DNA from: Polytrichum commune
Taxonomy: Eukaryota > Streptophyta > Polytrichopsida > Polytrichales > Polytrichaceae
Assembly: GCA_950295325.1 (NCBI GenBank)
Contig: OX485803.1
Span: forward strand, 13,204,001-13,268,000
Direction: 5' to 3'
Length of the DNA: 64,000 nucleotides
Within the stretch, counting starts at the first letter, position 1. Each line of letters opens with the position of its first letter. Below are positions 1-64,000 of this stretch, one piece after another. Position numbers and translations under genes: made by a program. The notes beneath the pieces were generated by a model. That model saw only the letters and a list, made by a program, of their open reading frames with translations. It did no database searches and had not been told where the DNA came from.

Positions 1-76
1 TCAGTCTAGTAACTCAAGGCACATTATTTATGTCATCAGTTACAAGGTTGCCTCAGTCTAGTAACTCAAGGCACAT
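1..76. repeat. 24-bp direct repeat, two copies 52 bp apart
   Basis: The same 24 bases occur at 1-24 and 53-76. The window edge cuts the left side, so this may be the end of a longer tandem array. No coding sequence is associated. Confidence 0.8.
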
Positions 77-2864
77 ACAACAATAGTCTCATGAGCATTT
101 GAAGACACTACAACATCATTATTTGTGACAGAAGCTGCTTCCGCCTCTCTCATATCGTATTTAGTGTATTATTATGAATGATACTTCTGCAGAAGGATGA
201 TTGTTCAAAATCTGACAAAGATTTGATAGTCAATTATAAAATACACATTACATTATTTAAGTTTTTTTTTTGAGACAGATGAAACAAGACTAATCCATTG
301 CCAAAAAGATATATACAACTTATCAAATGACTTTGTGTGTATACCTACCATGACCACATTACCAATGACTTTGTTGAAATAATTATTAGGAAGAAGAAGA
401 CAATCTTAGATTTATATAAGCTAAGCATGGGTGACCTTGTTGACGTGAAGTGTAAGATACCTTGCAAATTGACAATGTTTAATTTTCTTATTTCTCATTG
501 TCTTCCTACATATATAGTTGAGCCATTGAATAACATTATTATAGCAGCTTCTATTGGAAATTATATGCAACTGTAGAGTGTATGTACAATCAACTGATTA
601 AACCAGAACATCTAAGAGTGTCAATAATTGATTGGAAGTGGCAATGCTTGTTGTATGTCATGAATGATATTCATGAGTGTAACTACAAATGCACCAACTG
701 CTGCTACAAGAAACCGGATTCGACACAACATGACCTTTCTCCACTGTCTAGTCAGATAAAAGAGATCCTAAGTATTACTGGTTGAACTGATAAACATGTA
801 TTGGGAACCCTTGCAGATCCAAGCCAATTTTTCACAGTCCTCATTTCTCCCTCGAATTAAGCCAATCACTGGAAATTTATGAATCTAAATATTTCATCTA
901 GTGTTTTTCTGACCCTTGAATCGTATCGTTAAAAGGTCTCAGCTTCCTGGCATATCCTTAAAACTTAAGGTAATGGTGTGCAACACTGAGAGAGTTCCAT
1001 AAAGGGTAAGGGCCCTTTCAAACTTGGAATATTTGTGAGACTAGTCATCCACTCAATCCTTCCTTTCAAATTCTCAAGACCCAAGCAATTGTGTACGAGA
1101 AACTGAGATAGTTGGTTCATTCCAGGGGGAAATTAATTGCTTTCAAGCTAGAAATACTGTATCTAAATCCTCCCTTGGACTGTCAAATCCTTATAACATA
1201 TATATTTCATGATGTGAGACATTGCAACAGTTGCTTCCAAGGGCTTAAAGGTACTTTCAAACATAGAATTATGAATCCCCCCCTTAAATTCTTCCTGTCC
1301 CATCTTGGCAATCTAGGGAACCATGTGAGAATTTGAGACACCTCCTTTCTTGTGTAAGGAACTTGCAAACTTGGAATTCCTGACACACTCAGATTCCATC
1401 CACTTGACCTCTTGTAGCTTCATGAGAACATGGACAGAGTTTGTAATTATTTTTGGAAATTGAGACAGTATCCTCCAAGGAGGGGGTAACAGGTGCCTTA
1501 AATCTCAGAGTCTCAGACTTCAGTTTCAAATGATAAATGAACACAAATGCATGTGTGACATGACAGCTTCCAGAAATTATTAAACTTGAAGCATTTTCGC
1601 ATGTTGTTTTGAGATTAGGAATAACAGCATCCATCAGTGTTCTATCACATCCTCTCTCTTAAGTTGGTTTGAATGTCAGCAAGAAGATCATGAATACAGT
1701 GAACAGGAAATTTGAGCCAACTTGATCAATATCCTTATTTTGAAATTATTCATTGAATTTCTTCAGTTATTTCTTGTATTTTTATTTAGAATTTTTAATT
1801 TTATAGAGTATGGTTCAGTTGATTTTCTGGAGATTTGATTTTGAACCAATAATTCAAAAAATCAAACTGGTTGATTTGTAACTAGTAGCAGCTGATCTTC
1901 CCATTCATTGCATGAACACCTACTAGGCCAAGATACATGGAATGGTGACATCTCAATCTTCTAGAAAGACATGACTGTCTTACACTGTTGATTCCATTAA
2001 TGCTATGATGATATTAACTGAGTAGTAGAGTTCATAAATTTGTTGCTACTGATTTGTACACATACAGAAGCTTCACAAAGTGCGATGTTTCAGGTTTTTC
2101 ATTGGCAAACAAGAGGATGAATATTGACGTAGATATGTGTATATTAAATATGTGGTGAGATATTTGCAAGCCTGCTATTAAGAATTTCAATTTTATTCTC
2201 AACTACCAGTATGTGCCTGGTCCATCAATATTGGCTTGAGACTAGGTTTTTAAAAACAAGACGAGTCAAAAAAATTATTCCACAATCTGAATTAAGTGAA
2301 AGTTTGATTGTACACCAAATTTGGTTCCAACAAGTAATTACAAATTACAACAATTTTCTTGAATTAGCACTTATATCCGTTCAACTTCAATATAAATAAA
2401 TGCCACCAGGACCCAAAACAAAGAGAGGGTCACAACTCACTGACTCACCTCTCTAGGGTGCACGAGGTGAAACCAAACGACCCCAAAAGGGTAAGGCACC
2501 TAGATATGATGAACTAAGCCAACAAAATTTGCTCCATCCAGTTCTTTTTACTTTATTCTCCCAGTTTATTATGCTTATACAACATCCACAACCTAGATAT
2601 TGAATCTACCATGTTCTTGCAATCTTGGGTCAATTTTGCGTCAAGCCTGCATATTAAATATGATGTCATTGATAAGCTTGGTATGTAGGCGCCATGACAT
2701 CAATTAACCCTTCATGTGTAAATTCCAAATTTGGAAAGATAAGCTTCACGCCACCGAGTTTTGAAGCATTATTGGCTTAAACTTACTTGTAAATCCATAT
2801 CCGTTGAATCTCAAGTGTGTGAAGGAGTTGTCTGCAGGTCCATCAAGTTTTAAAATATATGAGG
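77..2864. other. Gene-free stretch
   Basis: AT-rich sequence with only short random frames, several of which begin at non-ATG codons. I recognise no protein motif, RNA gene or terminal-repeat element here. Confidence 0.5.
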
Positions 2865-3015
2865 TATGTGTGCCTTATGTGGTCACACTTCTTAATTGGA
2901 CCACTAGATCCTTATGTGGTCACTCTTCTAAGTTAAGAATGGAACTCAAAAGCCATGTGTTACAATGACATTAGAATAGTATTCAAAAAAATATTAACTA
3001 CAATTCTAGTTTTAA
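2865..3015 (+). repeat. Dispersed repeat family R3, copy 1
   Basis: It shares its order of motifs with copies near 5725, 6660, 24645 and 28305: a TGTGGTCAC segment, a TTAA-rich gap, then an AAAGCCATGTGTTACA-like segment and a TATTCAAAAAAATAT-like tail. The copies are diverged and have no coding potential. Boundaries are approximate. Confidence 0.55.
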
Positions 3016-4084
3016 CTGGTAGAAGAGGTGGGAGGGTATTCTCATCTCAGGTTGGGATTAGCTCCTCTCTCTCTTGTTAGCTCCTCTCTCTCTTATGAAG
3101 TGGGACTGGCCTATGTCGGAGTTGAAAATGCTCATCGCAGGGCCATATATGCGCCCTCAAATGCCAAGATGTTGCTTACATTCAGTTCCTGATTCCTGCT
3201 TTAAATTTCCACTGTAACTATCCCTGTCAACATTTATAGAGGCCAAGGAGCCCCTTCAGATCTCAAAGAATTCTTCATATCCCAAGATGACAATCTAATG
3301 AGTGTGTGAAAGTCAGGGACACTAACAACTACCGTGATTTATAGCCTTCATGAATACAATACATGATCCTTTCTACAGCAAGAAACTTTCTTAATTTTAC
3401 AGCTTCTAGAATTCACACGAGTCTGATAGTATGAGCCGAACCTAAAGGCAGGCTGATGATAAGTTCAGGGTACAACTTAAAGTAGTTGCGTCCACTACAT
3501 ACATGTTGCATAAATTGTCACTTTATGAAACAAAAAGATGTTCAATATATATCACGAGAGTTAAGTGTGTTGTGCTTGGAGGATTCCTCCACACGGGTCA
3601 TATCACACTTGGCCCCACAGGAATTTTTCTCAATGTTTTGTGCGACGGTCCCAATCTCGACCGGACTTGGAAAAGAATCCCTCACACGGAACCCATTTTG
3701 AGGGTTTTGAGCTAGCAATCATGATTCAGCAAGAATATAAGGAGTGGATGAATTCTTCACACCTACCCCTCTGCCATGAATTCTCCACCCTCCGTGACTG
3801 CAGGAATTGCATCTAAGAATTTGAGGATGTTCCAGAACGGTTTGGTAGAGCTGGTTATGTGATCCAAGAATCACACAACTTGATATAAGAATTAATTGTG
3901 ACTACAGCAATGCAACTCCTCCCACGAGGGCCCTGAAGTTCATCGGCTCTGTTCAGCATATTCAAGGAAAGAGGTAGTTGGTACCACCGGTGAAACTTGA
4001 AACAAAATTCTAGATAATGAGGCAAAGGTGATGAACTTTGGGGTGGCCACATCCGCAACTAGGAACAGGGAGATCCAAACTCTA

Positions 4085-4300
4085 ATTACAGATAGGCTGG
4101 TTAAGTTTGAGAAATAACCAGCTTAAGTTCAAAACTTTAGGCAAATCAAATCGCCAGTCCTAATTTTAGAGGAGGAATCTATGGAATGTTTCACTCAAAA
4201 TAAATGAAGGGAAAACCGAAAGATATCAACATGTATTTAAACCGGCTGGACTTGGAAACACTTGGATCTAGACTGCTTTTGCCCAAAATCATGCCAGATA
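4085..4300 (+). repeat. Dispersed repeat family R1, copy 1
   Basis: It contains the block order GTTTGAGAAATAAC, AAGTTCAA, TTTTAGAGGA, ATCTATGGAA, ATATCAACATGTA and GACTTGGAAACACTTGGAT. The same order is seen at 8490 and 20190, and on the opposite strand at 60690 and 63385. It does not encode a recognisable protein, so it is most likely part of a non-autonomous transposon. Boundaries are approximate. Confidence 0.7.
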
Positions 4301-5724
4301 TTGGTCCGCAACAAGAGTTGGTTGGAAGCCATACAGGAAATTCATTAGATCGTCCTCGTCGAAGCCAGTGTGCAAGTGGTATATTAATTTGGGTTCTATG
4401 TTAAGGGCAGGCGTTTTGATTCCCTTGTTTACAAAGAATCTCCGTGAAGAAACTAGATTAGGTTCTGTGCTTCCCATCAACTTGTGGTCATTTTCTGAAG
4501 CATTGCAGTGAAGCCCGTAGATAGTATATTACTTGTCGAAAGGGTGCAACTGTTGGAATTTTTCATGATTTAAACCCGATCTACAATTCAGTACAGCAAT
4601 ATTGTTGCAGGCAGGGCTCATGCAGACTCTTCCGATTCATCCCTTACAGCTCACACGAGTTTTGCGCTTCAATGTGCTCTCCCCAAATTTCTGACCCACA
4701 AAAGCTTCAAGTGGTGGACGCAATGCAAACACTTGATATTGAAGAATAATCTTCCATATGTCAATCTGGCATGTCGGGAATGTAAATCTTCAATTGATCG
4801 AACGCCATAATCTTCATATTGCGCATCAGATATAATATTGTATGATTAATATTTTCCTAAATACACATTACCAGTGACTTTGCACCTCATGATCTTATGG
4901 GTTTAAGTGGATGTCAAAGTCTCCTTCTTTCTTTTGTTGTAGTCTAAATACTCCGGCTAAAGAATTTCAAAGCCAATGGGGCCTGCAGAAGTGAGTGGGG
5001 AGGCTTTCTTGGGAACTCACCATGGATATCAAAGTCTTGATTTGAAGCAAGTTGCAACTATAATTATAAAAATAATCTAATAGTAAATTAACCTGTCATC
5101 AGGAGCAGTATCATCCTCATTGATCGTATCTAAGTAATGAAGTTTATGATACAAGGGACTCGATCGCTAATTAGGGTACCTTATGAAGCACTTTGAATAT
5201 TAAGATTAGGCTTGCACAAAAACTTTTGACTTCGATGTTTACCTTTGTCTGTCTGCATCTCTTATCTGATCTTGGGTGATGTTGAGATTCGAGATATCTC
5301 AAATCACTGAAATGTTGGAGGGTTGGAGTTGGTAGCTGTATGTGTTTTACTGATTTTTTTTTCTCTAGTTGTAAATCCATGGTCTCCATTCCAACCACAA
5401 AATGCATACAGAAAGATGATTGGGTTGGAAAGTTTGTAGCAGGGTCAGACCATGCAAATGCAAAAGTAACGCAAGTGGGCCTATATTGGTTTCTTATCTT
5501 TATCGGATACCTACATTTGAGTGGTGTGTGGTGAGAGAAGGATCTAAAGAAATTGAGGAGAATCTATATGATCATTCAAGAAGAACGAGAATCTTCGCCT
5601 TGAAAATGATATAAATATCCTTCATTCGAACATTGAAAATCATGCAGAAAATTGACGATAGCCTTGATTTGACTTTGCTAATCATCTTGTATAAATTACA
5701 TCTCTAGTATCTTGAGAGAAGTGA
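4301..5724. other. Gene-free stretch
   Basis: I see no recognisable gene, RNA or structured repeat. The open frames are short, overlap on both strands, and have no family resemblance I can name. Confidence 0.45.
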
Positions 5725-5875
5725 GCGAATGTGGCCACACTTCTTTATTCAACACCTACATTTGAGTGGTACATAGAATGACTTGTAGTCAGAAGTGGAC
5801 ACCTAAAAGACATATGTTACCATCATATTGAACTATGTGCTCAAAAAAATATAAAATCTTCCAGTTTCAATTGTT
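5725..5875 (+). repeat. Dispersed repeat family R3, copy 2
   Basis: The block order GTGGCCACACTTCTTTA, ACATTTGAGTGGTA, AGTGGACACCTAAAAGACAT and TTGAACTATGTGCTCAAAA matches the copies at 6660 and 28305. Non-coding and diverged. Confidence 0.65.
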
Positions 5876-6659
5876 AACATAATTGGAAGGACCTATGTCA
5901 TCATTTATCGAAAAAGAGACTCTTCGCTTCGATGACCTTGTGTAACGTTTCCATCTCAACTCAAACTTTGAAACTCAAAACGAATATCCACATGATTCGC
6001 AAGTGCTAACTAGATGAGACGGGACCTGATCCGATCCAACGTCAATCCTAATTGTTTCTGGTACTGGGAGTGCCCACACTAGGGCCTTGGCAGCAAGGTC
6101 TTCTTCAAAGCTCAAATAGCTCTCCTTACAACAACCAACTTGGAAATAACTGTATAGTATTACATTACGCAGTTACATGATTGAGCATGGTCTACCTTCA
6201 TTTCTTTCAAACTCTGCTTAAATTTCTTCAAAACCCCGTCTTCCAGGAACTGCAGGGCCATATTGACTGATTAATTTGAGGCTTGCATCGCTGCTGTGAA
6301 CAATCTCAGATCGTTGGAGTCAGAATATCATTATCTTAACACCTGTAATCCTAATGATAATGATAATTGATAGCAGTCCACACTTGAATCTTTCCACATA
6401 AAAATTCAAGCGTCCAAAATCGTGGTCAACAAAGTAGAGTCTAAGAAGAAGAAACTTTCCCTATTCTCTAAGAAACACTCGAACGAATTCACCTGATGTT
6501 AAACTTGCAAATATCTTGCATATACTGGATCATGACTTTTGAGATGAACCACACATTGAATTGCTAGGGTGAGTGTGTGTCTTAAACTTAGTATTAGTAT
6601 TACAATTTAGAAAAATAGATAAATTTAAAAAAAATTCAGGGTAAGACAAGATTATTATT

Positions 6660-6825
6660 TTATATGACGTATGTGGACCTTATATGTGGTCACTCATCTT
6701 AATTAATTATATACTTGTATTTGAGTGGTATGTGGGAAGGTTTGTTCTTTTGAATGGACATCAAAAAGACGTGTAGCATTTATATTGAAATATGTGTTCA
6801 AATATATAGTAGTCATTTTGAATTC
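6660..6825 (+). repeat. Dispersed repeat family R3, copy 3
   Basis: It contains ATGTGGTCACTC, TTTGAGTGGTATGTGG, GGACATCAAAAAGACGTGT and TTGAAATATGTGTTCAAA in the same order as the copy at 5725. It ends shortly before the hAT-like MITE at 6955. Confidence 0.65.
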
Positions 6826-6954
6826 AATAATGAATTGCAGAATTGTGAGGCATTACATGTCAAGAGATAGAGAATTTTTGTCTTGACATCTTATAAGTTT
6901 TGCATCTCAACTCTAATCTTGGAACGTGAAATGACAATCTCCGTGATTTGTAAT

Positions 6955-7357
6955 CCCGGGGAGTGCACTTAAAGTTAAGATTAGGAATACACGTGAGTGC
7001 GTTTTAATGGCATACCCCCTACAATACTTGGCCTTAAAATAGTTTTTAAATTAAGACTTTTTAAGTGCCAAATCATTACGTATATATCTATCACTTGGTA
7101 TAAATTTCAGGACAAAAAGTTTTTAAAAATTATTAAAAATTTGATAGAAGTTTGAACTAAAATGCGTTGTTTTTTGCTTCAAAAATCAATTTAAAAATAT
7201 TTACAATTGATTATTTTTTGAAATTTATACAACAAGAACTTTAGATTGTGTTTAACAACTTTTACAATTTTTATATGATTTTTTAGTACATACATAAGGT
7301 GGTCAAAAGTACGCACTCACGTGATTCCTAGTCTTAACTTTAAGTGCACTCCCCGAG
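6955..7357. mobile_element. hAT-like MITE, 403 bp
   Basis: The ends are inverted repeats of about 43 bp. The left end reads CCCGGGGAGTGCACTTAAAG and the reverse complement of the right end is CTCGGGGAGTGCACTTAAAG, continuing with few differences through an ACGTGAGTGCG segment. The element is flanked by an exact 8-bp direct duplication, TTTGTAAT, at 6947-6954 and 7358-7365. An 8-bp duplication with short length and no coding capacity fits a non-autonomous hAT element (Mutator usually makes about 9 bp). The interior is AT-rich and non-coding. Confidence 0.85.
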
Positions 7358-7779
7358 TTTGTAATTGTAGACTGTGTGGGACCAGATGAGACAAATCATG
7401 ATCTAATCCACCAGCCAAAATTGTTTTTGAATTTTCAAGTTGGAAGGTACATCTATGGGTACCTCGCTCACAAAACTCCAATATAAAGGTATGTGGCCCT
7501 ATAAGATGTACCTTTAAATAAAGTAGTGAGAGAGAGAGCTCCGCAAAGAAGCATGGGCAAATAGAACTCTGCACAACGTACAAAGCTAAACAAAGTGAAT
7601 ACCTATATCACTTGGGCATAACAAGGGTAACTAGGGTTGCACACTATTTTCTTTTTTTGGAACAAGAAGACAAAACCAACTACAGATTTTTTTACATGTA
7701 AGAATTCATTAGATACCTTTGCCATAGTTTTGCATCATGCATGTAAACTCAACCATATGAAGGTTATAATACAAAGAAC

Positions 7780-7804
7780 TTATATATATATATATATATA
7801 TATA
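7780..7804. repeat. (TA)n microsatellite
   Basis: An uninterrupted TA dinucleotide run of about 12 units. Confidence 0.95.
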
Positions 7805-7896
7805 ACATTTTAGATATGACTTGAGCTCATCTGGCTCCAAATATAACAACTAAGGTCTTAATTTCACACATTTACCCCAAATGTCCCATAAAGACA

Positions 7897-7991
7897 GCTA
7901 GGGCGAACCAACCCGTACACTGGTTCCTTGGAGGCAACGGTTTAGGCATCCAACAAGGAACGAGTGTATGGGTTGGTTCGCCCAAATCCAC
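7897..7991. mobile_element. Palindromic micro-element, copy 1 (about 95 bp)
   Basis: The 30-bp arms at 7901-7930 and 7954-7983 are near-perfect inverted repeats starting GGGCGAACCA, separated by a 23-bp loop (7931-7953). A second copy lies at 24734-24824 in the opposite orientation and includes the same loop. The element is bounded by AAAGACA at 7890-7896 and 7992-7998; the duplication is 9 bp with one mismatch if extended outward. This is a hairpin-like MITE; a 9-10-bp duplication would suggest Mutator-type mobilisation. It has no coding capacity. Confidence 0.8.
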
Positions 7992-8122
7992 AAAGACATT
8001 ATCATCTTTTTTTGTTTCTTTTCACATGAAATATCTCCCAAAGTTAATCAAATTTTTCCATGAAAGTTTTTTACGGGCCTCCAATTAACATTAGACTCAA
8101 ATAATAATGAATGATGAAGATG

Positions 8123-8144
8123 AAATAATAATAATAATAATAAT
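8123..8144. repeat. (AAT)n microsatellite
   Basis: About seven AAT units in a row. Confidence 0.9.
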
Positions 8145-8489
8145 GGTTATGAGCTGTCTGCAACAATGAACGGAGAAAACTGGTAGGTACACTAAATGAG
8201 AATTAACGTAGGTCACAACAATTTTCAACTCACACTAAATTCTAGGAGAAAATAATTGTGGGCCACAATAATTGGTTTCCTAACTAATTAATGTTGGCGA
8301 TTTTGTGATATTCTTGTCCTAAAACCAATATTCAATGTGTTGGTTGGAAGTCTTCATTAAGACCTGGTGGAAGACCTGGGGTCTTTGATCCATCTTAATC
8401 CACCTTGACCAAATCAATACTATGGCCCATACTATTATTTTCTATATAAATTTTTCGCTCACAATAATAGGTTTAATTAATGTAGGTAC

Positions 8490-8640
8490 AGATTAACTGG
8501 TCGAGTTTGAGAAATAACTGGTTGAAGTTCAAGACTTCAAGAAAACTATTGATCATTTTAGAGGAATCTATAGAATATACCTCAAATTAATGAAGAAACC
8601 CCATAAGATGTCAACATGTAATTGGTTTAGGGGTTCATAT
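8490..8640 (+). repeat. Dispersed repeat family R1, copy 2
   Basis: It contains GAGTTTGAGAAATAACTGG, AAGTTCAAGACTTCAAG, TTTTAGAGGAATCTATAGA and GATGTCAACATGTAATTGG, matching the copies at 4085 and 20190. Confidence 0.7.
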
Positions 8641-10719
8641 TCATTCAAAAGTACTTTTGTATACTTAAGTTAATGACCATATATGAAGGTAATTTTTTTA
8701 TGCATACAATTTGTCACTTGTATTTGTATCATGATTGAAAGTGTATGTACAATATGTTGCTTGATTTTACAACATCAAAAACAAAACAACAAAAACAAAA
8801 ACTTGTATATCAGAGGTATTTATGGTATGTTGCGAATGCACATGGTTCTTGGCTTTTAATGAAAAATGCATCCTTTGGCTGGACATTGGTCCGAAATGCT
8901 CAAAATTGGTGTGCAATTGGTTCGGTGGGTTGCTTGAACAAGTGGAAATGGGCTTGGGATGAACTAATATGTTTATGGTAAACACTATGGGCCACAGTAT
9001 AAATGAGGAAACCAACACTGAAGACATAGAAGACATTATTATGGATGCACACTATATTCAAACCCATAGAGTATACTATCAAAGGCTACATTGTAGTTAC
9101 AATATTTCTATTGGATGGAAAAGATAATATATTTGAGAAACTTCCAACAAAGTGAGATCCAATTCGTACCCGACCTACCTAGGCGTTTTGAGATTAAGAT
9201 TTGAATGTTTGATTTATTTCCAATAAAGAGTACAAAATTTTTGAAAATTGCCATTTCCCAAAAAAATCCTTGTTAAATGTTATTATCTAGAAATAGGTTT
9301 CCCATAATATATTAAAAAATGAAATAGTTTCCATCAAAGCTACCTAGATAAGCCCACAATAAGCAGGGTATGTGGAGGCCAGGGATTGATGCAAAATAAT
9401 TCCCTCTAGTATAAGGTTATATTCTTTTGTAATGCGTGATGGTGTATATTGTGGGCCACACAGTGACTATAGTGTAGAGAAGGGCAACTCACGCTACAAG
9501 TATGCCCACATTATTTACCATAAAAAAGAGTAGTTTACGAGCTTGGGAAACAAGAGCATTGCCTGATCATCTGAAGAGGCAAGGTGTAACTACCTAACCC
9601 CAACATGGGCAGCCACCTCGCACAACAATACCAATGTATACTTATATATTATAGTCTTCTGCTTTTGGACACATTAATAGCTAATAATTTGTGTGAACAA
9701 TCCTAATTTTATAAAATTTTCATTCATACAGTCAGATGTATCATAAGAAGTGTTAATTTTCTTCAATAAGCTTTTGAATTGAAGTGAACAATTTAGACAA
9801 TTTTGAGAATGTTTTGCTTCGGCCTTTAGGGGTCAATAAGTAAGAGAACTTAGGTAGGCAGACTGCAATCATACTTGGGAAATGGTAAATGGATTGGGAC
9901 CATATCACATTGTGCTCGGGAAATGTTTTGTTGAATGAGGAAATTGCCTAGGGAAATACTAGCAATTATTATAACAAAAATTTAAGGTAGTTGTGCCTCA
10001 AAGCAACACTTCATGAAACTTTTTTTACTTCAAGAAAGTTAAATAGCTTGACAATTTTTTATGAACTTTTATAGATTATGAAATATGTACAAAATCTACA
10101 TAATGTCTTTCAAAAAAAGTTTTAAAAAATTCATATGTAACCTATAGAAATTTTGCGAACTTTTGTTTTTAGAAATGAGCCTCTTATTCTTCACTAGGAG
10201 GGGGTCCATTCATGTTGGATTGCGAGGTGAGAATTACCTCAAACCCAGCTTAATTACAAGTGAGAGTCTTCTCTTAAGATGACTTTTTTCAGAAATCAAC
10301 TCTTGGAGGTAGGCCTAACACAAAACCGGGAGACTATGGCACGCCAAATGCTCACAACCGTTGATTTATTCTATTTTATCATGTGTGAGGACCTGCATGA
10401 ATAGATATTCATTGAAATAGCATTTGGTTGAGGGTCCGGTCACATATGAATTCACACTACACTTGAAGATCCGTGACCACACTACATGAGTTTGGGAGTG
10501 TGTTGGGACGGCCTTTGGACACTTTCTTTTGGGCTCTCACAATTTCATGGTCACAGCTCTTGGCTTGTGTGTGAGGTGGCCCTCATACTAATACGCAAAC
10601 CCCCCATGGGCCCCATGGGCTTATGTTCACAAAAGAAACCCATTCTCATTGTTCTTCCTTATTTGCTTCATTGAGTATAATATTGGATTTTTTGGCATGT
10701 GTTGATATTTTTGGACAAC
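8641..10719. other. Gene-free stretch
   Basis: AT-rich sequence. Overlapping short frames on both strands near 8745-9080 carry no recognisable domain. No RNA gene or terminal-repeat element was seen. Confidence 0.45.
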
Positions 10720-11070
10720 GCGTTTGTGCAAATATACTTAGATCTTGAGTTAAGAACAAACACCAAAAAAATATTCATATTTCAAGAATATTGGATAACA
10801 TCTTTAAGTTTTTATTAACTATCCCACATTCAACAGTGAACATTCTCGGGAGGACCTATGTATTCCGTTAAGGAATCAACAAACATGCACTTTCCGATAA
10901 CCATAACTAATTCAGGATAGGGTTGATTTTCAATCCGATTTTTGCTTATGTTTCACAGAAGATGTGCTATTGTAACACAAGTTCCATTGTGCAATTCTAC
11001 ATGGTAGCAATTAATTAAAGAACATGAAAAACAAACCGAATAGCAACCACATACCTTATTCCGGGTTTGT
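10720..11070 (+). repeat. Dispersed repeat R2, copy 1
   Basis: About 240 bp from 10830 closely parallels 24875-25110, sharing segments such as AATCAACAAACATGCACTT, GATTTTCAATCCG, TAACACAAGTT and GAACATGA. The left part (10720-10800) resembles family R3, as it does in the other copy, so R3 and R2 are probably parts of one longer element. Confidence 0.7.
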
Positions 11071-11982
11071 GGTGTTCCTTTGAGTCTTGCACAGTCTCTA
11101 TCTTTCAAAGATCTAACCAACTCGTACAAACTCTTTGGTTCATCCAAGAAGCTCCAACCGATTGATTATATGGCAAGATACCATAGTACCTTTACCACTT
11201 CCACACTAATTAAAGTATTTTAGGGGAAATTTTGACCTTTTTGGAAATTGTATGTATTGTTGACATCTCAAAATTCAATATGGAAAACCAATTATTTTCC
11301 CTTTAAATCCGGGACTGTCGAGTTTAAAAGCACACCCTTTAATCAATATTCTCCTATGAATAGCCAAAGTGATAAAGGTACTACAGTACCGGTCTTTAAC
11401 CCTTTAAGCATCCAAGAAGTCCGGACTAGGTCTCTTTTTGCACAAAAGTGCGTTTGAGGTACACACTTCCACATTTGGCTACTTGTGTCAAAAGTAACCT
11501 TATCATATCTCGACTACTTCTTCAATTAACTTTTCAAGTGGATTGAATACCTTATGTTGTTGAATACCGTATGTTGTCGAATACTACAAATATATTCTTT
11601 GTATTTCTATCATCCGAAATGTCACATCTGAGTATAATTTTAAACTTGACATAAGATGATGTACTCATTAAAATAAATAAATTGTAATATATATATATAC
11701 ACTTTTAAAACTTGGTGAGGCGTGTAGAAAGTGTGTATAAATGTCGTACATTGAGCCCCCTATGTCTTTTAAAGCTTAATCACGAAAGGGGTCAATGCAA
11801 ATAGTGTATCAACTTGTGTGGGAGGCTCTTCTCAATAAGTTATGGCATGTTTGATAATAGAAAAGGGTTGAGGAACTCCAAAAGTGCATTTTCACCCATG
11901 GAACTGCAAATAGACCACTACCATTGGATTTTTATTTTTATTTTGATAGCAAGATTGCATCCTACATCCACCTCCAAAGCCC

Positions 11983-12006
11983 ATATATATATATATATAT
12001 ATATAT
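11983..12006. repeat. (AT)n microsatellite
   Basis: An uninterrupted AT run of about 12 units. Confidence 0.95.
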
Positions 12007-12339
12007 CCAAAATTCTCATTGCTTATCTATTATGTCATAAAGACTCCTCTTTGAGATGCCCTTTGGCGTGACATACTTGGTGAGCCTAGAGAGGGCCTGT
12101 ATGATATAATTGGCGGACATTGCTATTTAGAGAGATGTCCACTAGAGGAAAACTTAACCTTTACAACCATCCTCTACTACTTGTCCACTGCAATTGATGG
12201 CAAGAAATGCACAAAAACAGCTTTGGATGTCAACTGGAGATTTTTGGTTGTAGTTTTGAACAATTAGAAAATAGTTTGAATGGGACAAACCATGCTAGTT
12301 TGCTTTAAAGTTTCCAAGAAGTCAATTGTAGGGGGGCAA

Positions 12340-12918
12340 CTATGGCTCCATAAGCCGCGTCACTGAGGCGTTGTGAACGCCTCTTGTGTGGTTGGGGGCT
12401 TGGAAGATCTCGGCCATCGATTGTGATCTGACAAATCTAAAGGTTCCTATGATGCCCCAACTTTTGGCTTCTCTTCCCATCGAGTAGAGCTTGAAAAACT
12501 TCACGTTGAATGAAATCTCCACCTCCATCCATTCAGAAATCTTGGATGAAAATTTTCAAACTAAGTCCTCCAAAGGACTTGCGGAGGAGATGATGCCAAC
12601 CATGGGGGGGGGGGGGTTGGAGCTCCTACCAATTCCTTCTGAAAGGTAGAACTAACAATACTAATCATCAACTCCAAGCCCCTTTTGATGGCCAACCTTA
12701 AAATGAAATTTAACCGGTTGTATGAGAACATTTGTATGGGATTTTGAAGGAGATGAACAATCAACCCCTCCATCTTGCAAACATTGATTTTTCATCCGCA
12801 AAAATTTCATCCGTTGGAAGTTTTTTTTCAGACTGCCAAGCAGTTCCGTAAATTGTAGGATGGGGCTCTGTGAATGGATAGCTTGGATGTGGTCTACCCA
12901 CGACCACACACCCTTCAT
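12340..12918 (-). pseudogene. Coding-looking relic, unrecognised, broken frame
   Basis: Two overlapping minus-strand frames (12661-12918 and 12561-12773), followed by 12340-12528, give protein-like sequence with mixed polar and hydrophobic residues, including VWSWVDHIQAIHSQSPILQF and MGREAKSWGIIGTF. They are interrupted by a stop and frame changes, one next to a run of 13 G at 12604-12616. I do not recognise the family. It may be a decayed gene or transposon fragment, or chance. Confidence 0.25.
12604..12616. repeat. G13 homopolymer
   Basis: Thirteen G in a row. Similar G/C runs of 11-14 occur at 16083-16095, 25716-25726, 27882-27892 and 28530-28543. Lengths of such runs are often misread in assemblies. 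Confidence 0.9.
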
Positions 12919-13034
12919 TCACAGCGCCTCACTGACATGGCTCCATGAGTGGCGACACTTTAAGACACCTCTTATTATTCACAGTATCTTAAGTAATCTT
13001 GGCTTCAATGAGCTTGGTAAAGAGTTGAATGGTT

Positions 13035-13370
13035 AATATAGACACAAACTCGTTTTTTACTGAAACTGTAGAGGTCCAATTGTAGATATTGTGTCAAGAA
13101 ATCCGGGCCTTATAGATTTACAATGTTGCAATTACAATTTACTGTCACTTACTAAGTGGATTTTCATCTAGATTTTGATCATCCGTGACAATATTTCATT
13201 ACAAAATATTAGGATACATAATATACCATCTACTAGAAGTGGATGAACTAAAAGTAAGTCAGGATGACAATACTTGTGAACTCATTCATGAGAAGTATCA
13301 TTGGAAAAGCTACCACAATGATATAAAATACCATATCACACTAAATACAATATATAGTGTAGTGTGTCTT
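13035..13370 (-). mobile_element. TTTAGTG-family element, copy A
   Basis: Read on the minus strand, this follows the order of copies B (19018), C (25970) and D (60888). It has a terminal CACTAAATA-type motif, a segment about TGAATGAGTTCACAAG, a GTCACGGATGATCAAAATCTAGATGAA segment (split here across bases), CACTTAGTAAGTGAC, then CAACATTG. Terminal CACTAAATAC and TATAGTGTAG motifs lie at 13339-13366. No coding capacity was found. Confidence 0.65.
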
Positions 13371-13689
13371 CAGATTTCTTTCAAACCTAGACACATGTGG
13401 TAAAGGTCATCACAAGTGTTGCACATTTGAAGAAGAGAAAAAGCTTTGAAATTCAAAATTTGTCCCAAAAATATGTTACCCACATTCCACCTTAATGCAT
13501 ATTAAAAAAAAGGTAGCCAAAGAATTACATGCTAAATTGATTATCAAACTCACCACAATGGTAATTATCTAAATATATACATTGATAAGAGTGTGAGCTC
13601 CCCTAATACTAGCAATGACTAATTCCATTGTTAGGTAGCAGTGTATATGTTTGACAAAGGTTTTGCAAGTTTTTCTCTTTTGACACGCA

Positions 13690-13812
13690 AAAACTTGCAC
13701 AAAAAAAAAATGCACATCAATTGACACGCACAATCTAGAAATTGACATGTACTGTGACTTGTGAAGAAAAAAACCACACGTCAATTGACACACTAGAAAT
13801 TGAAATGACACG
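13690..13812. repeat. Short degenerate repeat of TCAATTGACAC units
   Basis: Segments containing TCAATTGACACGCACAATC and TCAATTGACACACTAGAAAT repeat about 70 bp apart. A related TCAATTGACA motif recurs near 14965. The function is unknown, and the repeat may be transposon subterminal sequence. Confidence 0.5.
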
Positions 13813-14285
13813 TATTACTTGAGTACTATAAAGTGTAGCTCAAGTATCCGGAAAACATAACCCATAACAGGAGGAGAACTTCCTACAGTCACTCACATAC
13901 TTAAGTTCAACTTTGCTCTTGCAATTTCCTTTGTAACCGGGAGCTAAGATGGTGATCGGAGAGCGAGACTAACTAGGAACATGGCGAGGCAAATGTTTGT
14001 ATCACCGTGGTGCTTGCACATCCTCCACTCCATATGAGTTTTTTCTTGCTTCCAACCAATGTGAGTTTTTCTTGCTTTCAACCAAAGTTGTTTTGAGCAA
14101 TTCCCTTTGAATCGCAAAGCTCCCTTGTTGAAAGCATTTGAATCCCTTTGAGCTTTCTTGGAGCAGGAGAGGCTTCTTACTGCAAAAATGACGCAGAAGT
14201 GGCACGAAGATCATCACCTGCTTTCGGTTAGGATTGATTGTAGCGCACTTTGTTCCAGAGTGAATTGTTATGTTGGGATAATTAA

Positions 14286-14650
14286 CTTGTAATCATGAAG
14301 TTGTGATTGTGTGGTTGCTTTCCACTTCCCCTGCCTCTCTGGAAACACCTGGAACCAATTAATTCCCAACGATAATCAATATTCCTTCTTGTAACAACCT
14401 TTTGTTGGCCAGCGCACTAGAAGTGTTTCTATATTTCACAATTCCAATTCAGAGACCTAGATCAGACCTCACCAATTGAACAACTTCTTTTTCTTTTTCT
14501 TTACCACTAAAGGATATCGGTTGATATTGATTGTTCAACAGATAGGTAGATAGATAAATAGATACATTCAACTAGAATCAAGCAAAGGGAGGAGCATACG
14601 TAATTGTGAGCCTCAGAGCCTCCGTACTGAAGTGCAAGAGAGTCACCCAT
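14286..14650 (-). pseudogene. SAC-domain phosphoinositide phosphatase fragment (two exons and intron)
   Basis: Minus-strand bases 14650-14600 encode MGDSLALQYGGSEAHNY. They are followed by a GTATGC donor, a 251-bp intron and a TTCCAG acceptor, then 14348-14304 encodes VFPERQGKWKATTQS in phase. Joined, this closely resembles the segment of plant SAC phosphoinositide phosphatases that lies after the CX5R catalytic loop. Upstream (no Leu-Asp-Ser-Pro segment or catalytic motif) and downstream (QLHDYK, then a stop instead of the usual Arg-Tyr-Tyr segment) the similarity ends abruptly. I therefore read it as a captured or leftover gene fragment, not a gene. The intron contains a GATA microsatellite at 14541-14566. 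Confidence 0.7.
14541..14566. repeat. (GATA)n-like microsatellite
   Basis: Imperfect GATA/GATAAATA repeats within the intron of the SAC fragment. Confidence 0.8.
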
Positions 14651-15284
14651 GTTGATCACCTTTGAGAGTTTTTGTCTGTTGCTTTTGGCGGAGAGATAGC
14701 AGAGTCTGGCTGCAAATTCAGAAGCAAAAAGTGGAGAAAGACGCCTAAATTCAAGGCTCTTGACTTCTTTCTGTATGTCGTGCATTTCTCTCTAATCACA
14801 TTGCATAAGTGGAGAAACATGCGAAACCGAAGGATACTTACGCTCGAATGATAGTTTTTTTTTTTTGGTTACAAATCAAGTTTGTTTTTTATTATTCAAA
14901 ATATTAGTTTTCTAAAATATTGTGTAAGCCAAAAATTGAGGTGACATTTTGGAATAAAATGTAGATGTCAATTGACATTCATTTTTTTTTTTAAAAACGT
15001 CATGTGACACTTTGGATTTGAGGTTGAACGTCACATGAAATTTGTCAAACATACACACTGTTAGGTAGGTGAAGTTGGGTAGCTAAGTGTGTGGCAAAAT
15101 CAGGCAGCAATATCCATCTTTAAAATAAACATGTGGGGCAAACATTCACATGCCCAGGTTTGAAATGATGGTAGATACCATTCCTACTACATTGGTGCAT
15201 TACTTGGTTGAGACTCCACTAGTCATCCCGACTTGCCCCCTTCCAAGGGTTTGTTGTTGCGTTTGTTGTGACCTATGTATGTTA

Positions 15285-15755
15285 GGGCAAGCCCAGTCGC
15301 CCTGCACCTGCATTTGCATCTGCTCTTTATCATCCGTTATGCGGATGCAAATGCAGGTGCAGGCCCCAATGGTCCCGCATAACTATAACCTTGGATGAAA
15401 AACTTTGCAGGGTGGGACGCCCTCCCTGCATAACATCAACTTATGCAGGGAGGTTGCTATCAGTATAAGTTAAACATCATTATGAAACCTCGCCATATTA
15501 GACAAGGTGTCTGAATGAAGTCTGCAGGCCTTTCGTAGCTACAGGGGTAGATAGGGTTTAGTAATTCTCCGCTTGAAACTGATTGCGAAGTACCTTTCGT
15601 AGGTACAGGGATAGATAGGCCTAAGTACATGAATGCATGCCCACAAAGTTCGGCATGAGTGGCAGACTCACCTACATTTGCATCTGCAAACCTGACAGAG
15701 GCCACTTTCTGTTTCCGGATGCGGATGCAGATGCAAGCAGTGATTGGGCTTGCTC
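15285..15755. mobile_element. Tourist/PIF-Harbinger-like MITE, 471 bp
   Basis: The left end reads GGGCAAGCCCAGTCGCC and the reverse complement of the right end reads GAGCAAGCCCAATCACTGC. Both ends are flanked by TTA (15282-15284 and 15756-15758), the usual PIF/Harbinger target duplication. Internally there are GC-rich hairpins built on GCATTTGCATCTGC-type sequence (15305-15361 and about 15675-15737). There is also a 63-bp-spaced direct repeat with CCTTTCGTAGSTACAGG at 15529 and 15592. No transposase frame is present, so it is non-autonomous. Confidence 0.85.
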
Positions 15756-15758
15756 TTA

Positions 15759-17000
15759 GGAATACCAAATATGCCATGCTTACAAGTTCCTTTGGAAGGC
15801 ATTTATGACCCTGGAGTGCTTAAGCCTTAGCATATGCCACCCTAGGGGATTGCATAGACCACTTAGTGTTAACCCTGTCTCATCTAGAGATAAGCTTATT
15901 TTAGCTATTCACCCTAGCTTGCGTAGTGTCTAGCCTCCAACTTTCTTGAGATGACCCATAATACTTAGGGCAACTAAAAAAAAATTGGGCCGCATGTCAA
16001 ATTTATGGAATCCTAAAATTATAATTTTCAAAGATTATCGTTCCATGGTGATTAGAATGTCTCCTTGGGTCATCAAATTTGACCCCCCCCCCCCCATGCA
16101 CAACATCTATAGGAAAGGGATCATATGCATTGCCACGTTTGTGATTGACGTTGTCATTGAACAAACACTTGGTTTGTGATAGACAAAGGATGGGTATTCT
16201 AGTGGCACTAGAAGAGTTGAAGAATCAATTACCACTACTAGCAATCTAGCAACAAGTCATACTATGAAAAAAAGGTCAACCACAAAGAACTCCAATATCA
16301 TCTACATTTGTAGCAACTATATCAACTTATGCTCGAGGGATGGATTCTTCATTAGAAATCTAAATTACCAACGTGGGTGACTATGAAATTAAAACTCCTA
16401 TGTACAAGAAAGTCATAAAGAAAAGCATATGTATATGTACTAAAATTAGCCTAGAAAATGGACTCGTGTATTTATACTAAGCTTTTCAGTTTAATGTGAT
16501 AAATGCCTTCACTACATACACAATTTATACATCATGAAATAAATAGGCGTTTGTTAAATAAACATTCCACTTTCACTTTCCAATGAGAAAGTCATTGAAC
16601 ATTTTTATAATTGTAGGATATAATTCATAACAATTTGACCCAAAAACACATGTTATATTGCTATTAAGGTAAATCGGATGAAACTAGCACAACTATTGTT
16701 AATTTCTTCTTCAAAACTAAGGGCTCCCTTTTATACATCTAAAGTACCTGGACTTCAAGATAACATTTTTTAATATATATTATTTGCATTAATACCTCAA
16801 ATAACACCCCTCCCTACACTCACATTAGTTTGTACGTGCTATAAAGAGTCTACCACCCAAGTGCATTAGATTGCATTAAATGTAATTAAAACCTAGCTTT
16901 ATAAATTTGTATTCAAGTTGTGTGTCCGAGGCAAGTAGCATCTTTCCCAAACTCTACCAAACACTTCAGTTTAAGGTCTACATATGACATGGCTCTAGAA
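15759..17000. other. Intergenic sequence upstream of the Dof-like gene
   Basis: No gene was recognised. The stretch includes a run of 13 C at 16083-16095. It becomes promoter-like (A/T-rich with AAAG motifs) from about 16990. Confidence 0.5.
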
Positions 17001-17030
17001 AAAGGTAAAAGTCAAAAAAGTAAAAGTGAT
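17001..17030 (+). promoter_or_regulatory. AAAG-rich cluster, possible Dof sites
   Basis: Three AAAG cores, in contexts GGTAAAAGTC, AAAAAGT and GTAAAAGTG, lie about 120-145 bp upstream of the Dof-like ATG. A mirrored CACTTTACTTTTAC lies at about 17057-17072. AAAG is the known Dof-binding core, so autoregulation is possible but untested. The motif is short and common in AT-rich DNA. Confidence 0.35.
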
Positions 17031-17083
17031 GTCAAAATCTAAATTACTTTAGACTTCACACTTTACTTTTACTATTATTACTC

Positions 17084-17091
17084 TATATAAA
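17084..17091 (+). promoter_or_regulatory. TATA box of the Dof-like gene
   Basis: TATATAAA sits 55 bp upstream of the ATG at 17146, which would allow a transcription start near 17115 and a short leader. Confidence 0.6.
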
Positions 17092-17145
17092 GGCTTTGGT
17101 TGAAGTAATTGTTCAAATTGTACATAATTTTTTTAGTCCGGAGTC

Positions 17146-17793
17146 ATGCCAATGGATGGTGAGCAAAAGAAGAAGAGGTTTGCCATTGAACCCAATGAGT
17201 GGTTAGGAGTAGATAAAATTTGTCCACGTTGCCAGTCGACTAGGTACAAGTTCAAGTATCTGAACAATCGCAAACGTGACCAACCTCGTTATTTGTGTTT
17301 AGACTGTAAAAAGTTTTATGGGTTGCATGTGCAAAAGGGAGCAAGGAGGCCACACCCAGGAGGCTACACAAAGCGTAAGATCAAGATTGACATGCTCAAA
17401 AACTTGTGTCCAATCTCTGGGTGTGGAGGAAATGGTTTCAAGCACATGCTCCCAAATGGTGAGCCTAGTGACAAACCAACAACATCTAAATGTTTGGCAC
17501 GTGGAATTGATCGTCATGCCATCTTGCCAAATCAACATACTCAACAACTACGAGAAGATCATCATGCAACACCATATCAAAACCTCATGAACTACTCAGA
17601 GGTATTTGATCAAATGGCGACTTTTAATGGACCAACATTAATTGAAGAGCCCAACATTTCTTTGGACGTAATAGAGGATCATCGCCACAATGTTGACCTC
17701 GAGAAGGAGAATTTGATGAATGTCTTCGATTATGCATATGATCAATTAGGAGATTTTCTTGAAGAGCCAAAAAAATCTCCCAAATATTTGTGA
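17146..17793 (+). CDS. Divergent Dof-like zinc-finger protein, 215 aa
   Basis: The protein is likely a nuclear DNA-binding protein. Residues 26-54 give the exact Dof spacing CX2CX21CX2C (C26, C29, C51, C54). Dof-typical residues are also present: CPRC, KF-Y-NN at 35-41, and QPRYLC. The second half of the domain departs from the classical form. After C54 it reads KKFYG instead of the usual RRYW, and a GARRPHPGGYTKRK stretch replaces the usual GGALRNVPVGGG segment. A second Cys/His-bearing stretch (C88, C93, H100, C116) follows, then an acidic tail. The start is the first ATG after a well-placed TATA box, and the gene has a single exon. The 3' end may be frameshifted at a run of seven A (17769-17775): with one A fewer the frame would run on to a TAA near 17845 and add SSQPFEDVPNFTEF-like acidic sequence. 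DNA binding by this variant is uncertain. Confidence 0.75.
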   Translation: MPMDGEQKKKRFAIEPNEWLGVDKICPRCQSTRYKFKYLNNRKRDQPRYLCLDCKKFYGLHVQKGARRPHPGGYTKRKIKIDMLKNLCPISGCGGNGFKHMLPNGEPSDKPTTSKCLARGIDRHAILPNQHTQQLREDHHATPYQNLMNYSEVFDQMATFNGPTLIEEPNISLDVIEDHRHNVDLEKENLMNVFDYAYDQLGDFLEEPKKSPKYL

Positions 17794-18584
17794 GATTTCG
17801 AGCCAACCATTTGAAGATGTACCCAATTTCACAGAATTCACATAACAAAAGGAATGTATGGAGGGCATGGTAGAGGTTGAAGCCCATAGTACTATTGATT
17901 TTAGCAACAACAAATTGTAAAAATTTAGAGAGTATAAATTAGGTGTAAATAAATAGTTTAAGGACACGGTATAGGGTTCATGGTCATGATATTATTGATT
18001 ATAACAACTAATCATAACCCATTGAATATTCTAGAGTATGATAAGGATTTATATAGTTTTAGGGACATAGGAATATATGGCTCATGACGATAGAACTATG
18101 GATTTCAACAATTGCCAATTTGGTAGATTGGGCAAAGATGAAGATTTATCAAACATCATAGACAATGGTAACTAAAAAATGTAACCAAAGACTTCTAGAA
18201 CATGTGAGAGTGTACATGACATACATGTATTGACTATGCATGTTTCTATTAGTATACTTGTAGAAGTATGCGGTAATTCTATTAGTATGTATTGACTATG
18301 CATATTTTTATTGGTGATCATGTGTATGTCACTAAGATATGCGAGTATTAATCAATTCATTTTCTTGTTCTCCATCTTCTATCCATCAAATGCACGTTGT
18401 CAAGTGTGTGTTGCATTAGCAAATCCATGATGAAATATGAACAAAAATTAATTTGAAAATTTGATCCCCTTGATTTAGTTATGATGATCAGGAGTGCAAG
18501 GTTGTTCATTCCTTAACTAAATACATAGGTCTTTCCAATTGTGTTCAAACTTGACTGTAGAGTAGTTAGTAAAATTTGAAGATA
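17794..18584. other. Downstream region of the Dof-like gene
   Basis: It holds the possible frameshifted C-terminal extension up to about 17845, then AT-rich non-coding sequence with no recognisable gene. Confidence 0.45.
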
Positions 18585-18680
18585 TAGTCTACACTCTTTT
18601 AAACATGTGTCTTTGTGGTGTTTGTTCTTTAATCATCACTTAGCCACACATATCAATCAAATATAGGTGTTCAATTAAAA
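18585..18680 (-). repeat. Dispersed repeat family R3, reversed copy
   Basis: It contains TTTTAAACATGTGTCTTTGT, GGTGTTTGTTCTTTAATC and CAAATATAGGTGTTCAA, matching the reverse complement of the family and similar to 28130 and 45725. Confidence 0.6.
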
Positions 18681-18689
18681 AAAGTACGC

Positions 18690-18850
18690 ACATAACCATA
18701 ACATCACTCAATGACATGGCCCCTCAAAACATAACATTGAGATGTTGGGAGTTTAGTTTGAATTTGGGTCTCCTTGCGCAACATTTCGAGCATCTCTTTG
18801 TTATAATTTGAGGGCCCATGAAACGAGAGTTGTACGCTGAGTAATGTTAT
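18690..18850 (+). repeat. Dispersed repeat family R4, copy 1
   Basis: It shares TGACATGGCCCCTCAAAACA, CATTGAGATGTTGGGAG and ACATTTCGAGCATCT-like blocks with 22195-22345. The copies are diverged and non-coding. Confidence 0.65.
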
Positions 18851-19017
18851 GACACCGCATACCTTATGCGATCCTATGTAAGTTTTATTTGTTTTAGTTT
18901 TCATGTTCTCCAAATTTTACCAATTGGATTGACACTTGGTAAAGATAAGAATGGCAGTGACGAACTTAGATTTGAAATCATCATCAGTAAGTAGTCTTCA
19001 TATTTTAGGGCTAGTAC

Positions 19018-19362
19018 TGCAAGTACACTAAATAGTGTATTTTATGTCACTTTGTGAGCTTTTCAATTGACACTTCTCAACCCAATTTACTTTTTGTTCA
19101 CCCACTTTTGGTATATTCTGCATCCTAATACTTCTATGGTGGGTTCTTGTCATGGATGATTGAAATTTGGATGAATAATCACTTAGTAAGTGAGAGTAAC
19201 CGCAACATTGTCATAGTATAAGGACCAAATGTTTTTTTTACAAGGAATAACAAACTAAGTTAGGTTTACATTTAGTGTTAGTGGCACTACATGGGTGGTT
19301 TACAATTAGTATTGAGAAAGACAAATGAAATTGGTGACACTCAATACAATATTTAGTGTGGT
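19018..19362 (+). mobile_element. TTTAGTG-family element, copy B
   Basis: The left end reads GTACACTAAATAGTGTA and the right end ATATTTAGTGTGGTAC, giving inverted termini. Internal blocks include GTCATGGATGATTGAAATTT, CACTTAGTAAGTGAGAG, AACCGCAACATTGT and TTTACAATTAGTATTGAG. These recur in copies A, C, D and E. The element is about 345 bp and non-coding. Confidence 0.75.
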
Positions 19363-19634
19363 ACTTACTACCACATGCTTGACGAAGGCTAAGGTAGTAC
19401 ACCTAGAGTAGTACAATCCCATGTTGCAAAAATCTTGCCATGATATCCCCAAATAATGCTAGTCAATGTCAATTGTTGGGACTTGGATGTAGAGTAGCCT
19501 AGAGAGCACATACTAGCATTCACGAGAGACACAAGGCATGGGATATGATATCTTAGAGTGTGGGAGGGTTGTCACTCTTCCAAGTTATGATGGAGGAGTC
19601 TAAGGGCCGGTTTAATGAACGGGGTGAATGACCA

Positions 19635-20170
19635 CTACACCGTTTATGATATTTAGTGTCACGTACACTAAATTGCAAAGGGCCCAAAGTAGATGCCTAG
19701 AGGTCTAGAGCGTCATAGCCACTAACTGTCAATATGATTTCATTTGTCAACATGAGTAACTTCTTCATGTGATCAAATATTCACATTATGGTATTTAGAG
19801 TAGCACATTGGGACACGTTAGGAGATGAGGCCGCGTTTTAGTATGCAAGGGGAAGGTATTTTGGAGCGTACTAATGGCAAGTGTCAGGTGTTTACATTTT
19901 AGTATGCAAGAGGAAGATATTCTTGATCATACTAATGCCAAGTGTCATTTGTGTACACTTTAGTCATCTTGTAGACCATTATGTAACACACCTCATAACA
20001 CTTTTGAATATACTCATGCCAGGATATTAGAAAGTATACTTGAATGCCAAGTGTCATGAGATGACACTTATGGTCCAGTTGTTAATCATCAATGTAACCT
20101 AGCATTCACCTCAAAAAAAGGGTAAGTGACATTATTATGCATGTGACACTAAATATCATAAACGATGTAG
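19635..20170. mobile_element. 536-bp element with 28-bp terminal inverted repeats
   Basis: The ends at 19635-19662 and 20143-20170 are inverted repeats with one mismatch in 28 bp, containing CGTTTATGATATTTAGTG. The interior has two tandem units of about 62 bp (19834-19895 and 19896-19957) sharing TTTTAGTATGCAAG and CAAGTGTCA, and a looser third near 20030. No coding capacity was found. The TTTAGTG in the termini links it to the family at 13035, 19018 and 25970. Confidence 0.8.
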
Positions 20171-20189
20171 TTACAAATGAAGTGGATGA

Positions 20190-20355
20190 GTATAAGGAGT
20201 AGCCGTAGAAGTTCCAGACTTCAGGAAAATTACCCATCATTTTAGAGGAATCTATAGACTATATTTTCAAAATAATAAAGAGTAACCAAAAGATCACAAT
20301 ATGTAATCAATTGGACTTAGAAACACTGGAATTTGATCAATTATGCCCAAAAATC
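20190..20355 (+). repeat. Dispersed repeat family R1, copy 3
   Basis: It contains AGAAGTTCCAGACTTCAGG, CATTTTAGAGGAATCTATAG, AAAGATCACAATATGTAATC and GGACTTAGAAACACTGG. It directly follows a TTTAGTG terminus, the same arrangement (mirrored) as at 60690-60890 and 63385-63600. Confidence 0.7.
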
Positions 20356-20367
20356 TCTCTGGACATT

Positions 20368-20803
20368 GGACTAGTTCACATGGGGTCCCAAGTCTCAAGT
20401 CCCACTCATGTTAGCAAGTCCCAACATGGAGGCAAAGTCCCAACTTTTGAGCCTCAAGAAACCATTCAAATATGGTTCACATTCATTAAAGTAAGACTTT
20501 GATTATTTTAAGCAAAAAAATGTTGGGACATCATTTGAAGTTTGGGTCTAGCTTTTTTCTTGACCCAACTTTTAACACGATTTCCAAGTTTCAATTCCAA
20601 AAGTGTTGCCATGAAGGCATCCATGTCATACTTGGGACTTGGGACTTGGGACTTGGGACTTGGGACTTGGGACTTGGGACTTGGGACTTGGGACCCGTGT
20701 GAAGTGATAAGTCCCAACTTCCATGCTCTCGATGGTTGAAATTACAAGGATTGACCACAAGTTACTTGGGACTTAAACCTTGAGACCCCATGTGAACCGG
20801 CCC
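20368..20803. mobile_element. MITE carrying a heptanucleotide minisatellite
   Basis: The left end reads GGACTAGTTCACATGGGGTC and the reverse complement of the right end reads GGGCCGGTTCACATGGGGTC. The match continues through CTCAAG and GTCCCA motifs for about 37 bp. The right end is followed by TAA, but the left is preceded by ATT, so a PIF-type duplication is not cleanly preserved. The right terminus GGGCCGGTT resembles the Tourist-like element at 29493. The interior is rich in GTCCCAA/TTGGGAC motifs in both orientations. Confidence 0.7.
20631..20693. repeat. Heptamer minisatellite (CTTGGGA) x9
   Basis: Nine perfect tandem copies of a 7-bp unit. The long Gly-Thr-Trp-Asp-Leu frames over it on both strands are by-products of the repeat. 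The unit is not the plant telomere repeat TTTAGGG. Confidence 0.95.
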
Positions 20804-22194
20804 TAACCTAAACAACCCTTTAGTGTCACTATAGGGGATGAGCCTTGTCTCTTTCTTCCTCTTTCTAAGTTAAAATTTTATTTTATTATTATTCAAAACT
20901 GGAGGACTTACTCTACAGAAGTTGAATTAACTTTATTTTTTAAAATTTTCAATTACTTATGAATTTTCAATCTGTGGTTGTCTAAAACTCATTATTGAGG
21001 ATTCATACATGTATGCAATGATAAAACTTATAAAAAACCTCCTTTATATTACAAAGTATCGTCAACCAAGATCAAAGTGCAATTCCCATCAATTGGAAAA
21101 TACTTGATGACCATAACATTGTTTAACTCTCTCCATAACATTATCAAGCAATGTGCGTTCATTCAGGTGGGCCCCGAGAATACATTCATGGGATGTGCAG
21201 CTAGTGCAACTTAGTTTGTTTCACACACACATACACACCGATTTATACATTTATTCAATAAATTGCTCCTCCTTGAGGATGATCTTCAAATTAGGTGGGC
21301 CAAATCGTAGGTCCTTATACACATGACGATCCTCATCAAGACTCTACATGAATTTCAATTACAAACTAAAGGAGTCACGGAATAACCTAGCATGATTTGA
21401 GGGATTCCATCTGCACACCCGCATTCCGGGGGCATGAGAACAACCCGTGAAGGCAAATACTGATAATGCCATGGACTATTGAAAGGCCACTCATGAATGC
21501 TACCACCATTTCATATAGGTATTAGAAGGGAGGAAGATTAGTTTAAGATAGGTAGGTGTTGGTTTTGCGTGGCTTAGAATGAAGAGGGGAGATGAAGAAT
21601 ACACAATCTCCCAAAAGCAAAGAATAACTTCTCTATGATTACTTGTAAATAGAGCCCATCCTTCTAGAACATGGGTAATATCCTTTCAAAGAAAGTAAAA
21701 TATGTGTGCTTAACGAGTCAAGGACCTTAAATGGTCTCCAACACATGAGTACATATTCAAGTTGGAAATGTACACATCATGAATAAGATCCATTTAAGAA
21801 TATCGAAGTGAAGAAGATTTCAAACTCAAGAATGGCTCCAAAACTAGTAAGCTCAACTCTCATGTTCCTCTCACAAAATGTTGACGACCATGCACATACA
21901 TTGAAATATTGGAAGTGCCCACAATAATTTCACATGCCTTGTAAACTACGTCGACATATCCACCAATGAGACACATATTCGTTAATAAGTGCAAGTGGCC
22001 CAAATTACCAAGAACCTTGCATTCTTTGGAAATTTCTATGAATAGCTTAAGAGATTGGCTTGCTAGGCACATTATTTCCGGTGAAAGTGTTTTGGTGAAA
22101 TCATGTCAAAATCTAATTAGGAAAAATTGGATTCTACCTCCAAGTTCTTGCCTATCATAGTTTACTTCAATAAATTACTCCAACTTCTTGTCTC
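20804..22194. other. Gene-free stretch
   Basis: No gene or structured element was recognised. The composition is ordinary AT-rich intergenic. Confidence 0.45.
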
Positions 22195-22345
22195 ATCTTT
22201 GTCATAACATTATTTAGTGACATAGGCCCTCAAAATATAGCATTGAAATGTTGGGAGCTCAGTCTAAATCTAAGTCTTCTTACGTGAGTTTTTGAACATT
22301 TGTTATGTTATGAAAGCCCTAAACATAATGGCCTAAACCATTTGA
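22195..22345 (+). repeat. Dispersed repeat family R4, copy 2
   Basis: The block order GTGACATAGGCCCTCAAAA, CATTGAAATGTTGGGAG, AGTCTAAATC and TTTTTGAACATTTG matches 18690-18850. Confidence 0.65.
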
Positions 22346-24644
22346 ATCCAATTCAATAGCTCATTAAAGAAATTCAGCATCTCCTATAACAAATCCAACC
22401 AAACGGATGGCATCTTCATGTAGTTGAGATTTTTCACACAAAGTTTCATCCATCCACATGATCAAAAGTATATTAAGATTGTAATGCAAACTTTTGTACT
22501 GGTTGGTATCGTTGGGCAACAATGACTACTTAGACAAAAGCATCCACCTTGGCCTAGGTAAGTATAAATACTATTAGAACTTGTACATATGAATATTTTC
22601 GACCTTGTGATACCCATCAAATATCAATATATGATTGGGGAGCATTGGTGGAGGGCTTTTGATTGGTAGCCCACCCACACTTATTGGTGTGGCCCACCAG
22701 TGAACGGTTCCTACAAGCACATGTTACATTTAGTGGCTCTCACTAGCCACAACAACTTTAAAAGTGGCCCCTACTGGTGGGAGCCATTTGTTGGTCGCCC
22801 ACACCAGTAACATGGGCATGCTATGAGTTGCATTGGTGGACTCTAGCTTACGTCAATGAATAAGGTGTGTATACCCAAACTAACACTCAGTTAGAAAAAT
22901 GGAAAATGGTGAAAATAAGCTAAGGTAGCTATAAATAGTGGCTTGAAATTTGTGCAATAAATTTTTAGCATCAAAACATCCTATTATGCATACAAATGTA
23001 CACAAAATGGTTAACTCAATGGCACCCATCATTGATCCCAAGTGTTGTGAAATATCGTTTCATTATCCAGCCTATCATTGCATCCTTTTTGGGTCACCAC
23101 TCTTACAATTATCCATTTTGGGTCCACATAAGAATCATTTTGCTCCTAGTCTAGTGCACTGGTAGTGGCCATTCATTGTTTTCCATTTTTCTACCTTATG
23201 TAGTATGTACCACAATGATACATTCATAGGCATCAAATGTACAATATTAGCTTGGACACATGTTATCCTGGCATGTATCACCTATGTGTATAAATCATGA
23301 TTCGCGAAAGATGTAATATAGTTGATCCCCTCCCCCTAGCCCTTCTAGCCATAGGCTCTTAACAAGTAAGAATTTTTTTTAAATAAAAAATTATAAGATG
23401 CCGTCTCAGTCCCATTGTAATGCTTTATCAAAACATGGTTCCACTTGACTTGCATGGGTCTATGTTGTTTGATGTTGGTGGTTGTCTCCGTAACCATTTA
23501 GCATTATCATCATTTGAGACCAGCCTTTAGGTGGGTGACTTTGGTCATCTTAATAACCACGTGGAAAAAGATGTAGGGTCTCTCTTATTCCTTGACATCA
23601 ATAAATACAACTATCTTAGTTCTAATATAGGGCTAAAAAAATACGGAAATGTGTAGGTGTGTTTAAGATAGGATGGGTGAGTAGAGGAAGTAGTGTGAAA
23701 ATTCATAAGCGTAAGCGAGCGTCGGATATTGGCTAGGCGTGAATGGATGAGAAATTTTGGATGCAAAATCTTTCCTATATTGTGGATGAAAACTTGAGAT
23801 GTGATAGTATCGTGCTCCGTATGATTTTCTGTTGGGTTTGATTTGCACTGTTAACTTGGATGTTGATAGCACCAAGTGTGCCTAAATATTGCATGGAATC
23901 GTCTCACACCTCATTAAATATCAACTCCACAAGGACGGGTGTGGAAATGACTCAAATGTTGAGTTAAATGATCATAATGTACACGAGGCCATAGAAACCC
24001 CAAGTAAGGCAAAAGGTAGGAAGAAAGAGAGGCGAAGAAGAGGTGATGGTGAATTTGCATGTTTTACGAGACTAAATGTATTCATCTTTCAAATGATGTG
24101 ACACCCCTCCATGATATCCCTTCTCTAAATCTTTATGGTAAGGAGGTCCAATATTGAAAGTAGGCAAACATGTAAAGATACTCTCAAGATCTTTCTATAG
24201 ACATTAAAACTACATATTAAAATCTTAGCCATTTGGGCTCAATGACTATCCAAGGACAAGTTACTCTTCATTTCTAATGTTTGTTCTCTCCCCTCTTTAT
24301 TCTTAGACTTAGGAAATGAGGTTAGACTCTTTGGACTTGCTTACTCAAGGTCTTTCATGTCCCACCATACCCACAATCAAAGGTGGGATAGTATATACTT
24401 TGTTAAAAGATGAAATTTCAAGAGTTGTTGCATTGTTGAGGGACCTTGATCCACAAGATGCCACCTCGCTTGATGAACACCGTAGAGGGTGCTCTATTCC
24501 ATCTTTACAAATGACGACGTGTAAATTTTCACATGGAGTACAAGTGGGTCTAAGCCAATGTGTGAGTATGACACGTGGTGAAAGTTCAAGGTAGAAGAAT
24601 TACAAATTGTCAGAATAGAGAGCCTCCTCTAAGGTAAAAATGGG
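22346..24644. other. Gene-free stretch
   Basis: No intact gene was recognised. Short inverted motifs around 22690-22790 (GGCCCACCAGTG / CACTGGTGGG type) suggest old repeats. The longer frames at 22950-23165 and 24316-24594 have no recognisable domain. Confidence 0.4.
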
Positions 24645-25110
24645 CCTTAAGTGGCTTGTTTTCTTAATCAAACCCTCCATTTCAACTGGTATGTGGTTCG
24701 GTGAGGATCAAAGAGCAAACATCATAAGACACGAATTTGGACGAACGAACCCATACACTCGTTCCTTGTTGGATGCCTAAACCTTGCCTCCAAGGAACCA
24801 GTGTACGAGATGGTTCGCCCCAACCATAAGACACATGCTTGAAAGAGATTGGAACATGTCTTCAACAATCAATAACCACTCTACATTCAACAATGAACTC
24901 GTTTGGAAGAACCCATGTATCCAATCAGGAAATCAACAAACATGCACTTATGATGACCATAACAAAATGAGAGGAGGTCCGATTTTCAATCCGGTTTTTG
25001 CAAATGTTTTCATTGTAGATTTGCTAAATGCGACACAAGTTTTGTTGTGTAAATCTAATCGGTAGAAGTCGGAGAACATGAGAAAGGGAACCAAATAACA
25101 CCCACGTGCC
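24645..25110 (+). repeat. R3/R2 composite repeat, copy 2, split by a palindromic insertion
   Basis: It begins with R3 motifs (TTTCAACTGGTATGTGGTTC) and continues from 24870 with the R2 segment shared with 10830-11070. The palindromic micro-element at 24734-24824 lies inside the R3 part, so it inserted after this repeat was in place. Confidence 0.7.
24734..24824. mobile_element. Palindromic micro-element, copy 2 (about 91 bp)
   Basis: Its reverse complement aligns along its length with 7897-7991, including the loop (GGAGGCAAGGTTTAGGCATC here, with one A-C difference in the loop of copy 1). The insertion is flanked by a 10-bp direct duplication, CATAAGACAC, at 24724-24733 and 24825-24834. The target resembles that of copy 1 (AAAGACA). 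Non-coding and hairpin-forming. Confidence 0.85.
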
Positions 25111-25969
25111 TTTTGGTACGTTTGTTTTCGGTCCCTTAGCCTTGGGTGGCGGCACGGAGGTGGTCATGAGTAATTATGAAAGTGGGCAAGCTTATGTACC
25201 CATGACTACACACAATAGGGCCCAGGTGTCATCACTCCCTTTCCCTTCAACGCCTTTCCGGGCCCTATCACATGATGGCCTTTACCATGGTTATGACACC
25301 TGGCACCATATTAAATACGTCCCTAAATACCAAGTCTCAAGGGGCTTGACTTTGGACTCCTTCCTTGACTCTTTCCGGAAGCTTCTAAAAGCCCGAGAAT
25401 TTGAAGAATAACTTAATTATCTTCAATCGAGAAATTCACAATGTCTCTACAATGAAGAATTGGAATAATGTTAAGGGAAGAAAAAAAGAATCACTTGATG
25501 TCAAGTCACTAAGCTAGATGAGGCTAATGTGGACACCTCCAACCATGTGGAATCAACCAGCTGATGGATTCGAGCATTGGAAGCTTGAGTAGGGTAGCAA
25601 TAATTGCAAAAAATCGTGACCAAAGAATTTGAAATCGTTGAAATCGGAGTTGAGAAAGGTGTTGATCTCAACTCGAGAATCAACAATTTATTGCTTCCGA
25701 ATTTGGTGTTTTGGAGGGGGGGGGGGCTCCTAATTTGCCCAACTTGCCCGCGAAAATAAAGTGTGTTAGGGTTCAATCAGAAGCACCCCTAGTTATGGAG
25801 GATGGTGGGTGTAGTTTGATTTTTGCGAAGGTGATTGACCTGAATATCATTGAGGTGGCAACGAAATCACCATCTATTGCTCATCCACCAAATCATGGTG
25901 ATTGTACCGCTGATTAGGAACCAAAAACAAGTGTTTGATTAAAGAAACTTATTGAATTAGCTTCTTCTA
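25111..25969. other. Gene-free stretch
   Basis: The longest plus-strand frame (25106-25411) starts at GTG and has no recognisable domain. A run of 11 G lies at 25716-25726. No element with clear ends was found. Confidence 0.4.
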
Positions 25970-26366
25970 CCTTGCACTAAATATTGTATGTAGTGTTGGA
26001 TGGTATTTGATGTCATTGTGGTAACTTCCTCTCTAATTACAATACTTATGAATGAGTTCACAAGCACTGTCATCCCAACATACTTTTAGTTCACCCACTT
26101 TTAGTTTGGTATATTTTGCATCCTAACATTCTTAATGAAATATTGTCATGGATGGTTAGAATTTGGATGAAAATCTGTTAGTAATGAGATCCAACAACCG
26201 CAACATTGTGAACGTATAAGGTCCAATTTATCTTTTCACAAGAAATGACAAATAATGTTAGGTTTTATATTTAGTGTTGATGAAAATACACATGCAGTTT
26301 ACAATCGGTACTGAGCAAGACAAAGAAAATTAATGACACAAAGTACACTATTTAGTGTAGTCCACA
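25970..26366 (+). mobile_element. TTTAGTG-family element, copy C
   Basis: The left end is GCACTAAATATTGTA and the right end ACTATTTAGTGTAGT. Internal blocks GTCATGGATGGTTAGAATTT, AACCGCAACATTGTGAAC and AAGAAATGACAAATAATG parallel copies B and D. Confidence 0.75.
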
Positions 26367-27850
26367 AGTTAATCCTATCAAATTAAGAAAGTAAACACAG
26401 TATTTGTTGTATAAGATTGCATTCTCCTAAAAACCATGCTCAGTGCTAACTTGCCTACCATTGAGTCCTTGGCAACCAAACCATATGAGCGACTTGGTCA
26501 TTGATTAGAAAGGTGCCGGAGAGTTTAAAGGTCTTCATACATTAGAGAAAGGACAAAGGACATGCGAGTTGTCCTTGTTATGGCCGTTAGAGAGTGTTGA
26601 CCTCTTAATTAAAGCCACCGAGAAATGACTATTATAAAGGTGCAACCATGCATGGTTCCCTTAACAACATGTGTAGGGTCATGGTTTCTTTAACAAACAA
26701 TATAAAGATCGGATTTGGTAGTACACTCTAAACTCTGTAGTATCACACCTGTGGCAACCAAAGTGCACGTGATGTTACGGGGGTTTTGTAGTGTTAACAT
26801 GGATGTGTGATACTATAGAATTAGTGTAGCATGGGACATTATGGAATGACACAAAGGAGATATGAGGATACTTTGAATTCGTTCTCCCTTCATCTATGTT
26901 AGTGTGGTCCACTCCACTTGGCCTTCCCGGGCAATGTGGCTGACGCATACACCAACATTCAACAAGTGGCATAAGAATAATAATAATAATAAGAAGAAGA
27001 AGACACTCCACATGTTGACACATGGCACAATGCGAGGGTGTGGGTTGACTTCTTGAGTGGATTGTAGGAATGACAAATTTCGTGATATAAGGAAAATAAA
27101 TGTGACAATAAGGAGTGAGATTTGAACTACGAACATCCGTACACTAGGGTTTCGGGAAGTTAGAGTGTGTATGACAATATGGAGGTTGGTATTACAGAGT
27201 TTAGGGTGTACCATGAAAGCGCAACATGCATAGGTTTGGGTCATTAACATCTTATATCAATTGGCTTCCAAAGCCTCTCACAAGAGGTTTCGATGGCCTT
27301 GAATTGACAACAAAGCATAGTTGGTGCTTGGCTCAACAACCATTTCCATCAATATGGACTTGTGTGGGCACCTTCTTTAGAGTCTTGTGACGTGATAATC
27401 TAGTTGGAGCATAATGCTTAGATATTCTCAAGTGATGGTTGGTTCATAGAACACATGGAACAAGTACAACATGAAGTCAATAAGTATTTGCACAAATGGA
27501 TATATGGATATAGCAACCGGTGGGAGAATGCATCAAATGCACCAAAAACTGAATGGATGAGGGTGGATTTGTTATAGTGTGGACATGTGTTAGTTATAAA
27601 CTTTTCTCTCTACACCTATTTCATGTAGGATATGAGACACGAAATTAATGCGAGATAATTAACAAATCCAAATTGTGTTTGTAGTTGTTTCTCTTATAAA
27701 TTATGGACCTCATATGAATATCTTATTTATCTTATTATCGAAAGGAAGATCTCAGTGCTCATTAAGTGGTCAATTGATCCCCCAATCATGTTGACTACCA
27801 TGTTGAGCCAAGACTAGTTTAGCATATTTTGAGCATACAGTCCAATATGT
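26367..27850. other. Gene-free stretch
   Basis: No gene was recognised. The minus frames at 26775-27250 are short and partly built on AAT/AAG simple repeats near 26970-27002. Confidence 0.45.
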
Positions 27851-28115
27851 GGGCCAAGGCTAGACACCTACCTCTTTGAGTCCCCCCCCCCCAAAACCAC
27901 CACTTTTATGCCCTGGTAAAGGGGGTCTAGTATAAACTTACCCTCATGGATTTGTAATTAATTCATCTCAAGTGGATCCCTCTAGACCAATTCAGTACCT
28001 CTAATGCTAATATTAGGATGACATTACATGAAAACAAAAATCACATGCTACGAAATCAACTTGGGTAATAGTGGTGGGGGTCCAACTCCAAGAGGTGGGT
28101 GTCTAGCCTTGGCCC
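27851..28115. mobile_element. 265-bp terminal-inverted-repeat element
   Basis: The ends are inverted repeats of about 31 bp, containing GGGCCAAGGCTAGACACC on the left and its complement on the right, with very few mismatches. No target duplication was found. A run of 11 C at 27882-27892 abuts the left arm. Non-coding; the superfamily is unassigned. Confidence 0.75.
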
Positions 28116-28129
28116 AATCTCCTTTACAC

Positions 28130-28205
28130 ACGTGCCTTTCTAAAGTTTGTTCTAAGATCCACACCTAACCACATACCACTCAGATATAGGGTGTTCATAA
28201 TCTTG
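28130..28205 (-). repeat. Dispersed repeat family R3, reversed copy
   Basis: It contains TTTGTTCTAAGATCCACACC, AACCACATACCACTC and ATATAGGGTGTTCA, the reverse complement of the family. Confidence 0.6.
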
Positions 28206-28304
28206 CTATATTGAAGTTAGGTGGATATAGCAACAAGTGGGATTGCCCTCAAGTTTCAATGATAAGATTTTAGAGTTCGGAGGCCCTCATACCTTACTAA
28301 AGCA

Positions 28305-28445
28305 GATGTGCCTAATTTGGTCACTTCTCTTAATCGGACTCCTTATTCAAGTGGTATGTGGTTGGATGTGGCTAGATCAACAAACATTGAGAAATATGCA
28401 TTTAGAAAGACATGGAACTATGTGCTCAATATATGCTAGCCGTTC
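28305..28445 (+). repeat. Dispersed repeat family R3, copy 4
   Basis: TTGGTCACTTCTCTTAATCG, TTCAAGTGGTATGTGG, AAAGACATGGAACTATG and TGCTCAATATAT occur in family order. Together with the reversed copy at 28130 it forms a head-to-head pair. Confidence 0.65.
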
Positions 28446-28468
28446 TAGGCTCAATTGTTGACATAATT

Positions 28469-28543
28469 ATTTTCTTTTTCTTTTTTGTTTTGTTTTGTTG
28501 TTTTTTGTTGTTTTTTGTTGTTTTTTTTTGGGGGGGGGGGGGG
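28469..28543. repeat. T-rich tract ending in G14
   Basis: Mixed T/TTTG tracts run into 14 consecutive G (28530-28543). A low-complexity sequence. Confidence 0.9.
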
Positions 28544-29084
28544 ACATGTATGACCTACTTAACAAGCACAAGAATCTTCACTTTGGTAATGAATAAGATA
28601 TTCATACTAGCCTGGAATCAATGTTCAAGATTGAAGTCTTCAATGCCCTTTCAAATGCGTGCCGGTTTGATGCTCTTTTAAGAGCAAAGGTAGCGCTACT
28701 TTTGAGTTTCACTTAGGCTATTTTTAATTTATTTGGGTAGTTACTTTCAATGCTTAGAATTAATTATGTTGGTTTCTAGGACAAAACTAATGCTAAGTGG
28801 TGGCAAAGGTTCTAATCTAGGCTAAATTATGATCTAAACAAATCTAAATAGCTATAAAGCAATGGGAAAGTTGGTGAGGTCAAAAAGGTAGTTGCACTTT
28901 TTGGAAAAGTATCCTGACACCCGCATTGGAAACCTCTTTGATACTTTTTGAAGCTACTATATTTGATCAATTATCCATTCATTCACCCTTGCTTTGCAAG
29001 CTTTTCCCTTCTTGTTGAGGTAATATTGCAGGTACTCAAAGGATACCCTTCTAGTATTGCTACTTAATGTTATGCAAGGACTTT

Positions 29085-29430
29085 TCATGTTGCCAAGTAG
29101 CAATGACTGGCTCGAAATTGTGGGATGACTTCCATTTTGGTAGGATTTTATGTCTTGTATGCAGTGAAGTGAATGGGCAAGACTGCAATACATTACATCC
29201 AGTGAGGTTATTGTGAATAGGATGGAAAAATCCTTGTAGTTGGTAGTGATTTGAAAAAAAAAAATGAAATTTCCTTATCAAGAGGGACTTCTCATGTTGG
29301 CAAGGAGTAACAACTAGCCCAAAGCAGTGGCATAGCTTACATCTTGATAGAAGTTTTTGTCTTGTATGTAGTGAAGTGAATGGACGAACTTGCATGACAT
29401 TACATCCAGTGAGGTTACTGATAGCAGTGA
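29085..29430. repeat. Tandem duplication, about 195-bp period
   Basis: Unit 1 (about 29085-29225) and unit 2 (about 29280-29420) share CTTTTCATGTTG/CTTCTCATGTTG, GTCTTGTATG, AGTGAAGTGAATGG and CATTACATCCAGTGAGGTTA. A third partial start lies near 29446. The 139-residue minus-strand frame across it is itself duplicated and is not a credible gene. Confidence 0.8.
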
Positions 29431-29492
29431 ATCCGGAATGAAATGAACTTTCCCCTATCGAGTGGAAGGGTTTCCTCATTGCGCGTAGCTAA

Positions 29493-29926
29493 GGGCCGGT
29501 TTACACTATAGACCATGAAGTTGTCCCATGGCGATCTAAGAGCGTTGATTGGTACATGTCACATGTACAAATGAAATCGCTCATTTTTTTTGTGAAAATT
29601 ATCATGAGAAGATTTGCAAGCCACATCTTCGACACATTTAACAAGTAGTGAAGACAAGTGAAGCCCAAGAGAAGACAAAAGAATGGTCAAACTTGATTTT
29701 TTTTTCTTTTCAAAATTGGCCTTTATTAAAAAATCGGCACCTTCACTTTTTGGTGCATGGTCATTCTTCTTGGTCCACGTTCGGTTTACACCTAGTGAGG
29801 GACCCAAGGCTCTGAAAACTACTTTTTTTCAGAAGTCGGACCATGAAAGTCGAACCATGAACTCGGACTATTAACAAAGGCCATCTTCCATGGTCCGACT
29901 TCATGGTCCATAGTGTAAACGGGCCC
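29493..29926. mobile_element. Tourist/PIF-Harbinger-like MITE, 434 bp
   Basis: The terminal inverted repeats are about 33 bp. The left end starts GGGCCGGTTTACACTATAGA and the reverse complement of the right end starts GGGCCCGTTTACACTATGGA; both continue into ACCATGAAGT. TAA flanks both sides (29490-29492 and 29927-29929). The interior contains further GACCATGAA-type repeats and no transposase. Confidence 0.9.
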
Positions 29927-29999
29927 TAAGGAGAAGCAACGACTGGCCCTAGTATGGGCATGGCATGGCATGACCTAACTTAGCCAAAGGAAAGCCCAA

Positions 30000-30560
30000 A
30001 AGGAGAGGAGAACGAGAGGCTCTTATCCACACTTTTCATCCATCCCTGGCGCCCCACGTGGCACCCTGTGTCGGTGGCTGGCCCTTTTGACCCAGGCCGC
30101 CAGAAAAGCAAGCGCTTAAAAGACGAAAAGGGCAAGGAATCGTTCCTGCCCCCCTTTACGCTTTCCAACCACCTCCCCCTGCCGCCCGCCCGCCCGCCCG
30201 CTCGCTCGCTCTGCTGGCAACGCGAAAGCCTTTGGGAAACCAACACCAATCCAGACCCAACACCAAAAGCAATCCAATCCAAACGCAATCTCACCAAAAT
30301 TAAGAAACCAGATTAATAAGAAACCAAAAGCACAGGAAAGGCATGGATGCCTGCCAATCATAGCATGCAGGCCCACGCCCTCCTACACCTGCAGCTTCAA
30401 ATTCCTCAGCTTCTGTATCCTCTCTGCCTGGCCGGCCACCTCGGAGGCCATGCTGGTTGGAACTCGGCATCGATGGAGGGCGGTTGAGGCGCCTGCATTG
30501 GGGCAAACGCAACGCAAGGCGAGGCGAGGCGACACTACCAGACTTGCTCACGTCAATTTG
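30000..30560. promoter_or_regulatory. GC-rich, CpG-rich island
   Basis: This block is strikingly richer in G and C than its neighbours, with GCCC and GCTC tandem runs at 30184-30211, CACGTGG at 30055 and GGCGAGGCGAGGCGA near 30520. It may be a promoter or 5' leader region for transcription towards the LOR gene or leftward, but I see no TATA box or start that fixes this. Overlapping frames on both strands are compositional. Confidence 0.35.
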
Positions 30561-30604
30561 CGGTGAGCTTCAACGGCGGTCAGTTTGAATTGTCTTGGTT
30601 TCGT

Positions 30605-31431
30605 TGAGTTTTTTTTCTTCTTCTGTGTTGGTGGGTATGTGTGTGTATGTGTGTTTTTTTGTGGGGAGAATGTTTGTACATGTGTAGGTTGGGCATGGAA
30701 GAGGAGGGTACGTGGTGATGCCCATGAGGGAGGTGGGGGTAGGATTTTGGATTGTGATGATTTTGAGTTTCACTTGGTCTTATTAGAGTTTTTGCTGTGC
30801 TGGTGTATGTTTGTGTATGTGTGTTTTCTGTGTTTAAGCATGTGTAGGTGTATGGTTGAGCATGGAAGAGGAGGTTATATGGTGATGTCTATGATGGAGG
30901 TGGGGATAGGATTTTGGATTGTGATGATTTTGAGTTTCACTTGGTCTTATTAGAGTTTTCTGTGATGGGGTGTGTGTGTGTGTGTGTGTGTGTTTGTGGG
31001 GACAGTGTTTGTGCATGTGTAGGTGAGTGGCTGGGCATGGAAGAGGAGGGTATGTGGTGATGTGAGAGCTGGGATATCTATGGGGTGTGTGTGATTTGAG
31101 TTTCACTTGGTTTTTGGAAAGTTTTTTCTGTGTAGCTGTATGTGTACATGTATGTGTGTTTTTGTGGGAAACGTGTTTGTGCATGTGCAGGTGAGTTGGG
31201 CATGGAAGAGGAGGGTATGTGGTGATGTGGGAGCTAGGATATCTATGGGCTGTGTGTGATTTGAGAGTTTCACTTGGTATTGTAGAGTTTTTCTGTGTTG
31301 GTGCATGTGTGTTTTTGTGGGGAGAGTGTTTGCGCATGTGTAGGTGAGTGGTTGGGCATGGAAGAGGGTATGTGGTGATGTGGGATGTGGGATGTGGGAT
31401 ATGTATGGGGAGTGTATCTATGGAAGGGAGG
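30605..31431. repeat. Minisatellite, five units of about 166 bp
   Basis: GAGTTTCACTTGGT-type unit starts recur at 30605 (degenerate), 30765, 30932, 31098 and 31265, that is every 160-167 bp. Each unit contains a GT-rich tract (TGTGTGTTTTTGTGGGGA), GTGCATGTGTAGGTGAG and TGGGCATGGAAGAGGAGGGTA. The 245-residue minus-strand frame across it is a His/Thr/Pro low-complexity by-product. Confidence 0.9.
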
Positions 31432-32657
31432 TGGGGTAGGATGTGGAGCTTTTTCCTCAGTTTCGGTAGCAAAATTATGGAGTAAGTAAAAGATAGTAGA
31501 GCAAGGACGCAAGGATTTAGCAGAATCCTGGCCACCTGGCTCAATCCAATGCCGAGAACTTGATTACACATTGGATATGTGTTTGAAGGTGTTGTGAAAG
31601 TTGGCGATAAGAATCTGCTTTATTTGGCAAGTGGGCTGGGGAGATTCAAGGTAAGGTTAGCAGTAGTGAGTGTGGTGTTCAGCTCGTCACGCATGAATGT
31701 CATCTGGAACCCCAGGCCCTTGCCATTCCTCCAAGCTTTCTCACATTGCAAACACATCGCCGAGGTTGAACTGCTGCACTCTCTGGAGACTTGTGATCTG
31801 CTTGAGCTTCTTAAACACCAATGCTTGTTGTGTAGGATGATGTTTGTGGCGGATTCTAGGGCTTTGTTTGGGTCCCCTATGGCACTGGTACCCGCTTGCA
31901 TGCCAAAATCAAAAGGGCAAAAAAGAAAAAATGAAAAAGCGATCGATGTCAAGAAAAGTGAAGTAATCCCTGGTCACATGGCTCAAGTGCATACTTGCAA
32001 TTGCACCAATGCAAAGGAGAAGTCCTTGTAAAGAAGGGTTGCTCTTTCGTCTATGTACACACAACCGCCTTCCACTTTTGAAGCATTTAAGTGTTGCAGT
32101 AAGCAACCTACTTGGCAGTCGTTTCCCCTATCAATTATCCTCATGTTGGTTCAAATTCAAGTTCAAGTTCACCCACTCGCAAGTGGTGCTTCCTCTCCAT
32201 GGTTCATTCACATGGTTAAATGAAGTGGTAACCGATAGGATATATATTTTTTTCTTTGTTAGTACTGCCCCCCATTTAAAAGAACCACATCTCACTTTGC
32301 AACCCACTTTCTGAAACATGAGAAAACTGTTGGGATGATTTCATTTTTCTGCTGCTTGGATTGTGAAAGAGTATCTATTAGCTGGGGCAGGATTTGTTCC
32401 TCAGTCTGATGGGAGTCACTGGGGAGTTGTTGACGTTTATTGTTTGGACTGTGAATGTCAATCGTACCTGATTGATGCAGATGTGAAATTAATTATTGAG
32501 TTCTTGCTGTGTGTGCTTACAGTTGAAGGAACAGAGCACTTGGCATTCTTGGAATCACTTTGTCTCTTCGAGCCGGTAGCTGACCTGATATAAAAGTAAG
32601 TTGTGGTACTCATCTTTTGATGCTACACTCATTAGTAGTTCATGAATTCTCCTCTAT
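31432..32657. other. Region between minisatellite and tandem triplication; no confirmed gene
   Basis: Frames on both strands look partly protein-like (see the minus-strand entry at 31620-31952), but none is recognisable. The region could contain 5' untranslated exons of the LOR gene. Confidence 0.35.
31620..31952 (-). CDS. Possible coding exon, unrecognised
   Basis: A 110-residue minus-strand frame contains sequence such as ECSSSTSAMCLQCEKAWRNG, GLGFQMTFMRDELNTTLTTA and NLTLNLPSPLAK. It reads like real protein rather than low complexity. A plus-strand frame overlaps it, so only one or neither is real. I cannot name the family and saw no flanking exons, so it may be a gene fragment. Confidence 0.25.
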   Translation of the reverse strand: MTSIAFSFFLFCPFDFGMQAGTSAIGDPNKALESATNIILHNKHWCLRSSSRSQVSRECSSSTSAMCLQCEKAWRNGKGLGFQMTFMRDELNTTLTTANLTLNLPSPLAK

Positions 32658-33400
32658 GAAATTGCGTTAATTTCCAGAGGGGATGTTCTTTTAGTTATAA
32701 AAAAACTCAAATGATTTGACTGGGATCGTCTGGGGGCTGAATTTGTTTCCTATCTACATCAAAAAATCTCTTTGTGTGATCAATTTGGTATCATTGCAGT
32801 GTCCACATTCTAACAATTGCAATGATGCTATTGTTTTTGACTTTAGTGCAAGTGATATAGGTAGAACTGGGAACCATGGGCTTGGCTACCTCAACGATAA
32901 TCTTGGAACTAGGTCATTGGCTAAGACTTAAGTTGGAAATTGCGTAATTCCCCAGGGGAGATTCTTTGACTACCGATGCACTCGAATGAGTCGACTGGAA
33001 TTGGCTGAGGCTGATTTGCTGTTTAAATTACTTCATAGAATATCTTACATAGCAATATGCTTTCACAGCAGTGAGTCACCATAGGTATTCTAACAACTGC
33101 AACGATGCTATTTTACCTGACCAGAGTGCAAGTGTTACAAGTTGAACTGGGACCATGGGCATCGCCACCTCGATGAGAATCTTGAACTAGGTCATGAGTT
33201 AAGAATGAAGTTGGAAAGCGCGTAATTCTCCACGGGGAGATTCTTTGACTAACGATGCACTTGATTGAGTCGAGTGTGATTGTCTGGGAGTGAATTCGTG
33301 TCCAACTGAATCACAAAATAATTTAATGTGTTCAATATGCTTCCATGGCGGTGACCATATTCTAACAATTGGCAATGATGCTCTTGTTGATGTCAGACAT
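32658..33400. repeat. 278-bp tandem triplication upstream of the LOR gene
   Basis: A GAAATTGCG/GAAAGCGCG landmark recurs at 32658, 32936 and 33214, exactly 278 bp apart. A second landmark, ATTCTAACAAYTG-CAAYGATGCT, recurs at about 32807, 33085 and 33359. Copies are diverged. The third copy is cut short where the LOR coding sequence begins, so the ATG lies at its edge. Confidence 0.85.
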
Positions 33401-34313
33401 GGCGAGGAGAACCGAGGTTGACCGAATCAACGATCCTAATTTCTTGGTGGAGCTTGCAGTTGGCCCACCTTTGGCCGACTTGGTGCCGCAGCAACCCGGA
33501 GCTGGAATTTCCTTTGGGGGCAGATTTTTGCAAGCTCCAGGTCGGTTTATTTTTAAGAAAGCCCACTTGTCCGCAGACGACAATCGGATCTTTAACGCAG
33601 AGAATGGGCAGCTGGTTTGCGTGTCCCACCATTATGGAAAGAATCCATACGACGCCTTAGACCCGTTGGGAATATCGCACCAGAACGATTACTGGAACCG
33701 AACACACATTCTCGGGGAATGGGAATCCATTTGCCATGTGACTGGGTACCATGGCATGCCAAGCTTCAAGGTGAAACCTAAAACATTTTCAGCCCACGGA
33801 CGGCAGTTCATCATGGACAGCCATGGTGAGAAGACATTCTTCAACATCGCCAAACAATCGAGGCTCAAATCCATGTCCATCCGACATAACCTGGTGGTGT
33901 GCAAGGGCGACACCGAGGACGACGTGTACATGATACTCGTCGACATGGCAGGTCGGACAATGCAAATCGTGAACGAGAAAGACGAGCGAGTGGCTATGGT
34001 GCAGAAATCGGTGAAAACTCTAATCATGAATGCAGCGTTCGGGGCTGGCTCGGAGCTCATGATTGATATTGCACTGGGTGTCGATTGGACAACTATTCTG
34101 GCTATTGTGATTGGGCTCAAGCAAGTCGGGGAACATTTTCTCAAGGATGCTGTGAGCAATTTCGTGCTTAGCCCTGCCCAAAATGCTGCCCAAGACTATG
34201 TGTTGGATGTGTCCGGGATGGGAGGTGTAGTCGGAGATGCTGGCCAGTACACCGATCAAGCCATTCGAACACTTAACATCTTCCAAACATTGATGAGGGA
34301 GTTTTACCATTGA
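33399..34313 (+). CDS. LURP-one-related (LOR) domain protein, 304 aa
   Basis: LOR proteins have a Tubby-C-terminal-like beta-barrel; Arabidopsis LURP1 is needed for basal defence against an oomycete, but the biochemical role of most members is unknown. Seen here: a beta-rich body with FIFKKAHLSADDNRIFNAEN and a GEWESICHVTGYHG segment, ICIV-type strands around VYMILVDMAGRTMQIVNEKD, and a hydrophobic helix after LMIDIALGVDWTTILAIVIG, which corresponds to the central helix that ends this fold. A C-terminal extension of about 65 residues follows. I place the start at ATG 33399 in good context (GACATGGCG), just after a possible AG splice acceptor at 33395-33396. Upstream in-frame ATGs at 33375, 33378 and 33390 are less likely. 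The coding sequence is GC-richer than its surroundings, uninterrupted and intronless. Confidence 0.8.
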   Translation: MARRTEVDRINDPNFLVELAVGPPLADLVPQQPGAGISFGGRFLQAPGRFIFKKAHLSADDNRIFNAENGQLVCVSHHYGKNPYDALDPLGISHQNDYWNRTHILGEWESICHVTGYHGMPSFKVKPKTFSAHGRQFIMDSHGEKTFFNIAKQSRLKSMSIRHNLVVCKGDTEDDVYMILVDMAGRTMQIVNEKDERVAMVQKSVKTLIMNAAFGAGSELMIDIALGVDWTTILAIVIGLKQVGEHFLKDAVSNFVLSPAQNAAQDYVLDVSGMGGVVGDAGQYTDQAIRTLNIFQTLMREFYH

Positions 34314-37207
34314 CACAACCACCGAGTGTATAGCTATAATATTTTTATTTCTCTTTATCCTTGCGTACCGGAACCGCGGTACTTGCAGGTGCAGATGTGA
34401 CACAGGATGCATACGGAGTCTTCGAGTCCTGCGAAGAACCCAACCAACAATTTTATACCATGTCTACTGATTCATGGGTCTCAGGGCTTCGTGCTATGAA
34501 TTCGGTCGGAATCTGATGTCTCGAATTCGTGTGACGAAGACCCTTGCATTGATCGGTCAGCTTTCTTTACACGGGAATCCGCAAGGTTTTCCAATTTTCT
34601 CAGTAGACAATTAGAGCTTACTTCTACACTCCCTACTTTCCTCCGCACTGTTTTTGTGAGTAAAGAGGAGGATGAGGCCTCAGTAGTGTGTTCTTTTTAG
34701 TAGGCCGTTTGACAACAACAAGAAGGTGCTGTCCGGTTGAATAAGAGAGCAATAGAGCAATACACAAGTCAAGGGGAGGTTTTAAGTAGAATTTGCATGT
34801 AAACTTCCTCCACATAGCAGGTGTTTTGATGTAGGGTTGCTTTCTAAGGGCTCTGGGATGATTAAATATTATTCCCCACAGGACTTTTGAGTTCCTAGAT
34901 GCTTAGCTTAGCTTAGCTTAGCTGATCCATTTCAGCTTTCAGAGAATGTCAGGACAGAGGAAGAATTGTTTCTGTTTCGGTCGGAGCGGGTTTGCAAGGA
35001 TTTGCCAAGTTTTCTCATGGTAACAGGAGGGGCAGTACATATAGTAGTGCTCCGAAGGAATATGTTGTCGAGTTGCAGATGAGTTTGACTATGGAAGCTC
35101 TCTAATTTTCTCTATAATTTGACGCCCTTTCACAGAATTTCTCTTTGCCATGTCCAGCTGTTTTATACAAAAGTGTGCTTGTTTTGTTTGTCTATGTCAA
35201 CACAGACAGTCCCAACACACTGACATGCTGACATGGAGGGTTTTACCAACTCTTCTAACCAGGGCCGGTTCTTCATTCAATTAATTTTGTGGTTACACAA
35301 TTCCCCATTCATTGATTGCCCCTTTTGAATGCACCATCTCTACTTGCACCTTTTCAGAGTGATCTGGTAAAAAAAAAATGGAAATGCATACTTCCATGGA
35401 AGACGCAGAATAACAACTTGAATACTGCCTACTTTTCCTTCAGTTTTGGTGATGAGATTAGTCGGGAATGTGTATTGTGTTGACATGATTGGAGAAATTG
35501 CAAAATTTGCATGCATCTTGGGCTAACTTGGTCTGAGATCAGCCTGTATCAGCAAATTTTGGGTATGCTACATTGGAGCAAATACTTAATGAGTAAGCAA
35601 ACCTAGAGGGATGGAAGGTGGAGCTAAAGATAGGTGCAGGCATACCAATCTAAAATGCTACCGGAGATCCTTCTGATGTTTTAAACTCTGCATAAACGAA
35701 AGCTTGCAAAAAGACTCAAGATTTATAATTCACTTGCAATGGACAGAACACATGAAGTTTGCCACAAGAGTACGCTTTCATTGCACCATAGTTAATAAGC
35801 TAAGATACAGGTACAGGTCCAGGAGGCATATGTTTGTGTCTCAAGGTGCTCATAGATTAATCAACTATGTATATCTTTTTGTACTAACAGACTGCTCAAG
35901 TGGCATCTTTTGCTTCTTTACCTATACTGATTTGTGCAATTAGGTTGCCCATGCTAAGTTATTGACACTCCACACTAGTTTATATATTTGTTACCATAGT
36001 AACAATATACAACAATTTATTTTTCTGACTGTGGTTGGCATACGCATTGATGAACAAAGTTGAGTTTTTGTGATATGATTTTCACCCAAAGTAATTTGCG
36101 TAGGTAAGTAAAGGGGGCAAACCTATTTGCAAAGGCTAATTGCACATACCTATCAGTGTACACTATCACAACACTTGGGAAAGTGCCACATCACCAGTCT
36201 GACTATACAACCATGTCATCATTTTCTGTTGAGGAGCCTCTACTATAATACACCAACCTTTATATATAAGACACCTAAGCTCGGTGACTAATTTCAAAAT
36301 TCTTCTTTCACATTTGGGGAAACTTTGCTTCCACATGAAGTAGTATAGTTTTCAGAGTCATTAGAGTTATTTGTAAAGTCCCTCGAAGAGGGATACAACC
36401 ATGGGTTTGATCCTTCTCTAAGAAAGCTTTTTATTAAGAGCTCATTAGTTTGTTGTGCATCGGAGCATATTTTGAAAGTTGGGTGAAACTTTTAGAACTT
36501 CTTCCTTTCACTTCTTAAACTTTGAGAGAATTTTAAGATCTAAAATAAGGTATGTGCATGAGGACCCATTGTTCAAAATCTTAAATTAGCCTATGCAAGG
36601 CTAGCTTGGCCCACACATCTTAGTAAGACAAGCTAGAAAATCGTTATTTAATAGCCCGGCACCACTCGTTGTGTATGGTAGTTTGAGCATCAAGAAAACT
36701 AGGGCGACTTTCTGTTGATTCTCATAAAGTCGGGTTTGGGACTAAACCCATGATTTCATCAGCTTTACATTTCAAATAACTCATTGTGTTTTCGGCCTTC
36801 ATGATGAGAAAGTTTTATAGGCTTGAAAGTTTTATGAGTACAATGCCAAGTCTGGCATTATCAAATCTAATCGGAGTAAGTTGAGGCTACCATTTTAGGG
36901 CTCATTGGCATTCTGCGATATCCAAAAGTTTTTGCCCCACCTTGGCACCAACAATAGAAAACCTTTAACAATGTTTGATGTTTGTAAACTTTAGGCCAAA
37001 ACGATTCATGGTGAAAGTCACATGCACATCCCTAAATTGTTCAAAAGGTCTAAGAAAAGAAACTTATAGTAAGTCCATCCATGGTCTAGTTAAAGCCAGG
37101 AGATGGATTTCAAGAAGTTACCATTAGAGGTTGCCATGAGCCATGGACAACCTTCAAACCCAATATCTAAGTACATAGCATTGTGTATAGTATCATAGGT
37201 ATGAATA
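34314..37207. other. Gene-free stretch between the LOR gene and the 37-kb repeats
   Basis: It includes the LOR 3' end and a (GCTTA)n run at 34901-34923. No further gene, RNA or bounded element was recognised. Confidence 0.45.
34901..34923. repeat. (GCTTA)n short tandem repeat
   Basis: Four perfect GCTTA units plus a partial. Confidence 0.9.
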
Positions 37208-37232
37208 TACATACATACATACATACATACAT
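37208..37232. repeat. (ACAT)n microsatellite
   Basis: About six ACAT units in a row. Confidence 0.9.
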
Positions 37233-37439
37233 TGCATTGTATATACACACTCATATATCAAAATCAAAATTAAGCTTAAGACTTCATCCGTACATCCAAA
37301 AAAAAAAGAATAACGAGATATTTTATCAAAATAAACAATAAATAAGTTTTATTTTTCATTTTTCATTTTCATAATAATTAGTATGGTATTCAATCTTTGG
37401 TGATGATGGTATGGATGGGTTGTTTTAGCCTATTTATAA

Positions 37440-37945
37440 TGAACATTTCATTCATAATCTATGGGTTATGTCCATGAGTATATCAAATATGCCTCATAAG
37501 TGACTTGAGTAGGTGAATATCTCGTTGTTATCGTAGTTCATCATAAAAAATATCCTTCTTGTTTCATTGTGGGATTTTATTAACAAAAAAAACATTTCGT
37601 TCATAACTTGTAATGTACTTCCATGGGTAGACTAAGTATGTTGTATGAACAACTTTTCCCCTTGTCCAGTGGGCATCGGGTCATTGGCATTACGAACGGA
37701 CACTTTATTCACGCCGGCCCTTTGCTTGAAAGGGGTTGGAGTTTCTATCTATCTATGAACAACTTGAGTTAATGGATATCTCATTGCTACCGCAATTCAT
37801 CATATATTCTCCTCTACAACACCCATGTGTTGTTTTGTCTACAGAGAGGACATTTCATTCATAACCTATGGTTTTGGTCCAAGATTGTAAACTAATTATG
37901 CCCCACAAACAACTTGAGTAGATGGATAAACAACTTGAGGTACTG
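37440..37945. repeat. Degenerate tandem repeat, three units
   Basis: ACATTTCATTCATAA / ACATTTCGTTCATAA / ACATTTCATTCATAA start units near 37443, 37591 and 37850. Each continues with TAATCTATGG/TAACCTATGG-like sequence, a TATGCC or TATGTT segment, ACTTGAGTAGRTG and, in the first two, ATCTCRTTG. Unit 2 is split by an insertion at 37656-37765. Confidence 0.75.
37656..37765 (+). mobile_element. 98-bp insertion with 12-bp duplication, SINE-like
   Basis: TATGAACAACTT occurs at 37644-37655 and again at 37754-37765, flanking about 98 bp absent from the other tandem units. The insert ends in a TCTATCTATC simple tail. A 12-bp duplication plus a short-repeat tail resembles a short retrotransposed (SINE or truncated LINE) insert, but I see no promoter boxes. 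Confidence 0.5.
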
Positions 37946-38361
37946 CACATAACTTGGTGCATAATAGTCTGAAGAGAAGATTATGATGGAGAAGCTTAAA
38001 CCCTAAACTATGGCAGGAGGGGTGCCATGAAGCCAATGGCGAGCTCCTGATGAGTCCCAGCACATGGAATTGACGCCAATCATTCCTACACTTATGGTGA
38101 CAAGAATTCTTAACACACCATGAATCTGTCACTCCTCCTTCCTGCTTTTAATTTCCACCGGAAACACTCGGAATCCCCTATATTGAGTGGCAGCCATGCT
38201 CATTTCTGGATTGAAAGTGGGATTGCGGAGCGCAAAGTTCACGATTAAAGACATCATCGGGGCGCACACTGTTGCGTGGCATTAGTGCTTCTGCGGTTGC
38301 ATTCGAGGTCGTGCATTGCTTCTGGCATCGTGTTTTTGCGGGTTTGGGTCAGAATTGGATT

Positions 38362-38378
38362 TTAGGGTTTAAGGCCCA
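38362..38378 (+). promoter_or_regulatory. Telo-box plus site II-like motif upstream of coilin
   Basis: TTAGGGTTT (reverse complement of the telo-box AAACCCTAA) at 38362-38370 is followed after 2 bp by GGCCCA at 38373-38378, about 22-38 bp before the coilin ATG. In plants this pair is typical of genes for growth, ribosome biogenesis and RNA processing, consistent with coilin's role. Whether it lies in the promoter or leader is not known. Confidence 0.55.
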
Positions 38379-38399
38379 GGGAATCCAATTTGGAGGACG

Positions 38400-38606
38400 A
38401 TGGAATTTCAGAAGAGCAAATCCGTGCGGATTCGTCTCTGTTTTGAAGAGCAGAGTATGCTTAGTAAAGTGCAGGCGGATCAGGGGCTTGCCAAGTGCTG
38501 GTACCTTGTTGACACGAATGTGCTGCTGAGCATTGCCAGTCTCGCCACTCGGATTTCTCTCGACTACAACCTTGGGCAAACTTGTCCACATGGCATATCT
38601 CTCGAG
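38400..38606 (+). CDS. coilin: Coilin exon 1
   Basis: Encodes residues 1-69, most of the N-terminal domain: SVRIRLCFEEQSMLSKVQAD at the start and CPHGISLE at the end. Phase 0 donor GTAAAA at 38607. Confidence 0.88.
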
Positions 38607-41600
38607 GTAAAACCATTCGTGGCTGTTTTTGCGAATCTGTTGGAGCAAATAATTGAAGGTTTATTTGGAGAATTGCATTTGCAAGCTTTCTGAGGCACAG
38701 GAAGAAGTGGGTAGAAAATCAGCTAGGCATTTGGGTTGTTTTGCAAAAAATCTCGTTTCCACTTTTCCGGAATTATGGAACGACGAGAAGTGATACTCTG
38801 TATCTCAAACTGGGGGTTTCAAGTGCAGGATTTTACAATCACCTTACATCTGCTGTCTGTTTATTCCTAAACCCTAAACTCTGCTAAATCCTAAATGGAT
38901 GATTGCATTTGCAAGCTTTCTGAGGCACAGGAAGAAGTGGGCATGAAATAAGCTAGGCATTTGAATTGCTTTGCAACAAATATCTTTTCCAATTTTGTGG
39001 AATTACGCTACCAAGAGGATTGATACTCTTTGTTTTAAACTGGTAATCGATTCGAAGTGCACCTTGCACTACTTTCTGTTTTATTGCTAAACCATAAACC
39101 CTTGCTTGTATATCTGAGCCCCAGAATTTCTAATTAGAAGCTTCTTGCAAAAGAAGCACCATGCGCAAAAATTGTCAATTGATGACCTGGAGACGTTCTT
39201 CCGCACCTCTGTTCTGGTTCAACATCCTGGAGTGAAAGGATTTCCTCCAAGAAGTTTCTGAGTGATTGGATTTTGTAATCTTTTTACAGATATGTGGTTT
39301 TGTCCTGCCTCCTTCGCAATCCACACGCCTTCTTCAAGATTCAGACCTTGTCAGGTATGGAGTGGTTTGGCATATATCAAAACGCCCCGGAATCAACGTC
39401 TTAATGAATATACAAGCCCGCATGTCTCATATAGGTTAATTTTGTATTCTATATGTAGTGTATTTCGTTGTGACAGGTGGGGAGAGTCGAGCAGAATGTT
39501 GCAAAATTAGACTTAGGGTTTCATTTTTTTAATATTGAAGTTAGGTTGACAAGCTCTCATGACCTTCATATTAGGTAGAGTTCATATCAACTCTACTGAG
39601 GAGCCAAACAGACCTTGTGATTATTGATGAATTGAAATCAGGACATTGATAATATACTTCAGTCATTAAATTAACAATTGGCCTATTTAGGTTCCAATGC
39701 AAATGCATTATCCTTAGGTAACCTGGATAACCTAACAATGATTCCATTAGGGACGCACCTCTTTAATGGAATCTTGATAGATGGAAGAAGGCTTTGTGTC
39801 CAAAGATAGGCAACAATGGGGTATGGACTAATGAGAGCCTGCCACTTGACAATGCTCGGCATTCATGCATGTACATAAGAGTCTCGATTCTTCAAAATAT
39901 ATTCTTGAACCTAGATTAGAAAGAGAACGGCCTTACACATGCTAAAGAATGCTATAGATGATTACAATCCTGTTTTTGGATGTTGGATGGCAGTGTGAGG
40001 CGGAGTCAAGGTGGAGTTTCAGGAGTCCACTCAAGAGAATTGCTGACAAATAGTCTGAGTGTAGATGATGAAGAACTTAGAATCATTACTCGATATAACA
40101 AGGTTGGACTTCGGGCTCTGGAGGAATTTGAGAAAGAGGCTGGAGGTTATGAAAGTGAATACTCGGAGGATGAAGACCCCAAGGTTTACTTAGGTGTTGG
40201 AAACGATGTGGAAAGTGCAGAGATAGCTAAAAGGAAGTCGAAGCTGAAAGAGTTGAATGGGAAGAAGAGGAAGCGGTCTTCCAACATTGATACATTGTGA
40301 GTGCCAACAGCAGCTGGTTCACACATTTTCCTTGATCAAGAAACCTTTTGTCATGTAATTATGTAAAGAGGTTAATTTTCATCGTGCAACTCTTTTGTGC
40401 CACATAAAGTTTCTGAAACATCCTTACCATTAACTAGTACCTCCACATTGGAATTTGAAACACTTGGGATGACTTTCAGAATTCATGAAGTGAAAAGAGG
40501 TTGAAGCTTAGTGATTCTGATGTGCAATTTCATGAAGAAATACATTCAGGAGTTCCTCATGGTAATACTTGATCAAAGAGTTGCCATCTTCAAGACTTGA
40601 CTGGTTCTTATTTTCTTCCCACATTGGAATATTTCTACAAGTGCAGTTTCCCTGGAGTTCTTGGCATCTTGAAATTAGGAGATACTATTGTCATTTCAGC
40701 TGGGGATTGACACTTCTAAGTGTTTTAATATGAGAAATGGATTGGTGATTTTAGACTGCCCCTATGAACAGACAAAATCCAGGGTGTACACCTTCAGATG
40801 TACTTTTCACTGACCTTTTGTCCTTGAAAGCAATTTAGGCTGTCCCTGGCCTGGAATATTTGTTTCATGGTGACAAGAGGTTCATGATTTCAATAGATTT
40901 TAGTCCCACAACATTCTGGAATTATCAGTTTATGGGCCTATTAATGAATCCAATGAATCGTTCATGATTGACATGAAGTTATTGATTGTTGATGTTTGTC
41001 ATTGGTTGCTTCAGGCAGAGCAAAATGTTAGTTACTTCTCCTGTATACACTTCAAGGGCAGCAGAAAGAGACTTAGGAGGCTCAGATTTACAGAACAGGA
41101 AATCCACCAGAAAGGAGAAAATCAAGAAAGGCGCAGAGTGCATATTAGAGGATGGAGATGGAATTGGTCCATTGAGAAGTGAGAAGAAGAAGAAGAAGAG
41201 CAAATTGGTAGAAAAGACATCACCAAATGCAAAAAGTTCTGAAGACAGTGAGGGGAGAACCTCAAATGCACAGGAGCAGAGGTTGGGCAAAAAGAGGTAC
41301 CATTCTGACAGCTGTCTTATCTTTATATTACCATGTTTGACGTGTGGGCATTCATATAAATAGGCCAATAAAACTTGGTGGTACCTACAATTCTCCTATT
41401 CCTTGGTATTTCGAGTGTGGGATCATAAATCCCCTACTAGAATCCTTTCTTCTGAAAGTTCTCACAAAATTTGCCACCTTCCTGCAGTGGAAGCTGTTAG
41501 GGCAGCAAGACAACTTGTTTAGACTCTGATTGCCCTTCATTAGATGATTCAAGATGTTCAAGGGACCATCCACACTTCCACACTGCAAAATGGGAAAGAC

Positions 41601-44600
41601 GTGTGAGGTGGTAAAGTAGGGGATTACTTTGTCTTGTTTTTTTGCACCAGTTCATTAGTCCATCATCTGATATACTAAAATTCCATTCCAAATAATGAGG
41701 AAACTGACAACATGCTGTTGTTTTTCTGGTTGTTTTTGGGATCTCAGAACTAGGAAGCACAAAACAGACCTGGAGCAGGTCAATTTGAAACCTATGGAGG
41801 AAGAGAAGACACCATGCCGTAGTAAGAGAGGAGAAAATTTGTCAGTGTTGAATGGGGGAACTGGGGTCACAGCAGAAGCAAGTCAGGATCGGAAGAAGTC
41901 CAAGAAGCGTAAAGACAAGAACCCTGTGGAGGTTGATGAACAGGAAGTACAGCCAAAGAAAAAAAGGTGTGCATGAATTGTGAGGAATTTGGAAGTCTTC
42001 TGAATAATGTTATTTATGCAAATTCTAGATGCTGTCATGTGTTCACTTCCTTTTGTAGGTGCTGTCTCTTGTCACTTGCAGGTGACAAGGATGTTGCCTT
42101 CATTGTGTAGGTCAAATTCTGTTAAGAAGGGGTCTGTGATACATGGTGAACCAAGGTCATCAAATTCTATGGAACAGAATTGTCTTATAGACCAATCATG
42201 TCATACCCGTTTATAGTCTTTCTCATAGTCTGATCTTAAAACTGTCACTCTAGATGCTCACTATTTGACAAAGTCACTCGAACTTGAAGTTGCTATTCTA
42301 GACACGTGTCTTACTGTCTGTAGCACCATACTACTCCCTCCAAAGTGTTTACTAGGCAGTGTTCTCAATGGCAGATGACTAGGGGTATGGTCTTCCTATT
42401 CAAGCAGAAAAACCGGTTAATTGATTTCCTAGTACAGTATCAAGAAAAGTGAGGCTATCCCGGATGTTTTTGGTCTATATCATAGATATAAAAGCTATGG
42501 TATTAGTGTCTGAAGTGTAATGTGACTAGCTTGACCCCTGCCATTGACCACATATTTAGATGTGCAGTGTGGATCACACTGTATGAATGACATTATTATA
42601 CTGAAGATGTCTTTCCAGGCCTTTCCAATAATACTGTTACAGGATTATTCTACATTAAGGTGTTTCCAGGGACTTTTGCTATCATAAGTAATGCAAGACA
42701 TTGTACAGCAGAGCATGGTTTTCATTGTCAATGAGTTACTCAAATTTATTATGTTGTATTAATGATCATTTTCACATTTGTAAGAAAGAGCTGACCTTTA
42801 ACCCTGCATTGTGTGGGCAGCAGTGACAAAAACAACAGTAATGATGGCAATGCACTGGCTGTAACTGAACAGACTAATTCTGAAGAGAAGGTCTGGCTGC
42901 TCACCTCACCAAAATTGGATTGCATCGTTCCTTACATCCATTTGAATTCCTCACATAATGTCATCCTGCACTAAGAAAAAAATGTATCTCAGCATTTATT
43001 ATTTCACTTGCAAAAGTCACTTCTGGGTATATGGTGTTGTTGTACTCAGACAGAGGTTGTAACTTCTTACACTTCAATATCTCAGAATTTGGGAACTGTG
43101 TTCTTTGAACTGCTGAAGGTGCATGTGGGATGTCCTATTTTATGGAAGCTTAGACTGATATTTAAATTTTGTTGTGGCAGAGACCCAGCAGAAGTGCACG
43201 CAGAAAAAAAGCAAAGAGGAGATGGCTCCGTGAACAAGCCCAGGTTTGTCTTGCAGCACTTCTGAATGATGCTGTTTGTTTTTGCCAAATGCTAAAATAA
43301 TACTCAGGCAAGGCACAACCTTCTGTCAAATTATTGAGCTGATAGATGAATTATACTGTTGTATGGTTTCCCTGCTGGCTTGATGCTGCAGAATGGAACA
43401 CTTCCCAAAAAAGAGGATGTGAAGGAAAATCGTAAGGAAGAGCCCAATGCTGAGTCTGATACCTCGGAAGAGGTGGCGGTGGCAGTGGCAGTGGAGGTAG
43501 AGGTGGAAGCTGAAGAGGAGATACTTCCTGTCATGGTTGCCCCTGGTCACATTCGATTTGAACCTGATGAAGGTAATATCAATTTTGGGTCATGCTGAAT
43601 TGCCTGTACTTTTATGAAATTGATGATGCAAGTTAAAAAAGGACCACATTGTTTCTTTTGCTGTTTAATTCATTGCTTGTTTTGTAATGTGATCCTTGGG
43701 AGCTGCTCATTGTTTAGTTGGGCTAGGTTTGATCAATGTGGAGTAGTGGGCAAGATTAATGTTGAAGTTTTTCAAAAAAAATTTTACACTGCGATCCCTA
43801 CATTGATATGAAAGTTTCATGAAGGTGTAAATAATTTGTTTCTTTGGTAATTCAATTTGAAGTCTTTGTCGAATGATCAGCATTATCCTGGCACTAATTA
43901 TTTTCCCAATGCAGATGTAGGAGATCAAGATCAACATGCAATGGTTAGTTTTCCAACTATAGTGAAGATTGATCTGATCAAAAGCTTTGTCACTTTGACA
44001 GGGGAAAGTGGATACATCCTACAATATATGTGATGGGCTCCTGTAGGGAAGATGGTTTCATCAAGGTTCTGGTTGAAAGGGACAATTAAGGACAATATTG
44101 GTGGATTTTGACTTGGGATGTGCAGCCTGTCTTGCAGTTAAGTGCAAATATTCGATGCAAACGACAGGGTCAAGCTTGGGGTCAAGAAAAGTCATATTAT
44201 GACAATCATCATGAGAGTAATGGCTATGGCAGGAGCCACGAGAAGAGGGAGAAGAAGCATTTAGAACAGCTAGCTGAAAAAGAGATGCCTGCTGGTGATA
44301 AGATTGTCAAAGATCTCATACAGTATGAGAAGTTTCCTGTGCTCAGTCGGGTTCCTCAGGTTTGCACCTCACTCCTTTGTAAAGATGTGATGTGCTCTTC
44401 ATTGGAACTTGCACACCATACTATTCCAATCTCAATAATGACTATCTGTCACGATCTCATAAATGTCCATCTTCCTTGCACTGATTCAATTTAACTTTTA
44501 AAGGATTTAGGGGTGTGTGTATATGGGATACATGATGATTTGTATGAGCTCTGAACAAGTATTGCATTAATATTTTATCTGGTCTATGATATTAAATCCA

Positions 44601-47600
44601 TGTTTTAGCACAACCTACTACAAAGAGGAAATGAAAATAAAGTCATATGTGACAACAGTAACCAGATATACGTGATATGTACTTGAGTCTAGGTCATTTC
44701 TACAAGCTCAAATCTCCCTTTGATTCATTTTACATCTATGTATGCTCCAATTGTAATAATGCATATAAATAATTGGGATGATTCTAGATGGGGTCATTTT
44801 TGACATTTTCAGCTAAAAATATCAAGAAGTAACCTTACACCCTTTGTAAGACACCTTGATGGGTTAAGGGAGCATCAAGTCTGTACTTGACTGTTCTAAA
44901 GTTGCTACTTGCCATGTATGAAACTCCCACCTGACCTTCATCCACAAGAAGGATGGGGAATACGAGGACAGTAAATTCTGCAGCTTCTTTAAGTAAGAAT
45001 GTAGTGACCTTCCAGTTTCCATGCAAAGGATATAGAATTGGTCATGAGAAGGACTTTCACTGAGGTTTATCTGGTTGCCCAGGTTGGTGATGTTTTGGCT
45101 TACAAATTGGTGGAGCTGACAGCTTGTTGGACTCCAGAGCTCTCTGCCTACAGGGTGAGACATAGATCATGCAATGATTGTTAACTGTCAATTAATATTT
45201 TCAGTTCAGTAATCTAGTCTGCCATCTGACGTCTCGGCTAAGTTTTTGGCAATTGTTTCTCCAACCCTGAACCTCGCTTATGGAATGATTTGCTGAATTT
45301 GTGTTGAGAGCCGCTGGTTCTCCTTGCAGGTGGGGAAGGTGTCAGTATACATTGAAACAACCAGGGTTGTCACTCTAGTACCTGTTCCTGAGTATCCAAT
45401 ACATGTACAACAGCCAGAAGATTACAACACAAATGCACAGCAAGATGATGATGATTCCTTTCTACCACCTTACAATCCAGATGGCACACTAGAGGTGTGT
45501 TTACACATTGCTCTTGCTCAAACGTACATTTTCAGGTAGACGTGCCTTAGATGGATACTTTTCTCTCTGCACCCACTTCTCATAGGATATGAAACATGCA
45601 ATTAGTTCAATATGATTAGCAAGTCCAAATCATGCCCGTATGAATATCTTATGCATTATGAAACTGAAGAATCTTGTGCTCATTAAGTGGTTATATAGGC
45701 CCCCTCCCCAATCATTTTGAGCATGTAGTGTAATCTCTTTCAAACACATGTCTTTTTGGTGTCGGTTCTTAGATCCACGCCTAATCACATACAACTCAAA
45801 TATATTTGTACAAATTATTGTTGTGTTTGATTTAGGCATGTTAATTTGAAGTCAAAGAAGAGCTTTTTTGCTAGGAGCATACTGTTTTTTTTTCTTTCGA
45901 CTCTTTGTAATGCTTTTGTCCTGTTATTCTATACAAGCAATTCCCACTTATCAAAATGAGGAAGGTCCTGAAGCCTTTAAGAGGCCTAGAGGACATAAAA
46001 GCAGTCACTCTCCCTTGCTCCAACCTTCAATTAACATTTATGTAGTGAGCATAACAGTGGTTTCTTCTCCTTGTCAATCTCTAGAAAGAAAATTTATACA
46101 ATTGTTTGGATTTAATGCTACTAGTGTGTTTCGTTCTATCTTGTAGGTAGACCTTGCCGCACTCATGGAGGTCAGGGTTCTGGAGGATGGCCCTCAGAGT
46201 GGTGCAGTAGCTGTTCAAGCACAGGAAGCACCAAAACAAGAGTTGCACAATATTGGTGCATCTACTGTAAATGAAGGCCTTCAAAATTCAACTGATCCAG
46301 TAATTTTGCAAAGAGAACCGCAGCAGGAGGATGTAGAAATTGCTGTTGCTGTTCAAGAAGCTTCATTGACTAATGAAGATCTTCCACAGAATGATCATGG
46401 GGGGATGAGAAGTGGACAACAAACTATGGTGGAGGGAGCTGAGTCTACCTTGACCATAGGGCTGGTGGAAGCTCTTGAATCCAATTGTGATACAGGTATG
46501 GACTGACGATGTTTGCTGCGTTCTCATGAAGGCTGGATGTTTAGAATGCTCAATGTCTTCAAAATCAATACATTATATAGGTAGTCGTTTATAAGGGAAT
46601 TTTGGGGGTAATTCATTGCCACACTTTCTGTGTACCCAAAAGGTGTGTTCAAAGGTTGAAGGCCTTGCATGCATTTCAACTTGAAGAGCACCAAAATAAA
46701 TGCACTTCACATGAACATTTTACTTTGTTCCAAACCCCTTTACAAAAAAATCTAGTAAGTTTACAGTAACTTGTTAACATGCTATTGAAGCTTTGAAAGC
46801 AACACTATATCCAAACTTGACACAATCTGGTCACATAAATTTGAGAGAGTGTGTACTTCTATTTGAGTCCACTTCTGGACAATAATACTTGCCCAGTCTA
46901 AAATTGAATAATAATTTAGACTGGACAACCAATTTCATATGTTGATCAAGCCTCTCTCCAAGTAAACCAATCTAACCTTGACACTGCAACAGTAATGGAT
47001 TTGCTGCAACTGCCACTTGACTAAGAATGAGAATGAGAAAAAGATTGAGACCAAGTGGGGCGTTTATGGATGTTTAGAATGCTCAATGTCATAACATGGT
47101 GGATGTCCCACTTGTGCTTGGATTTTTGACCCATCAAACCTAGCTAGTATCAAAACGTGTGAATCCCACTCAAGCCAGAGTAAAACATGAGGAGAATCTC
47201 AATGATAATCTGTTGAATGAGAAATAAACACTTCAGTAAGGTTGAAGGGTTGAATGTTGCAATGGGAATGTGATTCAATTAAACTTAAAGTTGGTAAAGC
47301 CAGTCCCATGATTGTTTTAGGTTGAGTTTTTTTGAATAATTTGATGACAAGATTAGTATCAAAGACCTCGAATTAGTTGAATGGGACACATTTGGAACAA
47401 ATTAATCACAAACCTATAGAGGACATATTTTAACATGGATGGATGAGAGGTATGCCCATAAGCGACAATCTCTCATTGTGAAATTGTGAAGGACATTTTT
47501 TCTGTTGGTCTTCACTCCTACACTCTTGCGAAAAACTTTTCATAATTTTGTGAAGGACTCCAAAAAACAAGACCGTTTTTGACCGTCAGGCATTGAAGCC

Positions 47601-48194
47601 TTCAAACTATAACACAGACAGAAGGTGGTTTACTGCAGTAGACAGGTGGCCAACATAAATTTCATTGGTCTGTAGTCTCTGCCTAAAATTGCTGCTTGTT
47701 TTATTGCGCGCTCTTTTGTGGATATGATCATTACTGCTCCAGTTGAGGTTATCTATGCTGGTCAGGGTGGAGGTTCTCTGATGGTTTGTGTATCACTATC
47801 CATTTGGTGTGTTGCTTTGGTATGCAGGAGTCTTGACACCTCGGGTCGTTCAATACTGTCTGCTTAGCGAAATGATAGTTTTTCCATGTGACATTAGCAT
47901 GTAACTGTGATTAATATTCCAATTCTGGTGGCAGCTTGGCAGGATATTCTCTCTCAAGATCTCAACAAAAAGAAGTTGGAGCTTGCAGCAAAATTTGGTA
48001 AGCAGTTGTCAGGAGGTGAGGGTGCTGAGCCAGCAGGGACACCAACAACAACGAGCAAACCGGAAGCCTTGAGTAACCAAGATACCAAGACCGGACCTGG
48101 GAAGAAAGGGATACCTCAAATTCGACATCGCCATATGCGTACAGGTGCTTTAGGACCAACAATGGCCATGCTAAGAGCAAGTCAAGTTTTGTAG
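38400..48194 (+). CDS. coilin: Coilin, Cajal-body scaffold protein (14 exons, 832 aa)
   Basis: Coilin organises Cajal bodies in the nucleus, where snRNPs and snoRNPs mature. All introns below are GT-AG with compatible phases: 38400-38606, 39290-39354, 39994-40296, 41015-41296, 41748-41966, 42821-42890, 43181-43243, 43392-43572, 43915-43943, 44126-44359, 45083-45154, 45330-45494, 46147-46495, 47935-48194 (2499 nt, in frame). Family landmarks in order: N-terminal self-association domain (VRIRLCFEE, CPHGISLE, GFVLPPSQSTRLL); EFEKEAGGYESE; Lys-rich nuclear-localisation stretches; RSARRKKAKRRWLRE; PGHIRFEP; GQAWGQEK; the atypical Tudor-like domain (GDVLAYKLVELTACWTPELS to LEVDLAALMEVR); and the C-terminal GALGPTMAMLR segment. 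It is longer than Arabidopsis coilin, mainly through the Lys-rich middle and exon 13. Start: first ATG in a GACGATGG context. Uncertain: exon 6 (42821 or 42824) and exon 10 (44126 or 44138) starts. Confidence 0.9.
38672..39100. repeat. Imperfect tandem duplication in coilin intron 1, about 225-bp period
   Basis: GCATTTGCAAGCTTTCTGAG begins both units (about 38677 and 38905). Both continue with GGCACAGGAAGAAGTGGG, AGCTAGGCATTTG and TTTTATTGCTAAACC-like sequence. The first unit overlaps the region just past exon 1. TTTAGGG-type motifs (AAACCCTAAA) occur inside. Confidence 0.85.
39290..39354 (+). CDS. coilin: Coilin exon 2
   Basis: Encodes GFVLPPSQSTRLLQDSDLV, matching the conserved plant coilin GFVLPPFES segment. 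Acceptor TTTTTACAG, donor GTATGG, ends in phase 2. Confidence 0.85.
39994..40296 (+). CDS. coilin: Coilin exon 3
   Basis: Joins in phase to give DLVSVRRS. It contains ALEEFEKEAGGYESEYSEDE, equivalent to the acidic GGYESE block of plant coilins, then a Lys/Arg-rich stretch. Donor GTGAGT at 40297. Confidence 0.8.
41015..41296 (+). CDS. coilin: Coilin exon 4
   Basis: Lys/Ser/Glu-rich, low-complexity middle region with a SEKKKKKSKL nuclear-localisation-like stretch. Acceptor TTGCTTCAG, donor GTACCA. Confidence 0.7.
41748..41966 (+). CDS. coilin: Coilin exon 5
   Basis: Continues the charged middle region (SQDRKKSKKRKDKN, QEVQPKKKR). Acceptor GATCTCAG, donor GTGTGC; phases 2 and 2. Confidence 0.75.
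42821..42890 (+). CDS. coilin: Coilin exon 6
   Basis: A short exon encoding SDKNNSNDGNALAVTEQT. The acceptor could be either of two adjacent CAGs, which alters the exon by 3 nt without changing the frame. Confidence 0.65.
43181..43243 (+). CDS. coilin: Coilin exon 7
   Basis: Encodes RPSRSARRKKAKRRWLREQA, the highly conserved RSARRKKAKR-WLRE nuclear/nucleolar-type basic motif of plant coilins. Phase 0 on both sides. Confidence 0.9.
43392..43572 (+). CDS. coilin: Coilin exon 8
   Basis: Contains a Val/Ala/Glu repeat (GTGGCGGTGGCAGTGG-type DNA) followed by ILPVMVAPGHIRFEPDE, equivalent to the conserved VRPGHIRFEP block. Confidence 0.9.
43915..43943 (+). CDS. coilin: Coilin exon 9 (29-nt micro-exon)
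   Basis: Encodes DVGDQDQHAM, linking phase 1 to phase 0 between exons 8 and 10. Acceptor CCAATGCAG, donor GTTAGT. Confidence 0.6.
44126..44359 (+). CDS. coilin: Coilin exon 10
   Basis: Contains CKRQGQAWGQEKSYY, equivalent to the KKKGQKWGTEK block, and the start of the Tudor-like domain (IQYEKFPVLSRVPQ). The start may instead be 44138. Confidence 0.85.
45083..45154 (+). CDS. coilin: Coilin exon 11
   Basis: Encodes VGDVLAYKLVELTACWTPEL, the best-conserved Tudor-like strand segment. Exact 72 nt, phase 0 on both sides. Confidence 0.92.
45330..45494 (+). CDS. coilin: Coilin exon 12
   Basis: Encodes VGKVSVYIETTRVVTLVPVP and an acidic loop (QQDDDDSFLPPY), continuing the Tudor-like domain. Confidence 0.92.
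45725..45800 (-). repeat. R3 repeat copy in coilin intron 12
   Basis: TTTCAAACACATGTCTTTTT, GGTGTCGGTTCTTAGATCC and AATCACATACAACTCAAATA match the reverse complement of family R3, so the coilin intron has taken up intergenic repeat sequence. Confidence 0.6.
46147..46495 (+). CDS. coilin: Coilin exon 13
   Basis: Begins VDLAALMEVRVLEDG, the end of the Tudor-like domain, then an acidic, Gln-rich linker. Acceptor TTGTAG, donor GTATGG, phase 1. Confidence 0.88.
47935..48194 (+). CDS. coilin: Coilin exon 14 and stop
   Basis: Encodes AWQDILSQDLNKKKLELAAK and ends GALGPTMAMLRASQVL, equivalent to the conserved ALRG-A-GPVMN-LRS terminus of plant coilins. Stop TAG at 48192-48194. Confidence 0.9.
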
Positions 48195-49418
48195 CACATC
48201 AGAGTGGGAAGGGCTATGATGTTTTAAAAGCCCAGGTCAATTTCCTATTTCTACCATCGCTACAGCACTAGATTGGATAATTGGACAACTTTAAGCCTTG
48301 AAGTAAAGTATACAAGAAAGGGAACATTTTCACGAGGAATGTGTACATCGATTCACTAAAAGTAGTCTCTCTTAAATGGTACATGACCAAGCTTATGTTG
48401 AGACAAAAACTTCCAATGTTGGTCAGGCTGTCTGCCATGGGGTATTCATGGAAAGAACTTGCTAATGGGGGTCCAATTGTTGGTTGATGGTGATTAAAAG
48501 GTCAATTGCATCACATTTTGTAGACATTGGATTTTACAGATCTGTACGATATGCATCTGGGTTCATGCTCTTGACCTCAAGTTTTGGAAAGGGTCTTTGG
48601 AGCAGACCTCCCACTGTACTTACATAAGGGTGTAATGGTTGCTAATTTGACCACATAATTTGTTGAACGACCAAAGAGACGCACCATGGGGTCACATGAC
48701 CTGTCAAACTTTGATTTTTCATGACACACATGAAGAAAAGAAGGTATATGTTATGCTTCCTCTTTCTTTACATTTAAGCCTACAACTATAATTGTTCAAA
48801 ATTTGATAGGTCATGTAACCGTGCGACAAATCTTTGTGGTCGTTTTGACCAATGTGTTTGATTTAACAATCCCTTAGATTTATAGAGGTCATTCTGATCA
48901 ATTTTGTGGCATGGCCCTTGTGTGTTAGGATGCCTTTGTTATTAGTCAAGGTTATTGAGAATGTTGAGTTTCATAATCCATATCTAAGTCACATGATATA
49001 GGTATGTAACCTACATTCTGCAATAAACGCATGTGGATTTTGACATACACCTCCCTTCCTATTAGACTATGGTCATTACAACTTGATATCTCAAGACAAT
49101 AGCCTATTTAGACCCTTTCAATCAAAATCTTCTTGTTTAATTGAGGTCATGTTCTCACTTAAATCCTATTTGGGCTAAAAAATAAATAAATTAGCACCAC
49201 ACAGCCCCCCACTAATTATGTTGTTGGTCCCTCAACAACTTACCTTCTCAACAACTCTGGTGCATGTTCATGACGATGTGTAGCTTCTTCTGCAACTTTC
49301 TTAAGATCATGCATCTCCATTTTTTAAATGGCCTCCTGTAAGTCTTCATCCCTGGCCACCAACTTTGGTGCATTGATACTTTTGATATTGTATTTGGGGA
49401 TTCGTTGATTAAACACTT
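48195..49418. other. Intergenic region downstream of coilin
   Basis: Coilin 3' region and AT-rich sequence. No gene, RNA or bounded element was recognised. Confidence 0.5.
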
Positions 49419-50207
49419 ATGTGCCCTGACTATAAAATGGGTTACCTCAACCATTCGCATCAATCTGGTAGTTTTTTCATGCAACTTGAGCAAAAGCAAG
49501 AACCCATGGTAGCTTTCTTGAAATTGGTTCACGTCAATGGTCATGTTCCATTGTCCACACCAATCCGAAAGTATATTGAAAAAGATTGCAACTCTATAGC
49601 ACATGGGATTTCTGTGATGGATGAGTTTGAAAAAACTGCCCGTAAGTAACCTTACATTCGTGAGTTGTAGTTATTTAACTTGGTATAAGTGGCCAATTAT
49701 ACTCCACACTCGACAAACTAGCTATTGGATTTCATTTGTGTTTTCGAGGGAATGGACAATAGTGGGATGACTGGCCACAATTGCCGGACGTATTGTAGAT
49801 CATTGCCTTGAAATTCTTCGGTATTGAATGTCCACATGTGTATCCTGTATGCGTGAAAGACCATAGTCTTTCAACAACCATGCAATTGTTATCCAAGTCG
49901 GAACATGCTCTTCTTATGGGGTATCGAACATGTGAGCATATTGCCTAAGGTATCTCAGAGTGAGAGGGCTTCCTATCAAAGGCAAATCTATGGTTTGGTT
50001 TGGAGTTTGGAGTTCTATCGTTCAAATCAAATTAGGAAAAACAAAGAAAAAATCTTAAATTTTATACAATCTAAACTTGAGGACGCCATGGTCAAGTTAA
50101 GTCCCGAGTTAGGTGAGGAGAGACCTAATATTTACGTTCTCTCAAACTTAACTGAATTGAATAGAATGGTGAACGATGCTCAAAATATTATTGATAAGAT
50201 AATATAA
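49419..50207 (+). CDS. Hypothetical coding fragments, unrecognised
   Basis: The frame at 49440-49640 (from MGYLNHSHQSG to FEKTARK) ends at a strong GTAAGT donor-like site (49641). The frame at 49905-50207 encodes a helical, charged sequence (SQSERASYQRQIYGLVWSLE, KIRKNKEK-like). The simplest splice between them is out of phase. A minus-strand frame overlaps the first. They may be remnants of one gene. No family was recognised. Confidence 0.3.
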
Positions 50208-53200
50208 TCATGGAGTGTAACCAATCGGATAAATCATATCTTTCTCTAGTGATTTATCAACATTGTGATAAAACAATTATGATAAGAATTATCTACAATT
50301 TGCGGGCGCTTCAAAATGTGAGCTAAAATAAGCACTTATTTGAATTTCAAGCCAAGGGTGAGTTTGTGTTTACTTTAGAATCATAAATAGAATAAGATTA
50401 AGGTTCAAAGGTCTTGATGAGAAAAATAGATTTAGATAATTATATTAAACTTCAAATTAGTTCAACCCAGATTTAGTTGCTGTAGAATAAACAACTTAGA
50501 CCTTCCTAATAAAACTTAGTTACTATAATGCAACCTAAGTGGCCTTACCTCTAATATGATACTTTATAAAGTCTAAATTAAACTAAAAACAAAGTATATG
50601 ATTTTTTTATACTACATCATAAAATATCTATAATTTTATACCTTAATTTTAGAATGAGGTAATACTTACTAACAGGAAAGAAAATTTCAAAATTTACCTA
50701 AGAATTTGAAACTTGTAGGAAATAAAGACTGTAAGTAGCTAGGGTGAAGCTACAAAGTTGGCTATATAAAACATCAGTTGTCTCGTGGAAATACTTATAA
50801 TTTCTAGAGAAATTAATTTTTTTTAAAAGAATTATTAAGATCTATTCACATATCTAAAACATGTGAGAATTGGATTTTAAAAAGGAGTCGTATTAAGCCA
50901 AGGAAATCAACCATTTTTCACTACTCAAGGTCGTTCACAAATGAAACATTTTGAGAAAAACTAAAAAATATCATCTACAAACTGAAAAAGATAGGTTACA
51001 ATAAAAACTTAATAAAGTGACAAGAAAGAAATAAAATATTATTATTTATAAAGTATTAATAACTTCGTTTCAATTTAAGAGGTACTAATATCCAAACTAG
51101 TAAGAAAAAAACTAAATTGTGGGATTTGAGACTAAAAGTGGGTTGATCTCCCTACTCTCACACGAATTCGAAATGATGCTAAACACGTTAATTGTATGCT
51201 ATACAAAGAGGAAAATTGCAAAAGAATAGAAAATAAAAATAAAAACGCATGCAAAGAGTGCCAATTCAAACCATGAGATCAATTTGATCTATAAAATGGG
51301 CCTTACCATTCCATTCTTTTCGAATATCTACTTAAGAACAACTTTAAAAATAATAAAAATTCAACCCTAATGCCTCGGAATTGTTTCATGAAATTTAAAA
51401 CATAAAAAATATGAATAAAAATCTAGTGGATGAAATGTTGAGAATGAAAATCTAGTGGAAATTCTTTTCAGAGATGAAGCCACAACGGCAGTAGTGCATT
51501 ATGACCACCCTAAATATCCAAACTATGTTAAATCCATAACTTTGTGAACTACAATATTTGGGCAGTTTGGTCTGTTAGGAAAGTTCTGATATGTACACCT
51601 TACAAATTGACACTTGATGTCGCTTACTAAACATTCAGCCAATGCCAATGTCCACCCAACAACTGGGGGAAACCTAAAAAAACCCACACTGCTTTCCAAT
51701 GAAGACACCACTGTCCTCATACTGAAAACAGACAATGAATCCAAAACATATCTCATAAAAAACTTCTAGCTCTACATGTGAAGTGGCAGAGTACGAAGTG
51801 ATAAAATGTCTCAAATCAAATGAGACTGTACCCTTTGCAATTCGCCGTTGCCATGCTAATCTTCCGCGCCATCAGAGCCTCCAAATCGTATAGTGGCATG
51901 TACAAGGTGTTGAAGCACGTTGCTGAAGTTGGCAACTTCTCCTGCGACCATTCCGGCTTTCCAATTACGCATATCTTCAACTACAAGACGAGTTTAAAAA
52001 AATTCATTTCAAATTATTGTAAAATTTGGATTTAATGTAATTTTAAACAAAAAATACTTGCTTACATTAAGTTGTATTTACACATAGTACCCTGGTTATA
52101 TCTGCAAGAATAAGAAATTAGTATATTTCAATTGCAATATCCGGTTTCAACTCATAATGAACCATAAATTAGAATAGCATTTTCCACGCCATTCTGTAGA
52201 TATTTAGATCTTATAAGTATGAAATTTTCTTCTGACAATATGGAGATTGATCACGACAAAATATTTTATTTCCCCAATCATTATTTTAATTTAAAAAATA
52301 ATGACTAAGTTTCTCCTACTTAAGAATATTGCAGCAATTCACGTAAATTTGTATAACAATAACTCACAAATCGCATCATTGTTTTGAAAGTGGACCTCCA
52401 ACCCTTTGTAAAATTCTTTTCCACAAGAAGTTTGAAATGTTTAAACTTCAACCAAATTAATTCATAACCTATCTTTCATTATTTTTACATCATGAGAATT
52501 ACAATCACGAATCTTAGAAGACAAATTGTAAAGATAGTTTCTTAGGATCAAGTGAAGGATTAATATGATAACTAATATATTCATTAAAATTTGATTCATA
52601 CAATTATCTATACTCATTAATGAAAATTTCGATTGATGTAATGTCAGAGCTTACAAGTGCACAAACATTGATAATATTAATACAAATTACAAACATACTT
52701 TTAAAATATTAATTTTAATATAAAATAATTATAAACAATCATCATTATTAGTGAGATGAACATTACAATGTAAGTCATAACATTTTTCTAATAATAAAAT
52801 AAAATACTCACAACCTACCACCTACAGAATTATCAAATTATTTGAAACCGCTTAAAAAAACTTTAAATGTAAAAAAAAAAAATTCCATGATTACAAGTTT
52901 ACACTTTGTTTTAGATAATTTCTTACATTGAATATAACTATCATTTAGAAAATTGTTATCAATCACTCTAGACAAAGCCTTATATGACAAGCTTCAAGGA
53001 GCATTTAATGATGCAAGATTAGTCTTTTTTGCAACAAATTTGATACACAATTGGAAAAAAATCATTTAAAAAAAAATTATAGCAATTTTATTACAGCTAA
53101 CGAACATTACTGCCACAATGTCTTTTCCAAAACCAATAACATTTTTTGAACTTAAACCCTGCTGCTTTAAGCTTGTTAATAATACATAATATGTTATGAG

Positions 53201-54750
53201 AGTATCACTTTTATTGTTAATCATGTGTAACAAGCAAAAAAAAATCAAATGCGGGTACATCACCATCAAGGACGTGACAAATACAACCAAATCGAATGTA
53301 ATAGAAATACCTGTAGATTCAATTATTATTATTTTACAGTATTCAAAATTTAAAACTTTATTAACAATTATCTTTTCAATCACATTTGATATACAAATCA
53401 ACATATCATGATATGATTTATCATCACAACATAGAGTAGAAATAATATCAGTTTTCATGTTTACCAACAAGACTCATAAAAAAATAAACTTACGAAATAA
53501 ACAACATATATTTTTATGTAATATGTTTTTTTAGACAATATCCCCATACGTTCGAAATATAGAAATAATTATGTTTTTAAATTTTTTAAATTTTCCGCCA
53601 ATAATATCTAATGTATTTAAATTTACCTTTACACTTTATATAGTTCATTTTTTGCTTGCAATTTATCTTTGTCAATATTTATTATTTAAGTTGTGATTGA
53701 TACTCTATTTGGCTGATAATACATTTGAGAAAAATGTAAACACATTAGATTCGCCATCATGAAGAAATCATTTGCAAGCAAAAGATAATTACTGCAATCA
53801 GAACCTTAAAAGTCAACCTTTGATAAGTGCAAAAAATCCTTCTATTGAAGAGGGAAGTTTTTTCAAGCCAAACACAATTCATGTAAGTATAATCATTTAT
53901 AGCAAGATGGGAAAACGTTTACAAAAGTTGTTTGAAAATTGAAAGCATAACATTTTAATCCGGAATCATGCTTACGAATGGTCAGAAAAAGTAAGATACC
54001 TTGCCTTTGAATCCAAGAAATAATTAGAAATAAAGATCGTTTGTTTATATTGCAAGTAGCCTATATATAATTTGATTAAGGAAAATCCGTGATGATAAGT
54101 ACGATGATGCACGTCATTATCGGCATTCATTTAGAGGTTTGTTCTCCCCATTATTTTTGAGCTAATCCTTCGATGTCATCTTAACTCTAAATGCTCTCTT
54201 CATGCCTAAAAAAATAATTAGCTATTAGCTTCTCGTAAATTTTTTCTATTCAATTTTTATTTATTTTTCATAATCTTTTGTTATTCCTTACCACTTTTCT
54301 CATTTTCCGACCTACACTTTATTTACATCTTTTTGTAGTAAATATTTTAAAGTTTTTTTATTATAATTTCATATTTTAAATAATATTTGGCAATCAATTT
54401 TACCAGTATTTTTTTATGAGTTTTTAAAGTTCAAATTTTTTTGAGACACCTCGTCATTTATTACTAACCTCACTAAAATTGCACTTACAATTTTTTTAAG
54501 GATTTGTAAGAGGATTCGGCAAATAAGAAGAAAATAGATAGTATTTAAATTTTATGAAATAAATTTAATATTTATAGTATTTAATATTTATGATACATTT
54601 GAACATATAGATTTACTTAGGTTTTTAAAAAGTATCATCTTGAATAATTTAAGAGTTTGTCATGCATCCAAAAATATAAACCAACAGTCGACAAATTAGA
54701 AGAAATGTTCGAGAAAAAAAATTAAACTTAATTATTCATGAATTGAAACG
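50208..54750. other. AT-rich block with decayed transposon sequence
   Basis: The base composition shifts visibly to A/T with long A and T tracts. Apart from the hAT relic at 53066-53470 I recognise no coding sequence. Old, heavily mutated transposon DNA is the likeliest content; loss of G and C could reflect deamination of methylated cytosines. Confidence 0.5.
53066..53470 (-). pseudogene. Eroded hAT-type transposase fragment (DUF4371/ZMYM-like)
   Basis: The 134-residue minus-strand frame retains the pattern of hAT transposases of the DUF4371 group: an EST-(I/V)S dyad in IIIIESTGISITFDLVVFVT, a middle NNKSDTLITYYVLLTSLKQQ, then GLSSKNVIGFGKDIVAVM where intact relatives have a G-F-G-(S/A)-D-G-A-x-V-M motif. 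The Gly after Asp is lost, and the frame decays beyond it (residual CVSNLLQK-like sequence near 53040). Hence a dead fragment. Confidence 0.6.
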
Positions 54751-54793
54751 TGCTCTACGGCAACCCGGTTCGGGATGTTAAGACGACGACGAA

Positions 54794-54907
54794 ATGGCTC
54801 GCAAACTAGAAGATCCGAAGGCGCAAGAAAAATCAAGACGGGAGGCCAAGGCAAAGGACGCACCTATATCAGCCACCCCATCCAAGTCTAGGCAGTGTAA
54901 AGATTGA
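54794..54907 (+). CDS. Small ORF of 37 aa in a GC-richer island
   Basis: ATG to TGA, encoding MARKLEDPKAQEKSRREAKA then KDAPISATPSKSRQCKD. Highly charged. It sits in a locally GC-richer segment (about 54750-54910) bordering the AT-rich block, next to many CGA/CGG codons. No family was recognised, and it may be an exon remnant. Confidence 0.25.
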   Translation: MARKLEDPKAQEKSRREAKAKDAPISATPSKSRQCKD

Positions 54908-55655
54908 TGGAATTTAGATACTTATAACCAACCCCTCCCTAGTGTAGCAAGTTTGTTACATATTCTCGAATGGTTTTCTGGGATATTATTAATTTTATGA
55001 GATAATTCACTTTAGTAGCTTTCCAACCATACCTTATACACCCAATTCCAAATTGAAATGAATTAGTTAGAAATATCCAAACTTCTACCTAGAAATTAAG
55101 CACTCATTTTAACCGCTCAATCCTCTTCACTTTAGTATTCAAAACCAAGATATATGTCATAGCATTATTGATTCCAGCCTAATCGAAATTGACTCCTCTC
55201 TAATTGAAATTGAGTCGCATTCCAATTGAAATTACATTATTCTAAAGATTGTCGATGGGGTCCTAATTGGGCATAGGCGCCTCTATTATAAATATTACCG
55301 AATTGAAGTTTGGGCATTTTTTAGGTAGGGTTTGTGCACAATTCTCACTGCATTCACTAATGAGGATGAGGATGGGTGTGGGTATAGGGAGTGGGCGTTA
55401 CAGAGCTGGGAGTGGCGACATCTTATTTATGGAATCTGCAATCAACAGGTATGTGCATTGTTGTTTTCCAAAGTGGTATGTGCAAATGTTGTGTGTGCAC
55501 TGTGCATTGTGTGTGCATTGGCGTCGCCTTTGCCCGATCTAGTCTTTTGTGATCGCATGTTGTGTGTGCATTGGTGTCGTCGCCTTTGCTTGATCTGGTT
55601 TTGTGTGATCGCCTGGTGTTCGCCTAGGAGTTGGTTTTGTGTGGTCGCCTGTGGA
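54908..55655. other. Region upstream of the hAT relic
   Basis: The sequence becomes TGTG/GTG-rich at 55440-55640, with the frames there starting at unlikely positions. It may include the promoter or terminal sequence of the hAT element. No TIR could be fixed. Confidence 0.35.
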
Positions 55656-58600
55656 TATGCGATCCCCTGCTCCGGCATTTCTCATGGCGACACCTACTAA
55701 TCCCTCCACCATGTCACCTGCATCCGGGGCATCGTCCTCTGCTCCGGCAGTTGCAGTGAGTGTAGGTGGCAGTTCCTCTACCATGGCAATGGCACCTGCA
55801 TCTGATTCTGGAAAGCATCCCTCCTTCAAGTAGAGGGTGTTGATGATCACCCCTGGGGGAGAGTTATCAACTGCCGCAATGCAAGAGGTTGTCCAGATCT
55901 CTTCAACCGCGTCTGCAACCATTTTTTCTCCCACCCCACTGCATGTACCTGCTCCATTTGAGACTGATGCATTGGACATCAGTGGGTCCCCATTCACTGT
56001 CGATGGGCCTTCAAGTAGTAGTAGCACCAGCTTTGATGGCTTCCAATGAGCAATCAGACACCCAATTGCTACCAACCTCACATGAACCTCCAACAAAGAA
56101 GTGAAAAATTCCGAAAAGAAGGTACCTCTTAAACCCTAAACCCTGGTTGTATTTTTTGGGGAGTAATGAATTGGCTGAGGGCTGAGGGCTAAGATTATTC
56201 TAAAATGTCGCCTCAATTTCCAATTTCTAAACATGTGTCATTTCCATTTCTAACATGTCAATTGATGTGTGATATTTTTTCTTTCTTAAGTTTTGAGGAC
56301 AGCATAGGAAGTGGCCCCTAAACCCATAATGTTTGGGGAGACACGTGCATGGCAGGTTTTTGGCGGGTGTAAACCCCTCCCCCCCGCCCCGTCTAGGGGT
56401 AGTGGAGCGGGCCCTTCCTGCTGAGGCCACGTTTTTTTCTTGTGAAAACTTTGGGGGGGGGTTTACACCCGCCAAAAACCTGCCATGCACGTGTCTCCCC
56501 AAACATTATGGGTTTAGAGGCCACTTCCTATGTTGTCCTCATTCTTGAGGGCCTCATTTCAGGCCCTTCCGGTTGTTTTTTTGGCATTTTGAGGTTATGT
56601 TTTTGATGATGTCTTGTTTCTCACTGGTTTAGGGTGGTTTTGGTGCAGATTTCAAGAAAATTGGACAGCAAATACTCATGGTCTCAACAGGACCCTGAAG
56701 GGGATGGTACATTTGACAAAGTTTGATGTATCATCTGCTCTAAAGTAAATGGCAGAGACAAAATACTGGATGCAAAAGATGACAACCTGAAAAAACACCA
56801 AGGATGGAAGAGAGCCCTCAGCGACTTATCTTCTTTGAAGGTGAAGAAGGGTGAATGGTATTTCGAGCAGAATTCCGTCCACAAGCGTGCTGAGAGGACA
56901 TTTGCAACACTGCCTGTTAATGATATTGTAATCCTAGTTACAGCTGGGGCTCCTCCAAAACGCAAGGAAGTGCAAATGGCAATCATCTTCCATTTGTTAC
57001 AATTTGAAACACCTATGACAAAATATCCACCCATGAAGGAGCTGTTACAATTCTTGGACGTTCCTAAGTTCAAAATCCTTCATTTCCTTTCAGTTTCAGT
57101 TGCTCATGCTATTAATTTTGTTTTGAAACATCGTGTTGGTTAGTAATGACACTTGAATGTATGTACAGGTTCCATTGAAGCATTAGACCGAGGGGTCGAG
57201 TTGGGAAATGGCTGAGAGTTTGTTTAACGTTGTGCAAGCAAAGACAAAAGAAGTAGTAAGTACAACCCCTTACTTCTCTATCACTTGCGATGAAGTCACA
57301 ACGTTGGACAACCAATCTTGAATTAGCATGCATGTTATACAATTCAATATTGGGAAAGAATGCCAATGTTGTTGTGCTTGCAGCGTGTGATTGAGGGTGG
57401 TGGTGCCGATAATATAACCAAGATGATTATTGGTGCACTCACTAATGAAGGTGGGTTGACCCCACATCAAATTAGAGACCGATTCATGGCATTTGGGGCA
57501 GATGGTGCATCGGTTTTGCAAGGGAAGAGGAATGGTGTCACTAACAAGCTGCAGGTTTCTCATGCGCCACACATGCAAGGCATGCATTGTGTGGCACATC
57601 GATGCAACCTTGCAGTGCAATGTCTATCAGATCTGGAGATGGTGGCTAGGATTGAAACCCTACTAGCTACTTTGTACAAGTATTTTAGTAAGTCCCCAAA
57701 ACGTCATTTGGAGCTCCAAAAACTTGCTGAATTGCTTGAGTCTAAGGGCAGAAAAATTCTTCAAAATGTAAAAACGAGGTGGATTTCAATGTTGAGTCCG
57801 TTGAAACATATTTTGTCAGAGTACCGCACCATTTTGATGAAGATGTACTCTGATCATCTTGTAAAACCAACAATCCCAGCAGCCAAGGTAAATTATTAAC
57901 TCATGACTGATATCAAGTTTTTACTGACCTTGGCTGCAGTGCTACCTCTTCTAGAGGTTGTGAAAGCCTTGGTTGTCTTTGCACAATCCCCCAGTGTATA
58001 TATGTGTGATTTCACAAGGGCATTGAGGCTTTATATCTCAGATGTGAATGACTTGTATTGCACAAACAATGCATTCATTTCAGATGCATTTTCATGCTTC
58101 AAAAATATATGTGACCTTTCGCATGAGAGCATCCGCCTAAGGTGGCATCCAGATGTGAATGATTGTATTGAGCACTTGGTTTTTTAGGCCCATTTGTCAA
58201 CTTCAGTCGGTTCCCACCTCAATGCGACTTGCGTTGATCATGTCACACACTTGAGGAGTTTTGTGACAAAAGAATTATTTAATAGAACAATATCGGAGGT
58301 GAAGGTCGAGGTTGCAGGTATGTGTTTGTTTTTAGTTTTGTTTGTTTGTATATGTTTTTGCATCTTTTCATTATATCAAGGTTTTGTATCCATGAGTATG
58401 GATCTAATGTATTGGTTTTTTATTGCAGATGCTACAGCCATGATGGTGATGGAATTGGGAAGTAGGTTTCCCCCTAGTGAGGTAATGGATGCACTGTCCA
58501 TTGTGTATCCTCAATTTTGGCTTGAGCTAGGGCATGAGGACAAACTCACAGGGTATATGAACACTTTGAAGCAAACATATGTTCACACCAAGGATTTCTC

Positions 58601-59162
58601 TAGCACTACACATGTTTGTGATACATGTCCAACAGTGTTGAGTGCTATGGCACTTGATCGGCAGTTGCATTGGTTTGTTATGGCTATGGCGAATAATTCT
58701 CCTCATGCAATGAGGGCCATGGATACCCACATTCATCCCTTAACCAAACTATGGCGTGCCTTGGCACAATCTGGCCCTTTGAAGGGTATGTTTCCCGAGT
58801 TCTTTAAGCTCACAGAAATTGCGATGATCCAGGTAAGGGGTTATATTTTGAAAATATGTTACTTCATTAAACTTTCTCATGCTTTTTGTATTCATGTTTT
58901 TGAATGCAAGTTGGTTTCTTACTGACTTTGTCTCTTTGCATCCATTTTGTAGGTTCTTGGGAGCGTAGAAGACGAAAGAACATTTTCCGATGTTTATTTC
59001 TTGAAGAACAAACTCCGCAACCGCTTAACTGAACATTTACCTCTTGCTACAACAATGTTTGTACAAAAACATTACACATTGACATCATTCCCGTACAAGG
59101 ATGTCGTTTCAGATTGGAGAGCTTGCAAGCCGAAGTGCGGCCGATATGCACTTGGTGTTTGA
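55656..59162 (+). pseudogene. BED-finger hAT transposase gene, decayed
   Basis: Order of parts: Ser/Pro/Ala-rich N-terminus (from MRSPAPAFLMATP, about 55656-56110), an intron, and a BED-like finger (CIICSKVNGRDKILD, then KKHQG) at 56727-56800. Then come the catalytic-core segments FSITCDEVTTLDNQS, GADGASVLQGKRNGV, GMHCVAHRCNLAVQ and RNVKTRWISM-like NVKTRWISMLSPLKH, and the C-terminal dimerisation motif SVEDERTFSDVYFLKNKLRN, ending at TGA 59160-59162. Introns are plausible at 56121-56650, 58319-58428 and 58833-58952. In-frame stops lie at 55831, 56724, 57184, 57319, 57897 and 58185, with a frame change near 57350. At least three stops (57184, 57319, 58185) sit where the family has Trp. So it is inactive, though the sequence is recent enough to read clearly. 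Confidence 0.85.
56284..56549. mobile_element. Foldback element in the hAT relic's intron
   Basis: Arms at 56284-56385 and 56453-56549 are inverted repeats, nearly perfect for about 85 bp. The outer parts contain GAGGACA and GGAAGTGG, the inner parts AACATTATGGGTTTAG and CACGTGCATGGCAG in complementary order. The loop of about 67 bp is GC-rich. The long frames on both strands encode mirror-image low-value peptides. It would form a long hairpin in RNA. No target duplication was resolved. Confidence 0.85.
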
Positions 59163-60064
59163 TTTGCATAGAATGAGACATTTAGGGGGTTTTTCCCACT
59201 TCTTCATAACTATTTAGAATACAAGGATCTTATATAACTTCTACTTTTAAGAGCCTACATCCCATACGGCTTATTGGTGATGCATGCCATTGTAAATAAA
59301 GAAGTGGTTTCCTCCTAAATTTTTTGTGACATAATTTGTGGGATGTAATTTCACATATTTACTGCTGCATTTCCTTGTTCCAATAGTGGTCTTGCAATTT
59401 ATTTATTTTTTCACTTAGCTAAACTTCCAAAAGGCATCACAACAAGTATCGCATTTGCATTTCTCTACTGTCCATTTTAGATAGCGGCAATTTCATTCTA
59501 CCACACATTTCATCGCAATGTTTACAATTTCCTTACATGTTCACATAGCCGAAACTACAATGTAAAAAACCATTATAATAGCCATTTCATCCCCAGTAAA
59601 AAGTGGAAAAAAATTCGTTGGGCAAGAGGATAGTACAGTCAAGGACTAAGAATAAACATGTTGTGATTTTTAAAATGACATTTTAGGTTGTAGTGTCAAG
59701 GCAACATCCCCATGAAACATAGCATCGTATTTATTTTAAAAGAGTGAAGGAGCATGTGATATGGCCATGTTATGTCAAATGAAGAATACGAAGAGATCAT
59801 TTTGTACACCTTTCCAAGATCTATCTAACGAGCTCTCACTCATCAAGTTCTACGCAGTTGACATAGTTGGCCTATCATAGGTCAATCCTGCCATTCATAA
59901 ATAAAGTGTCCTACACATGTGTCATATTATGTGTAAATGTTTTTTTTCCAACCCAAAAGAATGCCACTTGTCATCATGTGAGTGGTTGAAACATCTTAAA
60001 AAAGGTTGTGAAAATTAAATTTAAGTAGAGAGACACACCCAATTAACTACTAAAGTGGTTAACA
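59163..60064. other. Downstream of the hAT relic
   Basis: AT-rich, with no gene recognised. It may include the element's untranslated 3' end and terminal repeat, which I could not identify. Confidence 0.4.
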
Positions 60065-60330
60065 AGTTGTGAGCACATAGTCCAACCTCTTTTTGATGTC
60101 CATTCTTAAAAGGGTGTTCACCTTATACTATCAAAAACTAACTAACCTAGACGTGAAGTGGGTGGTTGAATAACTACTATAACCAATTTAGTGGATGTGA
60201 CCGATCTTGGTGTTTGATGTTAAACAAACATGTACAGTCGGGTGTGAATCTAAGAACATACACCAAAAACACATGCGTCAAAAAGATATTAGACTTCGTG
60301 CTCAAAATTTCTTAACCATTCTTACACAAT
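60065..60330 (-). repeat. Dispersed repeat family R3, reversed copy
   Basis: GTGAGCACATAGTCCAACC, TTTTTGATGTCCATTC and AAGAACATACACCAAAAACA match the family in reverse. Boundaries approximate. Confidence 0.5.
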
Positions 60331-60689
60331 AATCAACATATCAAGAGTGGGGGGCTATACGATCCTTTAATAACTTAGAGAATGAGCACTTTGACAATGA
60401 ATAGAATATTCATAAGAGCTCCAAAAATTATGAGGAAAGTGGCTATGGCCACAATTCGGATTTGGTAATCATCTCGCACTAATAATAAAAAATGCATGTT
60501 TCATTTCCTACAACAAGTGGGTGCGGAGTGGAAAGTGTCCATTTAAGACCCACTTACCTTGCGGTTGTGCCAATTCCACCCCAACACATGGCTCACACTT
60601 TGCCCTTTCCAAGCACCTCCCTATGGGTGTTGGACAAACTTCGCATTTGTGTGGTAAAACACTTTCTCAAAACCTAATACTCAGTGTCC

Positions 60690-60890
60690 GGGGAGATTTT
60701 CGGGCATAATTGGTCAAGATCCTAGTGTTTCCAAGTCCAACCACTTACATGTTGACATCTTTCACTTATTCTCGGTAAATTGGAGGATATGTTCTATAGA
60801 CTCCTCTAAAATGATGCGTAATTTTTCAAAAGTCTTGAACTTTAACCTGTTATTTCTCAAACTCAACCAGTGCATATGTAACTACACTAA
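60690..60890 (-). repeat. Dispersed repeat family R1, reversed copy 4
   Basis: TTTCCAAGTCCAACC, ACATGTTGACATCTTTC, GACTCCTCTAAAATGATG, AAGTCTTGAACTTTAACC and GTTATTTCTCAAACTCAACC are the complements of the R1 blocks in reverse order. It directly abuts TTTAGTG-family copy D. Confidence 0.75.
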
Positions 60891-61262
60891 AAGTAACAAT
60901 TAATGTCATATGATATTTAATGTCACTATGGTAACTTCTTAAATGACACTTCTTCTTATGAATAAGTGAACAAATACTGTCATGGATGATGGATGAGTGA
61001 GTTCATCCATTGGCCAAAACCCTACCTTCTCTTGTCAGCAATTTGTGATGAAACATTTGTCATGGATGAATGAAATTTGGATGAAAAGTCACTTGGTAAA
61101 TGACAGGAGTTGCAACACTGTAAATCTATAGTCCCCCAAAACACATTTACAAGGAATGACAAGTAATGTTGGGTTAACGTTTAATAGTGTTAGTGACACT
61201 CTATCGCAGTTTTCAATTAGTATTGAGCACGACAATTAGAATTGGTGGCACTAAATAGCACA
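60888..61262 (+). mobile_element. TTTAGTG-family element, copy D
   Basis: Begins CTACACTAAAAGTAAC and contains TGATATTTAATGTCACTATG, GTCATGGATGAATGAAATTT, GTCACTTGGTAAATGAC, GCAACACTGT, AAGGAATGACAAGTAATG and TTTTCAATTAGTATTGAG. It ends in GGCACTAAATAG. About 375 bp and non-coding. Confidence 0.75.
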
Positions 61263-61484
61263 GTTGGTTCTCCGGTTCATTGCTGTTAGTGTAACTCTAG
61301 GCATCAGGTTGATCGGGTCAAAAAAATGAGGCAGCCTGAAGAGACATCTTTAGTTCCATCACATGCAACGTATCTAGTCATCTTCAAGGTGCATTGTATC
61401 CGTCTCTGTTTGCCCATCATGTCCACATACAACGCATCCAGGAAAGTGAAACTTCCTCACCCGAAATTGTCCTTAGTGGAAACG

Positions 61485-61991
61485 CACGGGTAGATCACTT
61501 GGTGCATTTAAAAAAAGACGTGCGGCATAATATAGAGAGGATTAAAATCATTTGAAATAAAAATTATAAAGGAATTCCAAATAATGAAGGGGCCATTAAA
61601 TGTAGACAATCCCATTATAAGTAATTTAGATGGACATAAAACGTGGGCCATTATTTTTTTGTAAAATTAATATAGGGGCTGAAGATAAGAATCCTAGAAG
61701 GTATGTTTAGTATGGTATGTAAATGGGTTTAGGACTCACGGGGATGGATGATAATTGGGATTTCCGTCTGTCCAAAATTACTTAAAAGGAATATAGAGTA
61801 CAAAAAATTGCAGTGACTTGGACAATATAAGTAATAAAAGGGTGCAAACAAATGGGCCATTTTTGAAATTTAAGTAATTATAGGGAGGCTTTAATTCAGC
61901 CCTTGAAGGTAAATAACCCCAAAACAAAAAAAACAAAAAAACCTCTAGCCGCACATGGTGCACAAAAATGCCTTAGAGTGATCTACCCGTG
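61485..61991. mobile_element. hAT-like MITE, 507 bp
   Basis: Both ends read CACGGGTAGATCACT inward, an exact 15-bp terminal inverted repeat that continues with few mismatches through GGTGCATTT and GTGCGGC-like segments to about 42 bp. The element is flanked by TGGAAACG at 61477-61484 and 61992-61999 (9 bp if the adjacent G is counted). An 8-bp duplication and CA-start termini fit hAT. No coding capacity was found. Confidence 0.85.
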
Positions 61992-61999
61992 TGGAAACG

Positions 62000-63384
62000 T
62001 TTAATTAGATCACCCCTGCGAGTGAGACTTGAGTAAGTTTACATGACACTTACCATGGGGGAAGGTGAAAATGGAGAGAAACATTATATATTGAAGTAGT
62101 ATTCTCATTTTTAGTCTAGTGGACTTTTGAGTTGGGGTCAAAAATCATGTTTTTGTTTTAGGAATCCGATCATAATGGATTAGCAACAAATTTGGGAGGG
62201 GTAGGTTATTACTGCACTCCTCATGGTAGGTGTGATGGATCTTAATTGTTTGTCCTTGGCTTTGAGATTTCAAGCCAACTTATGCAATGTTAAGTGTTTC
62301 TTGTTGGCGATCCTTAGGAGGTCTCAATGTTCTCAAGGTGTTGCAGTAGCTTCAACCTGAAATCCATACCAATATGATAAATCACACACCCCGAATTGGT
62401 CTAGTGAAATTTGATTGAGATTCATTAACCGAAATCAACTCTTTGATTTGATTCGCTGGAAAGACTCGTACCCAAGCATTCCCCTTGACTTGAGCTTTTC
62501 ATGGCTTGATCGATGTAGGTAAATTCGTCCATCATGGATGCCGTATGGATTATATGCTTTAGTAAAACAAAATCTCCTATAAGTCGAGGGCCGACTCATC
62601 CACTTGGATTCCACTGCGTAGACTAATTCGGAGTTATTGAAGCCAAAGTTGAAGCCAAATCAACAAACTCCTATAAACAAATAATTATTTTAAAATTTTA
62701 AAAGCTATAGAAGAGCTCGTTGCATTTTGACTACACTGATAATCCCAATCACTCTGTGTTACTATTCGAAGTTACGCAATGCAATATTGTCTTACTCATG
62801 AGTTCGATTTTTACTAACCGAAAGTTCAATACGTTGTTCGGACATTACAGAATATTGCTTAGTCAAATATTATTACATTCTCATTAAATAGTTATAGCAC
62901 TGCGTAACCCTACACAGTAACATGCACTAATTGGGATCGATAATCAGTTTAGCAAGTTTATTAATGAGATTACTTTACCTAGACACCACAAAGCTCTAGC
63001 TAGCGTGCGATGAAATAGATGTAGGTAGATTCCGAGATTCTGCAAGAGGAGTGAAAAAAACTTTCTATAGAGTGCAAGATCGAGACCATGTTCGATGTAC
63101 CTGGGAATAATACATTCCCGCACTCCTTCCCTCATTCGAAAGGGGAAAAAGTAACTTCCACGACACATGGAACTTGCTAAAGAAATTGGAAATCCGACTC
63201 GATAATCCTCCGGCATAAGACCACCCGTAGTAGTAGTAATAACCCAAAAAAATACTACATTGTCACATTAAAAATTTACCATTGTGATTGACCAAGGTCT
63301 TTGATCTCCATATTTTGCTGACCTTTCTTCGAGAACCTCTGTGGAATCCATCACAAATCCAAATTTACGACTGTGCCCGGCCAG
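62000..63384. other. Gene-free stretch
   Basis: No known gene was seen. A 90-residue minus-strand frame at 62944-63216 (CRGSYFFPFRMREGVREC, YIEHGLDLALY) reads protein-like but is unrecognised and may begin at a chance start. Confidence 0.35.
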
Positions 63385-63580
63385 ATTTTTAGGCATAATC
63401 GGTCAAAAATCCCAGTGTTTTTGAGTTCAACATGTTGCGATCTTTCCGTTTTTCTTCTTCTTCTTCTTCATTTGTTTGAGGTATGTTATTAAGATTCCTC
63501 TGAAATGATCGCTAGTTTTCCGGCAGTCTTGAACTTCAACTGGTGAATTTTTCAAATCCAACTGGTTCATTTGTAACAAG
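63385..63580 (-). repeat. Dispersed repeat family R1, reversed copy 5
   Basis: GGCATAATCGGTCAAAAATC, CAGTGTTTTTGAGTTCAAC, GATTCCTCTGAAATGATCG, GTCTTGAACTTCAACTGG and TTTTTCAAATCCAACTGGT correspond to R1 read in reverse. It includes a TTCTTC run and again precedes TTTAGTG sequence. Confidence 0.75.
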
Positions 63581-63594
63581 CTACACAAAATATG

Positions 63595-63927
63595 ATATTA
63601 TTTAGTGTTTGATACACTAAATACGAACGTATACACTAAATATCACTAACCCTATGAAAGTAAGTAACATCAAATGTAAACTCAAACGCTAAATATCAAC
63701 TATGGTGGTATGTGGAAGTTACATGCACGAATGTAGTGTTAATAAGGATATGAAATTTTTTTTAACAATGATACAAGGAGAAAGGAGGTGGCAGTAGGGG
63801 AGGTGGTGGCGCATTTATGTCTAACACTGATTATCAAAGAATCAAAAATTAGTATTGAGCAAGATAGGGTGGTAACAACACTAAATATAATCAAACACTC
63901 AATATCATATTTAGTGTAGTGGTGAGT
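63595..63927 (+). mobile_element. TTTAGTG-family element, copy E (diverged)
   Basis: Clustered TTTAGTG/CACTAAATA motifs at 63600-63645 and again at 63880-63922, with the family block AAAATTAGTATTGAGCAAGA before the right end. The interior differs from the other copies, with an AG-rich segment near 63778-63805. Confidence 0.55.
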
Positions 63928-64000
63928 GCTCCCCGTTCATTGATCTACCAGACTTTCAAATTTGGAATTCGGGTCACGGGATTTTACGAATGAATGACCG

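Follow-up and report, generated by a model that had tools for sequence, protein, structure and literature searches.

Coilin is the scaffold protein of nuclear Cajal bodies. In the sections of PMC3539977 that deal with its RNA binding and domain layout, Arabidopsis and other plant coilins are described as having an N-terminal domain, a long basic middle, and a C-terminal Tudor-like domain followed by a tail. Multimerisation through the N-terminal domain is treated in the relevant sections of PMC9556525, where transfected N-terminal domains carrying R8A or D79A alone disperse Cajal bodies in HeLa cells, while the double mutant does not.

The other systems relevant here are host proteins derived from tyrosine recombinases. 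The DUF3504 and ZMYM2-QRICH1 proteins are animal domesticated Crypton recombinases (PMC3212892), and the ALOG regulators of plants derive from a tyrosine recombinase of the DIRS1 type, namely from its DNA-binding part (PMC3537659).

The window analysed here is a 64,000-nucleotide stretch of Polytrichum commune DNA (assembly GCA_950295325.1, contig OX485803.1, positions 13,204,001 to 13,268,000 of the forward strand). It holds a gene whose predicted protein has the same domain order as the plant coilins of PMC3539977. At 832 aa, this protein is longer than the Arabidopsis coilin described there (608 aa), and its N-terminal profile score falls just below the curated cut-off. Judged by its sequence, the gene adds one more member, of ordinary kind, to the known coilin family.

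Exon Structure of the Coilin Gene

The initial annotation had proposed a complete gene of 14 exons in a single frame. This model could be rebuilt exactly: the joined exons (Table 1) amount to 2499 nt and encode 832 residues with one terminal stop. GT-AG borders and matching phases had been claimed as well; all 13 introns are GT-AG and the phases are consistent. The compositional features proposed for the protein are also present, since Lys makes up 14.4% of residues 91-382, the Lys-rich middle, while exon 13 is rich in Glu (12.8%) and Gln (10.3%).

Are these borders the only possible ones? Counting the chosen pair, there are 6-35 frame-keeping GT/AG pairs no more than 60 nt from the border at each of the 13 junctions, and at the exon 13/14 junction the frame is kept open by 11 of 72 GT/AG pairs. 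Because every junction has frame-keeping alternatives, GT-AG borders and phase alone do not fix the model; homology and splice-site scores carry most of the weight in supporting it. The first two junctions are independently supported, because two paralogues elsewhere in this genome show the same borders of exons 1-2-3, with an exon 2 that is again 65 nt long and has the same phase. Two acceptors have in-frame twins, at 42821 and 42824 for exon 6 (use of 42824 gives one Ser less) and at 44126 and 44138 for exon 10.

Intron 1 contains a direct duplication. It was considered as a mobile repeat and rejected as such: a genome search with the intron retrieved the intron alone, and the repeat is thus best read as a local duplication. 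Rfam and tRNA scans of the window found nothing.

Table 1. Positions of the coilin exons and the intron 1 duplication (window coordinates) and of the two paralogous loci (genome coordinates).
Feature	Position	Strand	Description
Coilin exon 1	38400..38606	+	207 nt, start codon, N-terminal domain, ends in phase 0
Coilin exon 2	39290..39354	+	65 nt, phase 0 in, 2 out
Coilin exon 3	39994..40296	+	303 nt, phase 2
Coilin exon 4	41015..41296	+	282 nt, Lys-rich middle
Coilin exon 5	41748..41966	+	219 nt, Lys-rich middle
Coilin exon 6	42821..42890	+	70 nt, tandem CAGCAG acceptor
Coilin exon 7	43181..43243	+	63 nt, basic block RPSRSARRKKAKRRWLREQAQ
Coilin exon 8	43392..43572	+	181 nt, acidic stretch and PGHIRFEP, ends in phase 1
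Coilin exon 9 (micro-exon)	43915..43943	+	29 nt, phase 1 in, 0 out
Coilin exon 10	44126..44359	+	234 nt
Coilin exon 11	45083..45154	+	72 nt, Tudor domain
Coilin exon 12	45330..45494	+	165 nt, Tudor domain
Coilin exon 13	46147..46495	+	349 nt, last part of Tudor domain, Gln/Glu-rich tail
Coilin exon 14	47935..48194	+	260 nt, C-terminus, stop
Intron 1 direct duplication	38666..39043	.	two 148-nt copies, 82% alike, 230 apart
C1par	C1:35975485-35979177	minus	predicted coilin-N/recombinase unit
C3par	C3:49379425-49383994	plus	predicted coilin-N/recombinase unit

Family Membership and Copy Number

Comparison of the joined protein with coilin family profiles, the check put forward in the initial annotation, found similarity at both ends and in the expected order. 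Tudor_Coilin (PF23086) matches with E 1.6e-32 and 112.3 bits (cut-off 27) over positions 3-104 of the 105 in the profile. Coilin_N (PF15862) matches with E 1.4e-7 and 31.9 bits, 1 bit below its curated cut-off of 32.9. Both scores increase when the exons are joined: exon 1 by itself gives 14.9 bits for Coilin_N, against 31.9 in the joined protein, and exons 10-12 give 97 bits for Tudor_Coilin, against 112.3. The N-terminal domain, Lys/Arg-rich middle, Tudor domain, and tail lie in this order in one frame. On one same-genome paralogue, which is 45% identical to the window protein over 124 residues, PF15862 scores 44.4-44.5 bits.

Across the 408-Mb genome searched, PF23086 exceeds its cut-off at the window gene only; a third match, on C3, has an E of 5, which is chance level. 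When the genome was searched with the window protein, each exon of the gene was recovered in turn, and a further full copy was not found. The six-frame PF15862 search of the genome gave no match, the window gene included, probably because the exons are short. No relevant match came from a PDB sequence search with the Tudor part.

With its intact frame, consistent phases, ordered domains, and the genome's only Tudor_Coilin match above cut-off, the window gene is very probably the single full-length coilin of the genome as far as searched, most likely working like other coilins and with a micro-exon that is most likely constitutive. That it is instead a pseudogene or a silent coilin copy is hardly credible. 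The model is drawn from DNA and Coilin_N stays slightly below its cut-off, but the 14 exons are free of stops and frame breaks, and the genome searches found no second full copy.

How might a working coilin of this kind act? Each step suggested here is carried over from published coilin work. In the predicted layout, a self-association domain at the N-terminus is followed by a Lys-rich middle, which contains basic blocks and corresponds to a disordered region in other coilins, and then by a Tudor region and tail at the C-terminus. By analogy, the N-terminal domains would multimerise, the basic parts would bind RNA and mediate nuclear entry, and the Tudor region would contact partners, so that the protein could scaffold Cajal bodies.

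The 29-nt Micro-Exon

Micro-exon definitions of 30 nt and 51 nt are quoted in PMC8831610, and an exon of 29 nt fits both. The plant micro-exons of PMC8831610 and PMC12409088 are 1-15 nt long, whereas the window exon, at 29 nt, lies outside that class; neither paper mentions coilin in its main text.

The exon, which encodes (D)VGDQDQHAM, had been proposed in the initial annotation, and splice-site scoring supports it. Two training sets were used, one of 24 introns, run with the first and with the refined paralogue borders, and one of the window's own 12 introns. The gap holds 236 candidates, of which 34 are open and in frame, and with either set the exon scores highest of these 34. Trained on 24 introns, it ranks first of all 236, with the best acceptor and the second-best donor in the gap. 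Trained on the 12 window introns, it ranks fourth, and none of the three candidate exons that outscore it is open in frame.

Such a short exon might be skipped in some or most transcripts of an otherwise genuine coilin gene. Exon 8, which ends in phase 1, would then be spliced to an exon that begins in phase 0, and the resulting frameshift would give a truncated coilin as a regulated switch. Alternatively, exon 8 might read into a short intron-encoded end, as unspliced exon 8 terminates after a few codons. Given the twin acceptors of exons 6 and 10, alternative forms are possible, and the fourth rank under training on window introns alone fits the same idea. However, the first rank with 24 introns, the strength of both splice sites, the lead over all open in-frame candidates with both sets, and the frame kept into the Tudor exons make either of these readings rather unlikely. 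The 29-nt exon is most likely constitutive, and would keep the Tudor region in frame with the PGHIRFEP block.

Predicted Coilin-N/Recombinase Paralogues

The genome search with the window gene found two further loci, C1par and C3par, where coilin exons 1 and 2 recur with unchanged borders. Their copies of exon 1 are 46-52% identical to that of the window gene, and exon 3 starts with SVKR at both loci, positioned as in the window coilin. In each predicted transcription unit, the coilin exons are followed by a tyrosine-recombinase-like domain, and there is no Tudor domain. No report of a coilin-N/recombinase fusion was found in the literature searched.

Both fusion models stop before box III and thus lack the catalytic-tyrosine end; a search for box III in the fetched regions of the two loci gave no match better than E 2.4. 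This fits Crypton-derived genes, in which the catalytic tetrad is lost. The Arg of box I is replaced by Lys in C1par and retained in C3par, with catalytic residues assigned by the authors from the motif. Weak similarity to PF25561 (QRICH1), below cut-off, is seen in C3par and its relatives; C1par has no match, and no match in the genome exceeds the cut-off. PF12012 (DUF3504) is absent from the Pfam matches of both fusions, in first and refined models alike, and its single match in the genome (17.2 bits, below cut-off) lies elsewhere. The Phage_integrase profile matches neither fusion, and PDB searches gave no relevant match for the recombinase part, whether as a single sequence or as a profile. 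Comparison with relatives led to other splice sites for C1par exon 6 and C3par exon 7 than those chosen at first; the rejected C3par exon-7 model held approximately 75 extra residues.

Are these loci fusions, or do separate recombinase genes happen to follow coilin N-terminal remnants? Exons 3 and 4 are linked by prediction from DNA, and some borders score poorly, such as the C3par exon 8 acceptor, at -5.9 in the first model and -2.4 with refined borders. Against a chance arrangement, the same order and the same exon 1-3 phases occur at two loci, exons 3 and 4 are just 168 nt (C1par) and 165 nt (C3par) apart, and the linking exons 3 and 4, read in the joined frame, are scored as coding sequence in C1par and C3par alike. 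Separate genes are therefore the less likely reading, though one that keeps some weight.

Crypton elements are mobile, encode a tyrosine recombinase, and have neither terminal inverted repeats nor a reverse transcriptase. The C-terminal part of the fusions is related to a Crypton-like element family, for which 34 distinct loci were counted in the genome; the element regions fetched cover 17 of them. Element copies of 3.2 and 3.6 kb are 97.6-98.5% alike, and no terminal inverted repeats were found at the ends of the four copies checked. Among ORFs of at least 150 aa, an RT-type motif is absent from 10 of 11 loci, the remaining one (L017) having one unlikely FSDD; these elements thus differ from the source of ALOG in that the motif scan found no credible reverse transcriptase. 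Phage_integrase matches below cut-off in L014 (E 1.6e-4) and L015 (E 2.1e-5), and has no match in the L010 part. In a tree of nine recombinase rows, one of them just 24% filled, the recombinase halves of C1par and C3par fall in different element clades with a well-supported branch between them. This placement leaves either two captures or ancient carriage followed by loss.

Taken at the level of sequence, the evidence favours, with some reserve, a family of new architecture in this genome, in which a Crypton-like tyrosine recombinase without catalytic activity would be attached to the coilin N-terminal self-assembly domain. The coilin part would have been captured twice, or an old lineage would have carried it and the mobile relatives lost it. 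Like the DUF3504 and ZMYM2-QRICH1 proteins (PMC3212892), the predicted fusions combine a host domain with a recombinase-like domain from which the end with the catalytic tyrosine is missing. Those proteins are animal, whereas C1par and C3par are from a plant, have a coilin N-terminus as the host part, and do not match the DUF3504 profile. That a plant host protein can arise from part of a tyrosine recombinase is known from ALOG (PMC3537659), but ALOG corresponds to the DNA-binding N-terminus of an enzyme encoded by a retroposon, while C1par and C3par would have a longer recombinase-like region together with the coilin N-terminus. Such fusions could enter coilin assemblies and tether a recombinase-type DNA-binding part to them, or they could compete with coilin and poison Cajal-body assembly.

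Conclusions

The window gene provides a checked coilin model with short, easily missed exons, one of them of 29 nt. The two coilin-N/recombinase paralogues weigh more than the window gene itself. If the fusions are real, they would connect the domestication of transposons with the scaffold of a nuclear body, and would supply one more example of a domesticated tyrosine recombinase, from a plant. A natural protein made of a coilin N-terminal domain and a DNA-binding relic would, if confirmed, be a ready-made test of whether Cajal bodies can be redirected to chromatin or antagonised.

The coilin gene of the window

The initial annotation had proposed a coilin gene of 14 exons with a single 832-residue frame. 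Rebuilt from sequence, the exons join into 2499 nt whose sole stop is terminal, and GT-AG borders flank all 13 introns, as claimed. Intron 1 contains a direct duplication of 148 nt (38666-38813 and 38896-39043); a genome search with this intron returned the intron itself only.

Does the gene contain the 29-nt micro-exon that had been placed in it? A splice-site model was trained on introns of the window gene and of two paralogues (C1par and C3par, see the table), with the micro-exon's own sites excluded. It was applied to 236 GT/AG pairs between exons 8 and 10 (internal exon 3-200 nt, introns at least 60 nt), 34 of them open and in frame. The micro-exon, exon 9 of the rebuilt gene, is the best-scoring open in-frame candidate. 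With 24 training introns it ranks first of the 236, whether first or refined paralogue borders are used; with the window gene's 12 other sites as sole training it ranks fourth, below three pairs that are not open in frame. Under every training set it is the sole open in-frame candidate in the top 12. Coilin is not named in the main text of two papers on plant micro-exons (PMC8831610, PMC12409088).

The rest of the gene model is tempered by a control: within 60 nt of the border, each of the 13 junctions has 6 to 35 GT/AG pairs that keep the frame, the chosen pair included. At the exon 13/14 junction, 11 of 72 GT/AG pairs leave the frame open. Twin in-frame acceptors are found at exon 6 (42821/42824) and exon 10 (44126/44138).

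The similarity to coilins expected of the joined protein was found at both ends, at different strengths. Tudor_Coilin (PF23086) matches residues 538-644 over profile positions 3-104 of 105 with E 1.6e-32, its 112.3 bits lying far above the cut-off of 27. Coilin_N (PF15862) matches residues 9-194 with E 1.4e-7, and its 31.9 bits are one bit short of the curated cut-off of 32.9. Exon 1 alone (14.9 bits, Coilin_N) and exons 10-12 alone (97 bits, Tudor_Coilin) score lower, which indicates that the joins themselves contribute score. The protein is longer than Arabidopsis coilin (832 against 608 residues; PMC3539977), and the predicted compositional biases are present: Lys makes up 14.4% of residues 91-382, and exon 13 has 12.8% Glu and 10.3% Gln.

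Arabidopsis coilin is described as multimerising and as binding RNA with its N-terminal and central regions (PMC3539977), and the human N-terminal domain as self-associating through R8 and D79 and contacting Nopp140 through R36 (PMC9556525). In our alignment, the window protein and both paralogues share the V/I-R-I-R-L motif matched with R8, and no counterpart of R36 is visible in any of the three. The Asp placed at D79 is kept in the window protein and C1par and is Glu in C3par. This placement relies on the human sequence, which is consistent with the residue numbers of PMC9556525. Every mechanistic step in what the window coilin would do is taken from the coilin family. The coilin finding is right; as a coilin gene, it is ordinary.

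Elsewhere in the window, the Dof zinc-finger match fits a plant genome. By eye, we take the 315-residue frame to resemble a LURP-one/tubby-type protein, and the chain of open frames a decayed hAT-type transposase.

Features of the window and predicted paralogues elsewhere in the genome (coilin exons rebuilt from sequence)
Feature	Position	Strand	Remarks
Coilin exon 1	38400-38606	+	
Coilin exon 2	39290-39354	+	
Coilin exon 3	39994-40296	+	
Coilin exon 4	41015-41296	+	
Coilin exon 5	41748-41966	+	
Coilin exon 6	42821-42890	+	
Coilin exon 7	43181-43243	+	
Coilin exon 8	43392-43572	+	
Coilin exon 9	43915-43943	+	29-nt micro-exon
Coilin exon 10	44126-44359	+	
Coilin exon 11	45083-45154	+	
Coilin exon 12	45330-45494	+	
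Coilin exon 13	46147-46495	+	
Coilin exon 14	47935-48194	+	
Open frame with Dof zinc-finger	17137-17790	+	PF02701, 47.5 bits, cut-off 26.6
315-residue open frame	33366-34310	+	No Pfam match at E 0.01
Chain of open frames	56727-58922	+	No Pfam match at E 0.01
Tandem array	30638-31393		167-nt unit repeated about 4.6 times, 77% matches
C1par predicted gene	C1:35975485-35979177	minus	Region L007; coilin N-terminal exons, tyrosine-recombinase-like domain without catalytic end
C3par predicted gene	C3:49379425-49383994	plus	Region L005; coilin N-terminal exons, tyrosine-recombinase-like domain without catalytic end

Two paralogues with a predicted fusion to a recombinase-like domain

Searched against the genome (408 Mb, 64 contigs), the window protein recovered its own exons and two extra places that match exon 1 alone (C1:35978944-35979150, minus; C3:49379431-49379631, plus). 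PF23086 exceeded its cut-off at the window gene only, a third match, on C3, having E 5; in both searches the best candidates alone were scored. In C1par and C3par alike, exon 1 is followed by an exon 2 of 65 nt and a third exon opening with SVKR; the phases are those of the window gene. Refined models predict 649 aa in 6 exons for C1par and 613 aa in 8 exons for C3par. Coilin_N scores 44.4-44.5 bits in C1par, above the cut-off, and 30.2-30.6 bits in C3par, below it; a Tudor match is absent from the Pfam hits of both. In the first models, C1par shares 45% identity with the window protein across 124 N-terminal residues and 27% with C3par across 558 residues (E 1e-49).

At E up to 10, the C3par N-terminus has seven matches in the genome, six of them at the three known loci. 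The seventh (C4:7574823-7574879, minus; 19 residues, 74%, E 0.96), to the exon-2 part of this N-terminus, may be chance or an isolated copy of coilin exon 2.

Are the predicted fusions genes? Their 14 exons and 12 introns were given a codon score, with the window coilin as the training set. The predicted frame is preferred in 13 exons, three of which score slightly below zero yet above their other frames; at C3par exon 1 the scores tie (0.05 against 0.06). All 12 introns are negative in three frames each. In both paralogues good scores are obtained for the linking exons 3 and 4, and the gap between them, just 168 nt in C1par and 165 nt in C3par, leaves little space for a second promoter. Counting against the fusions as genes is the poor acceptor score of C3par exon 8 (-5.9 with first borders, -2.4 with refined). 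Both proteins stop short of box III, which carries the tyrosine, and a search with relatives found nothing in the fetched regions that matches this box better than E 2.4. The box I Arg of the relatives is Lys in C1par and is retained in C3par. Judged by sequence, C1par and C3par would be dead enzymes and likely genes.

A Crypton-like family

The C-terminal half of both fusions is related to a multicopy family of at least 34 distinct loci, the two fusions included, a lower bound obtained by grouping matches from two genome searches (E up to 0.001 or 0.01). Many matches contain stops, part of which are merely introns read through. Two subfamilies, one of 3.2 kb (L010, 2528-5726; L012; L013) and one of about 3.6 kb (L014, 2308-5945; L018; the fetched part of L017), each consist of copies 97.6-98.5% alike, a likeness that suggests recent mobility in this genome. 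L011 is similar across 2.8 kb, and L023 across 1.1 kb at 95%. The ends of the 3.2 and about 3.6 kb copies are distinct from the surrounding sequence; no inverted repeats were found there in four copies checked, with 4-5 of the first 20 positions agreeing. Both subfamilies carry GTACTAG no more than 3 nt from the 5' end.

Phage_integrase matches L014 (E 1.6e-4) and L015 (E 2.1e-5), both below the family cut-off and with a terminal GH...Y box; joined full-length, L014 scores worse (E 0.0012). The match is absent from the corresponding part of L010 and from C1par and C3par. QRICH1 (PF25561) similarity is weak and sub-cut-off in C3par, L010 and L014 (E 0.02-0.19), and C1par has no QRICH1 match among its Pfam hits. 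DUF3504 (PF12012) gave no Pfam match in either fusion and, in a profile search, one sub-cut-off match elsewhere in the genome; PDB sequence searches with the recombinase part returned nothing relevant. The family is therefore labelled Crypton-like by anatomy, and is neither a proven Crypton nor a DUF3504 member. Animal DUF3504 genes are described as domesticated Crypton recombinases (PMC3212892), and a plant precedent is given by the ALOG proteins, derived from a DIRS1-type enzyme (PMC3537659).

One fusion or two?

Piecewise, C1par has 34-42% identity with L009 and 34-37% with the L010 type. For C3par, identity is 45-49% with L014 and L017, and 52% with L019 across 167 residues. In a tree of nine recombinase domains, C1par groups with L009 (83/92) and C3par with L016/L019 (86/90), in another clade; the starred branch separating the two clades has 100/98. 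On its own, the tree would mean two captures, or one with losses. An intron position after YP is common to both fusions, the L009 frames break there too, and L010, L014 and L016 read through, which favours common descent from an intron-bearing ancestor. Another break, before RY, occurs in C1par, C3par and the element L014 and is absent from L010, so intron sharing extends beyond the fusions.

On the reverse complement, L009 itself (C7:14416500-14426400, minus) has frames at 5273-7402, broken at the C1par intron places. No coilin-N match was found in this 9.9-kb region, and L009 may be a third domesticated copy.

No report of a fusion of coilin with a Crypton or tyrosine recombinase turned up among the papers searched on coilin and plant Cryptons, PMC11630846 and PMC3537659 among them, as judged chiefly by titles and abstracts. 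Outside the window, the predicted genes C1par and C3par, joining coilin-N to a recombinase-like domain, point to a novel combination of domains, and it is this combination that carries most of the interest of the coilin follow-up.
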